Shown here one piece after another: positions 1 to 64,000 of a DNA stretch of 64,000 nucleotides. Each line of letters opens with the position of its first letter. The stretch's first letter is position 1. The stretch is from Pseudomonadota bacterium (lineage in GTDB: Bacteria > Pseudomonadota > Gammaproteobacteria > Steroidobacterales > Steroidobacteraceae): positions 1 through 64,000 of the forward strand of contig JAFEDS010000017.1 in NCBI GenBank assembly GCA_018241505.1, in the 5' to 3' direction. The notes beneath the pieces were generated by a model. That model saw nothing but the letters and a program-made list of their open reading frames with translations, was not told where the DNA came from and searched no databases. Made by a program: the position numbers and the translations under genes.

Positions 1-747
1 CACCGGCATGGTGAGCGCGCCCATCGACTCCGGCTCGTCCATCTCGCCGTCGCCGAGAAAGGCCCACACCTTCTGATCCGACGGTTTCGCCAGGCCGCGA
101 TGCTCCAGGTAGCGAATGAAGCGCGCCTGGAAAATGGCCATCATCGGACCGAGTCCCATGGACACGGTGGGGAACTGCCAGAAATCGGGCATCAGCCACG
201 GGTGCGGATACGAGGACAGTCCAATTCCCGGCGCCCCGGCTTCCTGGCGGAAGTGGCGCAACTGCTCTTCGGTCAAACGGCCTTCGAGGTAGGCACGCGC
301 ATAAATACCCGGGGACGAATGGCCCTGCATGAAGACCATGTCACCCGGATGCTTGTCGGACTGCGCGCGCCAGAAGTGATTGAAACCCACTTCATACAAA
401 GTCGCGGACGAGGCATAGCTCGACAGGTGTCCGCCGTATTCGGATGAGACACGATTGGCTTGCACGACCATCGCCATCGCATTCCAGCGGAAATACGCCT
501 CGATACGACGCTCCAGGGCGCGGTTGCCCGGATACTCCGGTTCGCGTCCGGTGGGAATGCTGTTGACGTACGCAGTGTTCGGCTTGAACGGCAGGTATGC
601 GCCGCTGCGCCGCGTGTAGTCGATGAGCCGTTCCAGGATGAAGTGCGCGCGTTCTGCGCCATGTGTCTTCAGTAGCGAGTCAATGGACTCGAGCCACTCC
701 TGAGTTTCAACGGGGTCGAGATCGTCCAGCTTTGGAATATCAGTCAT
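1..747 (-). CDS. aceE: Pyruvate dehydrogenase E1 component, N-terminal part (cut by window edge)
   Basis: Thiamine-diphosphate E1 subunit of the pyruvate dehydrogenase complex, which decarboxylates pyruvate and passes the acetyl group to E2. The 249 visible residues, starting [12 protein letters not shown], match the homodimeric AceE family: [20 protein letters not shown], then [37 protein letters not shown], and the start of the TPP-binding motif [10 protein letters not shown] near residues 232-241. Family members are about 890 aa, so roughly 70% lies beyond position 1. The ATG at 747 is the family-like start. This is the E. coli-type single-chain E1, unrelated to the fused E1 alpha/beta near 61-63 kb. 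Confidence 0.95.
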
Positions 748-1138
748 ACGGTTTGCTCGAGCCTACTGTGCTGCTTCGCGCGACATATGAGGGTGGAGGC
801 CTCGGAGAGTGTCGCGGGCTTGCTTACCGGGGCAGCGGGTTGGCCGCTCCTGGGACAAAAATAAAATGTGGAAAATAGAATAAGATGCGCCGGCAGCAAC
901 GTACGTATGCGAGAGAAATTCGCGCCTACACAAGCGGCGCAATGATCCGGTTTTCACTCGCGATGGTCAAGCAAGGTTCAGTCTGGGGTATATGGGTGTG
1001 AGTGCGAGCAGAGCGAATTCTCGGGGGCGTTCAAAGCGCCGCACAGGCAGCCATACAAGGCGTTCAGGGGCGTCGTCCCTACTTCCAGCGTCCGAAATTC
1101 CTAAGGTCGTACAGACGGCCTCAGCGGACCCTGCGGAA
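748..1138. other. Intergenic region between aceE and the M17 peptidase
   Basis: About 390 bases hold the divergent 5' ends of aceE (leftward) and the aminopeptidase (rightward). An AT-rich patch near 858-890 could contain a promoter, but I could not fix -35/-10 boxes. The reading frame of the peptidase stays open upstream to an ATG at 992. Third-position GC between 992 and 1138 is close to 50%, well below the gene body, which argues that this part is not translated. Confidence 0.4.
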
Positions 1139-2575
1139 ATGGACGCGCTGCTCATAATTGTCCCAGATGCGCCCGCCGCTTCCGTCTTCGACCAGCTCCC
1201 GGAGAGCGAGCGCTGGCAGGAGCTGAACGAGCGACAAAAACCTTCCAAAGGTACCGTCCGTACCACCGTCCTCTCCAATCGCCGGCAGACACTTGCCGTG
1301 CTCGGATACATTGGGGCGGAGGCCAGCACTTTCGAGAGGCTGTCACTCGCGGGACGCATGTTCAAAGAGGTCTCAGCGCGCAATCCGCGCGACGTGGGCC
1401 TGATGTCCCTGGCGGGCGCCGCTTCGGCAGAAGCGCTGCTGGCAGCCGGATTCGCGGCGGCATTCCAGATGCCCGCGTATCGTTCCAAGTCAGACAACGA
1501 GCCTGGAATCGAGCGCTTCATTCTGTCTGGCGAGAGCGCCTTGGACCTGCCGCAGGCGACGGCAACAGCCCGGGGAACCAACCTCGTCCGCTGGCTGACC
1601 GCCTTGCCCCCTAACCTGCTCGACTCGCGGTCGTATCGCGACACCATTGCGAAGCTGGCGCGCAGTCACAAGCTCGGATTCAACTGGCACGACGAGCAGT
1701 CCCTCAAACGAGCGGGAGCCAACGCGTTCCTGGCTGTAGCGGCCGCCAACGCAACTCGTGACGCCGGCATAGCGCATCTGACCTACCGGCCCAAGGGAAG
1801 CAACAAGGGCAGCAAAGCGAGCAAGCCTGATATCGCCCTCGTTGGCAAGGGCATCCTGTTTGACACGGGCGGTGTCAACCTGAAGCCGCATCGATCGATG
1901 CTCGACATGCATACCGACATGTCAGGTAGCGCTGTGGCGTTGGCCACCCTGCTCGCTCTCGTCGAGTTGGAAGCGCCGATTGCGGTCGATGCGTGGCTGG
2001 CGATAACCGAGAACCAGATCGGACCCACGGCCTACCGGCCACAGGAAGTGGTCACGGCATCCAACGGTGTCACGATCCAGGTCATTCACACTGATGCGGA
2101 AGGCCGCATGGTGTTGGCCGATACGCTCGCCCTCGCCTGCAAAACTCAACCGCGCTTCATGATCGATTTCGCGACCTTGACGGGCGCCGCCGTCTATTCA
2201 CTGACGGAGCGAATGAGCGCGGTGCTCACGAACCGCGAGGCGCTCGCGCCGCTGTTGGTCGAAGCGGGACGCTCCAGCGGCGAGCGGGTCTGGAATTTCC
2301 CACTGGACAGCGATTTCGACAGCGACATCGAGAGCAAAGTCGCCGACGTTGCGCAGTGCAGTGTGGAAAGCAAGGGCGACCACATCCTGGCTACCCGTTT
2401 CCTGAATCGCTTCGTTGCCGAGGACATTGCCTGGGCGCACGTGGATCTGGCTGCCGCCACGCGGACCGGCGGGCTCGGTCATGTCAACACCGAAATTACG
2501 GGTTTCGGGGTGCGGTACGCCCTCGAGTTGATTTTGAAGCACAACATTCTCGGTGCCGCAGGGCTGCGTAAGTGA
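1139..2575 (+). CDS. Leucyl aminopeptidase family protein (peptidase M17)
   Basis: Cytosolic dimetal aminopeptidase that removes N-terminal residues from peptides. The C-terminal catalytic half shows the M17 ligands: Lys and Asp in [11 protein letters not shown], Asp in [12 protein letters not shown], and the signature [14 protein letters not shown] (family NTDAEGRL). At 478 aa from the ATG at 1139 it matches the shorter M17 branch rather than roughly 500-aa PepA. An alternative ATG at 992 adds 49 Ser/Arg-rich residues with atypical codon use and no recognisable homology, so I prefer 1139. Its stop overlaps the GTG start of pyrC (GTGA), implying translational coupling. Confidence 0.88.
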
Positions 2576-3606
2576 CTTCGCTGACCATCCGGCGGCCCGA
2601 CGACTGGCACCTGCATCTGCGCGATGGTGACGCCTTGCGTGCGGTGCTGCCTCATACGGCAGCGCAGTTTGCGCGCGCGATTGTCATGCCCAACCTGAAA
2701 CCGCCCGTCACGACGACGGGACAGGCACTGGCTTACAAGCGGCGGATCATCGAGGCTCTGCCGTCAGGCTCCAAATTCGAGCCCCTGATGACGTTGTATC
2801 TGACTGACCGCACCGATCCCACCGAAGTGGAAAAGGCTCGGGCCAGCGGCGCGGTCCATGGGTTCAAGCTCTACCCGGCCGGCGCCACCACGAACTCCGA
2901 TTCGGGTGTCACCGACATCCGCAGAGTCGACTCGGTGCTGGCGCGCATGGCTGAGCTCGGTGTCGTCCTGCAGGTTCATGGCGAAGTCACGGACCCGAAC
3001 ATCGATGTGTTTGACCGCGAGGCACGCTTCATTGGCGCCGTGTTGGCACCGGTGATTGAACGGTATCCCAATCTTCGCGTGGTGTTTGAGCACATAACGA
3101 CGCGGGAGGCAGTTGAATTCGTGCGTGGAGCGCGCAAGGGCGTGGCTGCGACCATCACTCCGCAACACCTGCTCATGAACCGCAATGCATTGTTTACCGG
3201 CGGCATTCGCCCGCATCATTACTGTCTGCCGGTGCTGAAAACGGAAACCGACCGCCGCGCGCTGCTGGAGGCAATCGCGAGCGGTGACCCCCGTTTTTTC
3301 CTGGGAACGGACAGCGCGCCCCACGCTCGACACACCAAGGAAGCCTTCTGCGGTTGCGCGGGAATCTATTCGGCGCATGCCGCAATAGAGCTCTACGCGG
3401 AAGCATTTGAAGCGGCCGGCGCACTGGCACAGCTCAATGGATTTGCATCCGAACACGGCGCCGCGTTTTATGGCTTGCCATATAACGAAGGCACAGTCAC
3501 CCTAACGAAGGAATCCTGGGATGTGCCGGCTTCGTACCGGTTCGGGTCGGATGAGCTGGTGCCCCTGCGCGCTGGAGAAAAGGTACTTTGGCGCGTCGCG
3601 CAATGA
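2572..3606 (+). CDS. pyrC: Dihydroorotase
   Basis: Third step of de novo pyrimidine synthesis: reversible cyclisation of N-carbamoyl-aspartate to dihydroorotate, a binuclear zinc cytosolic enzyme. The 344-aa length and sequence match the type II (E. coli PyrC) class. Metal-binding HLHLRD sits at residues 13-18, MPNLKPP follows, the Lys in FKLYPAGAT is the expected carbamylated ligand, and [10 protein letters not shown] carries the catalytic Asp. GTG start overlaps the preceding stop. pyrC followed by rnt is a conserved pair in Pseudomonas and Xanthomonas relatives. Confidence 0.96.
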
Positions 3607-3616
3607 GAGAGTGTCA

Positions 3617-4444
3617 ATGAGCGACGCTGATTCAATCGTCGCCGTGGAGAAGACGGCGACCGCATGCGCATCCGCATCAGGGCCGGAATCAGCCCTGGTG
3701 GTTGAGACGACGACCGTTGTGGTCGAGACCGCCGCGCCGATACCAACGGCACCCACCGTTGCCGCCCTCATGTCACGCCGATTCCGCGGCTTCCTGCCCG
3801 TCGTGATCGACGTTGAAACCGGCGGCTTTCACTCCTCCACGGACGCACTGCTCGAGATCGCGGCCGTGCTCATTGACATCGAACCAGACGGCACGTTGAA
3901 ACGCGGCGCGACGCACAGCTTTCATGTCAAACCATTTGAAGGCGCGCGGCTGGATCCCGCCGCATTGGCGATTACGGGTATCGATCCTTTCCACCCGCTG
4001 CGCCCCGCGCTGCCGGAGAAGGATGCGCTGGGCCGAATTTTCCGTGAGATCCGCCACGCCATACACAGTTACAACTGCCGCCGCGCGATTCTTGTTGGTC
4101 ACAACGCGGCGTTTGATCTTGGATTTCTAAATGCAGCGGTCACACGCGCCGACGTGAAGAGGAACCCGTTCCATCCGTTTTCGTGCTTTGACACTGCAAC
4201 GCTGGCGGGCGCCGCGTTGGGACAGACGGTGCTTGCGAAGGCGCTTGCTGTCGCGGGCCTGCAATGGGATCCCAGCAACGCGCATTCAGCATCCTACGAT
4301 GCTGAAAAGACAGCCGACATGTTTTGCCTCATCTGCAACCGGCTGAGCAATAGCTTCCAGGATGCGCAGAATCGGGCGCGGGCAATGGGATGGATCAGCG
4401 CAACCGCCCCACCTGCAACAGATGAGGGCGCGCCGGAAGACTAG
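3617..4444 (+). CDS. rnt: Ribonuclease T
   Basis: DEDDh 3'-5' exoribonuclease that trims tRNA and other stable RNA 3' ends. Residues from about 54 on follow E. coli RNase T closely: [17 protein letters not shown] (exo I, Asp/Glu), [22 protein letters not shown] (exo II), [17 protein letters not shown] (a signature stretch), [10 protein letters not shown] and [11 protein letters not shown] (exo III, His and Asp). The ATG at 3617 lies 10 bp after pyrC. The frame is open further upstream, but that part overlaps pyrC. Unlike E. coli RNase T, about 50 extra N-terminal residues rich in Ala, Thr and Val precede the fold, with a repeated VVET pattern of unknown role. Confidence 0.94.
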
Positions 4445-4477
4445 CGGCCGCTGCGAGTGGACAAGAACCCGGGTTCC

Positions 4478-4531
4478 GCGCGGCCAGTGCCGCGCCAATA
4501 GAACCAGGGCGCGGCCAGTGCCGCGCCAATA
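4478..4531. repeat. Two copies of a 23-bp hairpin-forming repeat between rnt and grxD
   Basis: GCGCGGCCAGTGCCGCGCC followed by AATA occurs at 4478-4500 and again at 4509-4531, 31 bp apart. The similarity extends left through a GAACC(C/A)GGG box. Each copy is a perfect 7-bp inverted repeat (GCGCGGC/GCCGCGC) around a CAGT loop. The position, between the convergent ends of rnt and grxD, suits a bidirectional terminator or a REP-like element. There is no T-tract, so intrinsic termination is uncertain. Confidence 0.7.
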
Positions 4532-4533
4532 AA

Positions 4534-4857
4534 CTAGGCGGCTACGGCGCCAGCCTCTGACAACACCTTCTTCAGCTCGCCGCTGCGATACATCTCGAGC
4601 GCGATATCGCAGCCGCCGAGCAGCTCACCGTTAACATAAAGCTGTGGGTAGGTGGGCCAGTTCGAGTAGCGCTTGAGCGCTTCGCGCATTTCGGGCTCTT
4701 CAAAAATATTGATGTGCTTGAAGTCCGCGCCCACGGCACGCAGGGCGGCGACGGTCTGGGCCGAGAATCCGCACTGGGGAAAATCGGGTGTCCCCTTCAT
4801 GAACAGCACCACGGGGCTCGAGTTGAGCTCCGATTTGATCTTCTCGACAACGTCCAT
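4534..4857 (-). CDS. grxD: Monothiol glutaredoxin (Grx4 type)
   Basis: Small CGFS glutaredoxin that binds a glutathione-ligated [2Fe-2S] cluster and serves Fe-S delivery and iron sensing. The 107 residues show KGTPDFPQCGFSAQTV (CGFS near residue 30), NWPTYPQLYVNGELLGGCDI and the family C-terminus. The ATG at 4857 follows a good CAGGAG ribosome-binding site. A longer frame to 4896 adds 13 residues without homology. The upstream neighbour on the same strand is the DUF1289 gene. Confidence 0.95.
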   Translation of the reverse strand: MDVVEKIKSELNSSPVVLFMKGTPDFPQCGFSAQTVAALRAVGADFKHINIFEEPEMREALKRYSNWPTYPQLYVNGELLGGCDIALEMYRSGELKKVLSEAGAVAA

Positions 4858-4871
4858 CGCTTGACTCCTGG

Positions 4872-5072
4872 CTAACCAATCTGGGCATCGCGCCACGCGC
4901 GCCGCACCTTCAATTCATCTATCAATTGCCACTGCTCGGTGGCGCTCATCGACAACCAGCGGCCAATTTCCGCGCCGGTCCGCAAGCATCCAGCACAGAA
5001 GCCTTGGCCGTCCAGTGTACAGACCTTGGTGCAGGGCGAGGCGGGTCCCGAATTACTCTTCAGTTCTGGCAT
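4872..5072 (-). CDS. DUF1289 family small Cys-rich protein
   Basis: 66-residue protein beginning MPELKSNSGPASPCTKVC. It has the DUF1289 pattern of four cysteines (SPCTKVC, then GFCAGC) followed by RTGAEIGRWLSM and a short basic tail. The cysteines look like a metal or Fe-S site, but no function is established for the family. The ATG at 5072 gives the usual family length. The longer frame to 5276 is antisense to the next gene. Its stop is 14 bp before grxD, so the two are probably co-transcribed, which fits a redox or Fe-S link. Confidence 0.8.
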   Translation of the reverse strand: MPELKSNSGPASPCTKVCTLDGQGFCAGCLRTGAEIGRWLSMSATEQWQLIDELKVRRAWRDAQIG

Positions 5073-5124
5073 ACTGCTGAGACCAAGAATAAGTGCATTC
5101 ATCTGCCACCGCGAGGGAGCTGTC

Positions 5125-5736
5125 ATGAATCCGCTCACGTCCGTCAAAGGCGCAATCGTTACAGGCGTAATTCTGGCATTGCTGATCATCGTCGGCATAG
5201 CCGAGATGGGGTCGGCGGGACTCCACTTCAATGAGCCGAGCCTTGCACGCTGGATACACATTCTCTCCGGAATCATGTGGATCGGCCTGCTCTATTACTT
5301 CAATGTGGTGCAGGTACCCGGCCTGGCCGCAGCGGCAGCCGATAAGGGCGGCCCAGGCGGAGCCGGGGTCACGAAGTACATCGCACCGCGCGCCCTGCTC
5401 TGGTTTCGTTGGGGTGCGGTGGCGACCTGGTTCACCGGCTTCTGGTATCTGGCCTATGGTCATCAGTTCATGAATGCGCTGACGCTCGGGGGCGGCGGGC
5501 ACGACCGATATGGGTTGATTATCGGCCTGGGCATGTGGCTCGGGACCATCATGCTCTTCAATGTGTGGGTCCTGATTTGGCCCAATCAGAAGAAAATTCT
5601 GGGACTGGTCGCTGCGACCGACGAAGAGAAGGCCAAAGCGCGCAAGGTGGCTTCGCTGGCTTCACGAACGAATTTCGCGCTGTCGATTCCGCTCATCCTG
5701 TGCATGGGCTCGGCGACGCACGGCCTGCCATTCTAG
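5125..5736 (+). CDS. PuuD-like membrane protein (urate oxidase N-terminal domain, PF06181)
   Basis: 203-aa integral membrane protein with hydrophobic segments near residues 10-30 (IVTGVILALLIIVGIAEMG), 45-60 (ILSGIMWIGLLYYF), about 95-110, 130-150 and a C-terminal one. The motif WIHILSGIMWIGLLYYFN contains the conserved His of the membrane half of urate hydroxylase PuuD. Full PuuD carries a C-terminal cytochrome c; this stand-alone version lacks it, as do many proteobacterial homologues, some of which are misnamed NusG-like. The ATG at 5125 follows GAGGGAGCT. True urate activity is unproven. The start region lies about 50 bp from the divergent DUF1289 gene. Confidence 0.75.
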   Translation: MNPLTSVKGAIVTGVILALLIIVGIAEMGSAGLHFNEPSLARWIHILSGIMWIGLLYYFNVVQVPGLAAAAADKGGPGGAGVTKYIAPRALLWFRWGAVATWFTGFWYLAYGHQFMNALTLGGGGHDRYGLIIGLGMWLGTIMLFNVWVLIWPNQKKILGLVAATDEEKAKARKVASLASRTNFALSIPLILCMGSATHGLPF

Positions 5737-5740
5737 GGCA

Positions 5741-5792
5741 GCGCGGGCGCTATCCCCGCTTGGGGACGCTATCCCCAGTGGGGGCACCGCGC
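5741..5792 (+). other. Possible three-way-junction RNA upstream of nadC, built on a 19-bp tandem repeat
   Basis: CGCTATCCCC occurs at 5748-5757 and 5767-5776. Each copy opens a hairpin: TCCCC-GCTT-GGGGA at 5753-5766 and CCCC-AGT-GGGG at 5773-5783. The pair is enclosed by GCGCGG (5741-5746) and CCGCGC (5787-5792), which are complementary. The element lies between the PuuD-like stop (5736) and the nadC ATG (5805), so it could end one transcript or fold in the nadC leader. Confidence 0.45.
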
Positions 5793-5804
5793 TAATCTAC
5801 GCGG

Positions 5805-6653
5805 ATGCCCACACTCCCGACCGACCTCTCCCAGCAGATCGCCACAGCACTGGCTGAAGACATTGGCTCCGGCGACGTCACCGCCGAACTGGTCCCGGCT
5901 ACTCAGCACGTCACTGGCAAAGTAATCACCCGAGAAGCGGCGGTCATGGCCGGCCGGCCGTGGGTGACAGAGACGTTCCGCCAGCTCGACCCCGAAGTCC
6001 GGTTGACCTGGCACGCCAATGACGGCGATCGGATCACCCCCAACCAAACTTTATTCGAAGTTGCAGGGTTGGCGCGGCCCGTACTGACGGGTGAAAGAAC
6101 CGCCCTCAACTTCCTGCAGTTGTTGTCCGCCACCGCGACGGCAGCCCGGCGTTACGTCGATGCCATCGCTGGAACAGATTGCACAATCCTCGACACGAGG
6201 AAAACGCTTCCGGGTCTGCGGACGGCGCAGAAATACGCTGTCGTCTGCGGAGGCGCACAGAATCTCCGCATCGGCTTGTTCGACCAGGTGCTGATCAAGG
6301 AAAACCACATCGCCGCGGCGGGGTCGCTGTCGGGGGCCATTGCCGCGGGCCGGCGCGCGGCCGGCAAACGCAAGGTCGAAGTTGAAGTCGAGACCCTGGC
6401 GGAGTTTGAAGAAGCGCTGCGCGCCGCGCCGGACATCATCATGCTCGATGAGTTCAGTCTGGCGGATATGAAGACCGCGGTGGACATCAACAAATCGAAG
6501 GGGCGCCCGGTGATGGTGGAAGCTTCAGGGAGCGTCACCTTGGAGACGGTGAGAACAATCGCGGAAACGGGGGTTGATTACATCTCGGTCGGCAGCATCA
6601 CCAAACATGTGAAAGCCGTGGACCTGTCGATGCGGCTGGAATTCGTCTCTTAA
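5805..6653 (+). CDS. nadC: Nicotinate-nucleotide pyrophosphorylase (quinolinate phosphoribosyltransferase)
   Basis: Converts quinolinate and PRPP to nicotinate mononucleotide in de novo NAD synthesis. The 282 aa match NadC: EDIGSGDVTAELVP at the N-terminus, ERTALNFLQLLSATAT, the phosphate-binding DTRKTLPGLR, KYAVVCGG, LIKENHI, VEVEVE, and the C-terminal ETGVDYISVGSITKHV. The NHR triplet of E. coli NadC reads NLR here; this position varies between homologues. No nadA or nadB is nearby. The last 4 bp overlap the end of the convergent GGDEF-EAL gene. Confidence 0.95.
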   Translation: MPTLPTDLSQQIATALAEDIGSGDVTAELVPATQHVTGKVITREAAVMAGRPWVTETFRQLDPEVRLTWHANDGDRITPNQTLFEVAGLARPVLTGERTALNFLQLLSATATAARRYVDAIAGTDCTILDTRKTLPGLRTAQKYAVVCGGAQNLRIGLFDQVLIKENHIAAAGSLSGAIAAGRRAAGKRKVEVEVETLAEFEEALRAAPDIIMLDEFSLADMKTAVDINKSKGRPVMVEASGSVTLETVRTIAETGVDYISVGSITKHVKAVDLSMRLEFVS

Positions 6654-9328
6654 GCAACCTGCGACTTCAGAACCCGCTGAGGCTGCGCCACCCCATACCC
6701 CTGTGCGTAATCAACGCCCAGGCTCGTCAGCATCTGAATGATCTCGGCATTCTCGGCAAACTCGGCAATCGTCTGTTTGCCCGTGAGATGCCCGATCTCA
6801 TTGATCGACCGCACCATCTCGCGATCGATGGGATCCCGCAGGATCTCACGCACAAAGCTGCCGTCGATCTTGAGGAAATCCACAGGGAAGTGCTTGAGGT
6901 AACCGAACGACGACAGGCCGGTGCCGAAGTCATCGAGCGCGAATTTGCAGCCGAGCTCCTTGAGGGCCTGGATGAACCGGTTGGCCTGCGAGAAGCTGGC
7001 CACGGCGGCGGTCTCAGTAATCTCGAAGCAGATCTTCGAGGCGTCCAATCCGCAGCGATGGAACTGGTCAATGACAAAGGGCAGGAACTTGTCGTCGCCT
7101 AAGCTCTGGCCCGACAAGTTGATGGAGCACATCCCCAGACTCTGACGCTCATCGGCCTCCGAGACCAGCCAACGGAATGCATTCTCGATCACCCAGCGAT
7201 CGATCGCAGGAGTAATTCCGTAGCGTTCGGCGGCGGCAATGAAATCATTGGGAGCCACAATACGGCCCGCCTCGTCCTTCAACCGCAACAGCAGCTCGTA
7301 GTGGGCACCATGATCGACCCGCTGCAGCGGTTGGATAGCCATGCGGAACAACTCGAACCGGCCCTCTTCGAGAGCGGCATTGATACGAGCAGCCCACTGC
7401 ATCTCGCGACGCCGGCGCATCAACTCGATGTCATTCTCGGCAAAGCTGTGAACCCGGTTGCGGCCACCCTCTTTCGCCGCCTGACATGCACTGTCGGCCG
7501 CGGAGAGAATTGAGGCCACATCTTCGTTATCCGCCGTAATCGGAACCACGCCGATGCTGGCGCCGAGTCGGAACACGCGGTCTTCCCACGTGAATCTAAA
7601 CCCGCGCACACCCTCGCGAAGAGTCTCTGCCGTGCGCATCGCTTCATCGAGCGAGCAGCTCTCGAGCAGAATGCCAAACTCGTCACCACCGAGTCGGGAC
7701 AGCGTGTCGCGCCAACGAACTTTGGACTTCAGCAGCGCGCCAACCTGACCCAGGAGCGCATCACCCGCGCTATGACCGCAGGTGTCGTTGACGATCTTGA
7801 ATTGATCGATGTCGAGGTAGCAAAGCGCATACGATGCTTCGCGAGCCTTCGCGCTCTTGAGCGCACGTTCCAACCGACTCTCGAACTCACGTCGGTTGAC
7901 GAGGCCGGTCAGCAAGTCATGGCTGGCGTGATAGGACAGCCGGCGATTCAGCTCGCGCGATTCACTGACATCATGGAACACGAGAACGCCACCGGCCACA
8001 TGACCCGCTCCGTCGCGGATGGGAGCAGCGGTGCTCTCGACGTACAGCTCATTGCCATCGCGACGAATGAGCAGCATGGGACGGACTGATTTAATCGGCC
8101 GAATACGGCGGATCGCGACGCTCAACGGGTTCTCGAGCGGCTCGCAGGTCTCTTCATGGAATGCCCGGAAGATCTCTTCGACGGGTCTTCCCATCGCATC
8201 TTCCAGACGCCAACCCGTCAGCTCTTCCGCAACCGGGTTGATGTAGTCGATGGTGGACTGGGCATCCGTGGTGATGACGCCGTCGCCAATCGACTGGAGT
8301 GTAATCTGCGCGCTCTCCTTCTCACGGAACAGCGCTTCCTCGTAAATCTTACGCTCGGTGATATCGAGCTCGACGCCAACGAGCCGCAGCAGGCGCCCGT
8401 GCTTGTCCACGCGAGCCGTCGCCCGACTGCTGACCCATCGCCACTCGCCATTGCGATGACGCATTCGGTGAGTGCTCTCAAACGTAGTGGTTTTGCCCGC
8501 TACGTGGTCACGGATCGCAGCCTGCACGCGCGAAAGGTCGTCCGGGTGAACGAGGCTGCGCCAGTCTGGTGATCCGCGCATGTCATCATCGGCGTAGCCA
8601 AGCATCGCCTTCCAGCGTGGCGAGAAGTAGACCTCGTTGTTCTCGACGTCGAAGTCCCACAGGCCGTCGTTGGCGGACGCCTGAGACAGGTTCGTGCGCT
8701 CTTCCAGCTTGGCCAGACGCGCCTCAATGCGAATCCGCTCGAGGCCGGTCGCGAGGCTCGTGCCGATCAGCTTCATCAATAACTGCAGATTCACGTCCCA
8801 GGCACCACGCGGCATGGTGTGGGCGAGACCCAGGATCGCGGCAGGCTTGCCCTGCACTCGCAGACTCACGAGCAGTGACGATCCGATCTGCAGGTCCGCA
8901 AATTTGTGGGCTTCGGCCGTCTGCTCACGGCGCGGCGTGCTGGTGTCACGTAGCTCCGACAACCGCAAGTGATCCAGCCGCGCCTTCAGCCACGGGAACG
9001 AGTCGAGCGCCACCTCGCGCAGCCCTTCAGGGCGGCACTGGGCAAACGCACTTCGGGCAAGCTGCACATCTTCAATGACCAGCTCATCCGGGCGCAGCGA
9101 AATCAGGAACGCGCAATCGGTCGCCGTAGCCTCGCGAAGAAGCTCGAGATTGCGTCGAATGGTGTCGTCGATTTGATCGCGGCGCATGTTCTGGAAATCG
9201 ACGGCGATTTTCGTACACGCCACATCGAGTCCCAGTACCGGACGGGGAGCGCGCCCCGTCCACGCGTCCGCCGATAAAATGTCGGAAGCCGTGAACTCCG
9301 CTGGTTTATCCGGCGGCAGAGACGACAT
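6650..9328 (-). CDS. Sensor diguanylate cyclase/phosphodiesterase (GAF-PAS-PAS-GGDEF-EAL)
   Basis: 892-aa cytoplasmic cyclic-di-GMP enzyme without membrane segments. Order: GAF-like domain about 50-205, short helical linker, PAS about 215-330 (ending DITERK), PAS about 340-455, GGDEF about 465-625 and EAL about 640-885. The cyclase site is intact (RLGGDEFG near 547) with an inhibitory RxxD site (RWRD) five residues before it. The phosphodiesterase domain has YELLLRL in place of EAL, ITETAAV, LDDFGTGLSS and FLKIDGSFV, so both halves may be active. The ATG at 9328 follows GGAGGTCTCCCTTTC. Its ligand and output are unknown. Confidence 0.93.
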   Translation of the reverse strand: MSSLPPDKPAEFTASDILSADAWTGRAPRPVLGLDVACTKIAVDFQNMRRDQIDDTIRRNLELLREATATDCAFLISLRPDELVIEDVQLARSAFAQCRPEGLREVALDSFPWLKARLDHLRLSELRDTSTPRREQTAEAHKFADLQIGSSLLVSLRVQGKPAAILGLAHTMPRGAWDVNLQLLMKLIGTSLATGLERIRIEARLAKLEERTNLSQASANDGLWDFDVENNEVYFSPRWKAMLGYADDDMRGSPDWRSLVHPDDLSRVQAAIRDHVAGKTTTFESTHRMRHRNGEWRWVSSRATARVDKHGRLLRLVGVELDITERKIYEEALFREKESAQITLQSIGDGVITTDAQSTIDYINPVAEELTGWRLEDAMGRPVEEIFRAFHEETCEPLENPLSVAIRRIRPIKSVRPMLLIRRDGNELYVESTAAPIRDGAGHVAGGVLVFHDVSESRELNRRLSYHASHDLLTGLVNRREFESRLERALKSAKAREASYALCYLDIDQFKIVNDTCGHSAGDALLGQVGALLKSKVRWRDTLSRLGGDEFGILLESCSLDEAMRTAETLREGVRGFRFTWEDRVFRLGASIGVVPITADNEDVASILSAADSACQAAKEGGRNRVHSFAENDIELMRRRREMQWAARINAALEEGRFELFRMAIQPLQRVDHGAHYELLLRLKDEAGRIVAPNDFIAAAERYGITPAIDRWVIENAFRWLVSEADERQSLGMCSINLSGQSLGDDKFLPFVIDQFHRCGLDASKICFEITETAAVASFSQANRFIQALKELGCKFALDDFGTGLSSFGYLKHFPVDFLKIDGSFVREILRDPIDREMVRSINEIGHLTGKQTIAEFAENAEIIQMLTSLGVDYAQGYGVAQPQRVLKSQVA

Positions 9329-9506
9329 TGAAAGGGAGACCTCCCAAAAACCTACCGCAGAGTATCCGACCGGCGCTCCGCACGCTGTGACGCTGTCGGG
9401 GTTCGCGCTCGAATCGCTCTACGGTTTTATAACTAGTTGCACGCGATTCTCGCATACTAACGCAAGAACACAAGCTAACTTACTGTTCGACCACAAGTTA
9501 AGGACT

Positions 9507-10601
9507 TTACTTAACGGCGGCTCGCGTAGGGTCAGGGAGAGTTTCGGTACTACGAACCAATTCCGACCAGGCCGTCATCACGGCTTCGGGCATGATTCCC
9601 AGGATGGTCTGAACTCCATTTTCGAGGCCGGATACCGCTACCGCAGGTGTGGTGGCTCCGCCCGGGCGGAACAAAGTCGTGCTCGCAGGTCCGAACAGCG
9701 CGACTGTCGGCGTACCCAGCGCCGCAGCGGCGTGAGCGGGGCCGGTATCCACGGAGATCATGCTGTGAGCACGCTCCAGTACAGGCAAGAGCGTGGGAAT
9801 CGCAAGCTCGTCCGCGACGTTCTTAACCTGGGTGAGACCCGAGCGAGCCACAATGGCGTCATTGAACTTCCGTTCCGCGCGTGTGCCGGTCAAAAGAAGG
9901 ACATAGTCGGGCCGAAGGTCCGTGAGCGAGCGGAGCACCCGATCCCAGCGATCCTCGGGCCAATACTTCTCGGCGCCCGCTCGTGAACGGAATGTCCGAC
10001 GAGCGATGTGCCTGCTGCCCGGATGGACCACGATGTAAGGCCGGTCAGCGAGCCCACGCTGCGCCAGCCATTCCTTAGCAGAGGAACGAGCCGCGTCGGA
10101 GAGAACCAGATGAGCAGCGCGTGAGCTTGCCGGACGCGCCGGCGGCAGCAATCCTTGAAATGCCGCCGGGCCTTCATTGCCCATGCGGATGTAGCGGTCG
10201 GCAAAGCCTTCGTCGGGCCGCCAATTGAAGGAGCGCATGTCACAAATGTAGTCGTTCGGAATACCGCCGCGATTGAGAAGACTGATGCCCAGGTCCCGAT
10301 CGCAGTACCAGGTAGGGCTGGCGCCGCGTTCGCGCAACCACGACACCAGTTGCCATTGGTCCCGCGCAAACAGATACGGCTTGCGACGACTGCGAATGAC
10401 AAACAGGCGCCCCATCCAGGGTTGACCTTGGAGCAACGGCGGCGTCCACGGGCCGGAAGAAATGACATCGACGGGTTGTCCGAATCGCTCGTACAGATGT
10501 CGCAACAGGATGGTGAGCAACACCATGTCGCCAAAAGCACCGAAGCGCATGACGAGCGGCGGGCGTGTGGCGGCGGTAGCGGGACTATTGTCAGCGATCA
10601 A
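9507..10601 (-). CDS. Glycosyltransferase family 9 (heptosyltransferase-like)
   Basis: GT9 enzyme related to ADP-heptose:LPS heptosyltransferases, expected at the inner face of the inner membrane. The N-terminal Rossmann half begins PPLVMRFGAFGDMVLLTILL. The C-terminal half has VVHPGSR, a KYWPEDRWDRV segment, and the family motif SVDTGPAHAAAALGTPTVAL plus FGPAS. I place the start at TTG 10601 because it overlaps the stop of the upstream acyltransferase (TTGA); this gives 364 aa, normal for GT9. The open frame to 11132 is antisense-like sequence inside the acyltransferase gene. The sugar donor and acceptor cannot be read from sequence. Confidence 0.85.
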   Translation of the reverse strand: MIADNSPATAATRPPLVMRFGAFGDMVLLTILLRHLYERFGQPVDVISSGPWTPPLLQGQPWMGRLFVIRSRRKPYLFARDQWQLVSWLRERGASPTWYCDRDLGISLLNRGGIPNDYICDMRSFNWRPDEGFADRYIRMGNEGPAAFQGLLPPARPASSRAAHLVLSDAARSSAKEWLAQRGLADRPYIVVHPGSRHIARRTFRSRAGAEKYWPEDRWDRVLRSLTDLRPDYVLLLTGTRAERKFNDAIVARSGLTQVKNVADELAIPTLLPVLERAHSMISVDTGPAHAAAALGTPTVALFGPASTTLFRPGGATTPAVAVSGLENGVQTILGIMPEAVMTAWSELVRSTETLPDPTRAAVK

Positions 10602-11389
10602 CGTGACTTCCCATGCAATGAGTCCGAAGCCACTGCATACAGTTCTTTCAATCGAACCTCCATGTCCGTTTGCAACTTCTCCATCCCCACAGCGTCCGTC
10701 ACGCGCGGAACATACTGAGGCGCACCGATAGCGATGACAACCCGAGAGAAAGGCACAGGGATGACGAACTTGTCCCATTTGACGAGCCATGCGCGGGACG
10801 CCGCATACGCCATGGGCAACATCGGACGACCTGACATCTGCGCGAGTAGGATGGCGCCCGGCTTGAACTTGAAGCGCGGCCCACGGGGGCCGTCGGGTGT
10901 TATCACCGGCGAGAGATTCTCTTTCACGAGCGCCTGATAGTAGTCCCGCAAAGAGCGCGCCCCCGTGTGACTCGATGACCCGCGGATCACACCCCCGCCG
11001 ATTCGACGGACCATCATCGCCCCGAGCTCCCCGTCCACCGACGGGCTGATCAGCCAGCCGACCGCGAGCCCACGCGAGCGTTGTTCGAGCAGATAGCGGG
11101 CACAGAACAACTGGTGCTGGTGCCAGTAACACGGCACCAGCGATGGCGCCTTGGCCAGGGCCGCCTCCAGGTTCTCAACACCGACGACCCGCACGACGCG
11201 GCAGGTCGCGAGCCACGATTTGATGATCCCCAGCCCCAGCGGAACCGCCAGCTTGTACAGCAGACGCCGTGCGGGGGTCATCCGGCGGCTGGAGCGTGTA
11301 GTCTTGCGGTAGAAGCTATTACGGAGGCCGTCGTCGGGCTCTGGGTCGGTCATACGATCGAGCGTGCCGCGGTGCCCCGTTCGAGCCAT
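10598..11389 (-). CDS. DUF374 lysophospholipid acyltransferase-like protein
   Basis: 263-aa protein of the DUF374 branch of glycerolipid/lipid A acyltransferases. Motifs: PCYWHQHQLF (active-site His region), LISPSVDGELGA, GGGVIRGSSSHTGARSLRDY, and ITPDGPRGPRFKFKPGA. A hydrophobic segment near residues 43-62 suggests membrane association. It overlaps the GT9 gene by 4 bp, so the pair probably modifies the same envelope glycolipid. An internal ATG at 11353 (MTDPEPDDG) is an equally plausible start; no ribosome-binding site decides. Confidence 0.83.
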   Translation of the reverse strand: MARTGHRGTLDRMTDPEPDDGLRNSFYRKTTRSSRRMTPARRLLYKLAVPLGLGIIKSWLATCRVVRVVGVENLEAALAKAPSLVPCYWHQHQLFCARYLLEQRSRGLAVGWLISPSVDGELGAMMVRRIGGGVIRGSSSHTGARSLRDYYQALVKENLSPVITPDGPRGPRFKFKPGAILLAQMSGRPMLPMAYAASRAWLVKWDKFVIPVPFSRVVIAIGAPQYVPRVTDAVGMEKLQTDMEVRLKELYAVASDSLHGKSR

Positions 11390-11443
11390 GCACCAGGCCG
11401 ATACCAGTGAGCTAGAATTGCTATTTTGCGCATCGCCGCCTGC

Positions 11444-12742
11444 ATGACCGCTACCGAGTCAGAATCAAAACAACCGCCCGAGGCTGAGCTTCAGTTCGAC
11501 ATAGGCGCCACGGACGATTCCCTGGAGCGCATGACGCAGCTCTTTGCGCGTCTGGGCGACACCTACCGGGTGTTTGCGCCGGGGCGCAAATCGTACTCCT
11601 ACGTCATTCACCATCCGGACGACGTCAAGCGGGTGCTGGTCTCCAATCACCGCAATTATACCAAGGGCGCTGGTCTCGACCGCGTCAAGATTCTCCTGGG
11701 CAAGGGACTGATGACCAGCGAGGGTGATCTCTGGCGCAGTCAGCGCTACATGATGCAGCCGTACTTCCACCGGCGCGTGGTGACTGGATTCGCGCAGACG
11801 CTGGAGGCGGTCAACGAGCAGTTCACAGAGCGCTGGGACGGTTTCGCCGCGTGCGGTGAGCCATTGAATATCACCGACGAGATGAGCGAGCTGACACTCG
11901 AGATCGTGCTGCGCTCGATCTTTGGCCGCGACCTGCCCGAGCTGGCGGCAAGCTTTGCGCTCGTCACCAAGGACCAGGCGCGCAACCTGCAGTTTGCCTT
12001 CAAGTTCCGCTCCCTGACCAAGCTGGTCGCCGCCGTCATTGCCCGGCGCCGCGCCAACCACGAAGAGCATTTCGACTTTGTAGGCATGCTCATGACGGCG
12101 CGCGACAAGGAATCCGGCGAACCCATGAGCGAGCGGATGCTCATTGACGAGATCATGACACTGGTGGTCGCCGGTCATGAGACCACAGCGAGCGGGCTCA
12201 ACTGGACGTGGTACCTGATTTCTCAGTACCCCGAAGTGGAGTCGCGCCTGCATGCCGAGATCGATGCCGCGCCCGTGATGACTGCGCCGAGCCTCGAACA
12301 AATGGAAAGCCTGGTGTATACACGGCAGGTCATCGACGAGGCGCTGCGTTTGTATCCGCCGGGCTGGCTGTTGTCGCGCCGGACGATCGAAGCGGATGTG
12401 CTGGGCGGTTATGCCATCGCCGCCGGCACCGATGTGTTGTTGCCGTTGTACCTGTTGCACCGGCATCCACGCTACTGGAAGGATCCCGACATTTTCTGGC
12501 CCGAGCGCTTTGCGCCGGAGCACGAGGCCGAGCGACCGCGCTTTGCGTACATGCCATTCGCGGCCGGCCCGCGCCATTGCATCGGCGAGACGCTCGCGTT
12601 GTACGAGATGCTGATGCATCTCTACAAGATGGCGCGCCGCTACCGGTTGGTTTATGCCGAAGACAACAAACCGCTGGAGCTCGAAGCGCAGATCAATCTG
12701 CGCACCCGTAACCCACTGTACATGAGGCTGGAACGCCGCTGA
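11444..12742 (+). CDS. Cytochrome P450
   Basis: 432-aa soluble heme monooxygenase. The heme-binding loop FAAGPRHCIGE places the Cys ligand at about residue 379. The I-helix oxygen-activation motif VVAGHETTASG lies near 240-250, and the K-helix ExxR is in EALRLYPPGW near 298. No membrane anchor is present, so it depends on separate redox partners, none of which are encoded nearby. I chose ATG 11444; a TTG at 11426 would add six residues. Its stop overlaps the start of the acyl-AMP ligase/ACP gene (TGATG), which strongly suggests an ACP-bound or adenylated fatty acid as substrate. Confidence 0.93.
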   Translation: MTATESESKQPPEAELQFDIGATDDSLERMTQLFARLGDTYRVFAPGRKSYSYVIHHPDDVKRVLVSNHRNYTKGAGLDRVKILLGKGLMTSEGDLWRSQRYMMQPYFHRRVVTGFAQTLEAVNEQFTERWDGFAACGEPLNITDEMSELTLEIVLRSIFGRDLPELAASFALVTKDQARNLQFAFKFRSLTKLVAAVIARRRANHEEHFDFVGMLMTARDKESGEPMSERMLIDEIMTLVVAGHETTASGLNWTWYLISQYPEVESRLHAEIDAAPVMTAPSLEQMESLVYTRQVIDEALRLYPPGWLLSRRTIEADVLGGYAIAAGTDVLLPLYLLHRHPRYWKDPDIFWPERFAPEHEAERPRFAYMPFAAGPRHCIGETLALYEMLMHLYKMARRYRLVYAEDNKPLELEAQINLRTRNPLYMRLERR

Positions 12743-14700
12743 TGTTTAAAGCCACGACGCTGACCGAACTGATTGAAGACAACCGCACTGCCCAGCGCAG
12801 CGTTACCTACCTCGAAGGCGAAAATGACGCGCGCGAGGTCCCATACGGCGAGTTGTATGAGCGGGCGCTCGGGATCCTGTATCACCTGCAGCGCATGGGT
12901 GCGAAACGGGGCGACAAGCTGATCCTGCTGTTGGCCAACAACGAGCAGTTCCTGGACGCCTACTGGGCCGGCATTCTGGGTGGCATCATTCCCGTGCCGG
13001 TGGCGCCGGGCATCAGCGACGAGCATCGGCACAAGCTGCTGCGCATCGCCCGCAAGCTCGGTAAGCCGTTTATCTACTCCGAGCGCAAGCTACTGGATCG
13101 CATCGGCTCGTTCGCCAGCCAGGCTGGTGAAGCCGACGCATTCAATGAACTGCGCGCGCGTGCGTTTCTGACCGATGACCTGGATGACATCTCCAAGGCG
13201 GGTAAACCCTACAAGGCAACGCCAGCGGACCCCGCCTTCATCCAGTTCTCATCGGGCTCCACCAGCGAGCCCAAAGGCGTGGTGCTGACGCACGGCAACC
13301 TGATTGCCAACTGTCACGGCACGACCGCGGCCGCCGGCTTGAACGATGCGGACCGAACACTTTCCTGGATGCCGCTCACACACGACATGGGGCTGATCGG
13401 CTTTCACATCATGATGTTCGCAGAGCGCTGCCACAACTACCTGATGCCGACCGACCTGTTTGTGCGCCGTCCGTTGTTGTGGCTGACCCTGGCGAGCCGC
13501 ATCCGCGCGACCATCCTGTGCTCGCCGAACTTCGGCTACCGGCACTATCTGAAGGTGTTGGGCGATCGCCCGGTCGACAGTCTCGACTTGGCCTGCGTGC
13601 GCGTCATTTTCAACGGCGCCGAACCGATCTCCGTGCCGCTGGCAAACGAATTCCTCGACCGTCTCGCTCCCGCGAAGCTCGCACGCAACACCATGTTCCC
13701 AGTCTATGGCCTGGCGGAAGCCTCACTCGCGGTCGCCTTCCCGCCCCTCAACTCGCCGCTGAAGACGCTCATCCTCAACCGCCACAAGATGGGTGTTGGT
13801 GAAGAGATCGTCCGCCTTGCCGGCACTGACAAGGATGCCGTCGAGTTTGTATCAGAAGGACAGGCGATTCCCCACAGCCGCGTGCGGATCGCCGGCGATG
13901 ACGATCAGCCGCTGCCCGAGGACCGCATCGGCCACGTACACATCAGCGGCGCGAACGTCACGCACGGTTACTACGAAAACCCGCAGGCCAATGCGGAATC
14001 CTTCACGGCCGACCAGTGGCTGAAGACCGGCGATCTCGGTGTGATGGTCGGCGGCGACCTGTACATCACCGGCCGCTTCAAGGAGATCATTTTCGTCAAC
14101 GGCCAGAATTACTATCCGCACGACCTCGAGGCCATTGCCCAGCGCGTTCCGGGGTTGGAGCTCGGCAAGGTGGTGGCCGCGGGGGCCCGGCCGAAGGGCA
14201 CCCAGACGGAACAACTCGTTGTGTTTGTGCTGCACCGGGGCGGCATGGAGGAATTCCTGCCCATTGCCACCGAAGTGAGCCGGCTCATCAACGAGCAGGT
14301 TGGGCTGGAAGTGGCGGAAGTCGTGCCCGTCAAGCGGATTCCGAAAACCACCAGCGGCAAGATTCAACGTCACCTGTTGGAAGAAGGCTACGTGGAGGGT
14401 GAATTCGCCGCGGAACTGGCGCAGCTCGCCACCCTGCGCGAGGCGCAGCGCGGCCCGCAGTCATCCGCCCAGAACGAGATTGAAGCCAGCCTGCGCCTCA
14501 TTGTGGAAGCGGCCCTGCCGGGCAAGCGGGTGGACGTCGAGGACAACCTGTTCGAGATCGGTGCCAGCTCGTTGAAACTCATTGAAATTCACGAGCAGAT
14601 CGACCGCCAGTACCCGGGCCTCGTGGACCTCACCGAGTTGTTCGACTTTCCGACCATTGCCGAGCTGGCACGGCACCTGGAGGACAAACTGGCCGCCTGA
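12742..14700 (+). CDS. Fatty-acyl-AMP ligase with C-terminal acyl carrier domain
   Basis: 652-aa two-domain enzyme. Residues 1-560 form an ANL adenylating enzyme of the FAAL type: FIQFSSGSTSEPKG (P-loop, near 167), DRTLSWMPLTHDMGLIGF, FPVYGLAEASLAVAFP, WLKTGDLG and the C-terminal PKTTSGKIQR Lys loop. Residues about 575-652 are a carrier protein with the phosphopantetheine site NLFEIGASSLKL (Ser near 609). It should activate a fatty acid as acyl-AMP and load its own carrier domain. Start overlaps the P450 stop. FAAL-ACP didomains usually feed polyketide/NRPS or lipid-tailoring enzymes; none is visible here except the P450. Confidence 0.9.
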   Translation: MFKATTLTELIEDNRTAQRSVTYLEGENDAREVPYGELYERALGILYHLQRMGAKRGDKLILLLANNEQFLDAYWAGILGGIIPVPVAPGISDEHRHKLLRIARKLGKPFIYSERKLLDRIGSFASQAGEADAFNELRARAFLTDDLDDISKAGKPYKATPADPAFIQFSSGSTSEPKGVVLTHGNLIANCHGTTAAAGLNDADRTLSWMPLTHDMGLIGFHIMMFAERCHNYLMPTDLFVRRPLLWLTLASRIRATILCSPNFGYRHYLKVLGDRPVDSLDLACVRVIFNGAEPISVPLANEFLDRLAPAKLARNTMFPVYGLAEASLAVAFPPLNSPLKTLILNRHKMGVGEEIVRLAGTDKDAVEFVSEGQAIPHSRVRIAGDDDQPLPEDRIGHVHISGANVTHGYYENPQANAESFTADQWLKTGDLGVMVGGDLYITGRFKEIIFVNGQNYYPHDLEAIAQRVPGLELGKVVAAGARPKGTQTEQLVVFVLHRGGMEEFLPIATEVSRLINEQVGLEVAEVVPVKRIPKTTSGKIQRHLLEEGYVEGEFAAELAQLATLREAQRGPQSSAQNEIEASLRLIVEAALPGKRVDVEDNLFEIGASSLKLIEIHEQIDRQYPGLVDLTELFDFPTIAELARHLEDKLAA

Positions 14701-14734
14701 GCACGTATCAGGCCACCTGGGCACGTATCAGGCC
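14701..14734. repeat. Two 14-bp direct repeats 20 bp apart upstream of the Fur-family gene
   Basis: GCACGTATCAGGCC occurs exactly at 14701-14714 and 14721-14734. The 20-bp period puts both on nearly the same face of the helix. They begin right after the acyl-AMP ligase stop and about 70-100 bp before the regulator ATG (14805). They could be an operator or only a short duplication. Confidence 0.55.
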
Positions 14735-14804
14735 GCATGCGGGCGGGTCCGGGCACCAGGACGGTGTCTAGCCGCCTGATGGGGGCTGGAGTATCCTGCC
14801 TCGC

Positions 14805-15209
14805 ATGCACGCGAAACCGACCGAGCAACGCCTGTCCGAGTGCGGCATCCGGCCCACGGCTCAGCGGGTCCAGATCGCCCTGCTGTTGTTGGCCGCCCCG
14901 CAACACCTGTCGGCCGAGCAGATTCTGGCGAGCCTGCGTTCCTCGGGTGCCCGGGTTTCCAAGGCAACCGTGTATAACACCCTCAACTTGTTTGCGGCCC
15001 ATGGCCTGATCCGTCAGTTGTCGGTTGACGGTTCGCGCGCCTGGTTTGATTCCAACGTTGACGCCCACTACCACTTCCACGATGTGGCGACCGGGGCGCT
15101 CATTGACGTTCCCGTTCCCGAGGTTGAATTCAGCAAGTTGCCGGCGCCGCCGCCGGGCACTGAAGTCGCCGGGATCGACCTCGTCATCCGGCTGCGCAAG
15201 AAGTCCTAG
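14805..15209 (+). CDS. Fur-family transcriptional regulator lacking CxxC motifs
   Basis: 134-aa metalloregulator-type repressor. The N-terminal winged helix is clear: GIRPTAQRVQIALLLL, HLSAEQILASL, and the recognition helix in RVSKATVYNTLNLFAAHGLI. The dimerisation half keeps a His-rich metal segment (NVDAHYHFHDVATGALIDVP), closer to Irr-like proteins (HHH then TGELIDIP) than to Fur. Both CxxC zinc sites of classical Fur are absent. It lies 104 bp after the P450/acyl-AMP ligase pair and 2 bp before the esterase. An iron- or heme-responsive role is inferred only. Confidence 0.82.
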   Translation: MHAKPTEQRLSECGIRPTAQRVQIALLLLAAPQHLSAEQILASLRSSGARVSKATVYNTLNLFAAHGLIRQLSVDGSRAWFDSNVDAHYHFHDVATGALIDVPVPEVEFSKLPAPPPGTEVAGIDLVIRLRKKS

Positions 15210-15211
15210 CC

Positions 15212-15868
15212 TTGCTCGAAGCGGTCGAGATTGAAACCGGGCGCAACCCGACCGGTACGGTCCTCTGGCTGCACGGCCTGGGCGCCGACGGCCACGATTT
15301 CGCCCCGATTGTCCCGCAGCTCGTGGAGGCGCACGAACGTTCCCTCCGCTTTGTGTTTCCACACGCCCCTGTCCGCTCGGTCACCATCAACAATGGAATG
15401 TCGATGCGGGCCTGGTACGACATTCTCGGCTTCGGACGGGGCTTCCCGCACGATGAAGCTGGAATTCGCGCTTCCGATGGCGAAGTCCGGGCCCTGATCC
15501 AGCGCGAAAACCAGCGCGGCATTGCCACGAGCCGCATCGTCCTGGGCGGCTTCTCGCAAGGGGGCGCCATTTCCCTGTTTTCCGGCCCGCGCTACCCGGA
15601 AAAGCTCGCAGGTATCATGGCGCTGTCCTGCTACCTGCTCCTCGAGGACCTGCTGCCGGCCGAGCGCACGCGGGTGAACTACCAGACTCCGGTTTTCCTG
15701 GCCCATGGCACCCAGGATCCGGTGGTGGATTTCCGTCGCGGAACTGAAGCTAAGCAGTTGCTGGAAGCCGGCGGGTATCCGGTCGAATGGCACGCCTATA
15801 CCATGCCGCACTCCGTGTGCCCCCAGGAAATTGCCGATATCGCCACCTGGTTGCGGAAGGTTCTGTAG
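15212..15868 (+). CDS. Carboxylesterase/phospholipase family alpha/beta hydrolase
   Basis: 218-aa serine hydrolase of the PF02230 family (EstB, acyl-protein thioesterase type). Motifs: TVLWLHGLGADGHDFAP, nucleophile elbow GGFSQGGAIS, Asp in LAHGTQDPVVDF, and His in YTMPHSVCPQE. There is no signal peptide, so it is cytosolic, acting on short-chain carboxyl esters or thioesters. The start is TTG 15212, two bases after the regulator's stop, suggesting coupling. Being downstream of an acyl-AMP ligase/ACP, it could release acyl chains, but the family is broad. Confidence 0.88.
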   Translation: MLEAVEIETGRNPTGTVLWLHGLGADGHDFAPIVPQLVEAHERSLRFVFPHAPVRSVTINNGMSMRAWYDILGFGRGFPHDEAGIRASDGEVRALIQRENQRGIATSRIVLGGFSQGGAISLFSGPRYPEKLAGIMALSCYLLLEDLLPAERTRVNYQTPVFLAHGTQDPVVDFRRGTEAKQLLEAGGYPVEWHAYTMPHSVCPQEIADIATWLRKVL

Positions 15869-15906
15869 CAGACCCGGGGACGACCCGCTAAAATTGGGAA
15901 TTCGGT

Positions 15907-15979
15907 GCCGACTTAGCTCAGCTGGTAGAGCACATCATTCGTAATGATGGGGTCCACGGTTCGATTCCGTGAGTCGGCA
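15907..15979 (+). tRNA. tRNA-Thr (anticodon CGT)
   Basis: A 73-nt cloverleaf can be folded by eye: acceptor GCCGACT/AGTCGGC, D stem GCTC/GAGC, anticodon stem CATCA/TGATG with loop TTCGTAA (anticodon CGT, decoding ACG), and T arm CACGG-TTCGATT-CCGTG. The discriminator base is A and the 3' CCA is not encoded. A weak -10 (TAAAAT, 15889-15894) lies 12 bp upstream. Accessory genes start directly after it, as often seen at tRNA insertion sites. Confidence 0.96.
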
Positions 15980-16064
15980 TACTTTCGCCGAATGCTCCTC
16001 TCCGTTCAGACCACGCTCACGAGCGCACTGTCGCGGAACCGCTCAGTTATTGGATCGCACAATC

Positions 16065-16135
16065 TGGCCGATAAATGGCCGATAAGCTTGCCTTTGAGGC
16101 AGTTGGCCGATAGATTGGCCGATAAATGGCCGATA
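16065..16135 (+). repeat. Five TGGCCGATA iterons at the Fic gene start
   Basis: TGGCCGATA occurs at 16065, 16076, 16104, 16116 and 16127. Start-to-start distances are 11, 28, 12 and 11 bp, so the copies form a pair and a triplet at roughly one helical turn per copy. The last copy includes the ATG and first codons of the Fic gene (16126). All copies are in the same orientation. This layout suits a cooperative operator, most simply for the winged-helix domain of the protein it precedes. Confidence 0.7.
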
Positions 16136-17544
16136 AAATAACGCTCTTCCGCTATTTGAAATCTCGTCCGTCGATCTGGCTCTCCGCAGCCGAGATCAAA
16201 TCTGCTGTGTCCCTTCCTGATCGAACGCTGCGCCGCTGGCTGAATGAACTGGTGTTGGAAGGTGCTCTCGAGCGCCGCGGCAACAGGAAGGCTACGCGCT
16301 ATCAATGGCAACCCACTGCAACTGCGAACGCCGAACCGCCACCAACATCGCCTGCCCAGAAGACGCATCCCCATCACGGCCTCACCTTCTCACCGGCGAA
16401 CGCGATCCTCATCGAGCGAATCAAAGCTCCAATTTATACGCGCTCTCCAGTTACCTACTCCGAAGAGTGGCTGGAAGAATACGAACCTAACAAAAGTGCA
16501 TATCTGGCGGAATCGACGCGGCGCGAGCTACATTCGCTCGGAAAGCGTTCACCGCTCTTCGCCAAGGCAGGCACGTACATTCAGAAGATCTACGACCGAT
16601 TACTGATCGACTTCAGTTTCAACTCATCCCGGCTCGAGGGCAACACCTACAGCCTTGCAGACACTGAGCGGCTCGTACTACTGGGCGCAGCGGCTCCCGG
16701 CAAGCCCAATGCCGAGCGCATCATGATCCTGAATCACAAGGAAGCGATCCGCTATCTCGTCCAACATATCAACACACTGACCGCGGATGAAGAAACGATT
16801 AGAACATTGCATTACCTCCTCGCGGACAGTCTCGTTGCGGCGGGCGCCGCCGGACAGATCCGCGAGGACAGCGTGCTCGTGAGCGGCACGACATATACAC
16901 CCTTGGAAGGCAAAGAGCGCTTGAGGTTGCAGTTGCTCCGGCTGCTCGAGAAGGCACGCGCAATCGCAGATCCTTTTGAGCAGAGTTTCTTTCTATTGGC
17001 GCACCTTTCGTACCTGCAGGCGTTCGTCGATGTCAACAAAAGAACAGCGCGGCTGGCTTCCATCATTCCACTGATCCGCGGCGACTACGTGCCCCAATCG
17101 TTCGTAGATATCGACCAGGCTCAGTATCTCGAGGCAACAATCGCAATGTACGAGTTGCGAGAAGCAGGGCCCCTGGCCGAAGTTTACGCGTGGTCCTATC
17201 GCCGAACCTGCCAGCGTTACGACACGAACGTAATGGCGACCGGCTTCGATGAGATCGCCGCGCTTTACCGACAACAGAGGCGTGCACTGGTCTCGGACCT
17301 GGTCCGGCAGCAGGTGCCTCCGACTCGAATATCAGAATGGGTCCTCGCGAATATTCCGTCCAGTATCGAGACGGTTCACCGCGAGAAGTTTCTCGCAGAC
17401 GTGCTCGCCGAGGTGGAAAACCTGGATAGCTCACGAATTGGCGGACTCGGCATCACGCGACAAGAACTGGAGAACTGGCAGAAGCTCCATGACCACGATA
17501 CTCGAACGACTCTTCGCGATCTCCGAGATGAATGGGACCGCTGA
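16126..17544 (+). CDS. Fic-domain protein with N-terminal winged helix and altered active site
   Basis: 472-aa protein. Residues 1-65 look like a winged helix (SAAEIKSAVSLPDRTLRRWL, then a basic wing). A linker leads to the Fic fold at about 150-350. The inhibitory-helix motif S/TxxxEG/N is intact (SSRLEGN, 167-173). The catalytic loop reads LQAFVDVNKRTAR: the HPFxxGNGR His is Gln298 and the glycines are Val303 and Lys305, so classical AMP transfer is unlikely unless this subgroup uses another chemistry. Similar QxFxDVNKR Fic proteins are widespread. The tail (350-472) is helical and unassigned. It lies 147 bp past tRNA-Thr. Confidence 0.88.
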   Translation: MADKITLFRYLKSRPSIWLSAAEIKSAVSLPDRTLRRWLNELVLEGALERRGNRKATRYQWQPTATANAEPPPTSPAQKTHPHHGLTFSPANAILIERIKAPIYTRSPVTYSEEWLEEYEPNKSAYLAESTRRELHSLGKRSPLFAKAGTYIQKIYDRLLIDFSFNSSRLEGNTYSLADTERLVLLGAAAPGKPNAERIMILNHKEAIRYLVQHINTLTADEETIRTLHYLLADSLVAAGAAGQIREDSVLVSGTTYTPLEGKERLRLQLLRLLEKARAIADPFEQSFFLLAHLSYLQAFVDVNKRTARLASIIPLIRGDYVPQSFVDIDQAQYLEATIAMYELREAGPLAEVYAWSYRRTCQRYDTNVMATGFDEIAALYRQQRRALVSDLVRQQVPPTRISEWVLANIPSSIETVHREKFLADVLAEVENLDSSRIGGLGITRQELENWQKLHDHDTRTTLRDLRDEWDR

Positions 17545-17735
17545 GCCTGGATTCAGAAATCGCGGCAAGCGCCGCTCGTCTGCGGGCCGCGTTCAAATTG
17601 AAACTTGCGGATGCGGTGCAAGCTGCCGGCGCACTTGCAGTGGGTGCAGATGCTTTGGTCACTCACGATCGTGATTTCTCGGCGCTGCGCGACCTGCGTG
17701 TCTTAGGCGTGGCGGATAAAAACCCTCCACCCTAA
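17532..17735 (+). pseudogene. C-terminal remnant of a PIN-domain (VapC-like) toxin
   Basis: The 67-codon frame reads PLSLDSEIAASAARLRAAFK, then LADAVQAAGALAVGADALVT and HDRDFSAL, ending in LRVLGV. This is the second half of a PIN ribonuclease domain, with the late acidic residues (LADA, THDRDF). The first half with the leading Asp is missing: upstream the frame enters the 3' end of the Fic gene. Full VapC toxins are about 130 aa. No antitoxin is visible. I read it as a truncated toxin, probably cut when the Fic gene arrived or by a deletion. Confidence 0.72.
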
Positions 17736-17739
17736 CCGG

Positions 17740-18591
17740 TCAAACCCCTGGTTGGCGCGCGTCCGGATAAAACAACTGCTGTCCGTCCACCCGGTAACGG
17801 GCGATAGCGTCCTGGCCGGCCGGTGAAATCAGAAAATCAATGAACCGCTGACCCAGTGCCGCCCGCACGTTCGGGTGCTTTTTCGGGTTGACGAGGATCA
17901 CGCCGTACTGATTGAACAGATGCCGATCCCCCTGGACGAGGATGCGCAGCTCGCCTTTGTTCTTGAAGTGGATCCAGGTGCCGCGATCCGAGAGCAGGTA
18001 GGCATTGCTCGATGCAGCGAAATTGAGCGCCGCGCCCATGCCTTGACCGATCGATTTGTACCAGGCGCCTCTGTCCTGTTCGATGTTGATGCCCGCCTCT
18101 GTCCACAGCGACAGTTCGGCCAGATGGGTTCCAGAACGGTCGCCTCGCGACACAAAAGGCGCGCCCTTGTCCTTGATCCGACGCAGCGCCACTTCAACAT
18201 CCGTCAGTCCCGCGACTCTCGCGGGATCGCTCGCGGGACCGATCAGCACAAAGTCGTTGTACATGACGGGATAGCGCGCAACGCCTTCACCTTCGGCTAC
18301 GAACTTCAGCTCAGCCTCCCTGGCGTGGACGAAAACAACGTCAGCATCACCGCGGCGAGCCGTATCGAGTGCCTGGCCGGTTCCTTGGGCGACCACCTTC
18401 ACGGTAATGCCGGTCTTTTGTTTGACCAGGGGCAGCAGATACTCGAACAGCCCGGAATCCTGTGTCGAAGTCGTTGACGCAACGACAATCGAAGGCTCTT
18501 GCGCGAACGTTGGAGGGGGTCCGACGCCCGCTGCAATCAATGCGACCCATAGCGCCGCTACGGTACGAACGAGCCTGGCTGGTGCGTTCAT
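17740..18591 (-). CDS. tupA: Tungstate-binding periplasmic protein
   Basis: 283-aa extracytoplasmic binding protein of the TupA type. A signal peptide of about 30 residues ends near TFAQEP. The mature protein starts IVVASTTSTQDSGLFEYLLP, the TTSTQDSGL oxyanion loop that marks TupA rather than ModA. Further motifs are AQGTGQALDTARRGDADV, FVSRGDRSGTH and NPKKHPNV. It delivers tungstate (or molybdate) to the TupBC pump encoded upstream; the start is 9 bp after the tupC stop. Tungstate specificity is inferred from the family. Confidence 0.9.
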   Translation of the reverse strand: MNAPARLVRTVAALWVALIAAGVGPPPTFAQEPSIVVASTTSTQDSGLFEYLLPLVKQKTGITVKVVAQGTGQALDTARRGDADVVFVHAREAELKFVAEGEGVARYPVMYNDFVLIGPASDPARVAGLTDVEVALRRIKDKGAPFVSRGDRSGTHLAELSLWTEAGINIEQDRGAWYKSIGQGMGAALNFAASSNAYLLSDRGTWIHFKNKGELRILVQGDRHLFNQYGVILVNPKKHPNVRAALGQRFIDFLISPAGQDAIARYRVDGQQLFYPDARQPGV

Positions 18592-18600
18592 GCAATTCCC

Positions 18601-19329
18601 CTACGTCAACAACTCACCCGCAATAAAACGCCGGCCGTAATCGGTTTTGGGTCCAGCAAAGAAACTGTCAGCGGGCCCAATCTCAACAACGGCACCGCGA
18701 TGCAGGAGAACGACCTCCCCGGCCAGGCGCCTGGCTTCGCCCAGATCATGAGTCGCCATGACGATCTTGATCCCCTTGGCGGCGAGCGTGCGAACAATGT
18801 CTTCAATGGCCTTTGTCGCAGCCGGATCGAGACTCGCTGTGGGCTCATCGAGGAACAGCACTTCGGGGTCCCGCGCCAGCGCTCGTGCGAGAGCCAATCG
18901 CTGCTGCTCGCCACCGGACAGACGGCGCGCGGGCCGGTGTACGAAGCCCTCTAACCCGACCAGCGTCAAAAGCTCCGCGGCTCTGCGTTCGCGTTGTTGT
19001 TTTTCGACGTGGGCAGCCCTGAGAGCAAAGAGCAGATTGCCCAGGACGCTGCGGCGAAGCATCACAGGCCGCTGAAACACGATCGCCCTGCGCGGCGCCG
19101 CGGCGCTTTTTTCCGGCCCCCAGGCGATACGGCCACCCGCGGGCGCGACGAGGCCCATCGCAACACGCAAGAAGGTTGTTTTTCCGGAACCGTTGGGCCC
19201 AATCAACACGGTGGGAGGGCCCGCGGCGATCTCGACGGACAGCCCGCGCAAGATCGCAACATCCCCGGCGCCCAGTTGGACTGCCTCGAACGCAAGTGGC
19301 ATGCACCCGATAACCCGGGGTGAGCTCAT
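18601..19329 (-). CDS. tupC: Tungstate ABC transporter ATP-binding protein
   Basis: 242-aa ABC ATPase powering tungstate import. It shows Walker A GPNGSGKTTFLRVAMGL, a Q-loop in IVFQRPVMLRRSV, signature RLSGGEQQRLALARALA, Walker B VLFLDEPTASLD and H-loop MATHDLGEA. The ATG at 19329 overlaps the tupB stop (ATGA) and follows GGAGG. The reading frame upstream of it, open to 20082, is an overprint of tupB. The order tupB-tupC-tupA is a compact operon. Confidence 0.9.
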   Translation of the reverse strand: MSSPRVIGCMPLAFEAVQLGAGDVAILRGLSVEIAAGPPTVLIGPNGSGKTTFLRVAMGLVAPAGGRIAWGPEKSAAAPRRAIVFQRPVMLRRSVLGNLLFALRAAHVEKQQRERRAAELLTLVGLEGFVHRPARRLSGGEQQRLALARALARDPEVLFLDEPTASLDPAATKAIEDIVRTLAAKGIKIVMATHDLGEARRLAGEVVLLHRGAVVEIGPADSFFAGPKTDYGRRFIAGELLT

Positions 19330-20033
19330 CCTCCAACGCGCTCCCCGATCCGCCGCAGCCACCACGCCAACGCGCTGATCGACACAACAATGGCCATCAG
19401 GACGATTCCCAATCCGATTGCCAGTGAGAGATTTCCTTTGGAGGTTTCCAGCGCGATCGTGGTCGTCATGGTGCGAGTGAAGCCGTCGATGTTGCCACCC
19501 ACAATCATGATGGCCCCAACCTCCGCGGCAGCCCGACCGAATCCCGCCAGCAAGGCAGTGACCAGCGAAAATCGGGCGTCGCGGATGAGAGCAAACACGC
19601 GTTGCAACGGTTCGACTTGCATCGCTGCGAACTCTTCCCGGTATTCCGTCCAAAGGTCTTCGATTATCTGGCGGGTCAGGGCCGCAATGATGGGAGCGAC
19701 CAGGATCGTCTGCGCGACGATCATGGCCGTGGGCGTGAACAGCAGCCCCCATGATCCCAGGGGACCGGAGCGCGACAGTGCCAGGTAGGTACCCAGGCCG
19801 ACCACCACCGGTGGCAAGCCCATCAATGCGTTGAGTGCAATGATGATCGCCTCCCGGCCCGCGAAGCGGTGCAGGGCAATAAATGCCCCGGCCGGCGCGC
19901 CCACCAGCCCCGCAAACAGGGTGGCGCTCAAAGTCACCTGCAAGGACAGCCCGACGATCGCTACCAGCGCTGGATCGGCACTGAGGACCAACTGAAGTGC
20001 GGAGGTGTTTTCGGGTCCCATCGCGCTCCACAT
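19326..20033 (-). CDS. tupB: Tungstate ABC transporter permease
   Basis: 235-aa inner-membrane permease with several hydrophobic helices: IVGLSLQVTLSATLFAGLVG near 25-45, LNALMGLPPVVVGLGTYLAL, TAMIVAQTILVAPIIAAL, and a C-terminal LAIGLGIVLMAIVVSISALA. The EAA-type cytoplasmic loop falls around LLAGFGRAAAEVGAIMIVGG, as in TupB/ModB permeases. It heads the tupBCA operon. Only 42 bp separate its start from the divergent aminotransferase gene, so promoters must overlap. Confidence 0.88.
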   Translation of the reverse strand: MWSAMGPENTSALQLVLSADPALVAIVGLSLQVTLSATLFAGLVGAPAGAFIALHRFAGREAIIIALNALMGLPPVVVGLGTYLALSRSGPLGSWGLLFTPTAMIVAQTILVAPIIAALTRQIIEDLWTEYREEFAAMQVEPLQRVFALIRDARFSLVTALLAGFGRAAAEVGAIMIVGGNIDGFTRTMTTTIALETSKGNLSLAIGLGIVLMAIVVSISALAWWLRRIGERVGG

Positions 20034-20075
20034 TTTGTATTAAATTGACCGTCCGTAGAATACCGGGACTCCAAC

Positions 20076-21209
20076 ATGACACAGCCGCTGCGGGATTTCA
20101 GCCTCGAGGTTTTCTTCTCGCGCTGGGAGTTCACCGCCCGCTACAACCTGGGCGGCTCCGATGCCGAGACGATTTCGCAAAAGTCCCTGTTGGAGCTGGC
20201 GAGCCCCGAGGACCGCGCGGCCTTCGAGAACCTGTCGCTGGGCTATACGGAGACGTTCGGCGCGCCGCTGCTGCGCGAGGCCATCGCTCAAACCTACGAC
20301 ACCGCCGGACCCGAGCACATCCTGTGCTTCGCAGGCGCCGAGGAAGCCATCTACACCGCCATGAAGGTGCTCCTGGCACCCGCCGATCACGCCATCGTGG
20401 TGACACCGAACTACCAGGCGGCGGAGACGATCCCGCTCAGCATCTGCGCCGTGACGGGAGTTCCGCTCGATCCTGAACGGAACTGGGATCTGGACCTGGA
20501 GCGCGTGCAGGCGGCGCTGCGGCCGGACACAAAGCTCATTTCCATCAACTTTCCCAACAACCCGACGGGAAAAATCATCCCCCGCGAAACGTTGCAGGGA
20601 CTCGTGCGGCTGTGTCGCGAGCGCGGGATCTGGCTGTTCAGCGATGAGGTTTACCGCTTGATTGAACGGGACGAGTCGCTGCGCCTGCCGCAGGCAGTCG
20701 ATGTGTACGAACGTGCGATCTCGCTCAATGTCATGTCGAAGGCGTACGGTCTCGCCGGGCTGCGCATCGGCTGGCTCGCCTGCAAGGACCGCGAAACCCT
20801 GGTGCGGCTGGAGCGCTACAAGCACTTTCTGTCCATCTGCAACTCCGCCCCTTCCGAAGTCCTCGCACGGATTGCGCTCAAATCGCGCGAGCGCATCCTG
20901 GCGCGCAATCGCGCCATCGTACGCGTGAACATCGCGGCCTATTCCCGCCTGTTCGAAAACCATCGGGACCGGTTCGACTGGCAGGAAGCCGATGGCGGTT
21001 GTGTCGCCTTCATCCGCTACAAGGGCCAGGACGGTGTTGAAGAGTTCACGCGCCGGTTGGTTGAAGAGACCGGTGTGTTGTTCCTGCCCGCGAGTATTTT
21101 TCGCTCCGACCTGTGCGCAGTACCTGCCGACCGGCTGCGGATCGGGTTTGGGCGCTCACACGTGCAGGCGGGCTTGAGTGTCCTCGGCGAATGGCTACGG
21201 CAGCGCTGA
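20076..21209 (+). CDS. PLP-dependent class I/II aminotransferase
   Basis: 377-aa fold-type I aminotransferase. Visible motifs: GAEEAIYTAMKVLL (cofactor phosphate cradle), INFPNNPTGKIIP, LFSDEVYRLIE (Asp to the pyridine N), VMSKAYGLAGLRIGWLAC (Schiff-base Lys in MSKAYG) and RLRIGFGRS (carboxylate-binding Arg). Sequence and length resemble the broad aspartate/arginine-analogue aminotransferase group, so the substrate is not assigned. It is transcribed alone, divergent from tupB, and followed by a hairpin-rich gap. Confidence 0.85.
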   Translation: MTQPLRDFSLEVFFSRWEFTARYNLGGSDAETISQKSLLELASPEDRAAFENLSLGYTETFGAPLLREAIAQTYDTAGPEHILCFAGAEEAIYTAMKVLLAPADHAIVVTPNYQAAETIPLSICAVTGVPLDPERNWDLDLERVQAALRPDTKLISINFPNNPTGKIIPRETLQGLVRLCRERGIWLFSDEVYRLIERDESLRLPQAVDVYERAISLNVMSKAYGLAGLRIGWLACKDRETLVRLERYKHFLSICNSAPSEVLARIALKSRERILARNRAIVRVNIAAYSRLFENHRDRFDWQEADGGCVAFIRYKGQDGVEEFTRRLVEETGVLFLPASIFRSDLCAVPADRLRIGFGRSHVQAGLSVLGEWLRQR

Positions 21210-21293
21210 GCGAGCTTGCGAGAAACCGCTACCGATTTCACATGTGATTGAAATCGCACAATTTTTTACTTGAAAGGGTAGAATGCCGCGGTG

Positions 21294-21364
21294 GGGCCGG
21301 GTTTTCCCGGCCCATGAACGCCCCGGCGTTGGCATCGTCCCGCCGCCCCAGCCGGTCCGCTGGG
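21294..21364 (+). other. Three consecutive hairpins between the aminotransferase and the RND operon
   Basis: The 268-bp gap (21210-21477) contains three perfect inverted repeats in a row: GGGCCGGG-TTTT-CCCGGCCC (21294-21313), AACGCC-CC-GGCGTT (21317-21330) and CCCAGC-CGGTCC-GCTGGG (21347-21364). The last is followed by CGTTTCGT. The first or last could terminate aminotransferase transcription; together they could also form a structured leader of the efflux operon. An AT-rich promoter-like patch lies near 21376-21410. Confidence 0.5.
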
Positions 21365-21477
21365 CGTTTCGTGGATCTTAAATTTCATTCGGGACGTTAA
21401 ACTTTCTTCCGTCGAAGTGCTTCCAACCTCGACAGGCTGCCGCAGGTGCGGATCAGCCCTTCACAAGGAATCTACCC

Positions 21478-22749
21478 GTGGGCGCGAACGCCGAACACAA
21501 GCTCCATCCTCCCTCCGGACACCCCGAGCCGGTCCGCTGGATCGGCCGTGAGCCGGTGCCGCATGAGCAGGTTGCGAGCCCCATTTCGCCGCTTCCAGCG
21601 GACTCCGAGGGCGGCAGCACCAGCCGTGGCAAATGGATCGCCATGGGCGTCGCAGCCGCAATAGTCGCGGCGGTGGCCTATATCCTTTGGCGGGGTCATA
21701 CAGCGGACCCTGCGTTGGTAACCCTTGCAACTCAACGCTCGATTCCGTTGGTCAGCGTGACGTCGCCGGGTGTCACATCAGTGACATCTACAGTGACGTT
21801 CACCGGCACCATTTCCGCGCGTTATGACATGCCGATCGGTATCGAAGGCGATGCGGGACGGATCATCGGCGTTTATGTGGAGGCTGGCGACCATGTCAAA
21901 CGCGGTCAGCTCCTGGCCAAAATCGATGAATCCGTGTGGCAGCCGCAGGTCAACCGGCTGGCCGCCTCGTTGGAACAGGCGAAAGCCCAGGCGAATCTGT
22001 CAGCCGCCGAATATCGACGCGCCGCGGCAGTTGAGTCCGCGGGTGCGCTGTCCGCTGAGGAAATCGAGAAACGCCGCGCGCTGTCAGTGACCGACGCGGC
22101 CAACGTGAAAGTGGCCGATGCCATGTTGGCGGAGGCACAGGCGCGCCTGGCGCGGACCCGGGTCGTTGCGCCGACGGACGGTATCGTTCTGACACGGCGC
22201 GCCGAGGTTGGTCAGACAGCCAGCCCCGGTGGCGAAGCGCTGTTCAGGTTAGCCAGTGGCGGTGAGATTGAAATGCGCGGCCAGGTGGCTGAGCAGGACC
22301 TGGCTGTACTCACAGTAGGCCAACCGGCTGCGATCTACCTCGTGGGCTCCACCCAGCCCTTCGAAGGGCACGTGCGGCTGCTCGGCGCGGTGATCGATCC
22401 GCAGTCACGCCTCGGCGACATCCGGATTGCGCTGAAATCCGACCCTTCCCTGCGGCCGGGCGCCTTTGCGCGCGGCGCGGTGTCGGTGGCCAAGGCCGAG
22501 CGCCCGATCCTGCCCCAGACAGCCGTGTTGTCCGACAGCAAGGGCCCGTATGTTTTCGTGATCGACAACGACAATCGTGTTGAGCGACGCGACGTACAGG
22601 TTGGCGGCACCGTCTCCGCGGGTATCATCATCACCAGCGGCCTGACAGGTCACGAGCGGATTGTGACCACCGCGGCAGGTTTCCTGCGCGCCGGTGAGAA
22701 GGTCTCGATCGCCGCGCCGCCGGCGACACCCGCGGCGAACGCGTCATGA
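21478..22749 (+). CDS. RND efflux periplasmic adaptor (membrane fusion protein)
   Basis: 423-aa HlyD/AcrA-type adaptor linking an inner-membrane RND pump to an outer-membrane channel. It has a cytoplasmic N-terminus of about 50 residues, one membrane helix (WIAMGVAAAIVAAVAYIL, near 53-70), a lipoyl-like half (IIGVYVEAGDHVKRGQLLAK), an alpha-helical hairpin about 150-215, the second lipoyl half (RVVAPTDGIVLTRRAEVGQT), a beta barrel and a membrane-proximal domain. Start GTG 21478 follows AAGGAA. It overlaps the pump gene by 4 bp (ATGA). No outer-membrane channel gene is adjacent. Confidence 0.92.
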   Translation: MGANAEHKLHPPSGHPEPVRWIGREPVPHEQVASPISPLPADSEGGSTSRGKWIAMGVAAAIVAAVAYILWRGHTADPALVTLATQRSIPLVSVTSPGVTSVTSTVTFTGTISARYDMPIGIEGDAGRIIGVYVEAGDHVKRGQLLAKIDESVWQPQVNRLAASLEQAKAQANLSAAEYRRAAAVESAGALSAEEIEKRRALSVTDAANVKVADAMLAEAQARLARTRVVAPTDGIVLTRRAEVGQTASPGGEALFRLASGGEIEMRGQVAEQDLAVLTVGQPAAIYLVGSTQPFEGHVRLLGAVIDPQSRLGDIRIALKSDPSLRPGAFARGAVSVAKAERPILPQTAVLSDSKGPYVFVIDNDNRVERRDVQVGGTVSAGIIITSGLTGHERIVTTAAGFLRAGEKVSIAAPPATPAANAS

Positions 22750-25700
22750 AAAACATCTCAGCATGGGCAATCCGGCACCCCGTCTCTCCGGTGGTGCTGT
22801 TCGTCGTGCTGTTGTTCATGGGGATTGTGGCGTTCGTCCGATTGCCGATCACGCTCAATCCGGACGTCGCGTTTCCGCTCGTGGAAGTCACCGTGTCGCA
22901 GCCGGGAGCGGCGCCCCAGGAGATCGAGACCCAGATCCTCCAGAAGATCGAAGGCTCGGTCGCGGGTGTTGGCAACATTCACAACATCACCTCGGTGGCG
23001 CTGGAAAGCACCGCCAAGAGCTTTATTGAGTTTCAGATCGGCACGCCCATCGATCGGGCCGTGGCCGACGTGCGTGATGCCGTTGCCAAGGTTCGCAGCC
23101 AGCTCCCCAACGGAATTCAGGAGCCGATCGTGCAGCGCGTGGACGTGGACGGCGGCCCGATCGCCTACTACGCCGTGTCAACGACGGAGGAGAGCGAGCA
23201 GGAACTGTCCTGGTTTGTAGATAACACGATCACCAAACGTCTGCTGTCCGTTCCCGGCGTGGCCCAGGTGGGCCGCGGCGGCGGTGTAAATCGTGAGATC
23301 CGCATCGAGTTGGATCCGGCACGCATGCAGGCGCTGGGTATCACCGCGGTTGATGTGAATCAGCAACTGCGCACGTTGAACATGGATTCTCCGGGCGGCC
23401 GCGCCCAACTCGGCGGCGGCGAGCAGTCCATCCGCGTTCTCGGTGGGGCACGGACAGCTCTCGCGCTCGGCGATACACAGATTGCATTACCCGGCGCCGG
23501 CAACCGCTTTGCGCGACTGAAGGACATTGCCACCGTCAAAGACGGCGTTGGCGAGATCCGCAGCATTTCGCGCCTCAACGGACGCGATGCAACGACCTTC
23601 TCCGTCGCGAAGGCGAAAGGCGCATCCGACGTCACCGTGATGGCCGCGGTTGAAAAGGAGTTGGACAAGGTCCAGAAAGAAAATCCCCGTGTGAAGCTCG
23701 ACAAGGTTTTCAACACGGTCGACTACACCAAGGAACAGTATCACTCGGCCCTGATGGCCTTCATTGAAGGCTCGATCCTGGCGGTGATTGTAGTGTGGGT
23801 TTTTCTTCGGGACGGGCGAGCCACGGCTATCTCCGCCCTCGCGATTCCGCTGTCCGCGATTCCGACTTTCGCCTTCATGCAGTGGATGGGGTTCTCGCTG
23901 AATGGCATCAGCCTGCTGGCCCTGTCGCTGGTGGCCGGTGTCCTGGTCGATGACGCCATTGTGGAAATCGAGAACATCGTGCGCCACATGCGCATGGGCA
24001 AGAGCGGCTTCCAGGCGGCACTGGATGCCGCCGACCAGATCGGTCTGGCCGTGGTTGCCACCTCGTGCACCATCATGGCGGTGTTTCTGCCTGTCAGCTT
24101 CATGCCTGGCATCTCGGGACAGTATTTCATTCAGTTCGGTCTGACAGTCGCCGCGGCCGTGTTTTTCTCACTGCTGGTGGCGCGACTCATCACACCGGTA
24201 ATCGCGGCCTACACACTCAAATCTGAAAAGGTCGCAGACCACTCGGATGGTCCGATCATGGCCGGTTACATGCGGACCCTGAACTGGTGCCTGCACAATC
24301 GCTGGAAGACCATCGGCGCCGGCACGGTGTTCTTTATCCTGTCGATCACGGGCCTGATGATGATTCCCACCTCGTTCGTCCCGGATTCAGACTTCGGCGC
24401 GCCCAACCTCTCCGTCGAGTTACCCACGGGCGTACGCCTCGAGGAAACGGCTGCCGCCTCGGCCGCAGCTTACAAGATCGTCGCGCGTCAGCCGGAAGTC
24501 ATGAGCATCGTGGAGTCGATCGGCGAGGACGACTCGAGCGAGATCCGCACGGCGCAGTTGTATATCCAACTCGTGCCCCGCAACCAGCGCAAGGTTACCC
24601 AGAAAGAGTGGGAAGATCGCGTGATGAAGGAGCTGCGGACGCTGCCGGACGCGCAGATCCACTTCAATAAGCAAGGCGGTGGCGGCGGCAGCGGACGCGA
24701 CGTCAACATCTACATCACGGGCGATGATCCGGAACTGACCCAACACACCGCGGAGAAAGTGGTCGACGAGATGCGCGCCATGCCGGAGCTGCGCGATGCG
24801 CGCATCAACGGTGACATGCAGCGTCCCGAGATCCTGATCAAGCCCCGCTTCGACCTGGCCGCCCAGTTGGGCGTTACGGTGTCCAGCATCAGCGAGACAA
24901 TCCGCATTGCGACCCTCGGCGACATCGATCAGAACAGCGCCAAGTTCTCGCTGTCGGATCGGCAGGTGCCCATCCGGGTCAGCCTGCTCGAATCGAGCCG
25001 GCGCGACCTGACCACGTTGGAGAATCTCCCGGTCCCCACCGCGACCGGCGGTGCCGTACCCCTGAAGGCCGTGGCCGATATCAGCTTCGGCGAGGGGCCC
25101 ACCAAGGTACGCCGTTACAACCAGAGTCGCCGTATCTCACTCGAGGCAGACCTGACACAGGGCACAGAGCTGGGTACCGCATTGAAGAAGATTCATCAGT
25201 TGCCGACCCTGCAGCACCTGCCCACCGGGGTGCGGCTCGTCGATGTCGGCGACGCAGAGATCATGGCCGAGCTGTTCACCAACTTCACCATCGCCATCAT
25301 CACCGGCATCCTGATGGTGTTTGCTGTGCTGGTGCTCTTGTTCGCGCGCGTGCTGCAGCCGGTTACGATTCTATCGTCGCTGCCGCTGTCCCTCGGCGGG
25401 GCGGCGCTGGCCTTGATGCTGACGAAGCACTCGTTGTCACTGGGTGTGCTGATCGGCTTCCTGATGCTCATGGGCATCGTGGCCAAGAACTCGATTCTGC
25501 TGGTCGACTTCGCGATCGAGGAAATGCGCCTCGGCACCGACCGCTGGACCGCCCTGCTCGAAGCCGGTCACAAACGTGCGCGCCCGATCGTGATGACCAC
25601 GGTCGCCATGGTCGCCGGCATGCTGCCCGTTGCCATTGGACTCGGTGGTGACAACGCCTTCCGCGGCCCGATGGCCATTGCCGTGATTGGCGGGCTGATC

Positions 25701-25847
25701 ACTTCGACCGCATTGACGTTGGTGATCGTGCCCGCAGCCTTTACACTGATCGACGACATTGAGCGCTGGCTCGGACCCAAGTTCGGCCGTGTGCTCACCA
25801 CTCACACCATTGAAAGGCCGGCATCGGAACCTCATCCTGCCGGCTGA
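22746..25847 (+). CDS. RND-family efflux transporter (AcrB/MexB superfamily)
   Basis: 1033-aa proton-driven inner-membrane pump. The first helix is PVSPVVLFVVLLFMGIVAFV, followed by a porter loop (residues about 35-335). Helices 2-6 include the proton-relay Asp pair in SLVAGVLVDDAIVEIENIVRH, then a second porter loop and helices 8-12 with LIGFLMLMGIVAKNSILLVD. Length and layout fit HAE-1-like or related exporters, most like the multidrug branch with IRHPVSPVVL N-termini. Coupled to the adaptor upstream. An acyltransferase gene follows after 14 bp. Substrate unknown. Confidence 0.93.
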   Translation: MKNISAWAIRHPVSPVVLFVVLLFMGIVAFVRLPITLNPDVAFPLVEVTVSQPGAAPQEIETQILQKIEGSVAGVGNIHNITSVALESTAKSFIEFQIGTPIDRAVADVRDAVAKVRSQLPNGIQEPIVQRVDVDGGPIAYYAVSTTEESEQELSWFVDNTITKRLLSVPGVAQVGRGGGVNREIRIELDPARMQALGITAVDVNQQLRTLNMDSPGGRAQLGGGEQSIRVLGGARTALALGDTQIALPGAGNRFARLKDIATVKDGVGEIRSISRLNGRDATTFSVAKAKGASDVTVMAAVEKELDKVQKENPRVKLDKVFNTVDYTKEQYHSALMAFIEGSILAVIVVWVFLRDGRATAISALAIPLSAIPTFAFMQWMGFSLNGISLLALSLVAGVLVDDAIVEIENIVRHMRMGKSGFQAALDAADQIGLAVVATSCTIMAVFLPVSFMPGISGQYFIQFGLTVAAAVFFSLLVARLITPVIAAYTLKSEKVADHSDGPIMAGYMRTLNWCLHNRWKTIGAGTVFFILSITGLMMIPTSFVPDSDFGAPNLSVELPTGVRLEETAAASAAAYKIVARQPEVMSIVESIGEDDSSEIRTAQLYIQLVPRNQRKVTQKEWEDRVMKELRTLPDAQIHFNKQGGGGGSGRDVNIYITGDDPELTQHTAEKVVDEMRAMPELRDARINGDMQRPEILIKPRFDLAAQLGVTVSSISETIRIATLGDIDQNSAKFSLSDRQVPIRVSLLESSRRDLTTLENLPVPTATGGAVPLKAVADISFGEGPTKVRRYNQSRRISLEADLTQGTELGTALKKIHQLPTLQHLPTGVRLVDVGDAEIMAELFTNFTIAIITGILMVFAVLVLLFARVLQPVTILSSLPLSLGGAALALMLTKHSLSLGVLIGFLMLMGIVAKNSILLVDFAIEEMRLGTDRWTALLEAGHKRARPIVMTTVAMVAGMLPVAIGLGGDNAFRGPMAIAVIGGLITSTALTLVIVPAAFTLIDDIERWLGPKFGRVLTTHTIERPASEPHPAG

Positions 25848-25861
25848 GGTTCAAGCCGACA

Positions 25862-26803
25862 GTGCCAACGCCAGACGGCGGGGTCGCCCCGCCCGCCTCC
25901 AATTCAGCGCCCGCCGATGAAGGCCCGCCGCGCCGCTCGGCGTGGTGGGTACGCATGTTGGCCGCTGTGCCCCTGCCCCTGCTGTACGCCTTTTCCTCCC
26001 TCGTCGGCTGGCTCGCCTGGAAGGTCGTTCCGTACCGCAAGGAGCTGGTGCACGGCCATTTGAAGCTGGCTTTTCCCGAGATGGAGGAAAAGGCGCTGCA
26101 GGAGGTCATGCGCCGCTATTACGCCGGCTTTGCCGACATGTTCGTAGAGATCGTCAAGTCGGCCAGCATGCCGCCTGAGGAGATCCGCAAGCGGGTGCGG
26201 ATAGTGAATATGGATGTGCCGCGGCAGTTGCTCTCGCAGGGAAAGTCGGTGTTGTGCGTTGCGGCACATCAGTGTAATTGGGAATGGATGCTGCTCGGAT
26301 TTTCCCTCGAGTTGGCATACCCCGTGGATGCGGCCTACAAGCCGCTGGTGGATCCCTGGGCCGAGCGCGAAATGAAAACGGTGCGCAGCCGCTTCGGCTG
26401 CCGGCTGATTCCGGCCAAGGAGCTGCTGCCGGACATCATCAAGCGGCGCGGCATTGCGCGCGCCATTGCGATGGTCGCGGACCAGGAGCCGACCACCAGC
26501 GAGCACAAGCACTGGACGAAGTTTCTCAACCGCGATACGGCGTTCTACATGGGCCCGGAAGAAATCGCGCGGGTGACGAAGCTGCCGGTGTTTTTCATTG
26601 TCATGCGGCGCGTGGCGCGCGGCTACTACGAAATGGCGTTCGAGCCGCTCGCGCAGCTCGGTGAGAAGCTCGCGCCCGGCGAGCTGACAGAGCGTTACGC
26701 GCGCCGGGTGGAACAGCAGATCCGCGATGCGCCACCGGATTGGCCGTGGTCGCACAAGCGCTGGAAGTTGAAGAAGTCGGTATACGGCGCACGCCGTTCA
26801 TAG
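25862..26803 (+). CDS. LpxL/HtrB-like lysophospholipid acyltransferase
   Basis: 313-aa acyltransferase of the lipid A biosynthesis (lauroyl/myristoyl transferase) family. The HX4E catalytic motif is HQCNWE (136-141). Other family segments are RRYYAGFADMFVEIVK, AYKPLVDPWAEREM, MVADQEPT and FLNRDTAFYMGPEEIAR. A membrane segment sits near 33-52. The GTG start 25862 lies 14 bp after the RND pump stop, so it is probably the third gene of that operon. It may acylate lipid A or another lipid such as an ornithine or aminolipid; the sequence does not decide. Confidence 0.87.
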   Translation: MPTPDGGVAPPASNSAPADEGPPRRSAWWVRMLAAVPLPLLYAFSSLVGWLAWKVVPYRKELVHGHLKLAFPEMEEKALQEVMRRYYAGFADMFVEIVKSASMPPEEIRKRVRIVNMDVPRQLLSQGKSVLCVAAHQCNWEWMLLGFSLELAYPVDAAYKPLVDPWAEREMKTVRSRFGCRLIPAKELLPDIIKRRGIARAIAMVADQEPTTSEHKHWTKFLNRDTAFYMGPEEIARVTKLPVFFIVMRRVARGYYEMAFEPLAQLGEKLAPGELTERYARRVEQQIRDAPPDWPWSHKRWKLKKSVYGARRS

Positions 26804-26809
26804 ACGATG

Positions 26810-26835
26810 GGCGCGCGGCGCTAGATTCGCGCGCC
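26810..26835. terminator. GC-rich inverted repeat between convergent acyltransferase and ispH
   Basis: GGCGCGCG (26810-26817) and CGCGCGCC (26828-26835) form an 8-bp perfect stem with a 10-nt loop, starting seven bases after the acyltransferase stop. The remaining 43 bp to the ispH stop are also rich in GGCGGC/GCCGCC. No T-tract is present, so this may be a Rho-independent-like pause site or a bidirectional barrier rather than a classical terminator. Confidence 0.45.
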
Positions 26836-26878
26836 GCCGGCCGCCAGCGGGCGGATCGATGTCGTCGGCGGCGCGGCG

Positions 26879-27838
26879 CTAGGACGCCGCCTTCTCCACG
26901 ACGGCCTTCCGCAACTCGCGCGGCAACGCGAAAAACACCTTCTCTTCGCGCCCCACCACTTCCTGAGGCACTTCCGCACCCCAGCTTCCCAGGCGTTCCA
27001 CAACCTGTTGCACCAGCAGCTCCGGAGCAGACGCGCCGGCGGTGACACCAACGGCCGCCTTGCCTTCAAACCACTCGCGCTTCATGTCATCCGGGCCATC
27101 CACCAGGTATCCGTTGACACCGGCGCGGTCCGCGAGCTCACGCAGGCGATTTGAGTTGGAGCTGGTGCGCGAGCCCACCACCACAATCACGTCGCACTTC
27201 TCCAGGAGCTTCTTCACCGCATCCTGGCGATTCTGCGTGGCATAGCAGATGTCTTCCTTGCGAGGTGTGGCCAGCACCGGAAACTTGCGCCGCAGGGCCG
27301 CAACGATCGCGCTCGTATCATCCATCGACAACGTCGTCTGCGTCACAAACGCGAGATTGGTTGGATCGCGCGCCTCGAATTGCTCCACGTCCTCCACACT
27401 CTGGATGAGATGAATTTTGCCGCCGTGGGATGCGTCGAATCGGCCCATGGTGCCTTCGATCTCGGGATGACCGGCGTGGCCGATCAGGATGACATCGCGG
27501 CCTTCGCGGGCGTAACGCTGCACTTCCATGTGAACTTTCGTCACCAGCGGGCACGTTGCATCAAACACGGTGAGGCCGCGCGTCTTCGCTTCCGCCTCGA
27601 CCGCGCTCGATACGCCGTGTGCGGAAAAGATAACCGTGGCACCGGCGGGCACCTCCTGCAGCTCCTCGACGAACACAGCGCCGAGCCCCCGCAACCGGTC
27701 CACCACGTGAGTGTTGTGCACGACTTCGTGACGAACATAGATCGGCCGTCCAAACAGCTCGATGGCGCGCTCGACGATATCGATCGCGCGATCCACTCCC
27801 GCACAGAATCCACGTGGGTTGGCCAAAAGAACTTTCAT
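26879..27838 (-). CDS. ispH: 4-hydroxy-3-methylbut-2-enyl diphosphate reductase
   Basis: Last enzyme of the MEP isoprenoid pathway; an Fe-S protein that reduces HMBPP to IPP and DMAPP. All three cluster cysteines are visible: [13 protein letters not shown] (Cys12), [14 protein letters not shown] and [14 protein letters not shown]. Other motifs are [41 protein letters not shown] and TAGASAPE. 319 aa is normal. Its ATG (27838) overlaps the lspA stop by 4 bp. The usual fkpB gene between lspA and ispH is absent. Confidence 0.97.
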
Positions 27839-28365
27839 ACACTCGCCCTCTTTGCGCCGCGGCTCTCCCGCCAGGCGTCGAACAGCAGAAACACGGCCCC
27901 GACAGTAATGGCCGAATCCGCCACATTGAATGCCGGGAAATAATGATTATCCCAGTGACACAGAATGAAATCGACCACGTGGCCGATTCGCAGCCGGTCG
28001 ATCACATTGCCAATGGCCCCGGCCAGGATCAGTGACAGTGCGCAGGACAGCAGCCACTGGGCGCGCCCGTTCAGGCGCTTCAGCCAGACCACGAGCCCAA
28101 TACCCACGACCACGGCCAGGCCCGAGAACAACCACCGCTGCCACCCGTTCTGGTCATCCAGGAAGCTGAAGGCCGCGCCCTTGTTGTACCAGAGCGTGAT
28201 ATCCAGCACGGGCAGAACGTGCAGGCGCTCGTACTCGGCGAAGTGGTGGACGATCCAGAGCTTTGAGGCCTGATCGATACCGATCATGAGCAGCGACAGC
28301 GGGAGCCAGATCCAGCCGCTTCGGCCCGCGCCCGCGCCAAAATCAGCGTCCCGGGTGTCGCTCAT
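27835..28365 (-). CDS. lspA: Lipoprotein signal peptidase (signal peptidase II)
   Basis: 176-aa inner-membrane aspartic protease that cleaves prolipoprotein signal peptides after lipid attachment. Four membrane helices are apparent. Conserved blocks: [42 protein letters not shown] (first catalytic Asp) and [14 protein letters not shown] (second). The ATG at 28365 overlaps the ileS stop by 4 bp; the operon is ribF-ileS-lspA-ispH. The window encodes its own likely substrates, such as the Ycf48-like and double-thioredoxin lipoproteins. Confidence 0.96.
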
Positions 28366-31214
28366 GCGAACTGCCGGACTTCACCCGGCCCGTCGACGTT
28401 CGTAACACACCGACCACAAATTTCCGGATGCGCCGAGTTGGAGCCCACATCAGGGCGGCGCTGCCAGCAACGCACACACTTGACCGCCGATGTTGGCTTC
28501 ACCGTGAAGGATACTCGCGGCGCCTGAGCTCCATGCAACTGGCCATGAGTCGTATGCACTGTGCCTTCAGGCAACTTGTCGACCTTGTGAACCCGCACTT
28601 CGGAGGTGATCAAGAGGAAGCGCAGCTCGTTCCCGAGCGCATTGAAGCGCGCGAAATCGCCCGGCTCGCAATACACATCGACTTCAGCATCGAGCGGCGA
28701 GCCGATCGCGCCTTCGTTGCGGATCTTCTCCAGCTCACGCGTGACGTCCCCGCGCAGATGAATCAACACCGGCCAGTCGATGTTGTCCCGTGGAACTTCC
28801 GGCGTGTGGTGCCAGGTGCTCAGGAACACAGAGTCCGGCCGCTCACCCGGCAGGAACCGCCAGATCTCCTCGGCAGTGAACGACAGGATCGGGGCGAGCC
28901 AGCGCACCATGCTCTCAGCGATGTGATACACGGCGGTCTGCGCGGACTTGCGCGCCTGACCGTGCTTCGGAGTGGTGTACATCCGGTCTTTCAACACATC
29001 GAGGTACAACCCGCCCAGGTCCACGATGCAGAAATTGTGGATCTTCTGGTAGATGACATGGAACTGGAACTGCCGGTAAGCCTCCAGGATGTCGGCCTGC
29101 AGCTCGCGGGTGCGCGCCAGCGCCCAACGATCGAGCGCCACCATCTGCTCGGGCGCCACTGAATCGCGCTTCGGGTCGAAGCCATCCAGGTTGCCGAGCA
29201 GGAAGCGCACCGTGTTGCGCATGCGGCGATATGACTCGGCCATGCGCTTGAGAATTTCATCCGACACGGCGATTTCATTGGCGTAATCCGTCGCGGCCAC
29301 CCACAGGCGCAGCACATCCGCCCCCAGGCTGTCAGTCACCTTCTGCGGGGCGATGACATTCTTCAGGGACTTCGACATCTTGCGGCCCTTCTCATCCACG
29401 GTGAAACCGTGAGTGAGCACCGCCTTGTAGGGAGCGCGCTCGTAGAGAGCCTCCGACATCAGGATCGAGCTGTGGAACCAGCCGCGATGCTGATCGGAAC
29501 CCTCGAGATACAAATCAACCGGCGCCTTCACTTCGGGCCGTTGCGCTCCCACGCACTCGAACGACATGCCGGAATCGGCCCACACGTCCATGACATCGGT
29601 GACCTTGTCATAGTCGTCGGCCTCCGCATGCAACAACTCGGCCGGGTCGAGCGAGAACCACGCATCGATTCCGGCCTTGTCGACGCGCGAGGCGGCAGCC
29701 TCTATCAGCTCCTGCGTGCGCGGGTGCAAAGCGCCGGTTTGTTTGTGCACAAACAGCGGGATCGGCACACCCCACGTACGCTGGCGCGAGATGCACCAGT
29801 CAGGCCGATTTTCGATCATGCCTGTGATGCGTTGCTCGCCCCATGCCGGTGTCCACTGCACCTTCTTGATGTCACGCAGGGTATGAGCGCGAAGTTGGTT
29901 CTGCTCCATGCTGATGAACCATTGGGGTGTCGCACGGAAGATCAGCGGCGTCTTGTGACGCCAGCAATGCGGATAGCTGTGCCGATAGGACTCGTGATGC
30001 GCGAGCCGTCCACGCTCCTTCAACACGTCGATGATCGGATGGACCGCCTCTTCGACTTCGAGCCCCGCGAACAACGGCGTGTCGGGCAGGAAGCGGCCGT
30101 CGTTTCCGACCGGGTTTGCAACCGGCAGCCCGTACTTGCGACCCACAATGAAGTCATCCAGGCCATGGCCCGGCGCTGTGTGTACCGCTCCGGTACCTGC
30201 CTCGAGCGTGACATGGTCGCCGACAATGACCGGCACCTGCCGATCCTGGAAGGGGTGCTGGAGTTTCAGTCCCTCCAACCGCACCCCGGCAAATTCCGCC
30301 AGGGTTTCCTTGTGCGTCATCTGGTAGCGCTGCAGACACGCATCGAGCAGGTCGCTGGCCACGATCAGTCGATGGAGCTCGCCCTCCTTCGAGGCCTCGA
30401 CGAGAACGTAACGCAGCTCAGGCCCCAGGGCGACCGCCTGGTTGGCCGGAAGCGTCCAGGGCGTCGTGGTCCAGATGACCAGCTCGGCGGGTGAGCTGCC
30501 CAACTTACCGGCGCTCAAATCAACCCGCTTCTCCAGGTCGACGTTGTCAAAAACCCGGAAATAGACGTCGATGGCCTGAGAGGTGTGCTCTTCGTACTCC
30601 ACTTCCGCTTCGGCCAGCGCCGAACGGCACTTGAGACACCAGTGCACGGGCTTCACGCCCTTATAAAGGTGTCCGTTGGCGATGATCTTGCCGAAGGCCC
30701 GCAATTGTTGGCCTTCGTAGTGCGGATCCATGGTCCGGTAGGGATTGTCCCAGTCACCCAACACACCCAGCCGCTTGAAATCCTTGCGCTGCAGCTCGAT
30801 CTGCTCCTGCGCGTACGCGCGGCAGGCGCTGCGGAACGCGCTCGCATCGAGCTTGCCGCCCGGGCGGCCGTGTTTTTTTTCAACCTGCAGCTCAATCGGC
30901 AGGCCGTGACAGTCCCAACCCGGGATGTAGGGAGAATCGAAGCCGTCGAGCGAGCGCGACTTGACGATGATGTCCTTCAGGACCTTGTTGACCGCATGGC
31001 CGATATGAATTTCGCCGTTGGCGTAGGGCGGGCCATCGTGCAGGACGAAACGCGGACGGCCGCGCGCCATCTCACGCTGTTTCGCGTAAACACGCTGGTC
31101 GTCCCATGCCTTGACTTGCGCGGGTTCGCGCTGCGCCAGGTTGGCCTTCATGGGAAAGTCCGTCTGGGGCAGGTTGATAGTCGATTTGTAGCGGTTCTCT
31201 GTGTCGTCAGCCAT
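28362..31214 (-). CDS. ileS: Isoleucyl-tRNA synthetase
   Basis: 950-aa class I synthetase charging tRNA-Ile. The HIGH motif is in [15 protein letters not shown] (near 62-72), the CP1 editing domain spans about 190-400, and KMSKS is in [12 protein letters not shown] (near 609). Anticodon-binding helices follow, and the C-terminus carries the zinc fingers KCVRCWQRR and HPEICGRCV typical of the E. coli-type enzyme. Upstream, two perfect hairpins separate it from ribF. Length is close to the E. coli protein (938 aa). Confidence 0.97.
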
Positions 31215-31250
31215 TTAGTAAATTCTCACGGCCTGCGGCCGGGGGTTCAA

Positions 31251-31295
31251 CGGGGTCGAAGCGACCCCGATCATGAGGCGGCGCGTTCCGCGCCG
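31251..31295 (-). other. Twin perfect hairpins in the ribF-ileS gap
   Basis: The 90-bp gap between ribF and ileS contains CGGGGTCG-AAG-CGACCCCG (31251-31269) and CGGCGCG-TTC-CGCGCCG (31279-31295), with stems of 8 and 7 bp and 3-nt loops. A further GGCC repeat lies at 31230-31240. There is no T-run after them on the minus strand. They could stabilise or process the ileS message or attenuate read-through from ribF. Confidence 0.5.
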
Positions 31296-31304
31296 TCGAG
31301 AATG

Positions 31305-32231
31305 TCACGCGTCTAAAATCCGGCGCGCATCTTGAGCATCTCTATCCATTTGAACAACCAGCGCATCGAGGCTTGCAAAGTGCACCTCGTCGCGCAGCTT
31401 CGATACGAACTCCACTTCGATTTCACGCCCATACAGGTTGCCCGTAAAATCGAACACATGTGCTTCCAGCAACATCTCGCCACCTCCATCAATGGTGGGG
31501 CGCGTCCCCAGGCTTGCAACGCCAGGCAGGGGCTCAGCGGCAACGCCATGCACACGAATGGCGAAAATACCCGCCACCGGTACGCGCCTGCGGCCCGTCC
31601 GCAGGTTCGCGGTCGGGAAGCCCAACTTGCGGCCGAGTTGATTGCCCTGGACTACCCGCCCAGTCATTGAATACGGGCGCCCCAACCAGGCGGTCGCCAG
31701 GGCAAAGTCGCTTCGCGACAAAGCCTCACGTATGCCACTACTACTGATGCGCGCACCGCCGAGCAGGATCGGCTCGACGACATCGACCGCGAATCCAAGC
31801 GCCGCTCCGTGTGCCGCCAAACTATCAGCAGTTGCCTCGCCATTGCGTCCGAATCGGAAGTCGTGGCCGACAACAATCTGGTGCGCGTGCAGTTGCTGCG
31901 CCAGCAGCGTCGCGAAATCCTTCCCTGACAGGTTACGCAACCGCTCGTCGAAACGCAGCACACACATATAGTCGACGCCGCAGTCGCCCAGGATGTGCCA
32001 GCGTTCGCGCCAGGACGTCAGTCGCGCGGGCGGACTGTCGGGCTTCAAATACTCGCGCGGCATGGGCTCAAAGGTGAGGACCATGGCCGGACGGGACTCC
32101 CGCGCCGCGTGTTCACATAAGCGCTTCAGCAGGGCCTGATGCCCGAGATGAATCCCGTCGAAAGTACCTATCGTCACGACGCAGCCCCAATGGCGGTCGC
32201 GCAGGTTCGAGGGACCGCGAATGAGCTCCAT
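31305..32231 (-). CDS. ribF: Bifunctional riboflavin kinase/FAD synthetase
   Basis: 308-aa enzyme that phosphorylates riboflavin to FMN and adenylates FMN to FAD. The N-terminal adenylyltransferase domain shows VVTIGTFDGIHLGHQALLKR (near 19-38) and VVGHDFRFGRNGEA. The C-terminal kinase domain shows GRPYSMTGRVVQGNQLGRKL, GFPTANL, and HVFDFTGNLYGREIEVEFV. It heads the ribF-ileS-lspA-ispH operon. In many gammaproteobacteria murJ lies between rpsT and ribF; here there is only a short promoter region. Confidence 0.96.
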   Translation of the reverse strand: MELIRGPSNLRDRHWGCVVTIGTFDGIHLGHQALLKRLCEHAARESRPAMVLTFEPMPREYLKPDSPPARLTSWRERWHILGDCGVDYMCVLRFDERLRNLSGKDFATLLAQQLHAHQIVVGHDFRFGRNGEATADSLAAHGAALGFAVDVVEPILLGGARISSSGIREALSRSDFALATAWLGRPYSMTGRVVQGNQLGRKLGFPTANLRTGRRRVPVAGIFAIRVHGVAAEPLPGVASLGTRPTIDGGGEMLLEAHVFDFTGNLYGREIEVEFVSKLRDEVHFASLDALVVQMDRDAQDARRILDA

Positions 32232-32353
32232 AGTGGCTTAAGTCATTGACGGTAAAGCGCCAAAGTATACCGCGTTGACAAGCGCAGGTCGTATCAGCAG
32301 ACTACCGCCCCCCGCGATGTCCGGGGATCGTTTCCATTCCAGACGGAGATTTC
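32232..32353. promoter_or_regulatory. Divergent promoter region of ribF and rpsT
   Basis: 122 bp. On the minus strand a TATACT -10 (32269-32264) lies about 33 bp before the ribF ATG, without a clear -35. On the plus strand a perfect TTGACA (32275-32280) can serve as the rpsT -35, though the -10 at 17 bp spacing is weak. A GATGTCCGGGGATCG stretch precedes the rpsT GTG. Box assignments are by eye. Confidence 0.4.
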
Positions 32354-32617
32354 GTGGCCAATACCAAGTCCGCCGAGAAGGCTGCTCGCCAGGCTGAAAA
32401 GCATCGCGCCCGTAACATTGCACTGCGCTCACGCATGCGCACTGCAGTCCGCAGCGTTACGGCAGCCATTTCCGGTGGAAGCAAGGAAACGGCCACGGCC
32501 TCCTATAAGGCAGCGGTTCCGGTTATTGACACTCTGGTGAACAAGCAGATCATCCACCGCAACAAGGCGGCGCGACACAAGAGCAGACTGGCTGCTCGTA
32601 TCCGCGCCATGCAGTGA
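32354..32617 (+). CDS. rpsT: 30S ribosomal protein S20
   Basis: 87-aa primary 16S rRNA-binding protein of the small subunit. The sequence ANTKSAEKAARQAEKHRARN, SRMRTAVRSV, VNKQIIHRNKAARHKSRLA is diagnostic. The start is GTG 32354, preceded by GACGGAG. A rare start codon is also seen in E. coli rpsT (UUG), where it takes part in autoregulation. It stands alone, facing obgE. Confidence 0.97.
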   Translation: MANTKSAEKAARQAEKHRARNIALRSRMRTAVRSVTAAISGGSKETATASYKAAVPVIDTLVNKQIIHRNKAARHKSRLAARIRAMQ

Positions 32618-32691
32618 GGCCGCGATGAACGCCATCGTCAAGGACGGCAGGATTGCCGTCAAAAATGCAGTTCCCGACGTCCCCCGCGGCT

Positions 32692-34136
<1,445 letters not shown>

Positions 34137-34180
34137 GAGTAATCAATCCTACGAAAGCTTGAATAAGAGCCGGCGACGCT

Positions 34181-34495
34181 TCAGCCCGCGCTGATGTCCA
34201 TGACCCTCACTTCAGTGAAAGGCTGCCGGTGGTTCCCCTGGCGCAGGTAGTGCTTGCGGCGGCGGAACTTGACGATACTGACCTTGGCGCCCTTGCCGTG
34301 GCGGACCACGGTTGCGACGACCTTGCCACCCTTCAGGAGGGGCTTGCCGAGCTTCACTTCGGCGCCCTCGCCTACGAGCAACACCTCACCGAATTCCACG
34401 GTGGCGCCCGGCTCGGCGTCGAGCTTCTCTACTCGGAGAAGGCCGTCCTTGGAGACACGATACTGCTTTCCGCCGGTGGCGATGACTGCGTACAT
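34181..34495 (-). CDS. rplU: 50S ribosomal protein L21
   Basis: 104-aa protein of the large subunit. [18 protein letters not shown] at the start, then [29 protein letters not shown] and [17 protein letters not shown] are family signatures. The ATG at 34495 heads the rplU-rpmA operon. The 205-bp gap to ispB (34496-34700) must contain divergent promoters, as rplU/ispB is a conserved divergent pair. Confidence 0.97.
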
Positions 34496-34700
34496 AGTGA
34501 TTTGGGGACTGGAATGGGGTCTAAAGAAGGCCGCGCATTCTACTGGCGCAGTCCCCGCTGGTCAAACGCCCGTTTCCCCAGCTTACACCAGCACTTAGCT
34601 GCGCACTCTTGGCACCTTCGCCATTCTCCCCAGCCCCTGCGTCGGCTAGGATGTGGGGCTCATCATGAATGCCGCCCGTGACACTCTGTTCCCAGGAACA

Positions 34701-35669
34701 ATGACCCTCGAAGAAATCCGGGCGCTGGTCCGATCGGACCTCGAAGGCGTAAACCGCGTCATCCGTGCCCGGCTCAAGAGCGCCGTTCCCCTGGTCGACC
34801 AGGTCGCAGACCACATCATTGCCGGTGGCGGTAAGCGCCTGAGACCCCTGCTGGTGGTCCTGGCGGGCCGGGCGTGCGGGAACGATGGGCACGCCGTGGT
34901 GGAAGCGGCTGCGTTCATTGAGTTCATTCATACCGCAACGCTTTTGCACGATGACGTCGTGGACGGTTCGTCCATGCGGCGTGGACGTGACACCGCCAAC
35001 GAGGTGTTTGGCAACCAGGCAAGTGTTCTCGTCGGCGACTTCGTCTACTCGCGTGCGTTCCAGATGATGGCCGCCCTCACAAATCAGCGCGTGATGGAAA
35101 TCATGGCTGAGGCGACCAATGTGATTGCTGAAGGCGAAGTGCTGCAGCTCATGAATGCACACGACCCTGACACCACCGAACAGCGCTACCTCGAGGTCAT
35201 TCACCGCAAGACCGCCAAGTTGTTTCAGGCGGGTGCGGAAGTGGCCGCGGTGTTGGCTGGGGGTCCTAACAATGTCGTCCAGGCATTGGCCGCCTACGGT
35301 AAACACGTGGGGACTGCGTACCAGTTGATGGACGATGTGCTCGACTATCGCTCCAACCCGGCCGAGCGCGGCAAGAATCTCGGCGATGACCTCGCGGAAG
35401 GCAAGCCCACGCTGCCGCTGATTCACGCATTGCGACATGGTGACGAAGCGCAGAAGGCCGCCATTCGTTTGGCCATTGAGAATGGCGGCCTGGCTCAGTT
35501 GGAACCCATTGTGGCGGCGATTGAGTCCACAGGTGGACTCGAGTACGCCGCGCGTCTCGCCCAGAGCGAGTCGGAACGCGCACTGAAGGCGTTGGATGCG
35601 TTGCCCGATACGCCCTACAGGACGGGGTTGGCGGCGTTGGCGCGGTTTGCGGTCGCGCACACCACCTGA
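34701..35669 (+). CDS. ispB: Polyprenyl (octaprenyl) diphosphate synthase
   Basis: 322-aa trans-prenyltransferase that makes the ubiquinone side chain. The first Asp-rich motif is TATLLHDDVVDGSSMRRG, the second is YQLMDDVLDYRSN, with GGGKRLRPLL at the substrate-binding N-terminus and GKNLGDDLAEGKPTLPLI near the end. ATG 34701 follows CCAGGAAC and gives E. coli IspB length (323 aa). ATG 34665 would add 12 residues. Chain length is not readable from sequence, so octaprenyl is by analogy. Confidence 0.93.
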   Translation: MTLEEIRALVRSDLEGVNRVIRARLKSAVPLVDQVADHIIAGGGKRLRPLLVVLAGRACGNDGHAVVEAAAFIEFIHTATLLHDDVVDGSSMRRGRDTANEVFGNQASVLVGDFVYSRAFQMMAALTNQRVMEIMAEATNVIAEGEVLQLMNAHDPDTTEQRYLEVIHRKTAKLFQAGAEVAAVLAGGPNNVVQALAAYGKHVGTAYQLMDDVLDYRSNPAERGKNLGDDLAEGKPTLPLIHALRHGDEAQKAAIRLAIENGGLAQLEPIVAAIESTGGLEYAARLAQSESERALKALDALPDTPYRTGLAALARFAVAHTT

Positions 35670-35670
35670 G

Positions 35671-35811
35671 CGACCCTACCTGACTGCTACAACGTCCTTG
35701 CAGTTGAGTTACCAGGACACGCCCGCTGGCACCCTGTTTACTGAACTGACATACCGGCCTCGAACTGTTGGGATCGCGGCCAACTACTGGTTCACGCAGC
35801 GGCGCTTCTGA
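35671..35811 (+). pseudogene. Remnant of an outer-membrane beta-barrel protein C-terminus
   Basis: After the ispB stop, a frame without its own start reads SLQLSYQDTPAGTLFTELTY, then RPRTVGIAANYWFTQRRF and stop. Alternating hydrophobic/polar residues and a terminal Phe are typical of the last strands of outer-membrane barrels, including the BAM recognition signal. Only about 46 codons remain. The last 20 bp overlap the end of the glutathione transferase on the other strand. I read it as the 3' stub of a deleted gene; the parent family is not identified. Confidence 0.45.
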
Positions 35812-36433
35812 AGTCCGCGAGCTGCGCGTCCAACGCACGTTTGAAGGCAGGTCGCGAGGTGCAGCGGTCCAGATATCCGACCAGACGCGGGTCGAGCTTC
35901 GACGTGTCTGAATGGAACCGCAACACTGTCGCCATCATCAGATCGCCGGCGGTGAAGCGGTCGCCATCCAGGAACGCCTTGTTGCCAATCCTCTTGGCCA
36001 GCGCATTGAGCTTCTTGTTCATGAATTCGATGGCGCTCGGCAGGCGCAGTCGGGCCCACTCCTCCTTCGGATAGATGTTGTTGATAACAAAGACATTCCA
36101 AACCGAGGGCTCCACGGAGTTGAGCGCCGCAACCAGCCACTGGACCGCGTTGGCGCGAGCGGTGGGTTCCGTTGGCAGAAGCACCTCCGAGCGCTCTGCG
36201 ATATGCAGAACAATGGCGCCCGACTCAAACAGTACGAGGCCGTTTTCCTCGAAAATGGGTACTTGCCCAAACGGCTGCAACGCCCGGTATTCGGGCTCGT
36301 CCTGGTCGCCTTGCGCGAGCAGTCGGACCTTGTAAGGAAGCCGGGCTTCCTCGAGCGCCCAACGCACGCGCAAATCGCGAACCAGGCCCTTGGCGATATC
36401 CGGGACGTGGCTGAAGGCAGAGACGGTAATCAT
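35792..36433 (-). CDS. Glutathione S-transferase family protein
   Basis: 213-aa cytosolic GST. The N-terminal thioredoxin-like domain contains RVRWALEEARLPYKVRLL, the cis-Pro loop PFGQVPIFEENG, and LFESGAIVLHIAE (glutathione gamma-glutamyl binding). The helical C-terminal domain includes FLDGDRFTAGDLMMATVLR with the N-capping Asp. ATG 36433 (MITVSAF) sits 8 nt after GGGAG; an ATG two codons upstream is less well spaced. It lies 101 bp after gabD on the same strand. Substrate unknown; role in detoxification inferred. Confidence 0.88.
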   Translation of the reverse strand: MITVSAFSHVPDIAKGLVRDLRVRWALEEARLPYKVRLLAQGDQDEPEYRALQPFGQVPIFEENGLVLFESGAIVLHIAERSEVLLPTEPTARANAVQWLVAALNSVEPSVWNVFVINNIYPKEEWARLRLPSAIEFMNKKLNALAKRIGNKAFLDGDRFTAGDLMMATVLRFHSDTSKLDPRLVGYLDRCTSRPAFKRALDAQLADFRSAAA

Positions 36434-36534
36434 CGGCATTACTCCCAATCGTTGATTGACGTGGGAACCATTTGATACCGGGCGACTGAGGCAATGAGAG
36501 TAACAATAATGACGGGATATTCAGGGGTCCCGTC

Positions 36535-38004
36535 TCACAGGAGGCCTCCCATGCACAGATATTTGACCTCAGTGTAGTCCAGGATGCCGTATTTCGAGCC
36601 TTCGCGGCCGAAGCCGGATTCCTTGATACCGCCGAAAGGGGCCACCTCGTTCGAGATCAATCCGGTATTGAGCCCAACGATGCCGTATTCCAGTGCCTCC
36701 GCCACCCGCCAGGAGCGGGCGAGATCGCGAGTATAGAAATAGGACGCCAGCCCGAATTCAGTGTCATTGGCCATCCGCACCGCGTCCGCTTCGGTCGAAA
36801 ATCGAAACAGCGGCGCCACCGGCCCGAAGGTTTCCTCGCGTGCCACGAGCATGTCGCTGGTAACACCGGTGAGGACGGTCGGCTCATAGAAGGTTCCACC
36901 CAGGCTATGGCGTTTGCCGCCAATGGCAACACGGGCTCCCTTCTCCACGGCGTCTGCAACATGCTGCTCGACCTTGGCGAGCGCTTTGGCGTCAATGAGC
37001 GGACCCTGATCGGTGACTGCCTTCAGTCCATCCCCTACACGCAACTTGGCAACGGCCGCTATGAGCTTGTCGGTGAAGGCTTCGTAAACGGAGCTCTGTA
37101 CGAGCAACCGATTGGCGCAGACACAAGTTTGGCCCGTGTTTCGATATTTGCTGGTGATGGCGCCCGCGACCGCAGCGTCCAAATCAGCGTCATCAAACAC
37201 TATGAACGGTGCATTGCCCCCCAACTCGAGCGACAGTTTCTTCAGTGTCCCGGCGGACTGCGCCATCAACTTTTTGCCGATGCCGGTAGAGCCGGTGAAC
37301 GTGATCTTGCGCACAGTGGGGTTGGAGGTCATTTCGCCACCAATCGCGGCGGAGTCGCGTCCCGTGACCATATTCAACACACCCGCGGGAATACCAGCGC
37401 GGCGACCCAGCTCGGCCATTGCCAGTGCCGAAAAAGGCGTCAACTGCGAGGGTCTGCATACGAATGTGCAGCCGGCAGCGAGAGCGGGGCCGGCCTTGCG
37501 GGTGATCATCGCTGCCGGAAAATTCCACGGTGTCACTGCGGCAACCACACCGATAGGCTGACGTAACACCAGCAACCGTTTGTCAGACTGAGGTGTTGGA
37601 ATGACGTCGCCGTACAAACGCTTACCTTCTTCCGCAAACCAGTCTATGAAGGAGGCAGCATAGGCAATCTCACCCTTCGACTCCGCCAGCGGTTTTCCCT
37701 GCTCGGCCGTCATGAGGGTGGCCAAGTCGTCCTGATTGGCCATCATCAGATCGGCCCACTTCCTCAGAATGACGCCTCGATCCTTCGCCGTCCTGGCAGA
37801 CCAGGACGGGAAGGCAGCTCGAGCGGCCTCGATGGCGCGCCGGGTTTCATTGACACCCATATCCGGCACCGCGCCCAGCTTTTCGCGGGTTGCCGGGTTG
37901 TACACATCATGGGTTGCGTAATCAGCCGCATCCATCCATTCGCCCTGAATGAATGCCTGGGAACGCAGCAGGGTAGGATCTTTCAATGGCAGTGGACGGC
38001 TCAT
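36535..38004 (-). CDS. gabD: Succinate-semialdehyde dehydrogenase [NAD(P)+]
   Basis: 489-aa aldehyde dehydrogenase. It opens SRPLPLKDPTLLRSQAFIQG as GabD does. TGSTGIGKKLMAQSAGTLKK is the cofactor loop, LELGGNAPFIVFDDADLD carries the general-base Glu, and NTGQTCVCANRLLVQ the nucleophilic Cys (first Cys, near 293). The pair of Cys two residues apart is the redox-switch arrangement known from E. coli GabD. No GABA transaminase (gabT) is adjacent. Preceded by the AhpD-like gene with a 7-bp gap, so likely one transcript. Confidence 0.93.
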   Translation of the reverse strand: MSRPLPLKDPTLLRSQAFIQGEWMDAADYATHDVYNPATREKLGAVPDMGVNETRRAIEAARAAFPSWSARTAKDRGVILRKWADLMMANQDDLATLMTAEQGKPLAESKGEIAYAASFIDWFAEEGKRLYGDVIPTPQSDKRLLVLRQPIGVVAAVTPWNFPAAMITRKAGPALAAGCTFVCRPSQLTPFSALAMAELGRRAGIPAGVLNMVTGRDSAAIGGEMTSNPTVRKITFTGSTGIGKKLMAQSAGTLKKLSLELGGNAPFIVFDDADLDAAVAGAITSKYRNTGQTCVCANRLLVQSSVYEAFTDKLIAAVAKLRVGDGLKAVTDQGPLIDAKALAKVEQHVADAVEKGARVAIGGKRHSLGGTFYEPTVLTGVTSDMLVAREETFGPVAPLFRFSTEADAVRMANDTEFGLASYFYTRDLARSWRVAEALEYGIVGLNTGLISNEVAPFGGIKESGFGREGSKYGILDYTEVKYLCMGGLL

Positions 38005-38011
38005 TGTGGCT

Positions 38012-38446
38012 TCAAAGGCTCCGAAAACTGATGGCCAGACGGTTGTAGGCGTTCATGAGCCCGATGGCAATGGTCAGATCAACCAGCTCCTTTTCGGTGA
38101 AAAGCGTCCCCGCCGCTTGGTAGTCCGCATCACCCACGCCGTTTTCACTGACCCGCGTCACCGTCTCTGCCCAGGAGAGCGCTCCCCGCTCCCGCGCATC
38201 AAACAATCCCGGGGCTTCCCGCCATACCGGCAACAGCATGAGCTTCTCGAGCTTCACCCCCTTCTTCGACAGATCGCGCGAATGCAGGTCGATACAGTAG
38301 GCGCAACCGTTTATTTGCGACACTCGAAGGTAAACGAGATCAACCAACACCGCGGGCAATCCACACTGTGAAATGTACTCGTGGACACCGCCCAGCGCTT
38401 TGACGCCGGCAGGCGCGAGCAACGAATAGTCGATTCTGCCACTCAT
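38012..38446 (-). CDS. Carboxymuconolactone decarboxylase/AhpD family protein
   Basis: 144-aa alkylhydroperoxidase-like protein. The AhpD active site is present: QINGCAYCIDLHSRDLSKKG, with the CxxC pair and downstream His. LVDLTIAIGLMNAYNRLAIS is the C-terminal family helix. Such small proteins usually act as peroxidase partners or reductants. ATG 38446 has GGGAGAG ten bases upstream; a longer frame to 38464 is less likely. It lies between doxX-like and gabD genes in a three-gene operon. Confidence 0.88.
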   Translation of the reverse strand: MSGRIDYSLLAPAGVKALGGVHEYISQCGLPAVLVDLVYLRVSQINGCAYCIDLHSRDLSKKGVKLEKLMLLPVWREAPGLFDARERGALSWAETVTRVSENGVGDADYQAAGTLFTEKELVDLTIAIGLMNAYNRLAISFRSL

Positions 38447-38464
38447 ACCGGGGCGCTCTCCCAC

Positions 38465-38827
38465 TCATGCATAAATAAATACCAACAGGCAGGCGCAGGC
38501 GAGGAACACGCAATATTCGCAGCCCCCTGTGTTCCACAACCACCGGCCTCGTGAAACCTTGAACACGGAGGCCGCCGCGACGGACATGAATACAAAAGCG
38601 GCCAGTGCGGCGTACCGCACCCAAAGCCCCAGTGTCAGACAGGTCGCGAGCCCGACTTCAACCGCGAGCGCCACCGCCAGAAAGGCGGCCGCAGGCCTGA
38701 ACCCGGCCGCTTTGAAAAATCCCAGAGTCAATGGCCGGGCAAACAGTTTGGCCGCTATGTGGGGCACGAACGTAACGCCGCACAGAATGCGCAACGGCGT
38801 CAACGGACCGCTCCAGTCAAATTGCAT
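38465..38827 (-). CDS. DoxX-family membrane protein
   Basis: 120-aa protein with four predicted helices: PLTPLRILCGVTFVPHIAAK, FLAVALAVEVGLATCLTLGL, YAALAAFVFMSVAAASVF, and EYCVFLACACLLVFIYA at the C-terminus. This matches DoxX/SURF4-like quinone-linked membrane proteins of unknown exact function, several linked to oxidative or thiol stress. I start at ATG 38827 (MQFDWSG); the frame is open to 38845. It heads the DoxX-AhpD-like-gabD operon, 18 bp before the next gene. Confidence 0.82.
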   Translation of the reverse strand: MQFDWSGPLTPLRILCGVTFVPHIAAKLFARPLTLGFFKAAGFRPAAAFLAVALAVEVGLATCLTLGLWVRYAALAAFVFMSVAAASVFKVSRGRWLWNTGGCEYCVFLACACLLVFIYA

Positions 38828-39070
38828 CGGTCGTCCCGAATCCAACTTTGATGTTGCACCATGCAGCGTCGTTGAAGTCGAGTCAAGACCAACCCGCGGT
38901 GCGCCGTCGCAGGCATCGAGAACATCCCTGGCTGCTGCTGGCCACTTTTGACCAGCCGGTTGGCTAACGACAGCCGCCCGATGGGCCGGTCATCCGCGTC
39001 CCGTGCGCGAAACGGCTGCCAATTGTCAAATACCGCTGCGCGCGAGGCGGAATTGGAGCGCGGGAACCCG

Positions 39071-39086
39071 TGGCACGCTTGATGCA
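39071..39086 (+). promoter_or_regulatory. Sigma-54 (-24/-12) promoter of the monooxygenase operon
   Basis: TGGCACGCTTGATGCA matches the sigma-54 consensus TGGCACRNNNNTTGCW at 11 of 12 defined positions (A for T at the first -12 T). The essential GG and GC are 10 bp apart. It lies 66 bp before the monooxygenase ATG in the otherwise gene-free 324 bp from 38828 to 39151. No other coding or RNA gene was seen in that gap. A TTTGACCA box about 120 bp upstream (38947-38954) could be part of an activator site. The activator gene is not in the window. Confidence 0.78.
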
Positions 39087-39151
39087 ATGGGCTTCCTGCC
39101 GGGCACATCTTCATCCAATGCAAAAAACGCAGCGCCAAAGGAAGCTCAAAC

Positions 39152-40405
39152 ATGCCGCCATCAGCCGTCCTGACACCAGTTCCCGCGTCGACTCAGCCAG
39201 CCGCACCAGGCGCGCTCGATGCGTTCTTCGGAGCGCCCGCTCCGGATCTCGGCATTGTCGCGCGAGCACAAGGCATTCAAGCGCTGATCCGCTCGCGCGC
39301 GAAAGCATCCGAAGAACAGCGCCGCGTGAGTGAAGATGTCATCGAGGCTATTCACGCCCAGCGGCTGTTCCACATTTCGGTCCCGCGGCGCCTCGGCGGC
39401 CTGGGTGGCAATTTCCGCACATTCATTGAGACCGTCGCCGAAGTAGGCCGTGCCGACGGCGGTACGGGATGGGCCACCGCGTTGCTCAATGTATGCACCT
39501 GGTTCGCAACACTCTTCGGCGAAGAAGCGCAAGCAGACGTATTTGGCAAACAACGCGACGCACGGGTCTGCGGCATCTTCACTCCGCCAACCCGCAGCGA
39601 GAGAGTGGCTGGCGGACTGCGTGTTACCGGTGAGTGGGGCTACGCCTCCGGATCAGCGCATGCTCAATGGGCGACGCTGGGAGTTACCCTGGGTCAGAAC
39701 CCGGACGGCTCGCCGATTCCCGGCCTGGCGTTGGTGCCGTTTTCCGATTTGAAGATCAAAGACACCTGGTATGTGGCGGGAATGAGCGCCTCCGGCAGCA
39801 ATACCCTGGTTGCCGACAATGTGTTCATCCCCGAGCACCGCGTACAGAACTTCAATGCAATGGGAGCCGAAGATTACGCTCGGAAACCGTCCGACGAGGC
39901 CAACGACTACGCATCCTTCATTCCCGTCGCGGAGATCATCCTCGTGGCGGTGCAATTGGGACTCGCGCGGGCCGCTATCGATATAACAACGCAGAAAGGC
40001 GCGACGAAGTCCGTGGCGTACACCGTATTCGCCGAAGCTCGCAACTCTCCAGCCCACCAGATCGAGTTTGCCAACGCAGCATCGCTCGCCGACCAGGCTC
40101 ACTTGTTGGTTGCACGAGCGTGCGCGGACATTGATATCGCAGCAGCTCAACATAGGAAGCTGGATCCGCGGGTGCGCGCCCGCGTACGCATGGATACGGG
40201 ACAAGCGGCCAAGCTCTGCCGGGAATCCATCAATAAGCTGTTGAGTGTGAATGGCGCCGGCTCCTTCGCGCAGGTCAATCCCCTGCAGCGCATCTGGCGG
40301 GACAGTGAAATTGCCAGCCGGCACGCATTCGTACTGCCGGAGATGGCCACATTGATCTACGGCCGCTCACTGTTCGGGGTGTCCGAATTCGTTCAACCCT
40401 ATTGA
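39152..40405 (+). CDS. Flavin-dependent monooxygenase, acyl-CoA dehydrogenase fold (HsaA/HpaB-like group D)
   Basis: 417-aa oxygenase component that would hydroxylate a substrate with reduced flavin supplied by a separate reductase. It has the acyl-CoA dehydrogenase architecture: N-terminal helices with RRLGGLGGNFRTFIE, GRADGGTGWATALLNVCTWF, a middle beta domain (VTGEWGYASGSAHAQWATLG) and a C-terminal type-2 helical domain with HAFVLPEMATLIYGRSLFGV. This matches the HsaA (3-HSA hydroxylase), indole/phenol hydroxylase and DszC group. First gene of a five-gene operon that includes its reductase, behind a sigma-54 promoter. Substrate unknown, probably aromatic or steroidal. Confidence 0.87.
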   Translation: MPPSAVLTPVPASTQPAAPGALDAFFGAPAPDLGIVARAQGIQALIRSRAKASEEQRRVSEDVIEAIHAQRLFHISVPRRLGGLGGNFRTFIETVAEVGRADGGTGWATALLNVCTWFATLFGEEAQADVFGKQRDARVCGIFTPPTRSERVAGGLRVTGEWGYASGSAHAQWATLGVTLGQNPDGSPIPGLALVPFSDLKIKDTWYVAGMSASGSNTLVADNVFIPEHRVQNFNAMGAEDYARKPSDEANDYASFIPVAEIILVAVQLGLARAAIDITTQKGATKSVAYTVFAEARNSPAHQIEFANAASLADQAHLLVARACADIDIAAAQHRKLDPRVRARVRMDTGQAAKLCRESINKLLSVNGAGSFAQVNPLQRIWRDSEIASRHAFVLPEMATLIYGRSLFGVSEFVQPY

Positions 40406-40429
40406 TCGCTCGCAGCACCGGTCGCCATC

Positions 40430-40762
40430 ATGCACAAGCTCATTGCCCTCTACCATCGACCCGAGCAGCCGCAGAAGTTCAAGGATCATCTGCTCGGAGT
40501 GCATTTGCCCCTGGTGGCGAAATTTCCGGGCCTGAAGGCGCTGCGGGTCGGATTTGACGTGGCGATCCCCACGGCGGCGAGCACTCCGGATACCGAGTAT
40601 TTCGCCGTCGTCGAATGCGATTTCGATGACGAATCCGCCCTGCAGCGGGCGCTCGCCTCCGCCGAGGGTCAGGCAGCGAGCGCCGATGTGCCCAACTATG
40701 CCGCCGCCGGCGTAACCATTCTCACTTTTCCAATCCAACTCTATGACAACCATAACCCATAA
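40430..40762 (+). CDS. EthD-domain protein
   Basis: 110-aa ferredoxin-like-fold protein of the EthD family: MHKLIALYHRPEQPQKFKDH, LPLVAKFPGLKALRV, and DTEYFAVVECDFDDESALQR. EthD proteins accompany oxygenases in degradation of ethers and in polyketide tailoring, where some act as cyclases or product-processing enzymes. Starts 24 bp after the monooxygenase and overlaps the flavin reductase by 20 bp. Its exact reaction cannot be inferred. Confidence 0.82.
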   Translation: MHKLIALYHRPEQPQKFKDHLLGVHLPLVAKFPGLKALRVGFDVAIPTAASTPDTEYFAVVECDFDDESALQRALASAEGQAASADVPNYAAAGVTILTFPIQLYDNHNP

Positions 40763-41255
40763 TCCGGATTTCCGGGGCGCAATGCGCCGCCTGACGACGA
40801 CTGTCAGCGTCATCAGTTGCGCACACGGCGATGCCTGGTTCGGTATGACGGCGACAGCCGTTACTTCCGTCTGCGCAGAGCCGCCCGCCATTCTGGTGTG
40901 TATCAACGGCACCTCCGCCATTCACAGTCCACTCATTTCCAGCAAGCGCTTCTGCGTGAATATGCTGCGTGTCGGCCAGGAGGCTGTTTCGCAGGCTTTC
41001 AGCGGCAAGCTGAAGGGAATGGACCGGTTTACGGCCGGGAGCTGGTCTCAGTCCGATGGCGGCCTGCCCTATCTCGAAACGGCACAAGCCAACCTCTTTT
41101 GCCGAACCGAACAGGTGGTCCCATTCGGGACCCACAGTATTTTCATCGGCGCAGTCGAATGGGTACAATTGGCCGATCGAATCGAACCGCTTCTGTATGA
41201 GGACGGCCGTTACGTCCGCTCCGCCGGTCTGCTCGAAGGGACGGAACCAACGTGA
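40743..41255 (+). CDS. Flavin reductase (HpaC-like)
   Basis: 170-aa FMN/FAD reductase that supplies reduced flavin by diffusion to the monooxygenase two genes upstream. Motifs: FRGAMRRLTTTVSVISCAHG, GMTATAVTSVCAEPPAILVC (flavin-binding), INGTSAIHSPL, FCVNMLRVGQ, and the C-terminal FGTHSIFIGAVEWV. Together with the HsaA-like protein it makes a complete two-component monooxygenase. It overlaps both neighbours, EthD by 20 bp and the M24 gene by 4 bp. Confidence 0.9.
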   Translation: MTTITHNPDFRGAMRRLTTTVSVISCAHGDAWFGMTATAVTSVCAEPPAILVCINGTSAIHSPLISSKRFCVNMLRVGQEAVSQAFSGKLKGMDRFTAGSWSQSDGGLPYLETAQANLFCRTEQVVPFGTHSIFIGAVEWVQLADRIEPLLYEDGRYVRSAGLLEGTEPT

Positions 41256-42505
41256 AATACAATCGTCCGCACGCCACAGCGTCGTATGGCACTCAGGCAA
41301 AGGACTGGGAACGAGGTATCGACTACGATCGGCTGCTCAAGGAGCGGCTGCGGCGGGCGCAGGACTCAATCCGGGCCGCAGGCCTGGGCGCCGTCGTCTG
41401 TTTCAATTTTGATAACATCCGGTACGTCACGGGCACCCACATCGGCGAATGGGCCCGCGACAAATTCATGCGCTATGCCCTGTGTGGAGTGGAGGGCGCT
41501 CCCCTCCTTTGGGATCCGGCTGCCCCGGCAAAGCGCCTCTCCTCCCCCTGGATTGCGGACAATGTGGCGGCACCCATTTCCACGATGCAGGGTGGCTTAC
41601 CGCCCTGGATGAAGGTGCAGGATGACTTCGCCCGCCAGATTCGCAAGGCGCTCGTGGATCGCGGCATCGAGAATAAACCCATCGGCATCGACATCATGGA
41701 GCTGCCGATGTTGCGCGCCCTGGAAGCGGCAGGCATCGAGGTGGTCGATGGACAGCAAGCCCTGTTGGATGCGCGTCAGATCAAGACACCGGATGAGATT
41801 GAGCTGCTGAAGCTCGCGGCTGCGCTCGTCGATGCTGCCTACGTCGACATTGCCCGCGCCATCCGGCCGGGCACGCGGGAAAACGAGCTCGTTGCGATTG
41901 CCAATGACAAATTGTTCCGCATGGGCTCCGAGCGGGTCGAATGCGTGAATTCAGTTTCCGGCCCGCGGGGACGGCCGCACTCTCACACTTTCTCCGATCG
42001 CATCATCCAGCCCGGCGACATGGTGTTTCTCGATGTCATGCACTCGTTCAACGGCTACCGGACCTGCTATTACCGTACCTTCATCTGCGGCGAACCCAAC
42101 AAGCACCAGATCGATGCGTACGAGACCGCCTCCAAATGGATCAGCGACTCCATTGACAAGGTGAAACCGGGCGTGACTCTCGATGAGATCGCTTCCGTTT
42201 GGCCCGATGCGACCGAATTCGGCTACAAGGACGAAGCGGAGGCGTTTCTATTGCAGTACGGACATGGCATCGGCTTGTCGCTGTGGGAGCGCCCGATCAT
42301 CTCGAAGCGCTATCGTGGGCAGACCACCCCGCTGCAGGAGGGTATGGTGTTTGCGCTGGAAACCTGGAAAGGCGCAGCCGACGGATCCGGTGCCGCGCGA
42401 ATCGAGGAGGAAGTGGTGGTTACACGCGACGGTTGCAACATCATCACCCACTTTCCGTCCGACCGCCTGATTTCGTGCGGTCTTCCCGGCTGCGAAATCT
42501 TTTGA
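41252..42505 (+). CDS. M24-fold hydrolase (Xaa-Pro peptidase/creatinase family), one metal ligand altered
   Basis: 417-aa pita-bread-fold protein with N-terminal creatinase-like domain (1-150) and C-terminal M24 domain (165-400). The first metal Asp is kept (MVFLDVMH, Asp261), as are His338 (YGHGIG), Glu370 (FALETW) and Glu386 or its neighbour (IEEEVV). The second Asp, expected in the GYxxDxTRT position, is Cys272 (GYRTCYYRTF). Creatinase, which is metal-free, also departs from Asp there. So it is probably not an ordinary aminopeptidase; a C-N hydrolase or lyase acting on the pathway product is possible. GTG start overlaps the reductase stop. Confidence 0.84.
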   Translation: MKYNRPHATASYGTQAKDWERGIDYDRLLKERLRRAQDSIRAAGLGAVVCFNFDNIRYVTGTHIGEWARDKFMRYALCGVEGAPLLWDPAAPAKRLSSPWIADNVAAPISTMQGGLPPWMKVQDDFARQIRKALVDRGIENKPIGIDIMELPMLRALEAAGIEVVDGQQALLDARQIKTPDEIELLKLAAALVDAAYVDIARAIRPGTRENELVAIANDKLFRMGSERVECVNSVSGPRGRPHSHTFSDRIIQPGDMVFLDVMHSFNGYRTCYYRTFICGEPNKHQIDAYETASKWISDSIDKVKPGVTLDEIASVWPDATEFGYKDEAEAFLLQYGHGIGLSLWERPIISKRYRGQTTPLQEGMVFALETWKGAADGSGAARIEEEVVVTRDGCNIITHFPSDRLISCGLPGCEIF

Positions 42506-43605
42506 ACGCCGTCGCGCCAAAGCGCGCGCACGCGCCCCGGACGCCGGTGTCACTCATCACCGGCTTCCTCGGCAGTGGCAAAACCACTCTGCTGAATCGC
42601 GCGCTGCGCGCGCCCGCCATGCGCGGCGCCTTGGTTGTTGTAAACGAGTTTGGCGAGGTCGGCCTGGATCACAAGCTCGTTGCGCACAGCAGCGACAACA
42701 TTCTCGTGTTGGAGAACGGTTGCCTCTGCTGTACCGTCTTCGGCGATCTGCTGGGCGAGATGAATCGCCTGTATCACCGGCGCGAGGCCAACGAGATCCC
42801 ACCGTTTGACCGCGTCCTGATCGAGACCTCGGGCCTCGCGGATCCGACCTCCCTGATTCAGGCATTCCTGTCGGATCCGTTGCTGTCGGGCCTATTCGAG
42901 CTCACTGCGACCATCACCCTGATCGATTCGGTCAACTGCCGTTCAACGCTCGACCGACACGATGAAGCTGTGCGGCAGATCGCACTTGCCGATCACCTGG
43001 TGCTGACCAAGCTCGATATGGCAGGCGCAGCGCAACGACCCCAGCTTCTGACCCAACTGCGTAGCCTGTTACGCACCCTCAATCCCAGGGCCGGCATCCA
43101 CACGGCCGAATCCGGCAGCCTCGACTGGGAGGCGCTGTTCCGCTGGCGGGGGCACGACCCTGGGCGCGGCTCCAGCGAGGCGACTGTCTGGCTCGGCGCT
43201 GTCCCAACTGAAGACTCCGAGCACTCGCCGGCTGGCAATCATCACCATTTCGCCAGCAATCATCTGCAGGTCGCCAGCTACTCCTTCGTGCGCGAAGATC
43301 CCCTGCCACGACTGGCACTGCAGTTACTGCTGCAGGGCATCGAGCAGAACCTGGGCCCGAACCTGCTGCGGTTCAAAGCGATCGTCAATGTCGAGGGCGA
43401 AGCCAACGGGCCCGCTGTCATTCATGGCGCGCAACATCTTCTCCATAACATGACCTGGCTCGACCGCTGGCCCTTTGCCGATCGGAAATCGCGCTTCGTT
43501 TTGATTGCCTCGGGTATCCGGACCGGCCCCTTGGGCGAGATGATCGATCTGCTCGACCGGATCGCCTGGCGCAGCGCCAAGGCGCGGCAAGCCGCCGCGA
43601 TATAG
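42502..43605 (+). CDS. COG0523 (CobW/CobP47K) GTPase, putative metallochaperone
   Basis: 367-aa SIMIBI GTPase. G1 GFLGSGKTTLLNRAL near residue 21, the metal-binding CxCC in VLENGCLCCTVF (73-77), ETSGLADPTSLI, and TKLD as G4; the C-terminal CobW domain starts near 250. A His-rich stretch (GNHHHFASNHL) separates the domains. COG0523 proteins insert Zn, Co or Fe into client enzymes. I place the start at TTG 42502, which overlaps the M24 stop (TTGA); the frame upstream is an overprint of the M24 gene. The likely client is the M24 protein beside it. Confidence 0.88.
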   Translation: MNAVAPKRAHAPRTPVSLITGFLGSGKTTLLNRALRAPAMRGALVVVNEFGEVGLDHKLVAHSSDNILVLENGCLCCTVFGDLLGEMNRLYHRREANEIPPFDRVLIETSGLADPTSLIQAFLSDPLLSGLFELTATITLIDSVNCRSTLDRHDEAVRQIALADHLVLTKLDMAGAAQRPQLLTQLRSLLRTLNPRAGIHTAESGSLDWEALFRWRGHDPGRGSSEATVWLGAVPTEDSEHSPAGNHHHFASNHLQVASYSFVREDPLPRLALQLLLQGIEQNLGPNLLRFKAIVNVEGEANGPAVIHGAQHLLHNMTWLDRWPFADRKSRFVLIASGIRTGPLGEMIDLLDRIAWRSAKARQAAAI

Positions 43606-46008
43606 CTACCCGCGTGCCAGCTCCGCGTGGGCGCGCACCACAGCAGAAGCGTCACGGGTCGCCACAATAAACCTCGGCCGGAACACGTCAACCCAGGCAG
43701 GGACGAAGAACATCGCACTCACTGCATTGATCAGCAGCATGATGATCAGGAGCCGCGCGGAGTCGGCCTGAAACCGCAGGTCGGATTCGAAGACCCACAT
43801 CACAATTCCGCCGATGAGAGTGCTCGCAGTGAGCGCAATCGCCACGCCCGTCGTCGCTACCGAGCGTCTGACCGCCTCTTGCAACTGCACTCCCGAGCTC
43901 ATCTCCTCCTTGATCCGGTCCATCATGTAGATGGAGTAGTCGACACCGAGCCCGATACCTACCGCAATCATCGGCACAGTGTTGACGTTCAAACCCATAC
44001 CGAGTATCCCCATGCACGCATAAGTCGTAACCGTGGCAAACAGCATGGACATCAACATCATGAAAGCCGCGTGCGTCGAGCGGTAAAATCCCCACGTGAA
44101 GATGAAAATGATGGCCAGAACGGCGGGTACCACGATGAGGTTGGTGCGAAACGCCTCCTCGTTGATGGCAGCCTCCACACCCACTGGACCACCCGCCAGG
44201 TCGAGATGCAGCCCGTTGATCCTGGAACCTACGGTGTCGGCCCAATGGTTGACCATGTATAACGCTCGCCGGATGGTCTCGCCGGTGTGATCCTTGTAAT
44301 AAAACACCATATTTGCCAGGCGGTCGTCCGTGTCCACGTACTGTGAAAGGGTCGCCGGCGTAGGGGAAGACATCATGTACGTATACATGATCCCACCGAT
44401 CTCCTGACCGTTGGCGGGAATGACCCGCCATCTGGGATCGTCGTACCGCAGCATCATGCCAACGTGCGCCACGAGGTTGTTGACACCTCGGCTGCCACCC
44501 AAGGAAGAGTCCTGCATCATGTAGCTCTGGAAGTCGTCCAGTCCCTTGAGGACCTCGCTGTTCTTGATTCCACCCTTGGTGTCGGTTCGCGCTATGACAA
44601 ACAGCTCTTCCGAGCCCGGAAAAGTGCTGTTGACCGCATTGGATGACACATTGTAGTCGTGACTACGATACAACAGCGGCGAACCCGGTTCGGGCTCTCC
44701 GACCCGCACGCGTGAGCTGAGACCGGTGGCCACGACGACGACGGCAGCCGTCGCATACAGCGCCAGCCGTGAGCGCAGCGGAGTTGCTGTCACCGCGGCC
44801 AACTTCGGAAACAGATCGCGGATGAAGGTTTTCTGGATCCGGTGATCGCGCGGCTGCGGCAGCAGGGCCAGCAACATCGGCAGTGTCACCAGCACCGTCA
44901 CAATCATTGAGAGCGCCCAGAAGGAGGCGTAAATGGCCATCTTGTTGTTGACCGGCACCGAACCCAGGCCGATCAGAAACAGGGCGGATGCATCCGCCAC
45001 AATGGCCAATGCACCGGGCCTGAACAGTGAATCGAATGTATTGCGCGCGGCCCGCAGACGATCGCCCGTCAGCTCGAGCTCCAAGTAATATCGCTCAACT
45101 TTCTGGATGCCGTGCGACAGCGAGCGTGCCGAGATCAGAAAAGGCACCACCAGCATCAGCGGGTCCAGATTGAATCCGGCGACTCCCATGAATCCCACGC
45201 CCCAGATACTGGTCAATGCCATACCGACCAACGGCAGGACGATGCCGTACAGGCGGCGCATGTAAAGGACCAGCACGGCCAGCACTATCAAAACCGTGTA
45301 GAGAAATATCTGCAGAATCTGACCGCTGTAGGAGCTCACCCAGCCAACGAGCACCGGATGCCCGGTTGCATAGATCCTGATGCCCGGAGCCGTTTCCGTG
45401 GCGCGCATGTTCTGGACTTCCGCGAAAACCTGCGCGTAGTCGATCTTCCTTTCGAGCAAAGTGCCCTTGATGATGGCCGCCTTGCGGTCCGGCGACACCA
45501 GCAGGCCATAGACCTGGGCATCGGCGAGCACGTGACTTTCAATGGTGCGCAGCTCGGCATCGGTGTAGGTTCGGCCGGGTTCGTAGTACGGAGCCGACTT
45601 GATGGTACCGTCGCTTTCCAACCAGATGCGGCGCGTCGCCCGGTGGGTCACGCTGCTCACGAGGTTGTGATTGACACCATCCAGGTTGTCCATCGCCAAT
45701 GTGAGACGATGGATGCGCGCGAGGGTGTCATTCGTGAAAATGGTGCCCTGATCGACCTGGACCATCAGGTCTATGATGTTGGCTCCGCCGAAGGTATCCC
45801 GGATCCGATTGTGAAGCTGTATGTAAGGATGGCGCTGGGGCAGCAGGTCCGCGAACTCTGATAGCATCTTCACAGCGGGAATCTGCAACCCGAACCAGCC
45901 GGTCATCAGCACAATTCCAGCCAGGACCTTGATGCGGTTGTCGAACAGGCGATTGGCCAGCCAGGGAAAGAAGCCCTTGTGGTTCGTCTCATCCATTGGA
46001 TTTCTCAT
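43606..46008 (-). CDS. MMPL/RND-family transporter (HAE3-like)
   Basis: 800-aa inner-membrane transporter with two repeats of one helix, a large periplasmic loop and five helices. Helices include VLAGIVLMTGWFGLQIPAV (N-terminal) and IFLYTVLIVLAVLVLYM. MIAVGIGLGVDYSIYMMDRI, with the RND-type Asp, is in the second half. MMPL proteins of this length move lipids, hopanoids or hydrophobic catabolites across the envelope. ATG 46008 overlaps the Ycf48-like stop (ATGA). Its stop codon directly abuts the stop of the convergent COG0523 gene. Last gene of the TonB-receptor operon. Confidence 0.9.
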   Translation of the reverse strand: MRNPMDETNHKGFFPWLANRLFDNRIKVLAGIVLMTGWFGLQIPAVKMLSEFADLLPQRHPYIQLHNRIRDTFGGANIIDLMVQVDQGTIFTNDTLARIHRLTLAMDNLDGVNHNLVSSVTHRATRRIWLESDGTIKSAPYYEPGRTYTDAELRTIESHVLADAQVYGLLVSPDRKAAIIKGTLLERKIDYAQVFAEVQNMRATETAPGIRIYATGHPVLVGWVSSYSGQILQIFLYTVLIVLAVLVLYMRRLYGIVLPLVGMALTSIWGVGFMGVAGFNLDPLMLVVPFLISARSLSHGIQKVERYYLELELTGDRLRAARNTFDSLFRPGALAIVADASALFLIGLGSVPVNNKMAIYASFWALSMIVTVLVTLPMLLALLPQPRDHRIQKTFIRDLFPKLAAVTATPLRSRLALYATAAVVVVATGLSSRVRVGEPEPGSPLLYRSHDYNVSSNAVNSTFPGSEELFVIARTDTKGGIKNSEVLKGLDDFQSYMMQDSSLGGSRGVNNLVAHVGMMLRYDDPRWRVIPANGQEIGGIMYTYMMSSPTPATLSQYVDTDDRLANMVFYYKDHTGETIRRALYMVNHWADTVGSRINGLHLDLAGGPVGVEAAINEEAFRTNLIVVPAVLAIIFIFTWGFYRSTHAAFMMLMSMLFATVTTYACMGILGMGLNVNTVPMIAVGIGLGVDYSIYMMDRIKEEMSSGVQLQEAVRRSVATTGVAIALTASTLIGGIVMWVFESDLRFQADSARLLIIMLLINAVSAMFFVPAWVDVFRPRFIVATRDASAVVRAHAELARG

Positions 46009-46967
46009 GGCGTTCCAGCCAGCGTAAACAACGTACCGGCGCCGCCGGCTACGACGTACCCGCCCTCCTCGGTCCGCAGGATTACCCTCAGATATGAATG
46101 CGTTTTGCGCGAGTCAGGCAACACACTCCAGCCGCGAGCAGTCTGTTGAAGAATCGCGCCATCGCCTCCGACCGCATATGCAACGCCGCCGTCGCTCGCG
46201 ATACCGTACAACGGACTCGTGGTGTGTGCCTCGGCGGCGGCCCAATGCCGTGCTGCGTCCGTAGTCTCGACAATCGATCCGTTCAACCCCACGGCCCACC
46301 CATGCTCCATATCAGAAAAGTGCGCCGCCTCGGGGTAGATGTCGCCCGGGAGTGAAGGCAGCTTCTGCCAACTGGCTCCCGCGTCGCTGCTGCCGAGGAC
46401 TGTGCCGAACTCTCCAGTGATATAACCGTGGAGTCCATCAACGAACTGGATGGTCGTCAAGAACAGGTCCTGTTGGTCGAGGGTGGTGCGTTGCCAGTGA
46501 TTCCCACGATCGCCACTCGACAGCAGCGTGGCCGACTCGCCAACTACCCAGATCCGGCCCGATGCGTCGCAAGTGATCGCCTGCGGCCTCGCATTAGCAC
46601 CCAACGGCCGCGGGCTCCAGGTCCTGGCATCATCAACAGACAGCCAGAGTGAGCCCTCATACGAGATGGCGGCGAAGGTGTTCACTCCGCAGTCGGCCAC
46701 TGCAATCAGCGCAGGCCAGCCTGGTAGCGTGGCCCGCTGCCAGTGAGTGCCGCTGTCTTGCGACACAACAACGAGTCCATGGGCTCCGACCACTACGAGT
46801 GTTCGGCCGTGGCGAGCTGCTGATTGAAACTCATCGGTGCGCCGGACCGGACTCGCCTCAGCCGCCTCGACATCAGCCAGAGTAAGCGGCGGCTGACATC
46901 CGCTCAATGCGCAGCAGCCGATCGCAACCAGGGCGCTGACCGCAACACCCGGAACGGCGCGGGACAT
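46005..46967 (-). CDS. Ycf48/BNR-repeat beta-propeller lipoprotein
   Basis: 320-aa predicted lipoprotein: signal helix then lipobox ALSGC (Cys near 24). The body is a series of beta-propeller blades with Asp-box-like motifs: SQDSGTHWQRATLP, SVDDARTWSPRPLG, SGDRGNHWQRTTLD, SSDAGASWQKLP and TTDAARHWAAAEA. This resembles Ycf48/HCF136 photosystem assembly factors, but in heterotrophs such proteins sit beside MMPL transporters, DUF1302 and DUF1329. ATG 46967 falls one base after the DUF1302 stop; starts up to 47003 are possible. Probably a periplasmic scaffold for the transporter. Confidence 0.85.
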   Translation of the reverse strand: MSRAVPGVAVSALVAIGCCALSGCQPPLTLADVEAAEASPVRRTDEFQSAARHGRTLVVVGAHGLVVVSQDSGTHWQRATLPGWPALIAVADCGVNTFAAISYEGSLWLSVDDARTWSPRPLGANARPQAITCDASGRIWVVGESATLLSSGDRGNHWQRTTLDQQDLFLTTIQFVDGLHGYITGEFGTVLGSSDAGASWQKLPSLPGDIYPEAAHFSDMEHGWAVGLNGSIVETTDAARHWAAAEAHTTSPLYGIASDGGVAYAVGGDGAILQQTARGWSVLPDSRKTHSYLRVILRTEEGGYVVAGGAGTLFTLAGTP

Positions 46968-46968
46968 T

Positions 46969-48939
46969 TCAAAACTTGTAGCGGGCATTGAATTGCACTT
47001 CATTCTCTCGAAAGGCCTCCCCGATCACGCCGGAACGGAAGGCGCCGAGCGGGGCAATGCTCTCGGTCCGTGCCTGCGACTGCCCGACCGCCCCCACCGG
47101 TCCGGTAAACGGCGGGAACTGATTGGCGGCGCGCAGATCATCGAACTGCTTGTCCGCGCGCCCCCACTTGAAATTGCCGCCCAGATTCAACTCGATGTGG
47201 TTGCTGGCAAGCCAGGTCACGCTCGGCGCAACCGCCCCGCCCTGACCTCGCGTGTCATAGGCGGTAATGATCTGGGGAGTGAGGCGGTCACTCAGGTAGT
47301 TGCCTTGAATCAGCAAGGTGCCGATGAAGTTGTCCTTCCAGTCCGGCATGCCCGCCGGTCCCAGGGGCGTTTCAATCAGCTCGTGCCGCAGAATGTGCTG
47401 ACCGAACACCTGGGCGGAGACGAGGAAGGTGCGATTGGCATTCAGGAAGGGAATCCAGGTCGGGCGATCCCAACCCAACACCCAGCGCACGACGCCCGAT
47501 TCCCTGTACAGATTCGGTTGCAGCGTATCGGCGAACTCCTCGCCGTGAGTATGTGCAACTTCCAGACGGAACGCCGATTTCAGACTATCCACGTAGGTGT
47601 CGACGGAACCTCCCAACGTAACGACACGCGGAAACACGATGTCGAATGCCGGTAGATAGGGAACCGGGACCGGTTGATTGCCGCCGCCGGGCGGCAGGAA
47701 CGGATTGAGTGCCGGTACTCCGCCATGCAGCACCGGCAACTGGGCATACGAATACAAGCCATTCAGCGAGAAGCCGAAACCACCGGCCTCACCTTCCAGT
47801 CGCAGACCGACCGGCGAATGATTCAAGGACCAGGCCGGCAGGTCCGCCTGCCGGATCCCCAGCACATGCGGGCCGAAATCGATTGCCAGGCTGCCGGTGC
47901 TGGGCAGGCCGGTCAACGGCGTCAGATTGTTGGGCGCAAAATTGCCCACCGTGCAGCCATAATTCCAACAGGTACTCAGGGCCCGGAAAAGGTTGCCGAC
48001 TCCGGCGATCGCGTAGGGTTGGCCGCCCTGGCCAATGAGGTCGGGCCGGAACTGCTCGAACTGCCAGATGAGCTGCACATTGAGGGACTGAAACGGGCCC
48101 CTGGCGCCCAACTGCAACTCGCTGTTGACAATACCGGTGGGCAGGCGGCTGTCGTTCAGAGGCTCATAGATATTCTGAATGGAATAATCCACGGGATTGA
48201 TGACATCCAGAACCCGGAACAGATCCGTGCGGCCCCACACCACCTGTTGCCGTCCGATGCGCGTCGTGAGCCGTACACCATTGCCCAGTGGCAGCACCAG
48301 ATCTGCATACAACTCCCGCAGCCAATCCTGGCGGTGATTGAATTCCGGAAACTCGAGCTGTGTCTGAGTGCTGTCCAGGTACCCGGGAATGCAGCCGCGC
48401 CGGTCCTGGTTGCAGGGTGCGGAAGGATACGCAAACTGCAACCCGCCGAAACCCGGCGTCCCGCCGGTCAACCCCCGGTTGAAACGAGTCAGCCCGCTGT
48501 TGGGGTTGAGCGCCGTGTTGAATCCAAAACTGCCCGGCAGCGGCCGCACCGCGCTGCCCCATCCCTGGCCCCAGGGCAGAGAGGCTGAATGGGTCCCATC
48601 CTGCAGCACGATTGCGCTCGGACCACCCGAGTTGCCCAACTGAACACTGCCACCGGCACGGTCTCCCCAGTGATCATCGTTCAACGCGTACTCAGCGTCG
48701 TAACTGATTCGGACCACCCCCGAGATCTTGATCGAGGAAAATGCTCCCGCGGCACCGAAGTCCTTTGCAAAGTCCGTCAGCGCGCGCAAACGCTCCTTCG
48801 ACAGACCCGTGCCGTCAACACGGAAATAGGTCGCGTCTGAAAAATATCCATGAAGCTCGAGCGGCTCGCCACCTTGCGCCCACGCGGATGGGACCACCGC
48901 GGTCATCGCCGACAACACCGCCCAGATAGCATTCTTCAT
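46969..48939 (-). CDS. DUF1302 family outer-membrane protein
   Basis: 656-aa exported protein. Signal peptide MKNAIWAVLSAMTAVVPSAWA, then a long stretch with barrel-like alternation and a C-terminal Phe (QFNARYKF), the mark of an outer-membrane barrel. Family blocks include DWLRELYADLVLPLGNG, RQQVVWGRTDLFRVLDVINP and HVLGIRQADLP. DUF1302 and DUF1329 proteins are usually adjacent and turn up in clusters for degradation of hydrophobic compounds; transport across the outer membrane is suspected, not shown. Followed after one base by the Ycf48-like gene. Confidence 0.88.
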   Translation of the reverse strand: MKNAIWAVLSAMTAVVPSAWAQGGEPLELHGYFSDATYFRVDGTGLSKERLRALTDFAKDFGAAGAFSSIKISGVVRISYDAEYALNDDHWGDRAGGSVQLGNSGGPSAIVLQDGTHSASLPWGQGWGSAVRPLPGSFGFNTALNPNSGLTRFNRGLTGGTPGFGGLQFAYPSAPCNQDRRGCIPGYLDSTQTQLEFPEFNHRQDWLRELYADLVLPLGNGVRLTTRIGRQQVVWGRTDLFRVLDVINPVDYSIQNIYEPLNDSRLPTGIVNSELQLGARGPFQSLNVQLIWQFEQFRPDLIGQGGQPYAIAGVGNLFRALSTCWNYGCTVGNFAPNNLTPLTGLPSTGSLAIDFGPHVLGIRQADLPAWSLNHSPVGLRLEGEAGGFGFSLNGLYSYAQLPVLHGGVPALNPFLPPGGGNQPVPVPYLPAFDIVFPRVVTLGGSVDTYVDSLKSAFRLEVAHTHGEEFADTLQPNLYRESGVVRWVLGWDRPTWIPFLNANRTFLVSAQVFGQHILRHELIETPLGPAGMPDWKDNFIGTLLIQGNYLSDRLTPQIITAYDTRGQGGAVAPSVTWLASNHIELNLGGNFKWGRADKQFDDLRAANQFPPFTGPVGAVGQSQARTESIAPLGAFRSGVIGEAFRENEVQFNARYKF

Positions 48940-48969
48940 CTTATTCCCCCCTTTTTTGCGGCGATCGAA

Positions 48970-50319
48970 CTAACGACCCGAAGACCGCATGTTTTGTACG
49001 TCGAACAACGCGGGTGTCCCCAGCCCGCTGTCTACGCGCCCGTGAAAGTAGAAGGCCGTGCAGTGTTCTGACTGCACATCTACGAGACTTGCCGTATCAC
49101 CCGTGTCAGCACCCTTCCCCTTGTTGATGGGCAGCGTGTCCTCGACATTCGGCCATCCGATGTGGAACCACTTCCACCAGTTGCCCTTGCGGTCATAAAT
49201 GAGCGACACGGGGATCTCGTTGATCTGGGCATCAAAGTACAGGACCCGCTTGGAGATCGGATGGTTGGGATCCTTCGGCTTGCCTTCGACGACATACACC
49301 TTGCGCAACTGCCAGGGCGCGTCCGGGAAGCACTTGCCACGGCCGGTGAAGTTCACATACCGCCAGTGGTCGGCGGGATTTGTATAGGTATCGTTCTTCT
49401 GTGCAGCAATCACCTTGTTGTGATTCCACATCGGCATCAGCAGAGTCGCTTCGCCCTGGTAGCTCCATGTGTAGTCGGCCACCTTCCCCTCGTAGCCTTC
49501 GAAATCCTCGATCATCAGATCGCTTCCCAGGAAGGCATCCGTCATCTGGCCGGTGGCGAAGCGGCGCACGCGCTTCTGGAAACCCAGATAGATCCAGCCA
49601 TCAAGCTGCTTGGTGTCATCCTTGTATTTGTGAATGAGTAGCTGCGTATCCTTCAGATCGAAAGGCTCTTCAATTCGGATATAGATGCCGCGATAAACCC
49701 CTTCCGGATTGGCGGCCCACTCTGGCTTCGGAGGATCCACCGAGCGAAACGCATACCGCGCAAAGCACGCCTTGTCGAACTTGATGATGCGTTCGTTCTT
49801 GTCCGATTTGATGTTGTTGTAATGCCAGTACCAGGGATCGAGGCAGCCCAGGTCGCCCCAGATCCGGCCATACTCGAAATTCCAGACGAGCTTCTGCGCC
49901 GCGTTCGGATCCTTCTCGTCAGGCTCGAATGGGAAAGGCCGGCCGTTCGTGTAGTGCGTCAGATTGCCGTTTTCGATCCGCACATCGGTGTTGTGCCGCG
50001 ACTGCTCCACGTAGTCCGGATGCAGCACGAAGTCTTCGGATTCTGCGACATTGAGGGAGTACCACCCCCGCTTGATGATCTGGTATGTACCCGGATCCAA
50101 CACCGCTTTGAACGTATCGACGTTGTCCGCCGAGATACGCGTACCGGGATGCACGCCCTCGGCCTTTGGAAAGCCGTCCTTCTTGTATGGGAAAAACGAA
50201 TAGTCGACATCGGCGGAGGTCACGGCCGCCGGCAGCTTGGGCGAGATGAAACTCACCACGGCACCCATCAGGACGGCGGCACTGACTCGGACCAACCTGC
50301 GATTCATGAACATCTTCAT
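48970..50319 (-). CDS. DUF1329 family periplasmic protein
   Basis: 449-aa exported protein with signal peptide MNRRLVRVSAAVLMGAVVSF. Family features include the N-terminal EGVHPGTRISADNVDTFK, the aromatic-rich SYQGEATLLMPMWNHNKV, RKVYVVEGKPKDPNHPISKR and YDRKGNWWKWFHIG. The fold is LolB/LolA-like by family knowledge, suggesting a lipid or hydrophobe carrier in the periplasm between the DUF1302 barrel and the MMPL transporter. ATG 50319 overlaps the stop of the IS66-derived gene (ATGA). 30 bp separate it from DUF1302. Confidence 0.88.
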   Translation of the reverse strand: MKMFMNRRLVRVSAAVLMGAVVSFISPKLPAAVTSADVDYSFFPYKKDGFPKAEGVHPGTRISADNVDTFKAVLDPGTYQIIKRGWYSLNVAESEDFVLHPDYVEQSRHNTDVRIENGNLTHYTNGRPFPFEPDEKDPNAAQKLVWNFEYGRIWGDLGCLDPWYWHYNNIKSDKNERIIKFDKACFARYAFRSVDPPKPEWAANPEGVYRGIYIRIEEPFDLKDTQLLIHKYKDDTKQLDGWIYLGFQKRVRRFATGQMTDAFLGSDLMIEDFEGYEGKVADYTWSYQGEATLLMPMWNHNKVIAAQKNDTYTNPADHWRYVNFTGRGKCFPDAPWQLRKVYVVEGKPKDPNHPISKRVLYFDAQINEIPVSLIYDRKGNWWKWFHIGWPNVEDTLPINKGKGADTGDTASLVDVQSEHCTAFYFHGRVDSGLGTPALFDVQNMRSSGR

Positions 50320-51218
50320 TCTCCCATGCTCTGTCGATCGGATCGCGCGGCTGGCAGCTCATTGAAAAGCCAGCGCAAGTAGCTTTGTGGCTCCATCTTG
50401 TTGACTGTCGCCGTCGCAATCAGGCTGTACAGCGCCGCTGCATTGGCCGCATCGCGATCCGACTCGGCAAACAGCCATTTGCCGTGCCCGGCGCTGACCG
50501 AGCCGATCGCCGCTTCGACCGCGCTGTTGTCGATCTGCACGGATCCGTCCTGCAGGTAGCGGATCAGACTGGGCCACTGGCTCAGACAGTGATTGAATGC
50601 CTGCGCCAGCACATCGACTCCGGGCTGCAAGCGCTGCGACATCCAGTCATGCAACCGGGCGAGCGCGGGCCGCGCTCTACGCTTGCGAAGCGCAACGCGC
50701 TGCCGCGGCTCGAGAAGCTGTGCCTCGCGCTCGACGGCATAAAGCGCATCAATCAGACAGATGGCCCCGGACGCCGCGGATCTGGCTTCACGCAGTGAGG
50801 TGGGAAGGTGCTGGAGTGCCCGGCGGATGCGTACTCTGCATTCGTTGAAACACCCCAACGGCACGAGGCCGAGCTCCGCGGCAACCCGCTCGTAACAGGT
50901 AGCGCCATTTGACTGCAGATACCCAGCCACCCCTTGCAACAGGTGCTGCAACTTCGAGTCCGAATCGGCGCGCTGGAAATCAAACAGCACAATCTGCTGC
51001 CCGGGCGGCCCGGCCATGCGCACCCACATCCGATGCCGCACGGCGGGCGCGCTGCCTTGGCTCAGCATCCACAGGCTGGCTTCGCTCACTTGGACATAGC
51101 CGAAGCGCCGCAATCGCGAGTCCCAGGCGCGCAAAACCGGACGAATATCGACCTGCCGGTCGAGACTGTCGAGAGCCGCCAATCCGGCTGACCTGTGACT
51201 GCGGGCCCGGGGGTTCAT
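50316..51218 (-). CDS. IS66 transposase-derived protein without catalytic Asp residues
   Basis: 300 aa aligning with the C-terminal two thirds of IS66 TnpC. Landmarks: VQVSEASLWML (TnpC HADETPVxML), GYLQSNGATCYERV (TnpC LxxDxxxGYxx), LGCFNECRVRI (TnpC GCxAHxRRKF), ALYAVEREA, RYLQDGSVQIDNSAVEAAIG, GKWLFAESDRDAANAAALYS. The DDE Asp residues are replaced (Ser45, Asn104); only Glu235 remains. The N-terminal DNA-binding part of TnpC and the partner tnpA/tnpB genes are missing. The ATG directly follows the TonB-receptor stop and the stop overlaps the DUF1329 start. The frame is intact, so it may be a domesticated gene rather than debris. Confidence 0.8.
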   Translation of the reverse strand: MNPRARSHRSAGLAALDSLDRQVDIRPVLRAWDSRLRRFGYVQVSEASLWMLSQGSAPAVRHRMWVRMAGPPGQQIVLFDFQRADSDSKLQHLLQGVAGYLQSNGATCYERVAAELGLVPLGCFNECRVRIRRALQHLPTSLREARSAASGAICLIDALYAVEREAQLLEPRQRVALRKRRARPALARLHDWMSQRLQPGVDVLAQAFNHCLSQWPSLIRYLQDGSVQIDNSAVEAAIGSVSAGHGKWLFAESDRDAANAAALYSLIATATVNKMEPQSYLRWLFNELPAARSDRQSMGE

Positions 51219-53366
51219 TCAGAACTTGCGCGTTACGGTCAAACCGAAAGTCCGCGGCGCCGCGTATTGCGCGTAGTCCGCGTTGCCCTGAGCGTACATC
51301 GCGGTCGTGTAAGCCTTCTGCGTCAGATTCTTTCCCCAGACGCGCGCGCTATAGGCATCCGTTGCAGAAGTCCAAGTCGCGGAGGCATTCAGTAACGGGT
51401 AGCCGCCCTGCCGGAAGCGATTGTCCGGCTCGTAAAAGAATCCCGAGTTGTAGCTGTAAGTCGCCGCGAGCGTGGCGGTGCCCTTGTCTGCAAGAGGAAT
51501 CGTGTAGACCGGTGAGATATTCGCAGTCCACTTCGCTGCCAACGGCAGCCTGTTGCCATGGGCGTCAAACGTGGAAAGAATCGAGCCACCGCCGGGCGCA
51601 GGCTCGGAGAGCTGTGCGCCGGGAAAATCGGCGTAGTTCGCGCGCAGAATCTCAACACCTCCGGACACCGTGAAGTTCTTGACCGGCGCAAACTGGAAAT
51701 CGATGTCAACGCCGGAGATGTATGCCCGGGGCGCGCTGTACACCAGCTCTGTGCCGGCCGGATATCCGACCGTCTGCAGATTGCGGTAGTTGTAGTAGAA
51801 GGCCGCCAGGTCAAAACGCAGATGGTGGTCGAGAAGATCCGACTTGGCGCCGATCTCAAACGCATCCAGCGTCTCCGGTTTGTAAGGAGCTACGGGCAGG
51901 TATTCATCGTTGTAGCCGCCCGTCTTGTATCCCCGGTTGTAGGAGACATAGAGCAGAATATCCGGCGTCATTTGCCGATCGAGTGAAATACGCCACGTGG
52001 GTTCGTTCGAGCTTTGATGTGCCGCACCGGTACCGAAGATGACCAGCGAGTTGTCGGGATAGAGTCCGCTTTGCAGATTTGAAAACTTCTTGTCTTCGTA
52101 CGTCTCCCGGACGCCCAGCGTCAGGTTGGTACCGGCGAACAGCTCCTTCGTGGCCTGCCCGAACGCGGCCAGCGAATAGTTCTTCGCACGCGAGTACGTG
52201 TAGAAATTCGTCAAAGGGTTGATGTAGCCGCCCTCGAGATAGATGGGCGAATATTCGGCGGTCGCCTGGTAGAAGTAGACGCCCGTGGTCCAGGTTATTG
52301 AGCTTCCGGGCGCGGAGCGCAGATCGAACTCCTGGGTGACCTGGCGATTGAGGTCCCACAGAATGATATTCAAGGCAAAGTTGGGATCGGTGACGAAGGT
52401 GCCGTCGAGCGCCGAGTACAGCCGGCTCTGCAAATACGCGCTGGTGCTTTCGAGGCTCGCACCGCCAAAATCGTGGCTGATCTTCAGTGAGACCGCGCCC
52501 TCCTTCTCATCGACCAGAGGCTGGTAGTAGCCATCCGCACTCCACGGCGATCCTGTGTAGGGCACGCCACCCACCGGGGTGGTGCCCGGCGCGGGAATCA
52601 GGACCGGAGAACTGTGGTCCTGCTCGTAGTCCGCCGTGAGCATGATCACGTCCACATCCGTGGGCGTGAATTTGTTCTTCACCCGGATGGCAAAGTCCTC
52701 GGCTTTGTTCACGCCCAACCCGGTGAACGCATTGCGCCCGAAGCCGGTAGATTGATTCTGGAAGTAGACCGACAGGTTGCTGGCCAGTTGGGAGGTGAGA
52801 CCTCCGGTTACATAGGCACTGCCCCCGAAGGTTCCGTAGTTGCCGCCGGTGAGGCTGGCCGACCCGCCGAATGCCTGATCCGGGTCCCGGGTCACAATTT
52901 GAATCAACCCACCGGTGGCATTTCGTCCAAACAGCGTGCCCTGGGGACCCTTGTCCACTTCTATGTGATCGATGCCCTCGAGAGAAAAAATGCTGGCGCC
53001 CTGTGAACCGTAGTAGATCCCGTCAACGTACACGGCCACCGGATTTTCCACCGACGCACTCGGCGCCGTGGTTCCAATGCCGCGCAAGTGAGGCTGGAAA
53101 TAGCCGAATTGCGCGGTCGGTATCAGTCCGGGGGTGACGGCTCCGAGATCCGTCACCGTCGTCATGACACTCGTATGGAGTTGCTCCGCCGTGAATGCTT
53201 CAACGGCAACAGGCACATGCTGCAGGCTTTCCGAACGCCGCTGAACGGAGACAACCACTTCAGCCAGCGCGGATGAGTCAGCCGCCGGTGAATCAGCGGC
53301 GGTCTGCGCCATGAGATCTGACGATGACAACATGGCTGCAAGTGCAGCAACCCCAAAACACTTCAT
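51219..53366 (-). CDS. TonB-dependent outer-membrane receptor
   Basis: 715-aa receptor for energised uptake of large or scarce ligands. Signal peptide to about residue 20 (SSDLMAQ). The plug domain shows LAEVVVSVQRRSESLQHVPV, LRGIGTTAPSASVENPVAVY, VDGIYYGSQGASIFSLEGID and DKGPQGTLFGRNATGGLI. A barrel follows with a terminal Phe (LTVTRKF). The sequence type (QRRSESLQHVPVAV, iron complex-like) is common in sphingomonads and Steroidobacter-like bacteria, where many members import non-iron substrates. It is the first gene of a six-gene operon behind a sigma-54 promoter. Confidence 0.93.
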   Translation of the reverse strand: MKCFGVAALAAMLSSSDLMAQTAADSPAADSSALAEVVVSVQRRSESLQHVPVAVEAFTAEQLHTSVMTTVTDLGAVTPGLIPTAQFGYFQPHLRGIGTTAPSASVENPVAVYVDGIYYGSQGASIFSLEGIDHIEVDKGPQGTLFGRNATGGLIQIVTRDPDQAFGGSASLTGGNYGTFGGSAYVTGGLTSQLASNLSVYFQNQSTGFGRNAFTGLGVNKAEDFAIRVKNKFTPTDVDVIMLTADYEQDHSSPVLIPAPGTTPVGGVPYTGSPWSADGYYQPLVDEKEGAVSLKISHDFGGASLESTSAYLQSRLYSALDGTFVTDPNFALNIILWDLNRQVTQEFDLRSAPGSSITWTTGVYFYQATAEYSPIYLEGGYINPLTNFYTYSRAKNYSLAAFGQATKELFAGTNLTLGVRETYEDKKFSNLQSGLYPDNSLVIFGTGAAHQSSNEPTWRISLDRQMTPDILLYVSYNRGYKTGGYNDEYLPVAPYKPETLDAFEIGAKSDLLDHHLRFDLAAFYYNYRNLQTVGYPAGTELVYSAPRAYISGVDIDFQFAPVKNFTVSGGVEILRANYADFPGAQLSEPAPGGGSILSTFDAHGNRLPLAAKWTANISPVYTIPLADKGTATLAATYSYNSGFFYEPDNRFRQGGYPLLNASATWTSATDAYSARVWGKNLTQKAYTTAMYAQGNADYAQYAAPRTFGLTVTRKF

Positions 53367-53421
53367 GAAGCCCCCTCGATTCGTTAGTCAGCCAGAGTCT
53401 GCTGTGAACGCTATTGTTGTT

Positions 53422-53437
53422 AGCATGAGGCGTGCCA
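53422..53437 (-). promoter_or_regulatory. Sigma-54 (-24/-12) promoter of the TonB-receptor operon
   Basis: On the minus strand TGGCACGCCTCATGCT runs from 53437 to 53422. It matches TGGCACRNNNNTTGCW at 11 of 12 defined positions, with the same A-for-T mismatch as the promoter at 39071. The -12 GC is about 57 bp before the receptor ATG (53366). A TTTGACCA box at 53497-53504, also seen before the other promoter, could be an activator site. The 172-bp gap to trxB has no gene. Confidence 0.77.
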
Positions 53438-53538
53438 ACTCCTCAGGGCCGCGGCGGGGGCCGCTGCGACCTCTCTGTCACTTCATAGCGGTCGCCTTTG
53501 ACCAAAACGGCCGCAGCCGGTGGCGTATGTGACCAACA

Positions 53539-54498
53539 TCAAGACGTGAATCCTTCGGCAGCGAGGAATTTCTGCGCATCGAGCGCGGCCATGCAGCCGG
53601 TGCCGGCGGCCGTGACGGCTTGGCGATAGATCCTGTCCATGACGTCACCGCAGGCAAACACGCCGCGAATACTGGTTTGGGTCGTACCTCCTTGCACCTT
53701 GATATAGCCCTCGGCATCGAGCTCCAGGCGGCTCTCGTGCCGGAACAACTCCGTGGCCGGCGCGTGACCGATGGCCACAAAGCAACCATCCACCAACAGA
53801 TGTGACGCGGCCCCCGTCACGGTGTCACTCAGGTCGATGCCGATCAGTCCCTGCGGATCGTCGCCGGCGACAAAGCGCTCGACCACCGTATTCCACATGA
53901 CTTTGATTTTCCGGTTGGCGAACAACCGCTGCTGCAGAATCTGTTCGGCACGCAGTTGCTCGCGCCGATGTATGAGCGTGACATCATCACTATGATTGGT
54001 GAGAAAAATGGCCTCTTCCACGGCCGTGTTGCCGCCGCCTATGACAGCGACCTTCTTGCCGCGAAAGAAGAATCCGTCGCAGGTTGCGCAAGCGGAGACG
54101 CCCTTGCCGCGCAGCAGTGTTTCGCTTTCCAGTCCCAGCCACCGAGCCTGCGCACCCGTTGCAATGACCAATACATCGCACGCATAGACCTTGCCGCCAT
54201 CGCCGAGCAGCCTGAACGGCCGTTGTGACAGATCCACTTCGGTGATGCTGTCCCAGATTATTTTCGCGCCGACGTGCTCGGCCTGCGCCTTCATTTCCTC
54301 CATGAGCCAGGGTCCCTGTATGACCTCGCGATAGCCCGGGTAATTCTCCACGTCCGTGGTCGTCATGAGCTGACCGCCGGGTTGAATGCCCTGTACTACG
54401 ATGGGAGCGAGCCCTGCCCGGGCGCCATAGATGGCGGCCGACAGGCCTGCCGGGCCTGAGCCCAGAATCAACATGCGTGTGTAGAGCGGTGCGGACAT
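53539..54498 (-). CDS. trxB: Thioredoxin-disulfide reductase
   Basis: 319-aa flavoprotein that reduces thioredoxin with NADPH. FAD site ILGSGPAGLSAAIYGARAGL, redox-active CATC in VSACATCDGFFFRG, NADPH site VIGGGNTAVEEAIFL with HRREQLRA, and the C-terminal GVFACGDVMD all fit bacterial low-molecular-weight TrxB. ATG 54498 is preferred to TTG 54504. It lies 43 bp after a DsbD-type gene, which would receive its electrons through thioredoxin. Confidence 0.95.
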   Translation of the reverse strand: MSAPLYTRMLILGSGPAGLSAAIYGARAGLAPIVVQGIQPGGQLMTTTDVENYPGYREVIQGPWLMEEMKAQAEHVGAKIIWDSITEVDLSQRPFRLLGDGGKVYACDVLVIATGAQARWLGLESETLLRGKGVSACATCDGFFFRGKKVAVIGGGNTAVEEAIFLTNHSDDVTLIHRREQLRAEQILQQRLFANRKIKVMWNTVVERFVAGDDPQGLIGIDLSDTVTGAASHLLVDGCFVAIGHAPATELFRHESRLELDAEGYIKVQGGTTQTSIRGVFACGDVMDRIYRQAVTAAGTGCMAALDAQKFLAAEGFTS

Positions 54499-54541
54499 TG
54501 GCAAACCCGGGAAGTGATTGGATGTGAGAGCACGTGTGCGG

Positions 54542-56629
54542 CTACTGGTGTGTCAGGTTCACCAGCAGGGGCGATGTGAGAATTTGCGGAAGGACCTGCG
54601 CCTCTTTACCGGGCGCATACCACAGATACATAGGCACGCCGGACCGGCCGTGCTGCTCGAGAAAGGCGCCGATCGCAGCATCGCCGTTCGTCCAATTGCC
54701 GATCATGGTCACTACACCGGCTTTGGCAAAGGCCTCCTGGGTCTGGGGCCTGTGGATGGCCGTCATCTCATTGACTTTGCAGGTCAAACACCAATCCGCC
54801 GTCAGGTACAGAAACACGGGCTTGCCGGCAGCACGCAGGGCAGCCAGCCGGCTGTCGCTGAACTGTTCGCTGTGCGCCTCGGCTGTCTGTGTGGGCGTGG
54901 CCAGGGCCGGAAGCAACTCGATGCCCGGCAGCGCCAGCATCAGAGCCAGTGCCGCAGGCAGCCAAGCGCGATCCTCGAAGGCATGTTGGCGAAGACCGGT
55001 CGCCCACAGGCCCAGCGTGAGAATTAACATCGCTGCCAGCGAGATGACGACGGCGTCGCTTCCCGACTGATGCCCGATCACCCAGGTGAGGCCCAGGACC
55101 GTGAAAAACATGGGGACGGCCAGGATGCGCCGAAGCGTTCCCATCCAGGCGCCGGGTTTCGGCAGCCTGCGCCGTACGGCGGGAACGAAACCGATGGCCA
55201 GGAACGGCAGCGCCAGGCCCAATCCTAGACCGAAGAAAATGAAGAGCGCGGCGACCCATGGCAACACCAACGCGGCGCCCAGGGCTGCCGCCATGAAAGG
55301 GCCCGTGCAGGGAGTGGCCACGAATGCGGCCAACGCACCGGTCCAGAATGCGCCGGTCGATCCTGATTTCGATGCCAGGTCGGAACCCACCGTCACGGAG
55401 CTCAGCTCAAAGAGCCCGGCCAGGTTGAATCCGATTGCGCTGGTCAAGAGGATCAGCACATAAATCACGGCGGGCTTTTGCAGTTGGAATGCCCACCCGA
55501 CCTGGGAGCCGGCAGCACGCAATGCGAGAATCAGGGCGCCCAGGACCATGCACACCACGATCACACCCGCGGTGTAGGCCAGTGCCTCCGTCTTTGCGGA
55601 TGCAGCCGCACCGCTTTCTTCCGCGCTCCGGGCCAGGCTCAACGCCTTCAGGCTCAGAATCGGAAAGACGCAAGGCATGATGTTGAGAATCAACCCGCCC
55701 AACACGGCACCCGCGAAGGCGACCAGAGTGAGCGAGATCGTAGCCAATGATCCGTGACTGGCAGACGGAACCGAGGCGGCGGTGCCGGCGGTCGCGGCAG
55801 AACGTACGGCAGTGAAAGTGACTCCCTCACCTGCCTTGGAACCTATGACAACCTTGATTGCCGCCGCGGCGTTGACCGGCTCGCCGGCAGCACTCGTCTC
55901 GACGACAAGCTGATCGCCTGTTCGAGAAAAGCGCTGGGGTGCGGCAAATGCCACGACTCCACTGGCGTCTACAAACAGGTGGGGATTGTCGAGTCTTCGG
56001 TCGGCCGCCCAGGGCACAATCAGGCGGAACCGACCCTGTTGTACGGTGAAAGACCCTTGTGCGTTCAGCGGCTGAGGCAGCGCACGGCGCCACGCAGCAA
56101 ATCTCTCAGCGGACCCTGCATCGGCAGCGCCATCTCCCACGGTCATTGAAGATGTAACGACGGCAGTTTCCGGCACGCAAGAGGTTGCCGTGCAAGCCAG
56201 GTAGTTGAGCTTCAACCGCAGTGGCAACTCGCTGGCCTTGGGTAAGCCAGGCGCGAGCTCGAGTCGAACCAACAGCGCATAGGGGGCGCCATACACGTGG
56301 TTCATCAGGCCATCGATCAGCAGCGTCTCGGGGACCGGATAGGATGGATCATCCGCTGTGACGCCATTCGGCAACGTCCAGGTCAGCTTTTGTGTGAGGC
56401 CGCTGTCCCCAGGTGTGTGCCAATACCCATGCCACCCGGGTTGCGGCTCCATGAGGATAGCTACCGTCGTCGAGCTACCCGCGGCTGGAGTAGTCGACTC
56501 GGGCACCAATGTCGCGTGAATGTGCGAGCTGCCGCTCCCTATGGATTGGGCGTTACAACCCAACGCGCCGAAGAGCGCCACCAGCGCAAACACACAGTAC
56601 GCACAGAATTGAGCAAACGGTAATCTCAT
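54542..56629 (-). CDS. DsbD-type protein-disulfide reductase
   Basis: 695-aa inner-membrane electron conduit carrying reducing equivalents from cytoplasmic thioredoxin to the periplasm. Signal peptide, then an N-terminal beta domain with the CTATSC pair (near 150), a central set of eight or so helices with conserved Cys (LNIMPCVFPILSLKALSLA and FVATPCTGPFMAAALG), and a C-terminal thioredoxin-like domain with LTADWCLTCKVNE (near 611). The layout resembles ScsB/DsbD fusions. The start overlaps the stop of the double-thioredoxin lipoprotein gene by 4 bp, so the two are a functional pair. Confidence 0.92.
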   Translation of the reverse strand: MRLPFAQFCAYCVFALVALFGALGCNAQSIGSGSSHIHATLVPESTTPAAGSSTTVAILMEPQPGWHGYWHTPGDSGLTQKLTWTLPNGVTADDPSYPVPETLLIDGLMNHVYGAPYALLVRLELAPGLPKASELPLRLKLNYLACTATSCVPETAVVTSSMTVGDGAADAGSAERFAAWRRALPQPLNAQGSFTVQQGRFRLIVPWAADRRLDNPHLFVDASGVVAFAAPQRFSRTGDQLVVETSAAGEPVNAAAAIKVVIGSKAGEGVTFTAVRSAATAGTAASVPSASHGSLATISLTLVAFAGAVLGGLILNIMPCVFPILSLKALSLARSAEESGAAASAKTEALAYTAGVIVVCMVLGALILALRAAGSQVGWAFQLQKPAVIYVLILLTSAIGFNLAGLFELSSVTVGSDLASKSGSTGAFWTGALAAFVATPCTGPFMAAALGAALVLPWVAALFIFFGLGLGLALPFLAIGFVPAVRRRLPKPGAWMGTLRRILAVPMFFTVLGLTWVIGHQSGSDAVVISLAAMLILTLGLWATGLRQHAFEDRAWLPAALALMLALPGIELLPALATPTQTAEAHSEQFSDSRLAALRAAGKPVFLYLTADWCLTCKVNEMTAIHRPQTQEAFAKAGVVTMIGNWTNGDAAIGAFLEQHGRSGVPMYLWYAPGKEAQVLPQILTSPLLVNLTHQ

Positions 56630-57705
56630 TTGGAGGTCTGCGTAGCGGCAGCCCTGACAGCAGCCGCGATGTCAGTCTCGTCCGGCCCGAGCATCCGTAC
56701 CACTCGGCCGGCGGGATCAATCAGTGCGATTGTCGGTATGTCGCGCACACCAAAGGCTCTGAATAGGGAGCCGGAAGGATCGAGCGCGAGTGGAATCCGA
56801 ATCTTGTTGGTCAATTGATAGTCCGCCAGATCATCCGCGGTAGACCAGGGCCCGCCCGCGACACCCACCCAACGGACTTTGCCCAGCTCAGACGCTGCGA
56901 GCGCGTCAACCTTCTCGCGTACCCGCTTGCAGGCCTGAGAGGACTTCGGGCGGCTGGTCGCGAGATAGGATTCGCACCAGGTGGAGAAAAAGACCACGCC
57001 GCGAAGCCCGCGGGCAGCGCCCAGGGGAATTTTGACGCCTTTGTTGGTGGTTACCGCGAGATCGGCCACCCGGTCACCCACTTTGTAGACCTTGCCGGCG
57101 GCGGGATTGGACAGTTTCGACACCGCAACCTGGGTGACAGGCTGGGCGAGCACTTTCTGGACGGCGGCATCGAGACGCGCATCGGCCAGATGACCGGCGT
57201 AGGCGAAGCGGCCATCCCGTCCGATCAAAACATGTTGGGGAGTGACCCGCAGGTTGAACAGCGCCCCCAGTGACCCGTCGTCCATGACAATGGGCATTTT
57301 CAGCCCCATCTTTTTCCGGTAGGCGCGCACCGCCGCCTCATCGTCGTTGAATCCGATGTTGACGGCGATGACCTGCATCTGCTGGCCCACCGTTTCGTAG
57401 ATTTTTTCAAATCCAGGCATCTGCTGGCGGCACGGCACACACCAGGTCGCCCAGAACTTCAGATAAACGGGCTTTTGACCATACAGCTTCGCGAGGTCGA
57501 TCTTCTCGCCGTCAATGGTTGTGACCGTCACAGCGGGCGCGGGTTGACCGACCAATGCGGCTGCCGCTAATTCCCCGAGGTGCTCACCCTCGGCGGCGTA
57601 GGCAGGATCTTCGACCTCGTCGGCGTTGGTAGCCGATGCTGATTGGCAGGAGCCGGCCACCAGCATCCACGCAGCCGCGAAAGCGGGAAGTTTACGCAAC
57701 ATCAT
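56626..57705 (-). CDS. Periplasmic lipoprotein with two thioredoxin-like (TlpA/redoxin) domains
   Basis: 359-aa exported protein. The N-terminus MMLRKLPAFAAAWMLVAGSC ends in a lipobox-like AGSC. The first redoxin domain (about 55-200) has LKFWATWCVPCRQQMPGFEK with an intact CVPC and a cis-Pro at RVTPQHVLIG. The second (about 215-355) has FFSTWCESYLATSRP, where the second Cys of the pair is lost, and a cis-Pro at RDIPTIALID. Probably reduced by the DsbD-type protein encoded next. ATG 57705 overlaps the DUF3237 stop (ATGA); the frame is open further upstream. Confidence 0.85.
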   Translation of the reverse strand: MMLRKLPAFAAAWMLVAGSCQSASATNADEVEDPAYAAEGEHLGELAAAALVGQPAPAVTVTTIDGEKIDLAKLYGQKPVYLKFWATWCVPCRQQMPGFEKIYETVGQQMQVIAVNIGFNDDEAAVRAYRKKMGLKMPIVMDDGSLGALFNLRVTPQHVLIGRDGRFAYAGHLADARLDAAVQKVLAQPVTQVAVSKLSNPAAGKVYKVGDRVADLAVTTNKGVKIPLGAARGLRGVVFFSTWCESYLATSRPKSSQACKRVREKVDALAASELGKVRWVGVAGGPWSTADDLADYQLTNKIRIPLALDPSGSLFRAFGVRDIPTIALIDPAGRVVRMLGPDETDIAAAVRAAATQTSK

Positions 57706-58223
57706 GTGATCTCGAATACGTTGTAGATGGCGCCCGCGCGCAATCGATGGCCGTGTGCGACTGAGACCGCCCGGTTCAACCAAGCGTATCGTTCGGATGA
57801 GGTTTCGAAAACAACGCAGACGCGCATGTAGTAGGCCAACGGGCTCACCGCTTCGCCGCGGCCGAGCGCCTGCAGGATCTCCGGCGAACCATGGCGCAGA
57901 CCCTGGTAGCTCATGCCGATGAGCGCACCGTCATCCGTTTCCAACAGCGTGCGTACGTTGATCATCCAGGTGGAGTCTTCGCGCACGGTCTGCCAATCGC
58001 TGCCGCTGGTGCGAATCCTGCCGCGCAGCCGCTCGCCCTCGAAGTAGCCACCGGGTAACTCGGCGATTCTTCGATCCGCGACCGGAGTCTTGCCCAGGTT
58101 GAAGGGCGGCTTGATGTCCAGGAAGAACGTCATCAACGGGCGCCAGCGCAGCTCAGTCATTTCGCGCGGCAGGAGCGTTGCAAGAGCGGCGCGGGCTTCT
58201 GGCGGCGCCGAAGTTGTATTCAT
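57702..58223 (-). CDS. DUF3237 family protein
   Basis: 173-aa cytosolic protein matching DUF3237: LGKTPVADRRIAELPGGYFE, RLRGRIRTSGSDWQTVREDS, and LLETDDGALIGMSYQGLRHG, ending in a small beta barrel. The family has no proven activity but often sits in catabolic clusters. ATG 58223 has AAGGGGAAT upstream; an ATG at 58250 that overlaps the preceding stop (TGATG) would add nine residues. The choice is not certain. It is sandwiched between a beta-hydroxyacid dehydrogenase and the redoxin lipoprotein. Confidence 0.82.
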   Translation of the reverse strand: MNTTSAPPEARAALATLLPREMTELRWRPLMTFFLDIKPPFNLGKTPVADRRIAELPGGYFEGERLRGRIRTSGSDWQTVREDSTWMINVRTLLETDDGALIGMSYQGLRHGSPEILQALGRGEAVSPLAYYMRVCVVFETSSERYAWLNRAVSVAHGHRLRAGAIYNVFEIT

Positions 58224-58249
58224 GTCGATGATTCCCCTTTCGTCACTCA

Positions 58250-59134
58250 TCAGGTGAGGCCACTGAGCTGCGCCTGCTCGAGCGCCATCACAGACCAGTC
58301 GCGGTCGCCATTGCCCCGGCTGATTGCGCCCTCGAGACGCTCGCGACACACCTCCACGCTCGGCAGCGGGACTTCGGCACCCCGGGCCGCCGCCAGTGCC
58401 AACGTCACGTCCTTCAAGCCGGTAGTGGCCGTGAAACCGGCTACTGCGAAGAAATCACTCTCCGCAATGATTCGCCCGTAGATCTTGTGTGCCGGCCCAC
58501 TGAACAGTCCTTCTGTCAGCACATCGAAGAGCACGCCGGGGGCCAGGCCACACTTGCGCCCCAACGCAAACCCTTCACCCATCGCTTCAATCGAACAGGC
58601 CAACAGCAGGTTGTTTACAATCTTGGCTGCCGCGGCACTGACAGGACTCGGGCCGGCATCGAAGGTTCGTCGACCCATGGCGGCGAACAGCGGCCGGCAA
58701 GCCTCCACTGCAGACGGGGAGCCCGCGACAATGATGCCTAGTTGCCCGTCACGGGCAGCAGCAGGTCGGCCGAGGACCGGTGCACTGACGAAACTTTGAT
58801 CAGCCTCGGTGTGGGCGTCAGCGAGCCGTTGTACTGAGGCGACGCTATGCGTACCCATCGCCACATGGATCGCCTTCGGCCCGAGCGAGCTCATGATGCC
58901 GTTCGGCTCCGACGCCACCGCATCGAGAGCAGCATCATTTTCGAGCATGGTGATGAGGATCGCACCGTGTTTCGCGGCAGCGGCGATTGAAGGCATCCGC
59001 AGGGCACCGCGTGCGACCAGGGGGTCGCATTTTGAACCGGTCCGATTGTAGATCCCGACATCATGACCGGCCGCCAACAACCGGTCCGCCATTCCCAGCC
59101 CCATTCTCCCCAGTCCGATGAAACCGACCTTCAT
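58250..59134 (-). CDS. NAD(P)-dependent beta-hydroxyacid dehydrogenase (3-hydroxyisobutyrate dehydrogenase family)
   Basis: 294-aa oxidoreductase. Rossmann start VGFIGLGRMGLGMADRLLAA, substrate loop FVSAPVLGRPAAARDGQLGI (family D/SAPVSGG), and the catalytic Lys in AAAAKIVNNLLLACSIEAMG. The C-terminal all-helical domain ends near GNGDRDWSVMALEQA. Members oxidise 3-hydroxyisobutyrate, tartronate semialdehyde or similar acids, and some are imine reductases. ATG 59134; a GTG one codon upstream is also open. It starts an operon with DUF3237, redoxin, DsbD and trxB genes. Confidence 0.9.
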   Translation of the reverse strand: MKVGFIGLGRMGLGMADRLLAAGHDVGIYNRTGSKCDPLVARGALRMPSIAAAAKHGAILITMLENDAALDAVASEPNGIMSSLGPKAIHVAMGTHSVASVQRLADAHTEADQSFVSAPVLGRPAAARDGQLGIIVAGSPSAVEACRPLFAAMGRRTFDAGPSPVSAAAAKIVNNLLLACSIEAMGEGFALGRKCGLAPGVLFDVLTEGLFSGPAHKIYGRIIAESDFFAVAGFTATTGLKDVTLALAAARGAEVPLPSVEVCRERLEGAISRGNGDRDWSVMALEQAQLSGLT

Positions 59135-59187
59135 CACGCGCCCCTGTGTAATGCACCAGATCCTAGGGCGCTTTGCTTTTCACCGAA

Positions 59188-59205
59188 CCCCCCGCGGTGG
59201 GGGGG
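59188..59205 (-). terminator. Possible terminator after the cupin gene
   Basis: CCCCCC (59188-59193) and GGGGGGG (59199-59205) flank GCGGT in the 106-bp gap between the cupin stop and the dehydrogenase start. The stem is strong, but the T-run expected on the minus strand is missing (TTCGGTG follows). It may separate the E1-E2-cupin transcript from the downstream operon. Confidence 0.35.
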
Positions 59206-59240
59206 TGGTGGTCTCGCGCTGCTTGCGGGAGGGGCGGCTT

Positions 59241-59660
59241 TTACTTACCCGCAGTTGGGGCATCGGGCGTAACGAGCGCCTTCTCATCGCTGTCGACGAC
59301 GAAAACGGCCAGTATTTTGGCAGCCTGGGTCTTGCTCGGGTTTTCCGCGAGAATGTGATGAGCCCCCGGGGCCTCAAACCAGCTCTCGCCAACGTGGAAG
59401 GTGTGTGCCGGTTCACCCTCGACCTGGCTGCGGATGGTTCCCGAAAGCACATACACGTACAGCGCCGCAGACTTGGGATGATGATGGGGCGCCGCCACGG
59501 TACCGGGCGGAAAAGAAACTTCGACGGCAATGAGGGACTTGCCCGGTACGTTGGGAAGCACCTGGCTGAACTTGGGAGCGACCGATTCGGCCGACCAGGC
59601 CCCGGATGCCTGCAAGCCGAGCGCCAGGCCGGCGCCCAACAACGCTTTTGAGATACTCAT
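59241..59660 (-). CDS. Exported cupin-domain protein
   Basis: 139-aa single cupin with a signal peptide (MSISKALLGAGLALGLQASG, cleavage near AWS-AES). Metal-binding cupin motif 1 is PHHHPKSAALYVYVLSGTI and motif 2 is ESWFEAPGAHHILAENPS. A small periplasmic cupin of this form may bind or isomerise a substrate, or act as a sensor. It follows the E2 gene by 12 bp and so is probably the third gene of the dehydrogenase operon. Its reaction is not known. Confidence 0.85.
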   Translation of the reverse strand: MSISKALLGAGLALGLQASGAWSAESVAPKFSQVLPNVPGKSLIAVEVSFPPGTVAAPHHHPKSAALYVYVLSGTIRSQVEGEPAHTFHVGESWFEAPGAHHILAENPSKTQAAKILAVFVVDSDEKALVTPDAPTAGK

Positions 59661-59672
59661 TCTTGCTTTCCT

Positions 59673-60830
59673 CTAGGGTTGGATGAAGGTTGCCCGTGGC
59701 TCCTCGAGCCGCCGCTTGAATGAAGCGAGATAACGGGCACCCAGAACGCCGTCGACGCTGCGATGATCGACCGACAGCGTACAACTCATGACCGCAGCAG
59801 GCACACACGTTGCTCCGCGCACGACCGGGCGGCGAGTCACCGCCCCTGCCGCCAGGATACAACTCTGCGGCGGATTGATGATCGCGAAAAAAGACTGCAC
59901 CGCGAACATCCCGAGGTTGGAGACTGTCAACCCACCTCCCTGATATTCGTCGGGACGCAACCTGTTCTGACGGGCGCGCTGCGCCAATTGGCGCGCCTCG
60001 CGGGAAATATCGAACAGCGATTTGGCATCCGCCTCCCGGATGATCGGTGTCACCAAACCTCCGTCAGTTGAAACAGCGACGGCAACATCGACCCGCTCAA
60101 AGACGCGAATGGCCTCATCCGACCACGCTGCGTTGACGTCCGGGACCTCTCGCAGCGCATCGGCGGCGGCCTTGACCACAAAATCGTTGATGGAGAGCTT
60201 CTCGACACCGGGACGGCTGTTGAGCTCGCTGCGCAGCTCCAACAAGGCGTCGATTTCGCAATCCACCTGTAGATAAAAATGCGGAATGCTGGCCTTGGCC
60301 TGCGACAGCCGCCGGGCAATGGTGCGGCGGATAGTCGAATTCGGAATCAGGCGTGACAGTGCGTGCTCCGGTTCCGGCTCGATGGCAGGTACTGGCGGTG
60401 CCGACGCTGCGTGAGCGCGCTCAACATCAACACGCACTACCCGTCCGCCCGGGCCGCTACCTTCAATCTCGCGAAGATCGACACCAGCCTTCTCGGCTAG
60501 TTGGCGTGCCAGCGGTGAAGCGAGAGTTCGCTCGCCGAGAACGGCCGCCGCGGCCTCTTCCGCGTCGGCTGCCACCAGCAACACGGCGATTGCACTGTTT
60601 ATGCTCACCGTCTCGCCGTCGCGAATCAAAATGGCGTGCAACGTCCCGTCGGCCGGGGCCGGCAGGTCGGTCACCGCCTTGTCGGTTTCAACTTCCGCAA
60701 TGACCTCTCCGCAGACGACGGAATCGCCCGGCTCCTTCAACCAACGCGCGATCTTGCCTTCCTCCATCCCGGCTGACAGAGCCGGCATGAGGACCTCCAA
60801 CTGCACGGAACCCGCAATGTTTGCGCTCAT
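59673..60830 (-). CDS. 2-oxoacid dehydrogenase E2 (dihydrolipoamide acyltransferase)
   Basis: 385-aa core acyltransferase. One lipoyl domain (1-80) with the modified Lys in VETDKAVTDL, an E1/E3-binding domain (about 105-140, SPLARQLAEKAGVDLREIEG), then the catalytic domain with NDFVVKAAADALREVPDVNA and the active-site HRSVDG. One lipoyl domain and this length fit acetoin or branched-chain type complexes rather than pyruvate dehydrogenase E2. It overlaps the E1 gene by 4 bp. No E3 gene is present, so it must share a general lipoamide dehydrogenase. Confidence 0.92.
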   Translation of the reverse strand: MSANIAGSVQLEVLMPALSAGMEEGKIARWLKEPGDSVVCGEVIAEVETDKAVTDLPAPADGTLHAILIRDGETVSINSAIAVLLVAADAEEAAAAVLGERTLASPLARQLAEKAGVDLREIEGSGPGGRVVRVDVERAHAASAPPVPAIEPEPEHALSRLIPNSTIRRTIARRLSQAKASIPHFYLQVDCEIDALLELRSELNSRPGVEKLSINDFVVKAAADALREVPDVNAAWSDEAIRVFERVDVAVAVSTDGGLVTPIIREADAKSLFDISREARQLAQRARQNRLRPDEYQGGGLTVSNLGMFAVQSFFAIINPPQSCILAAGAVTRRPVVRGATCVPAAVMSCTLSVDHRSVDGVLGARYLASFKRRLEEPRATFIQP

Positions 60831-63010
60831 GACAATGACAACCCCTGATCGGCGACGACCTGGCGCAGGCCTCTTTCAATGTCAGCGGCCCCCGCACAGG
60901 CCGCCGCTTCCAGCACTTTGGAAATACTCGGGGCAGCTTCCGTGCCATGCACCCGTCGCACCGGTTGGTCCAGATAGTCGAAGCAATGACTTTGAACCTC
61001 GGCAGCGAGCCAGCCGCCGTAGGACGGGCCGGCGGAACCCTGCTCGACTATCAGCACGTTGCCGGTTCGGCGGATGGAAGACTCAATCAACTGCCAATCA
61101 ATGCCGGCCCGGTCCAGGCTGCGCAGATCGATAATGTCGGCATCGACACCGATGCGCTGCGCCACTTCGATGACCCGCTGCACCATGGAAAGATAGGTGA
61201 GGACAGTCATCTTGTTGCCGCGGCGCACGAGCTTGGCCTTGCCCAGTGGAATGAAATAATCGCGATCCTGCGCCGGGATGCGGCCCTTCTGCGAATACAG
61301 CTCGACATGCTCAATGACCAACACCGGGTCGCGACACAACAGCGCGCTGTTCATCAGGCCGATATAGTCGAATGGGGTGGACGGGGCGACGATGCGCCAA
61401 CCGACTGAAGTGGCAAAAATCCCGGCCGGGTCCATTGAGTGTTGGGAACCGTATCCCGTCCCCATCGCCACCTTCATGCGCAACACCAGGGGCATGTCAC
61501 TGTCCCCGCCGAACATGTGACGCGCCTTGGCAATCTGATTGAAGACCTGGTCGGCGGCGACCCAGACAAAATCCGGGTACATGAACTCAACGACCGGAAT
61601 ATACCGGCCGTCGAGCGCAATTCCGCCGGCGAGTCCCACGAAGGCATTCTCGGCGATGGGCGTGCCCAGAACCCGGTCGGGAAAAGCCGCGGACAGGCCG
61701 CGGGTGGCGCCGTTCGTACCGCCCTTCAGTCGATGGACATCTTCGCCCATCACAACAATGCGCGGATCCTGCGCCATGCGCCGCTGCATGACATCCGCCA
61801 CGGCCTCAATAAACTTCGCTTCAACCTGCTCACCGGCAACCTGCTCCGCTTCGAGGTGGCGCACCGCGGCGAATTCCGACAGATCGCCGCGGATGCCGAA
61901 ATCCACAAAATCAGCGGACGGCCACAGCGCGGGAATGATCCGCTTCTTGCCCATTTCCGTCTCAACCAACTGCGCGGCGATGTCGTTCATGAGTCTTCGC
62001 GCGCATTCGGTGAACTGCCTGGCAGCCGCGGCGTCGAGCAGCCCGCGCGCGCTCATCTCCGCAATGACCCGTTCAATGGGATCCCGACCGCGCCAGACCT
62101 GCTCCTCCGCCTTCGTGCGGTAGCCGAAAGCACTGCCCGGCAACGGTCCGTTCTGATGGAAATAACGGTACACATCCGCCTCGATGAGAGTCGGGCCGTT
62201 GCCCGAGCGCATGTGCTCGAGCGCCTGAGCCGTGGCCAGATGGACGGCCAGCGGATCCATGCCGTCCACTTTCCAGGCAGCGATCCCGAACGCCAGTCCG
62301 CGTGATGACAGTCTCGGCTCGGCCGTCACCTCCTCAATGGCGGTCGACACCGCATAGCGGTTGTTCTCGATGAAAAAGCACAGCGGCAACTTCCAGGCGG
62401 CGGCCATGTTCATGGTTTCCAACACCGAGCCGATGTTGATGGCGCCATCGCCGAAGAATGTGAAGGTGGCATCTCCGGTGTTGGATCGCTGGTGCGCCCA
62501 GGCCGAGCCGGCGGCCATGGGAACTCCGCCCCCGACGATCGCGTTGGTTCCGAGGTTGCCTGACTGCAGCCAGCGCAGATGCATCGACCCGCCGCGTCCC
62601 TTGCAGTAGCCCTGTGCCAGCCCGAGGATTTCGGACAAGGCCCGATGGCACACCTCGCGAATGCCGGCATCGATCTCGGGGGCGAGGCGGATTCCCTGCG
62701 GCCGCAGAAAATGAAACGCCTTCGCCAGAAACTGGTGATGCGCGCGATGCGAGCCGTTGATCTGGTCGCTGGTTCGCAGCGCCATGACACAACCCACGGC
62801 CGCCGCTTCCTGGCCGATGGCGGAGTGCGCCGGTCCGTGCACCAGTCCCTGGCCGGCCAGCTCCAACACTTTTTCCTCAAAGACGCGGATCAGGATCATG
62901 TGGGTCAGAAAGGCCTGCAAAAGCGCCGGCTCGGCACGGTCCCAATCTCGGGATTCCGTGCCCAGCTCCAGCCAATGCGTGACGGGCAAAAGGGGAGTCT
63001 CAGTGGGCAT
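60827..63010 (-). CDS. 2-oxoacid dehydrogenase E1, fused alpha and beta subunits
   Basis: 727-aa TPP enzyme in which the alpha (about 1-350) and beta (about 385-727) chains are one polypeptide. The alpha half has HSAIGQEAAAVGCVMAL, GSMHLRW, GNLGTNAIVGGGVPMAAGSA and the TPP motif FFGDGAINIGSVLETMNMA. The beta half has VMGEDVHRLKGGTNGATRGL, RVLGTPIAENAFVGLAGGIA and PVVEFMYPDF. I start at ATG 63010, since the open frame up to TTG 63088 runs into the operator and probable transcription start. It would decarboxylate an unidentified 2-oxoacid. Confidence 0.9.
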   Translation of the reverse strand: MPTETPLLPVTHWLELGTESRDWDRAEPALLQAFLTHMILIRVFEEKVLELAGQGLVHGPAHSAIGQEAAAVGCVMALRTSDQINGSHRAHHQFLAKAFHFLRPQGIRLAPEIDAGIREVCHRALSEILGLAQGYCKGRGGSMHLRWLQSGNLGTNAIVGGGVPMAAGSAWAHQRSNTGDATFTFFGDGAINIGSVLETMNMAAAWKLPLCFFIENNRYAVSTAIEEVTAEPRLSSRGLAFGIAAWKVDGMDPLAVHLATAQALEHMRSGNGPTLIEADVYRYFHQNGPLPGSAFGYRTKAEEQVWRGRDPIERVIAEMSARGLLDAAAARQFTECARRLMNDIAAQLVETEMGKKRIIPALWPSADFVDFGIRGDLSEFAAVRHLEAEQVAGEQVEAKFIEAVADVMQRRMAQDPRIVVMGEDVHRLKGGTNGATRGLSAAFPDRVLGTPIAENAFVGLAGGIALDGRYIPVVEFMYPDFVWVAADQVFNQIAKARHMFGGDSDMPLVLRMKVAMGTGYGSQHSMDPAGIFATSVGWRIVAPSTPFDYIGLMNSALLCRDPVLVIEHVELYSQKGRIPAQDRDYFIPLGKAKLVRRGNKMTVLTYLSMVQRVIEVAQRIGVDADIIDLRSLDRAGIDWQLIESSIRRTGNVLIVEQGSAGPSYGGWLAAEVQSHCFDYLDQPVRRVHGTEAAPSISKVLEAAACAGAADIERGLRQVVADQGLSLS

Positions 63011-63076
63011 GCGCAGGACACCGTTCAGGCTTCGGGCGTTCGGATGGAAGCACGCCGTTCCAGCCTCTGTCAATTT

Positions 63077-63150
63077 GATTGGATCCAATCAGTTCATTTT
63101 AATGCTTCTATTGAGGCATTTTGACCCTATAATGGCACACATTGGATCCA
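63077..63150. promoter_or_regulatory. Divergent promoter with two TTGGATCCA operator boxes
   Basis: GATTGGATCCAATC (63077-63090) is a 14-bp perfect palindrome; ATTGGATCCA recurs at 63141-63150. The boxes are 63 bp apart, close to six helical turns. On the plus strand TATAAT (63128-63133) puts a start site on the right box. On the minus strand TAAAAT (63099-63094), with TCAAAA 17 bp upstream, puts one on the left box. The GntR-family gene at 63735 is the obvious candidate regulator. Such TTGG-N-CCAA palindromes are typical of FCD-type GntR operators. Confidence 0.65.
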
Positions 63151-63162
63151 CAGAGCCCTTCA

Positions 63163-63693
63163 ATGGCACTTCCGAGTCTGCGCGGCGTAGAGCACATTGG
63201 TTTCACGGTTCCGGACCTGGAGCAGGCGACGAGCTTTTTTGTGGAGGTGATCGGCTGCCAGTGGGTGTACTCACTCGGGCCTATCGCGGATCCTGCCGGC
63301 GACTGGATGACTCGCCATCTGAATGTCCCGGCGCGCGCAGCCATCCGGGAGTTGCGTTTCTTCCGCTGCGGGTTCGGCCCGAATTTCGAGATATTCGAGT
63401 ACCAGGGGCCGCAATTGAGGCTCGCGCCGCCACGCAACTGCGACGTCGGTGGACACCATCTGGCGTTCTATGTTGATGATTTCGATCGGGCGCTGAGCTA
63501 TCTGACCCAGTGCGGCCTGCCCGTACTCGGCACGCCAACTCACCGAACGTCAGGCCCGAGCGCCGGTCAGACCTGGATCTATTTCCTGAGTCCGTGGGGT
63601 ATGCAGCTCGAGCTGGTGAGCTTTCCGCGCGGCAAGGGATATGAAGCGGATTCGCCGCTGCGCTTGTGGCATCCGGCCAGTCCGGGAATTTGA
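63163..63693 (+). CDS. VOC-family (glyoxalase/dioxygenase superfamily) protein
   Basis: 176-aa vicinal-oxygen-chelate protein with two beta-alpha-beta-beta-beta modules. Likely metal ligands are His in VEHIGFTVPDLEQA, His in VGGHHLAFYVDDFDRA and Glu in GMQLELVSFP. It may be a lyase, isomerase or dioxygenase acting on the same pathway as the divergent E1/E2. ATG 63163 (MALPSLRG) is chosen; upstream in-frame codons fall in the operator region. The GntR-family gene follows 41 bp downstream. Confidence 0.85.
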   Translation: MALPSLRGVEHIGFTVPDLEQATSFFVEVIGCQWVYSLGPIADPAGDWMTRHLNVPARAAIRELRFFRCGFGPNFEIFEYQGPQLRLAPPRNCDVGGHHLAFYVDDFDRALSYLTQCGLPVLGTPTHRTSGPSAGQTWIYFLSPWGMQLELVSFPRGKGYEADSPLRLWHPASPGI

Positions 63694-63734
63694 CGTGATG
63701 GTCGACGTGGACATTTAAAGCGCTCGGCTCCACC

Positions 63735-64000
63735 ATGCAGCCAGATTGCCAGCAGGAGAAACGCATCAGCACCTCAGCCGAACGGCTTGCCGCACCTGGT
63801 TCCGAACACCCGGAATCAACACGCAGCAGCGATCGGGTGACCGCCTCCATCCGAGAGTTGATTCTGTCGGGACAACTGCCGCCCGGCAGCCGCATCGGTC
63901 AGGATGAGCTGGCCCTGCGTTTCTGCGTGAGCCGCCTGCCGGTGCGCGAGGCGTTGAACCGGTTGGAAAGTGACGGCCTGGTGGTGCTCAAACGCAACAG
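63735..64000 (+). CDS. GntR-family transcriptional regulator (cut by window edge)
   Basis: The 88 visible codons from ATG 63735 begin with a polar stretch of about 35 residues, then the GntR winged helix: SIRELILSGQLPPGSRIGQD, ELALRFCVSRLPVREALNRL, ESDGLVVLKRN. Spacing and the PVREAL recognition helix fit the FadR/FCD subfamily, whose C-terminal effector domain lies beyond 64000. Probably a repressor of the divergent E1-E2-cupin and VOC-GntR transcripts through the TTGGATCCA boxes. Confidence 0.88.
   Translation, partial: MQPDCQQEKRISTSAERLAAPGSEHPESTRSSDRVTASIRELILSGQLPPGSRIGQDELALRFCVSRLPVREALNRLESDGLVVLKRN

Follow-up and report, generated by a model that had tools for sequence, protein, structure and literature searches.

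Two sigma-54-type (-24/-12) elements face each other across a 14-kb block of convergent genes in the 64,000-nucleotide stretch of DNA analysed here, hereafter the window, which raises the question of whether the two operons are controlled as one unit and, if so, by which activator and in response to which compound. The original prediction read the block as a single sigma-54 regulon for the uptake and oxidation of a hydrophobic compound that it left unnamed. The regulon joining the two operons is well supported by rpoN-like genes, a single XylR_N-containing enhancer-binding protein (EBP) nearby, a homologous unit in Agrobacterium and recurrent sites before related efflux sets, and we consider it likely that an EBP of the XylR/DmpR type drives an oxidation operon and an efflux operon together. 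The uptake half of the prediction fares less well.

The protein families predicted for both operons (TonB receptor, DUF1302, DUF1329, Ycf48-like, MMPL, monooxygenase, EthD, M24 and COG0523) were all borne out by Pfam, and the operons do converge on touching stop codons at 43605/43606; the predicted gene list was incomplete, as it left out an IS66 DDE-domain open reading frame (ORF) in the right operon (Table 1).

Table 1. Genes, promoter elements and candidate enhancer half-sites of the convergent block, in window coordinates.
Feature	Position	Strand	Basis or remark
Candidate enhancer half-site TTGACCA inside imperfect palindrome TTGACCAGCCGGTTGGCTAA	38948-38967		starts 123 bp upstream of the -24 element of A
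Promoter element A (TGGCACG-CTTG-ATGCA), TGGCACGCTTGATGCA	39071-39086	+	motif scan
Class D (HsaA/HpaH C2-like) flavin monooxygenase (FMO), oxygenase component	39152-40405	+	PF08028/PF02771, NF045629, PDB 2rfq; 68% to A. fabrum pAt2
EthD-family protein	40430-40762	+	PF07110; pAt2 homologue 61%
Flavin reductase component	40743-41255	+	PF01613; pAt2 homologue 65%
M24-fold hydrolase (DddP/prolidase-like) lacking the second metal Asp	41252-42505	+	PF00557, PDB 4s01, alignment of 6 clade members
COG0523/CobW GTPase with CLCC motif	42199-43605 (ORF limits)	+	PF02492/PF07683
Third one-mismatch -24/-12 match, on operon junction, TGGCACGCGGGTAGCT	43604-43619	-	motif scan
MMPL/RND transporter (AmeD-like)	43606-46008	-	PF03176; 69% in L120
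Ycf48-like protein (AmeC-like)	46005-47003	-	PF14870
DUF1302 protein (AmeA-like)	46969-48939	-	PF06980
DUF1329 LolA-like protein (AmeB-like)	48970-50319	-	PF07044; 56% in L059
IS66-transposase-derived ORF, 300 aa	50316-51218	-	PF03050; NF033517 148.5 bits, below cut-off 180
TonB-dependent receptor	51219-53366	-	PF00593/PF07715
Promoter element B (TGGCACG-CCTC-ATGCT), TGGCACGCCTCATGCT	53422-53437	-	motif scan
Candidate half-sites TGGTCAA (53498-53504) and TGGTCAC (53529-53535)	53498-53535		start 67 and 98 bp upstream of B

In the left operon, the two monooxygenase components scored below the HsaA/HsaB NCBIfam equivalog cut-offs (NF045629, 238.5 against 450 bits; HsaB, 80.6 against 230 bits), and the M24 hydrolase reached 120.7 bits with the DddP DMSP lyase model NF043017, for which the cut-off is 600. 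M24 dinuclear metallohydrolases have five metal ligands (D, D, H, E, E); the second Asp is missing in 6/6 aligned members of this M24 clade, which are invariant for GYRTCYYRTF and so fall short of the five-ligand set. The neighbouring COG0523 GTPase, whose true start is probably near 42475-42502, was considered as a metallochaperone partner of the hydrolase, a pairing of which ZNG1-METAP1 is an example. This reading is weakened because the M24 clade is short of one ligand and because a COG0523 neighbour was annotated at none of five related plasmid M24 loci (0/5, from an incomplete gene table).

Scored against the consensus TGGCACGN4TTGCW, elements A and B each carry one mismatch, the same in both as predicted and located at the first T of TTGC, and each lies shortly before the first gene of its operon, 65 bp from the start codon at 39152 for A and 55 bp from that at 53366 for B. 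Both read TGGCACG-N4-xTGCW at the right spacing, with the -24 GG and -12 GC elements of the sigma-54 consensus (PMC3063778); the departure of their -12 element from TTGC counts against the regulon reading. Contrary to the original claim, there is a further strong match, the third one-mismatch site, which is probably a product of chance. As motif matches, A and B are unremarkable. The whole window holds three one-mismatch sites against 1.06 expected (at least three in 11/100 shuffles), and the genome holds 17 TGGCACGN5TGCW sites against 16 for the reversed control, i.e. no enrichment; because neither count is significant, motif number as sole proof was dropped. It is their position that is improbable: in a set of 30 ORF-start segments of 150 bp, compiled by hand, two contain a site with at most one mismatch, compared with a shuffle mean of 0.038 and with 2/1000 shuffles reaching two. 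A consensus scan found no sigma-70-like promoter around the start of either operon.

The original prediction had also proposed looking for a co-occurring enhancer-binding protein, and one of the XylR/DmpR type was located at C8:69965-71686, 6 kb beyond the window and 16.5 kb from promoter B of the TonB operon. It has the XylR_N, V4R, AAA and Fis HTH architecture of that type and is the single XylR_N protein found in the assembly, a count that comes from a separate result, Pfam architecture having been inspected for 10 of the 14 strong EBP domains in the genome. Two rpoN-like genes are present (PF00309 matches above cut-off). No sigma-54 site with at most one mismatch was found in the Rieske/EBP region itself (C8:62000-80000). 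Aligned to DmpR, MopR and CapR, the sensor domain keeps His119, Trp147, Cys168, Cys194 and Cys202, and Glu191 is likely to be the fourth zinc ligand. In phenol sensors, as described in two reports (PMC7264223, PMC10715001), the His-Trp pair anchors the hydroxyl group, and the zinc ligands are three Cys and a Glu. Since the His-Trp dyad and the cysteines of DmpR/MopR are retained in this sensor, the hydrophobic compound of the original prediction can be narrowed to a probable phenolic.

A homologous unit exists on plasmid pAt2 of Agrobacterium fabrum Kin001. The pAt2 EBP shares 68.5% identity over 492 aa, no other among 54 plasmid records exceeding 60% (the next among the matches listed has 47.9%), and it is divergent from FMO, EthD and reductase genes (68/61/65% identity) that keep the order seen here. 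The 41-kb stretch analysed has a single match with one mismatch or none, TGGCACGAAATGTGCA, which precedes the FMO gene and is the homologous promoter of element A (L154:19865-19880), at near-equal distance from the ATG (63 bp, 65 bp at A). The pAt2 unit differs in that its EBP gene is adjacent to the FMO genes, that the HTH of the annotated EBP falls in a different frame, and that neither annotation nor matching revealed TonB or Ame-like genes within the 41 kb. The homology suggests that sensor, promoter and monooxygenase moved together between lineages. No ortholog of the monooxygenase was found in 200 family genomes (best match 34%), none except its own at E <= 1e-45 in 369 class genomes, and at E <= 1e-75 in 398 phylum genomes one besides its own (39%), with no sigma-54 site in 4.2 kb; three lower-identity loci (45-48%, two of them in Rhodococcus) had no adjoining sigma-54 activator annotated.

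The right operon holds adjacent DUF1302, DUF1329, Ycf48 and MMPL genes, as assigned by Pfam family, and this domain composition matches the AmeABCD efflux system (PMC6394551); the MMPL/RND protein scored 86.6 bits with the HAE3 model TIGR00921, below its cut-off of 351.9. The presence of an AmeABCD-type efflux set makes uptake doubtful. By analogy, these four proteins probably export hydrophobic compounds, so that the uptake role proposed for them is probably wrong, which leaves the TonB receptor as the sole pointer to uptake. In Castellaniella defragrans, deletion of AmeABCD lowered monoterpene tolerance and increased Nile Red accumulation, from which its authors infer export (PMC6394551).

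The IS66-derived ORF abuts the TonB gene and overlaps the DUF1329 gene (junction gaps 0 and -4 bp). In an alignment with eight relatives of 504-586 aa, two invariant Asp are replaced by Ser45 and Asn104 and Glu235 is retained, positions that we take to be the IS66 catalytic acidic triad, and the ORF thus does not keep the conserved triad of an active IS66. The repeats found in a search for IS66 ends do not flank the ORF. Among 120 family genomes no counterpart of this short ORF came to light; of the 40 places matched there, 31 belong to open frames of at least 487 aa, the inspection covering these longer frames.

Sigma-54 sites recur at AmeABCD-like modules elsewhere. With loci not corrected for relatedness, a site of at most one mismatch is present at 13/63 module loci (shuffle mean 0.18, largest 2) and one of at most two mismatches at 22/63 (shuffle mean 2.38, largest 6), leaving 41/63 without the latter. 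An EBP homologue is nearby at 12 of the 22 loci with a site and at 4 of the 41 without (Fisher p = 0.0002). A search for DUF1329 on plasmids at E <= 1e-60 returned one record, with no sigma-54 activator annotated in the 18 kb inspected.

It is considerably less probable, although it deserves weighing, that promoter A alone belongs to the EBP regulon, as part of the inherited monooxygenase cassette, and that B is a chance match, the TonB-efflux operon being read from another promoter. The comparison of upstream regions that had been proposed for related genomes goes part of the way with this alternative, as it gave A its Agrobacterium homologue and found no orthologous promoter for B, and the nearest efflux-gene relatives found, L059 (by DUF1329) and L120 (by MMPL), lack both a good site ahead of the module and an EBP homologue within the stretch examined; isolated matches are also expected by chance. 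However, B lies at promoter distance from a start codon, departs from the consensus as A does and has candidate half-sites upstream, sigma-54 sites accompany the efflux set in other lineages, and the consensus scan gives B no sigma-70-like competitor.

The XylR/DmpR enhancer is a 16-bp palindrome like TTGATCAATTGATCAA, upstream of the promoter. The best match to the canonical consensus was 8/12 upstream of A (equalled in 78/200 shuffles), 8/12 upstream of B (66/200) and 9/12 at the Agrobacterium promoter (37/200), none of them significant, and 14 of 19 efflux-module loci with sites scored at least 10/12, up to 12/12, a level reached by at most 4/200 shuffles; the test covered these three promoters and the module loci with sites except L083, L093 and L137 (19 of 22). 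The missing significant canonical enhancer at A and B is the weakest link of the regulon reading. A TTGAYCA half-site, a motif picked after inspection, occurs 40-160 bp upstream only at A and B among the 17 genomic TGGCACGN5TGCW sites (0/15 others). The HTH of the EBP reads LTRSKLRYRL, and TRPxLAYRL is found in 10/16 module-linked EBPs; a different enhancer can be explained by this HTH, since it differs from most canonical XylR types. The lack of a canonical XylR enhancer, in a genome with 14 strong EBP domains, would also suit real sigma-54 promoters driven by another of the 13 remaining EBPs, e.g. a response regulator, but we judge this improbable given that the Agrobacterium EBP and monooxygenase are linked, at equal identity, and that the HTH can account for the enhancer. 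Least credible is that both matches are coincidental and the operons lie in different regulons, such as the neighbouring GntR-FCD regulon, for although the genome-wide motif count equals its reversed control and a GntR-FCD regulator and a perfect ATTGGATCCAAT palindrome are found at neighbouring catabolic genes, the zero-mismatch palindrome occurs in the window only at 63078, and the position statistics (2/30 against 0.038) and the Agrobacterium unit argue against coincidence.

In the single-regulon reading that we prefer, the EBP would bind a phenolic effector via its sensor domain, assemble at enhancer sites ~70-125 bp upstream of both -24/-12 elements and open promoters A and B. The left operon would then provide a two-component flavin monooxygenase, with the EthD protein, M24 hydrolase and COG0523 GTPase, to hydroxylate the aromatic and begin its breakdown, and the TonB receptor and AmeABCD-type pump of the right operon would keep the membranes free of the toxic substrate or intermediate. 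More tentatively, AmeABCD-type pumps may as a rule be XylR/DmpR-sigma-54 outputs in alpha-, beta- and gammaproteobacteria. In this view the EBP of this locus would belong to a subtype of its own, found also in Agrobacterium, that recognises a TTGACCA-type enhancer through an altered recognition helix, and a dead IS66 transposase would have been captured as a coupled gene of the efflux operon.

A testable activator is thereby named for the block, and two loose promoter matches become a specific regulon. The general rule on offer is that AmeABCD-like cassettes would be under sigma-54: 22/63 of those sampled have a site at no more than two mismatches, and an activator homologue is nearby more often in these than in the others. 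DUF1302 and DUF1329 genes such as these, whose function is little known, would then be interpretable as solvent defence coupled to the sensing of aromatics. The variant EBP could become a new phenolic biosensor part.

Among known systems, DmpR, MopR and CapR share with this EBP the domain order, the His-Trp dyad and the zinc-ligand cysteines (PMC7264223, PMC10715001), from which it differs in its HTH and in having no significant canonical enhancer. The C. defragrans cassette likewise unites DUF1302, DUF1329, COG4447 (Ycf48-related) and HAE3 RND genes, a likeness of domain composition, and sigma-54 control is not mentioned for it in the text available (PMC6394551); here a TonB receptor and the IS66-derived gene precede the set, in the order DUF1329-DUF1302-Ycf48-MMPL. 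The phenol hydroxylase cluster of Zoogloea oleivorans also brings together a sigma-54 Fis regulator, a ring-hydroxylating alpha subunit, DUF1302 and DUF1329, but it encodes a multicomponent phenol hydroxylase, and the accessible part of that report names no Ycf48 or MMPL gene (PMC7012976). In Aromatoleum aromaticum EbN1, EtpR, an EBP with the same XylR_N-V4R-AAA-Fis architecture, controls a catabolic cluster and a 6.5-kb efflux cluster, with sigma-54 motifs reported for each (PMC4630880). That system serves anaerobic p-ethylphenol degradation with the EBP gene between the clusters (PMC4630880), whereas this locus is FMO-based, with convergent operons and an EBP 16.5 kb from the nearer promoter. 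EtpR is a published precedent, so the type of regulon is already known, and the locus adds a new example to it.

Elements A and B each carry one mismatch against TGGCACGN4TTGCW, and the operons that begin after them, the first encoding the monooxygenase and the second the TonB receptor and efflux proteins, are convergent with touching stop codons, as originally predicted. The first start codon lies 65 bp from A and 55 bp from B. Contrary to the original prediction, these are not the sole strong matches in the window, as a third one-mismatch site falls exactly on the junction of the two operons. Given this third site and a chance expectation of 1.06 (three sites observed; at least three in 11 of 100 shuffles), A and B as plain sequence matches are weak evidence. 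Genome-wide, the pattern TGGCACGN5TGCW, tuned to A and B, yielded 17 matches compared to 16 for a reversed control. The position of the sites is stronger evidence than the motif match itself: two of 30 hand-listed ORF-start segments within the window, each 150 bp, contain a sigma-54 match with no more than one mismatch (shuffle mean 0.038; 2 of 1000 shuffles reach two). A consensus scan around the start of either operon yielded no sigma-70-like promoter.

A plasmid protein search (72,556 records) detected the monooxygenase in 82 records at E <= 1e-40, only one of which exceeded 60% identity. This record, Agrobacterium fabrum Kin001 pAt2, is also the sole one above 60% for the sigma-54 enhancer-binding protein (EBP) described below (1 of 54). 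On pAt2, the EBP gene (68%) is divergent from genes for the monooxygenase (68%), EthD protein (61%) and reductase (65%), which follow the same order as in the window. The intergenic region contains TGGCACGAAATGTGCA, 63 bp before the monooxygenase ATG compared to 65 bp in the window, and no other sequence in the 41-kb stretch matches the motif with one mismatch or fewer. The pAt2 site is a homologous promoter for A, and none was found for B; promoter A is more secure than promoter B. The annotated pAt2 EBP ends ahead of its HTH, which resides in another frame just downstream, through mutation or sequencing error. The pAt2 surroundings (among them an intradiol dioxygenase, a maleylacetate reductase and, beside folate genes, an aminomethyltransferase-type protein), together with genes for a VanA-type Rieske oxygenase and reductase beside the EBP on our contig, suggest a (methoxy)phenolic substrate.

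The genome contains two rpoN-like genes and 14 strong EBP domains. The co-occurring EBP sought in the original prediction was found just outside the window as a candidate activator, and is the only XylR_N match in the assembly. It comprises XylR_N, V4R, AAA and Fis-type HTH domains and can be aligned with the CapR structure 6iy8, PoxR and MopR. As described in PMC7264223 and PMC10715001, phenol sensors hold the phenol hydroxyl with a His and a Trp and use cysteines as zinc ligands; in the alignment, the EBP retains this His and Trp and three zinc-ligand cysteines, and a nearby glutamate is probably the fourth ligand. The assembly (7.9 Mb, 5.7% estimated contamination) is bigger than the same-genus genomes among those listed.

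Relatives of DUF1329 were collected in one genome scan, and the best 80 of 363 contained DUF1329 in 80, DUF1302 in 75, MMPL in 66 and Ycf48 in 61, with some loci cut by contig ends. After dropping 17 of the 80 with less than 200 bp upstream, a sigma-54 site with no more than one mismatch was present in the 400 bp upstream at 13 of 63 loci of this AmeABCD-like efflux module (100 shuffle rounds: mean 0.18, largest 2), in six named genera and one class-level MAG, several being close relatives whose kinship the counts ignore. Allowing two mismatches gave 22 of 63 (shuffle mean 2.38, largest 6), and the reverse-complement control gave one at either threshold. Homologues of the EBP (40-47% identity) occur in 19 of the 80 loci, and in 12 of 22 loci with a site versus 4 of 41 without (Fisher p = 0.0002, n = 63, kinship ignored).

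The scans for enhancers applied the canonical XylR consensus. It scored at least 10 of 12 upstream of 14 of 19 tested module loci (reached by at most 4 of 200 shuffles each) and was exact or near-exact at several, which supports the link at the level of the module; scores at A (8), B (8) and Agrobacterium (9) were not significant against shuffles. The recognition helix differs, reading LTRSKLRYRL here and LTRAKLRHRL in Agrobacterium, whereas TRPxLAYRL is present in 10 of 16 module-linked EBPs. TTGAYCA, a motif picked after inspection, occurs 40-160 bp upstream of both A and B and at 0 of 15 other genome sites, and GTGACCA lies 104 bp upstream in Agrobacterium; as a candidate enhancer half-site, this motif type is only suggestive.

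Several relatives speak against one regulon. Neither L059, the locus with the nearest DUF1329 relative found (56%), nor L120, with the nearest MMPL relative found (69%), has a good site before the module or an EBP homologue in the stretch examined, and L059 has a MalT-like LuxR regulator in place of the latter. Three lower-identity monooxygenase loci (45-48%, of 81 such records; two Rhodococcus) have no annotated sigma-54 activator beside the gene, and a 39% homologue has no sigma-54 site in its 4.2-kb stretch. Taken together, we consider a single sigma-54 regulon spanning both operons the best reading, and a likely one. The wider association of the module with sigma-54 beyond the window is worth testing.

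Pfam confirmed the originally predicted gene families, with one ORF having been omitted, an IS66-derived ORF that begins right behind the stop codon of the TonB gene and shares 4 bp with the start of DUF1329. Compared to eight IS66 relatives (504-586 aa), two invariant Asp residues are replaced by Ser and Asn, which makes transposase activity improbable; the invariant Glu is retained, the reading frame remains open, and an exapted transposase is possible. The window MMPL scored under the cut-off of the HAE3 model. The M24 protein belongs to a clade common to actinobacterial and roseobacter plasmids that is without the second metal Asp, with GYRTCYYRTF invariant in six members, and its gene adjoins that of the COG0523 GTPase.

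M24 (48-50%), 2-oxoacid dehydrogenase E1 (40-61%) and the VOC-like ORF recur in varying combinations on Paenarthrobacter, Streptomyces and Tritonibacter plasmids, as do an aldehyde dehydrogenase and a protein resembling hydroxyisobutyrate dehydrogenase. In one case, a reductase annotated for sulfonamide degradation is close by. The E1/VOC-side genes are probably a separate regulon, given the palindrome and TATAAT beside a GntR-FCD gene.

Coordinates of features on the contig (C8) and in two comparison loci
Feature	Coordinates	Strand	Remark
Element A	39071-39086	+	
Element B	53422-53437	-	
Third one-mismatch site	43604-43619	-	
IS66-derived ORF, 300 aa	50316-51218	-	IS66 transposase DDE domain; between TonB receptor and DUF1329
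M24 protein	41252-42505	+	
Dispersed pathway genes with recurrence on plasmids	36535-38004, 41252-42505, 58250-63693		Aldehyde dehydrogenase, M24, NAD-dependent dehydrogenase, E1, E2, VOC-like
Perfect ATTGGATCCAAT palindrome	63078-63089		Between E1 gene and VOC-like ORF, with TATAAT
VOC-like ORF	63142-63693		Matches annotated VOC proteins (53-57%)
GntR-FCD gene	63735-64496		
EBP	69965-71686		
MalT-like LuxR regulator, VanA-type Rieske oxygenase and DUF1329, close together	64503-69441 and 48970-50319; L059:4549-11314		
Annotated pAt2 EBP	L154:18125-19699		

No statement of general sigma-54 control of AmeABCD-type cassettes was found in the openly licensed literature, which is a weak negative. 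By domain composition, the DUF1302, DUF1329, Ycf48-like and MMPL proteins of the window correspond to AmeABCD of Castellaniella, a set whose deletion gave results that indicate export (PMC6394551). The kind of regulon proposed here is already known, since EtpR of Aromatoleum governs a catabolic and an efflux cluster with sigma-54 motifs reported for both (PMC4630880).
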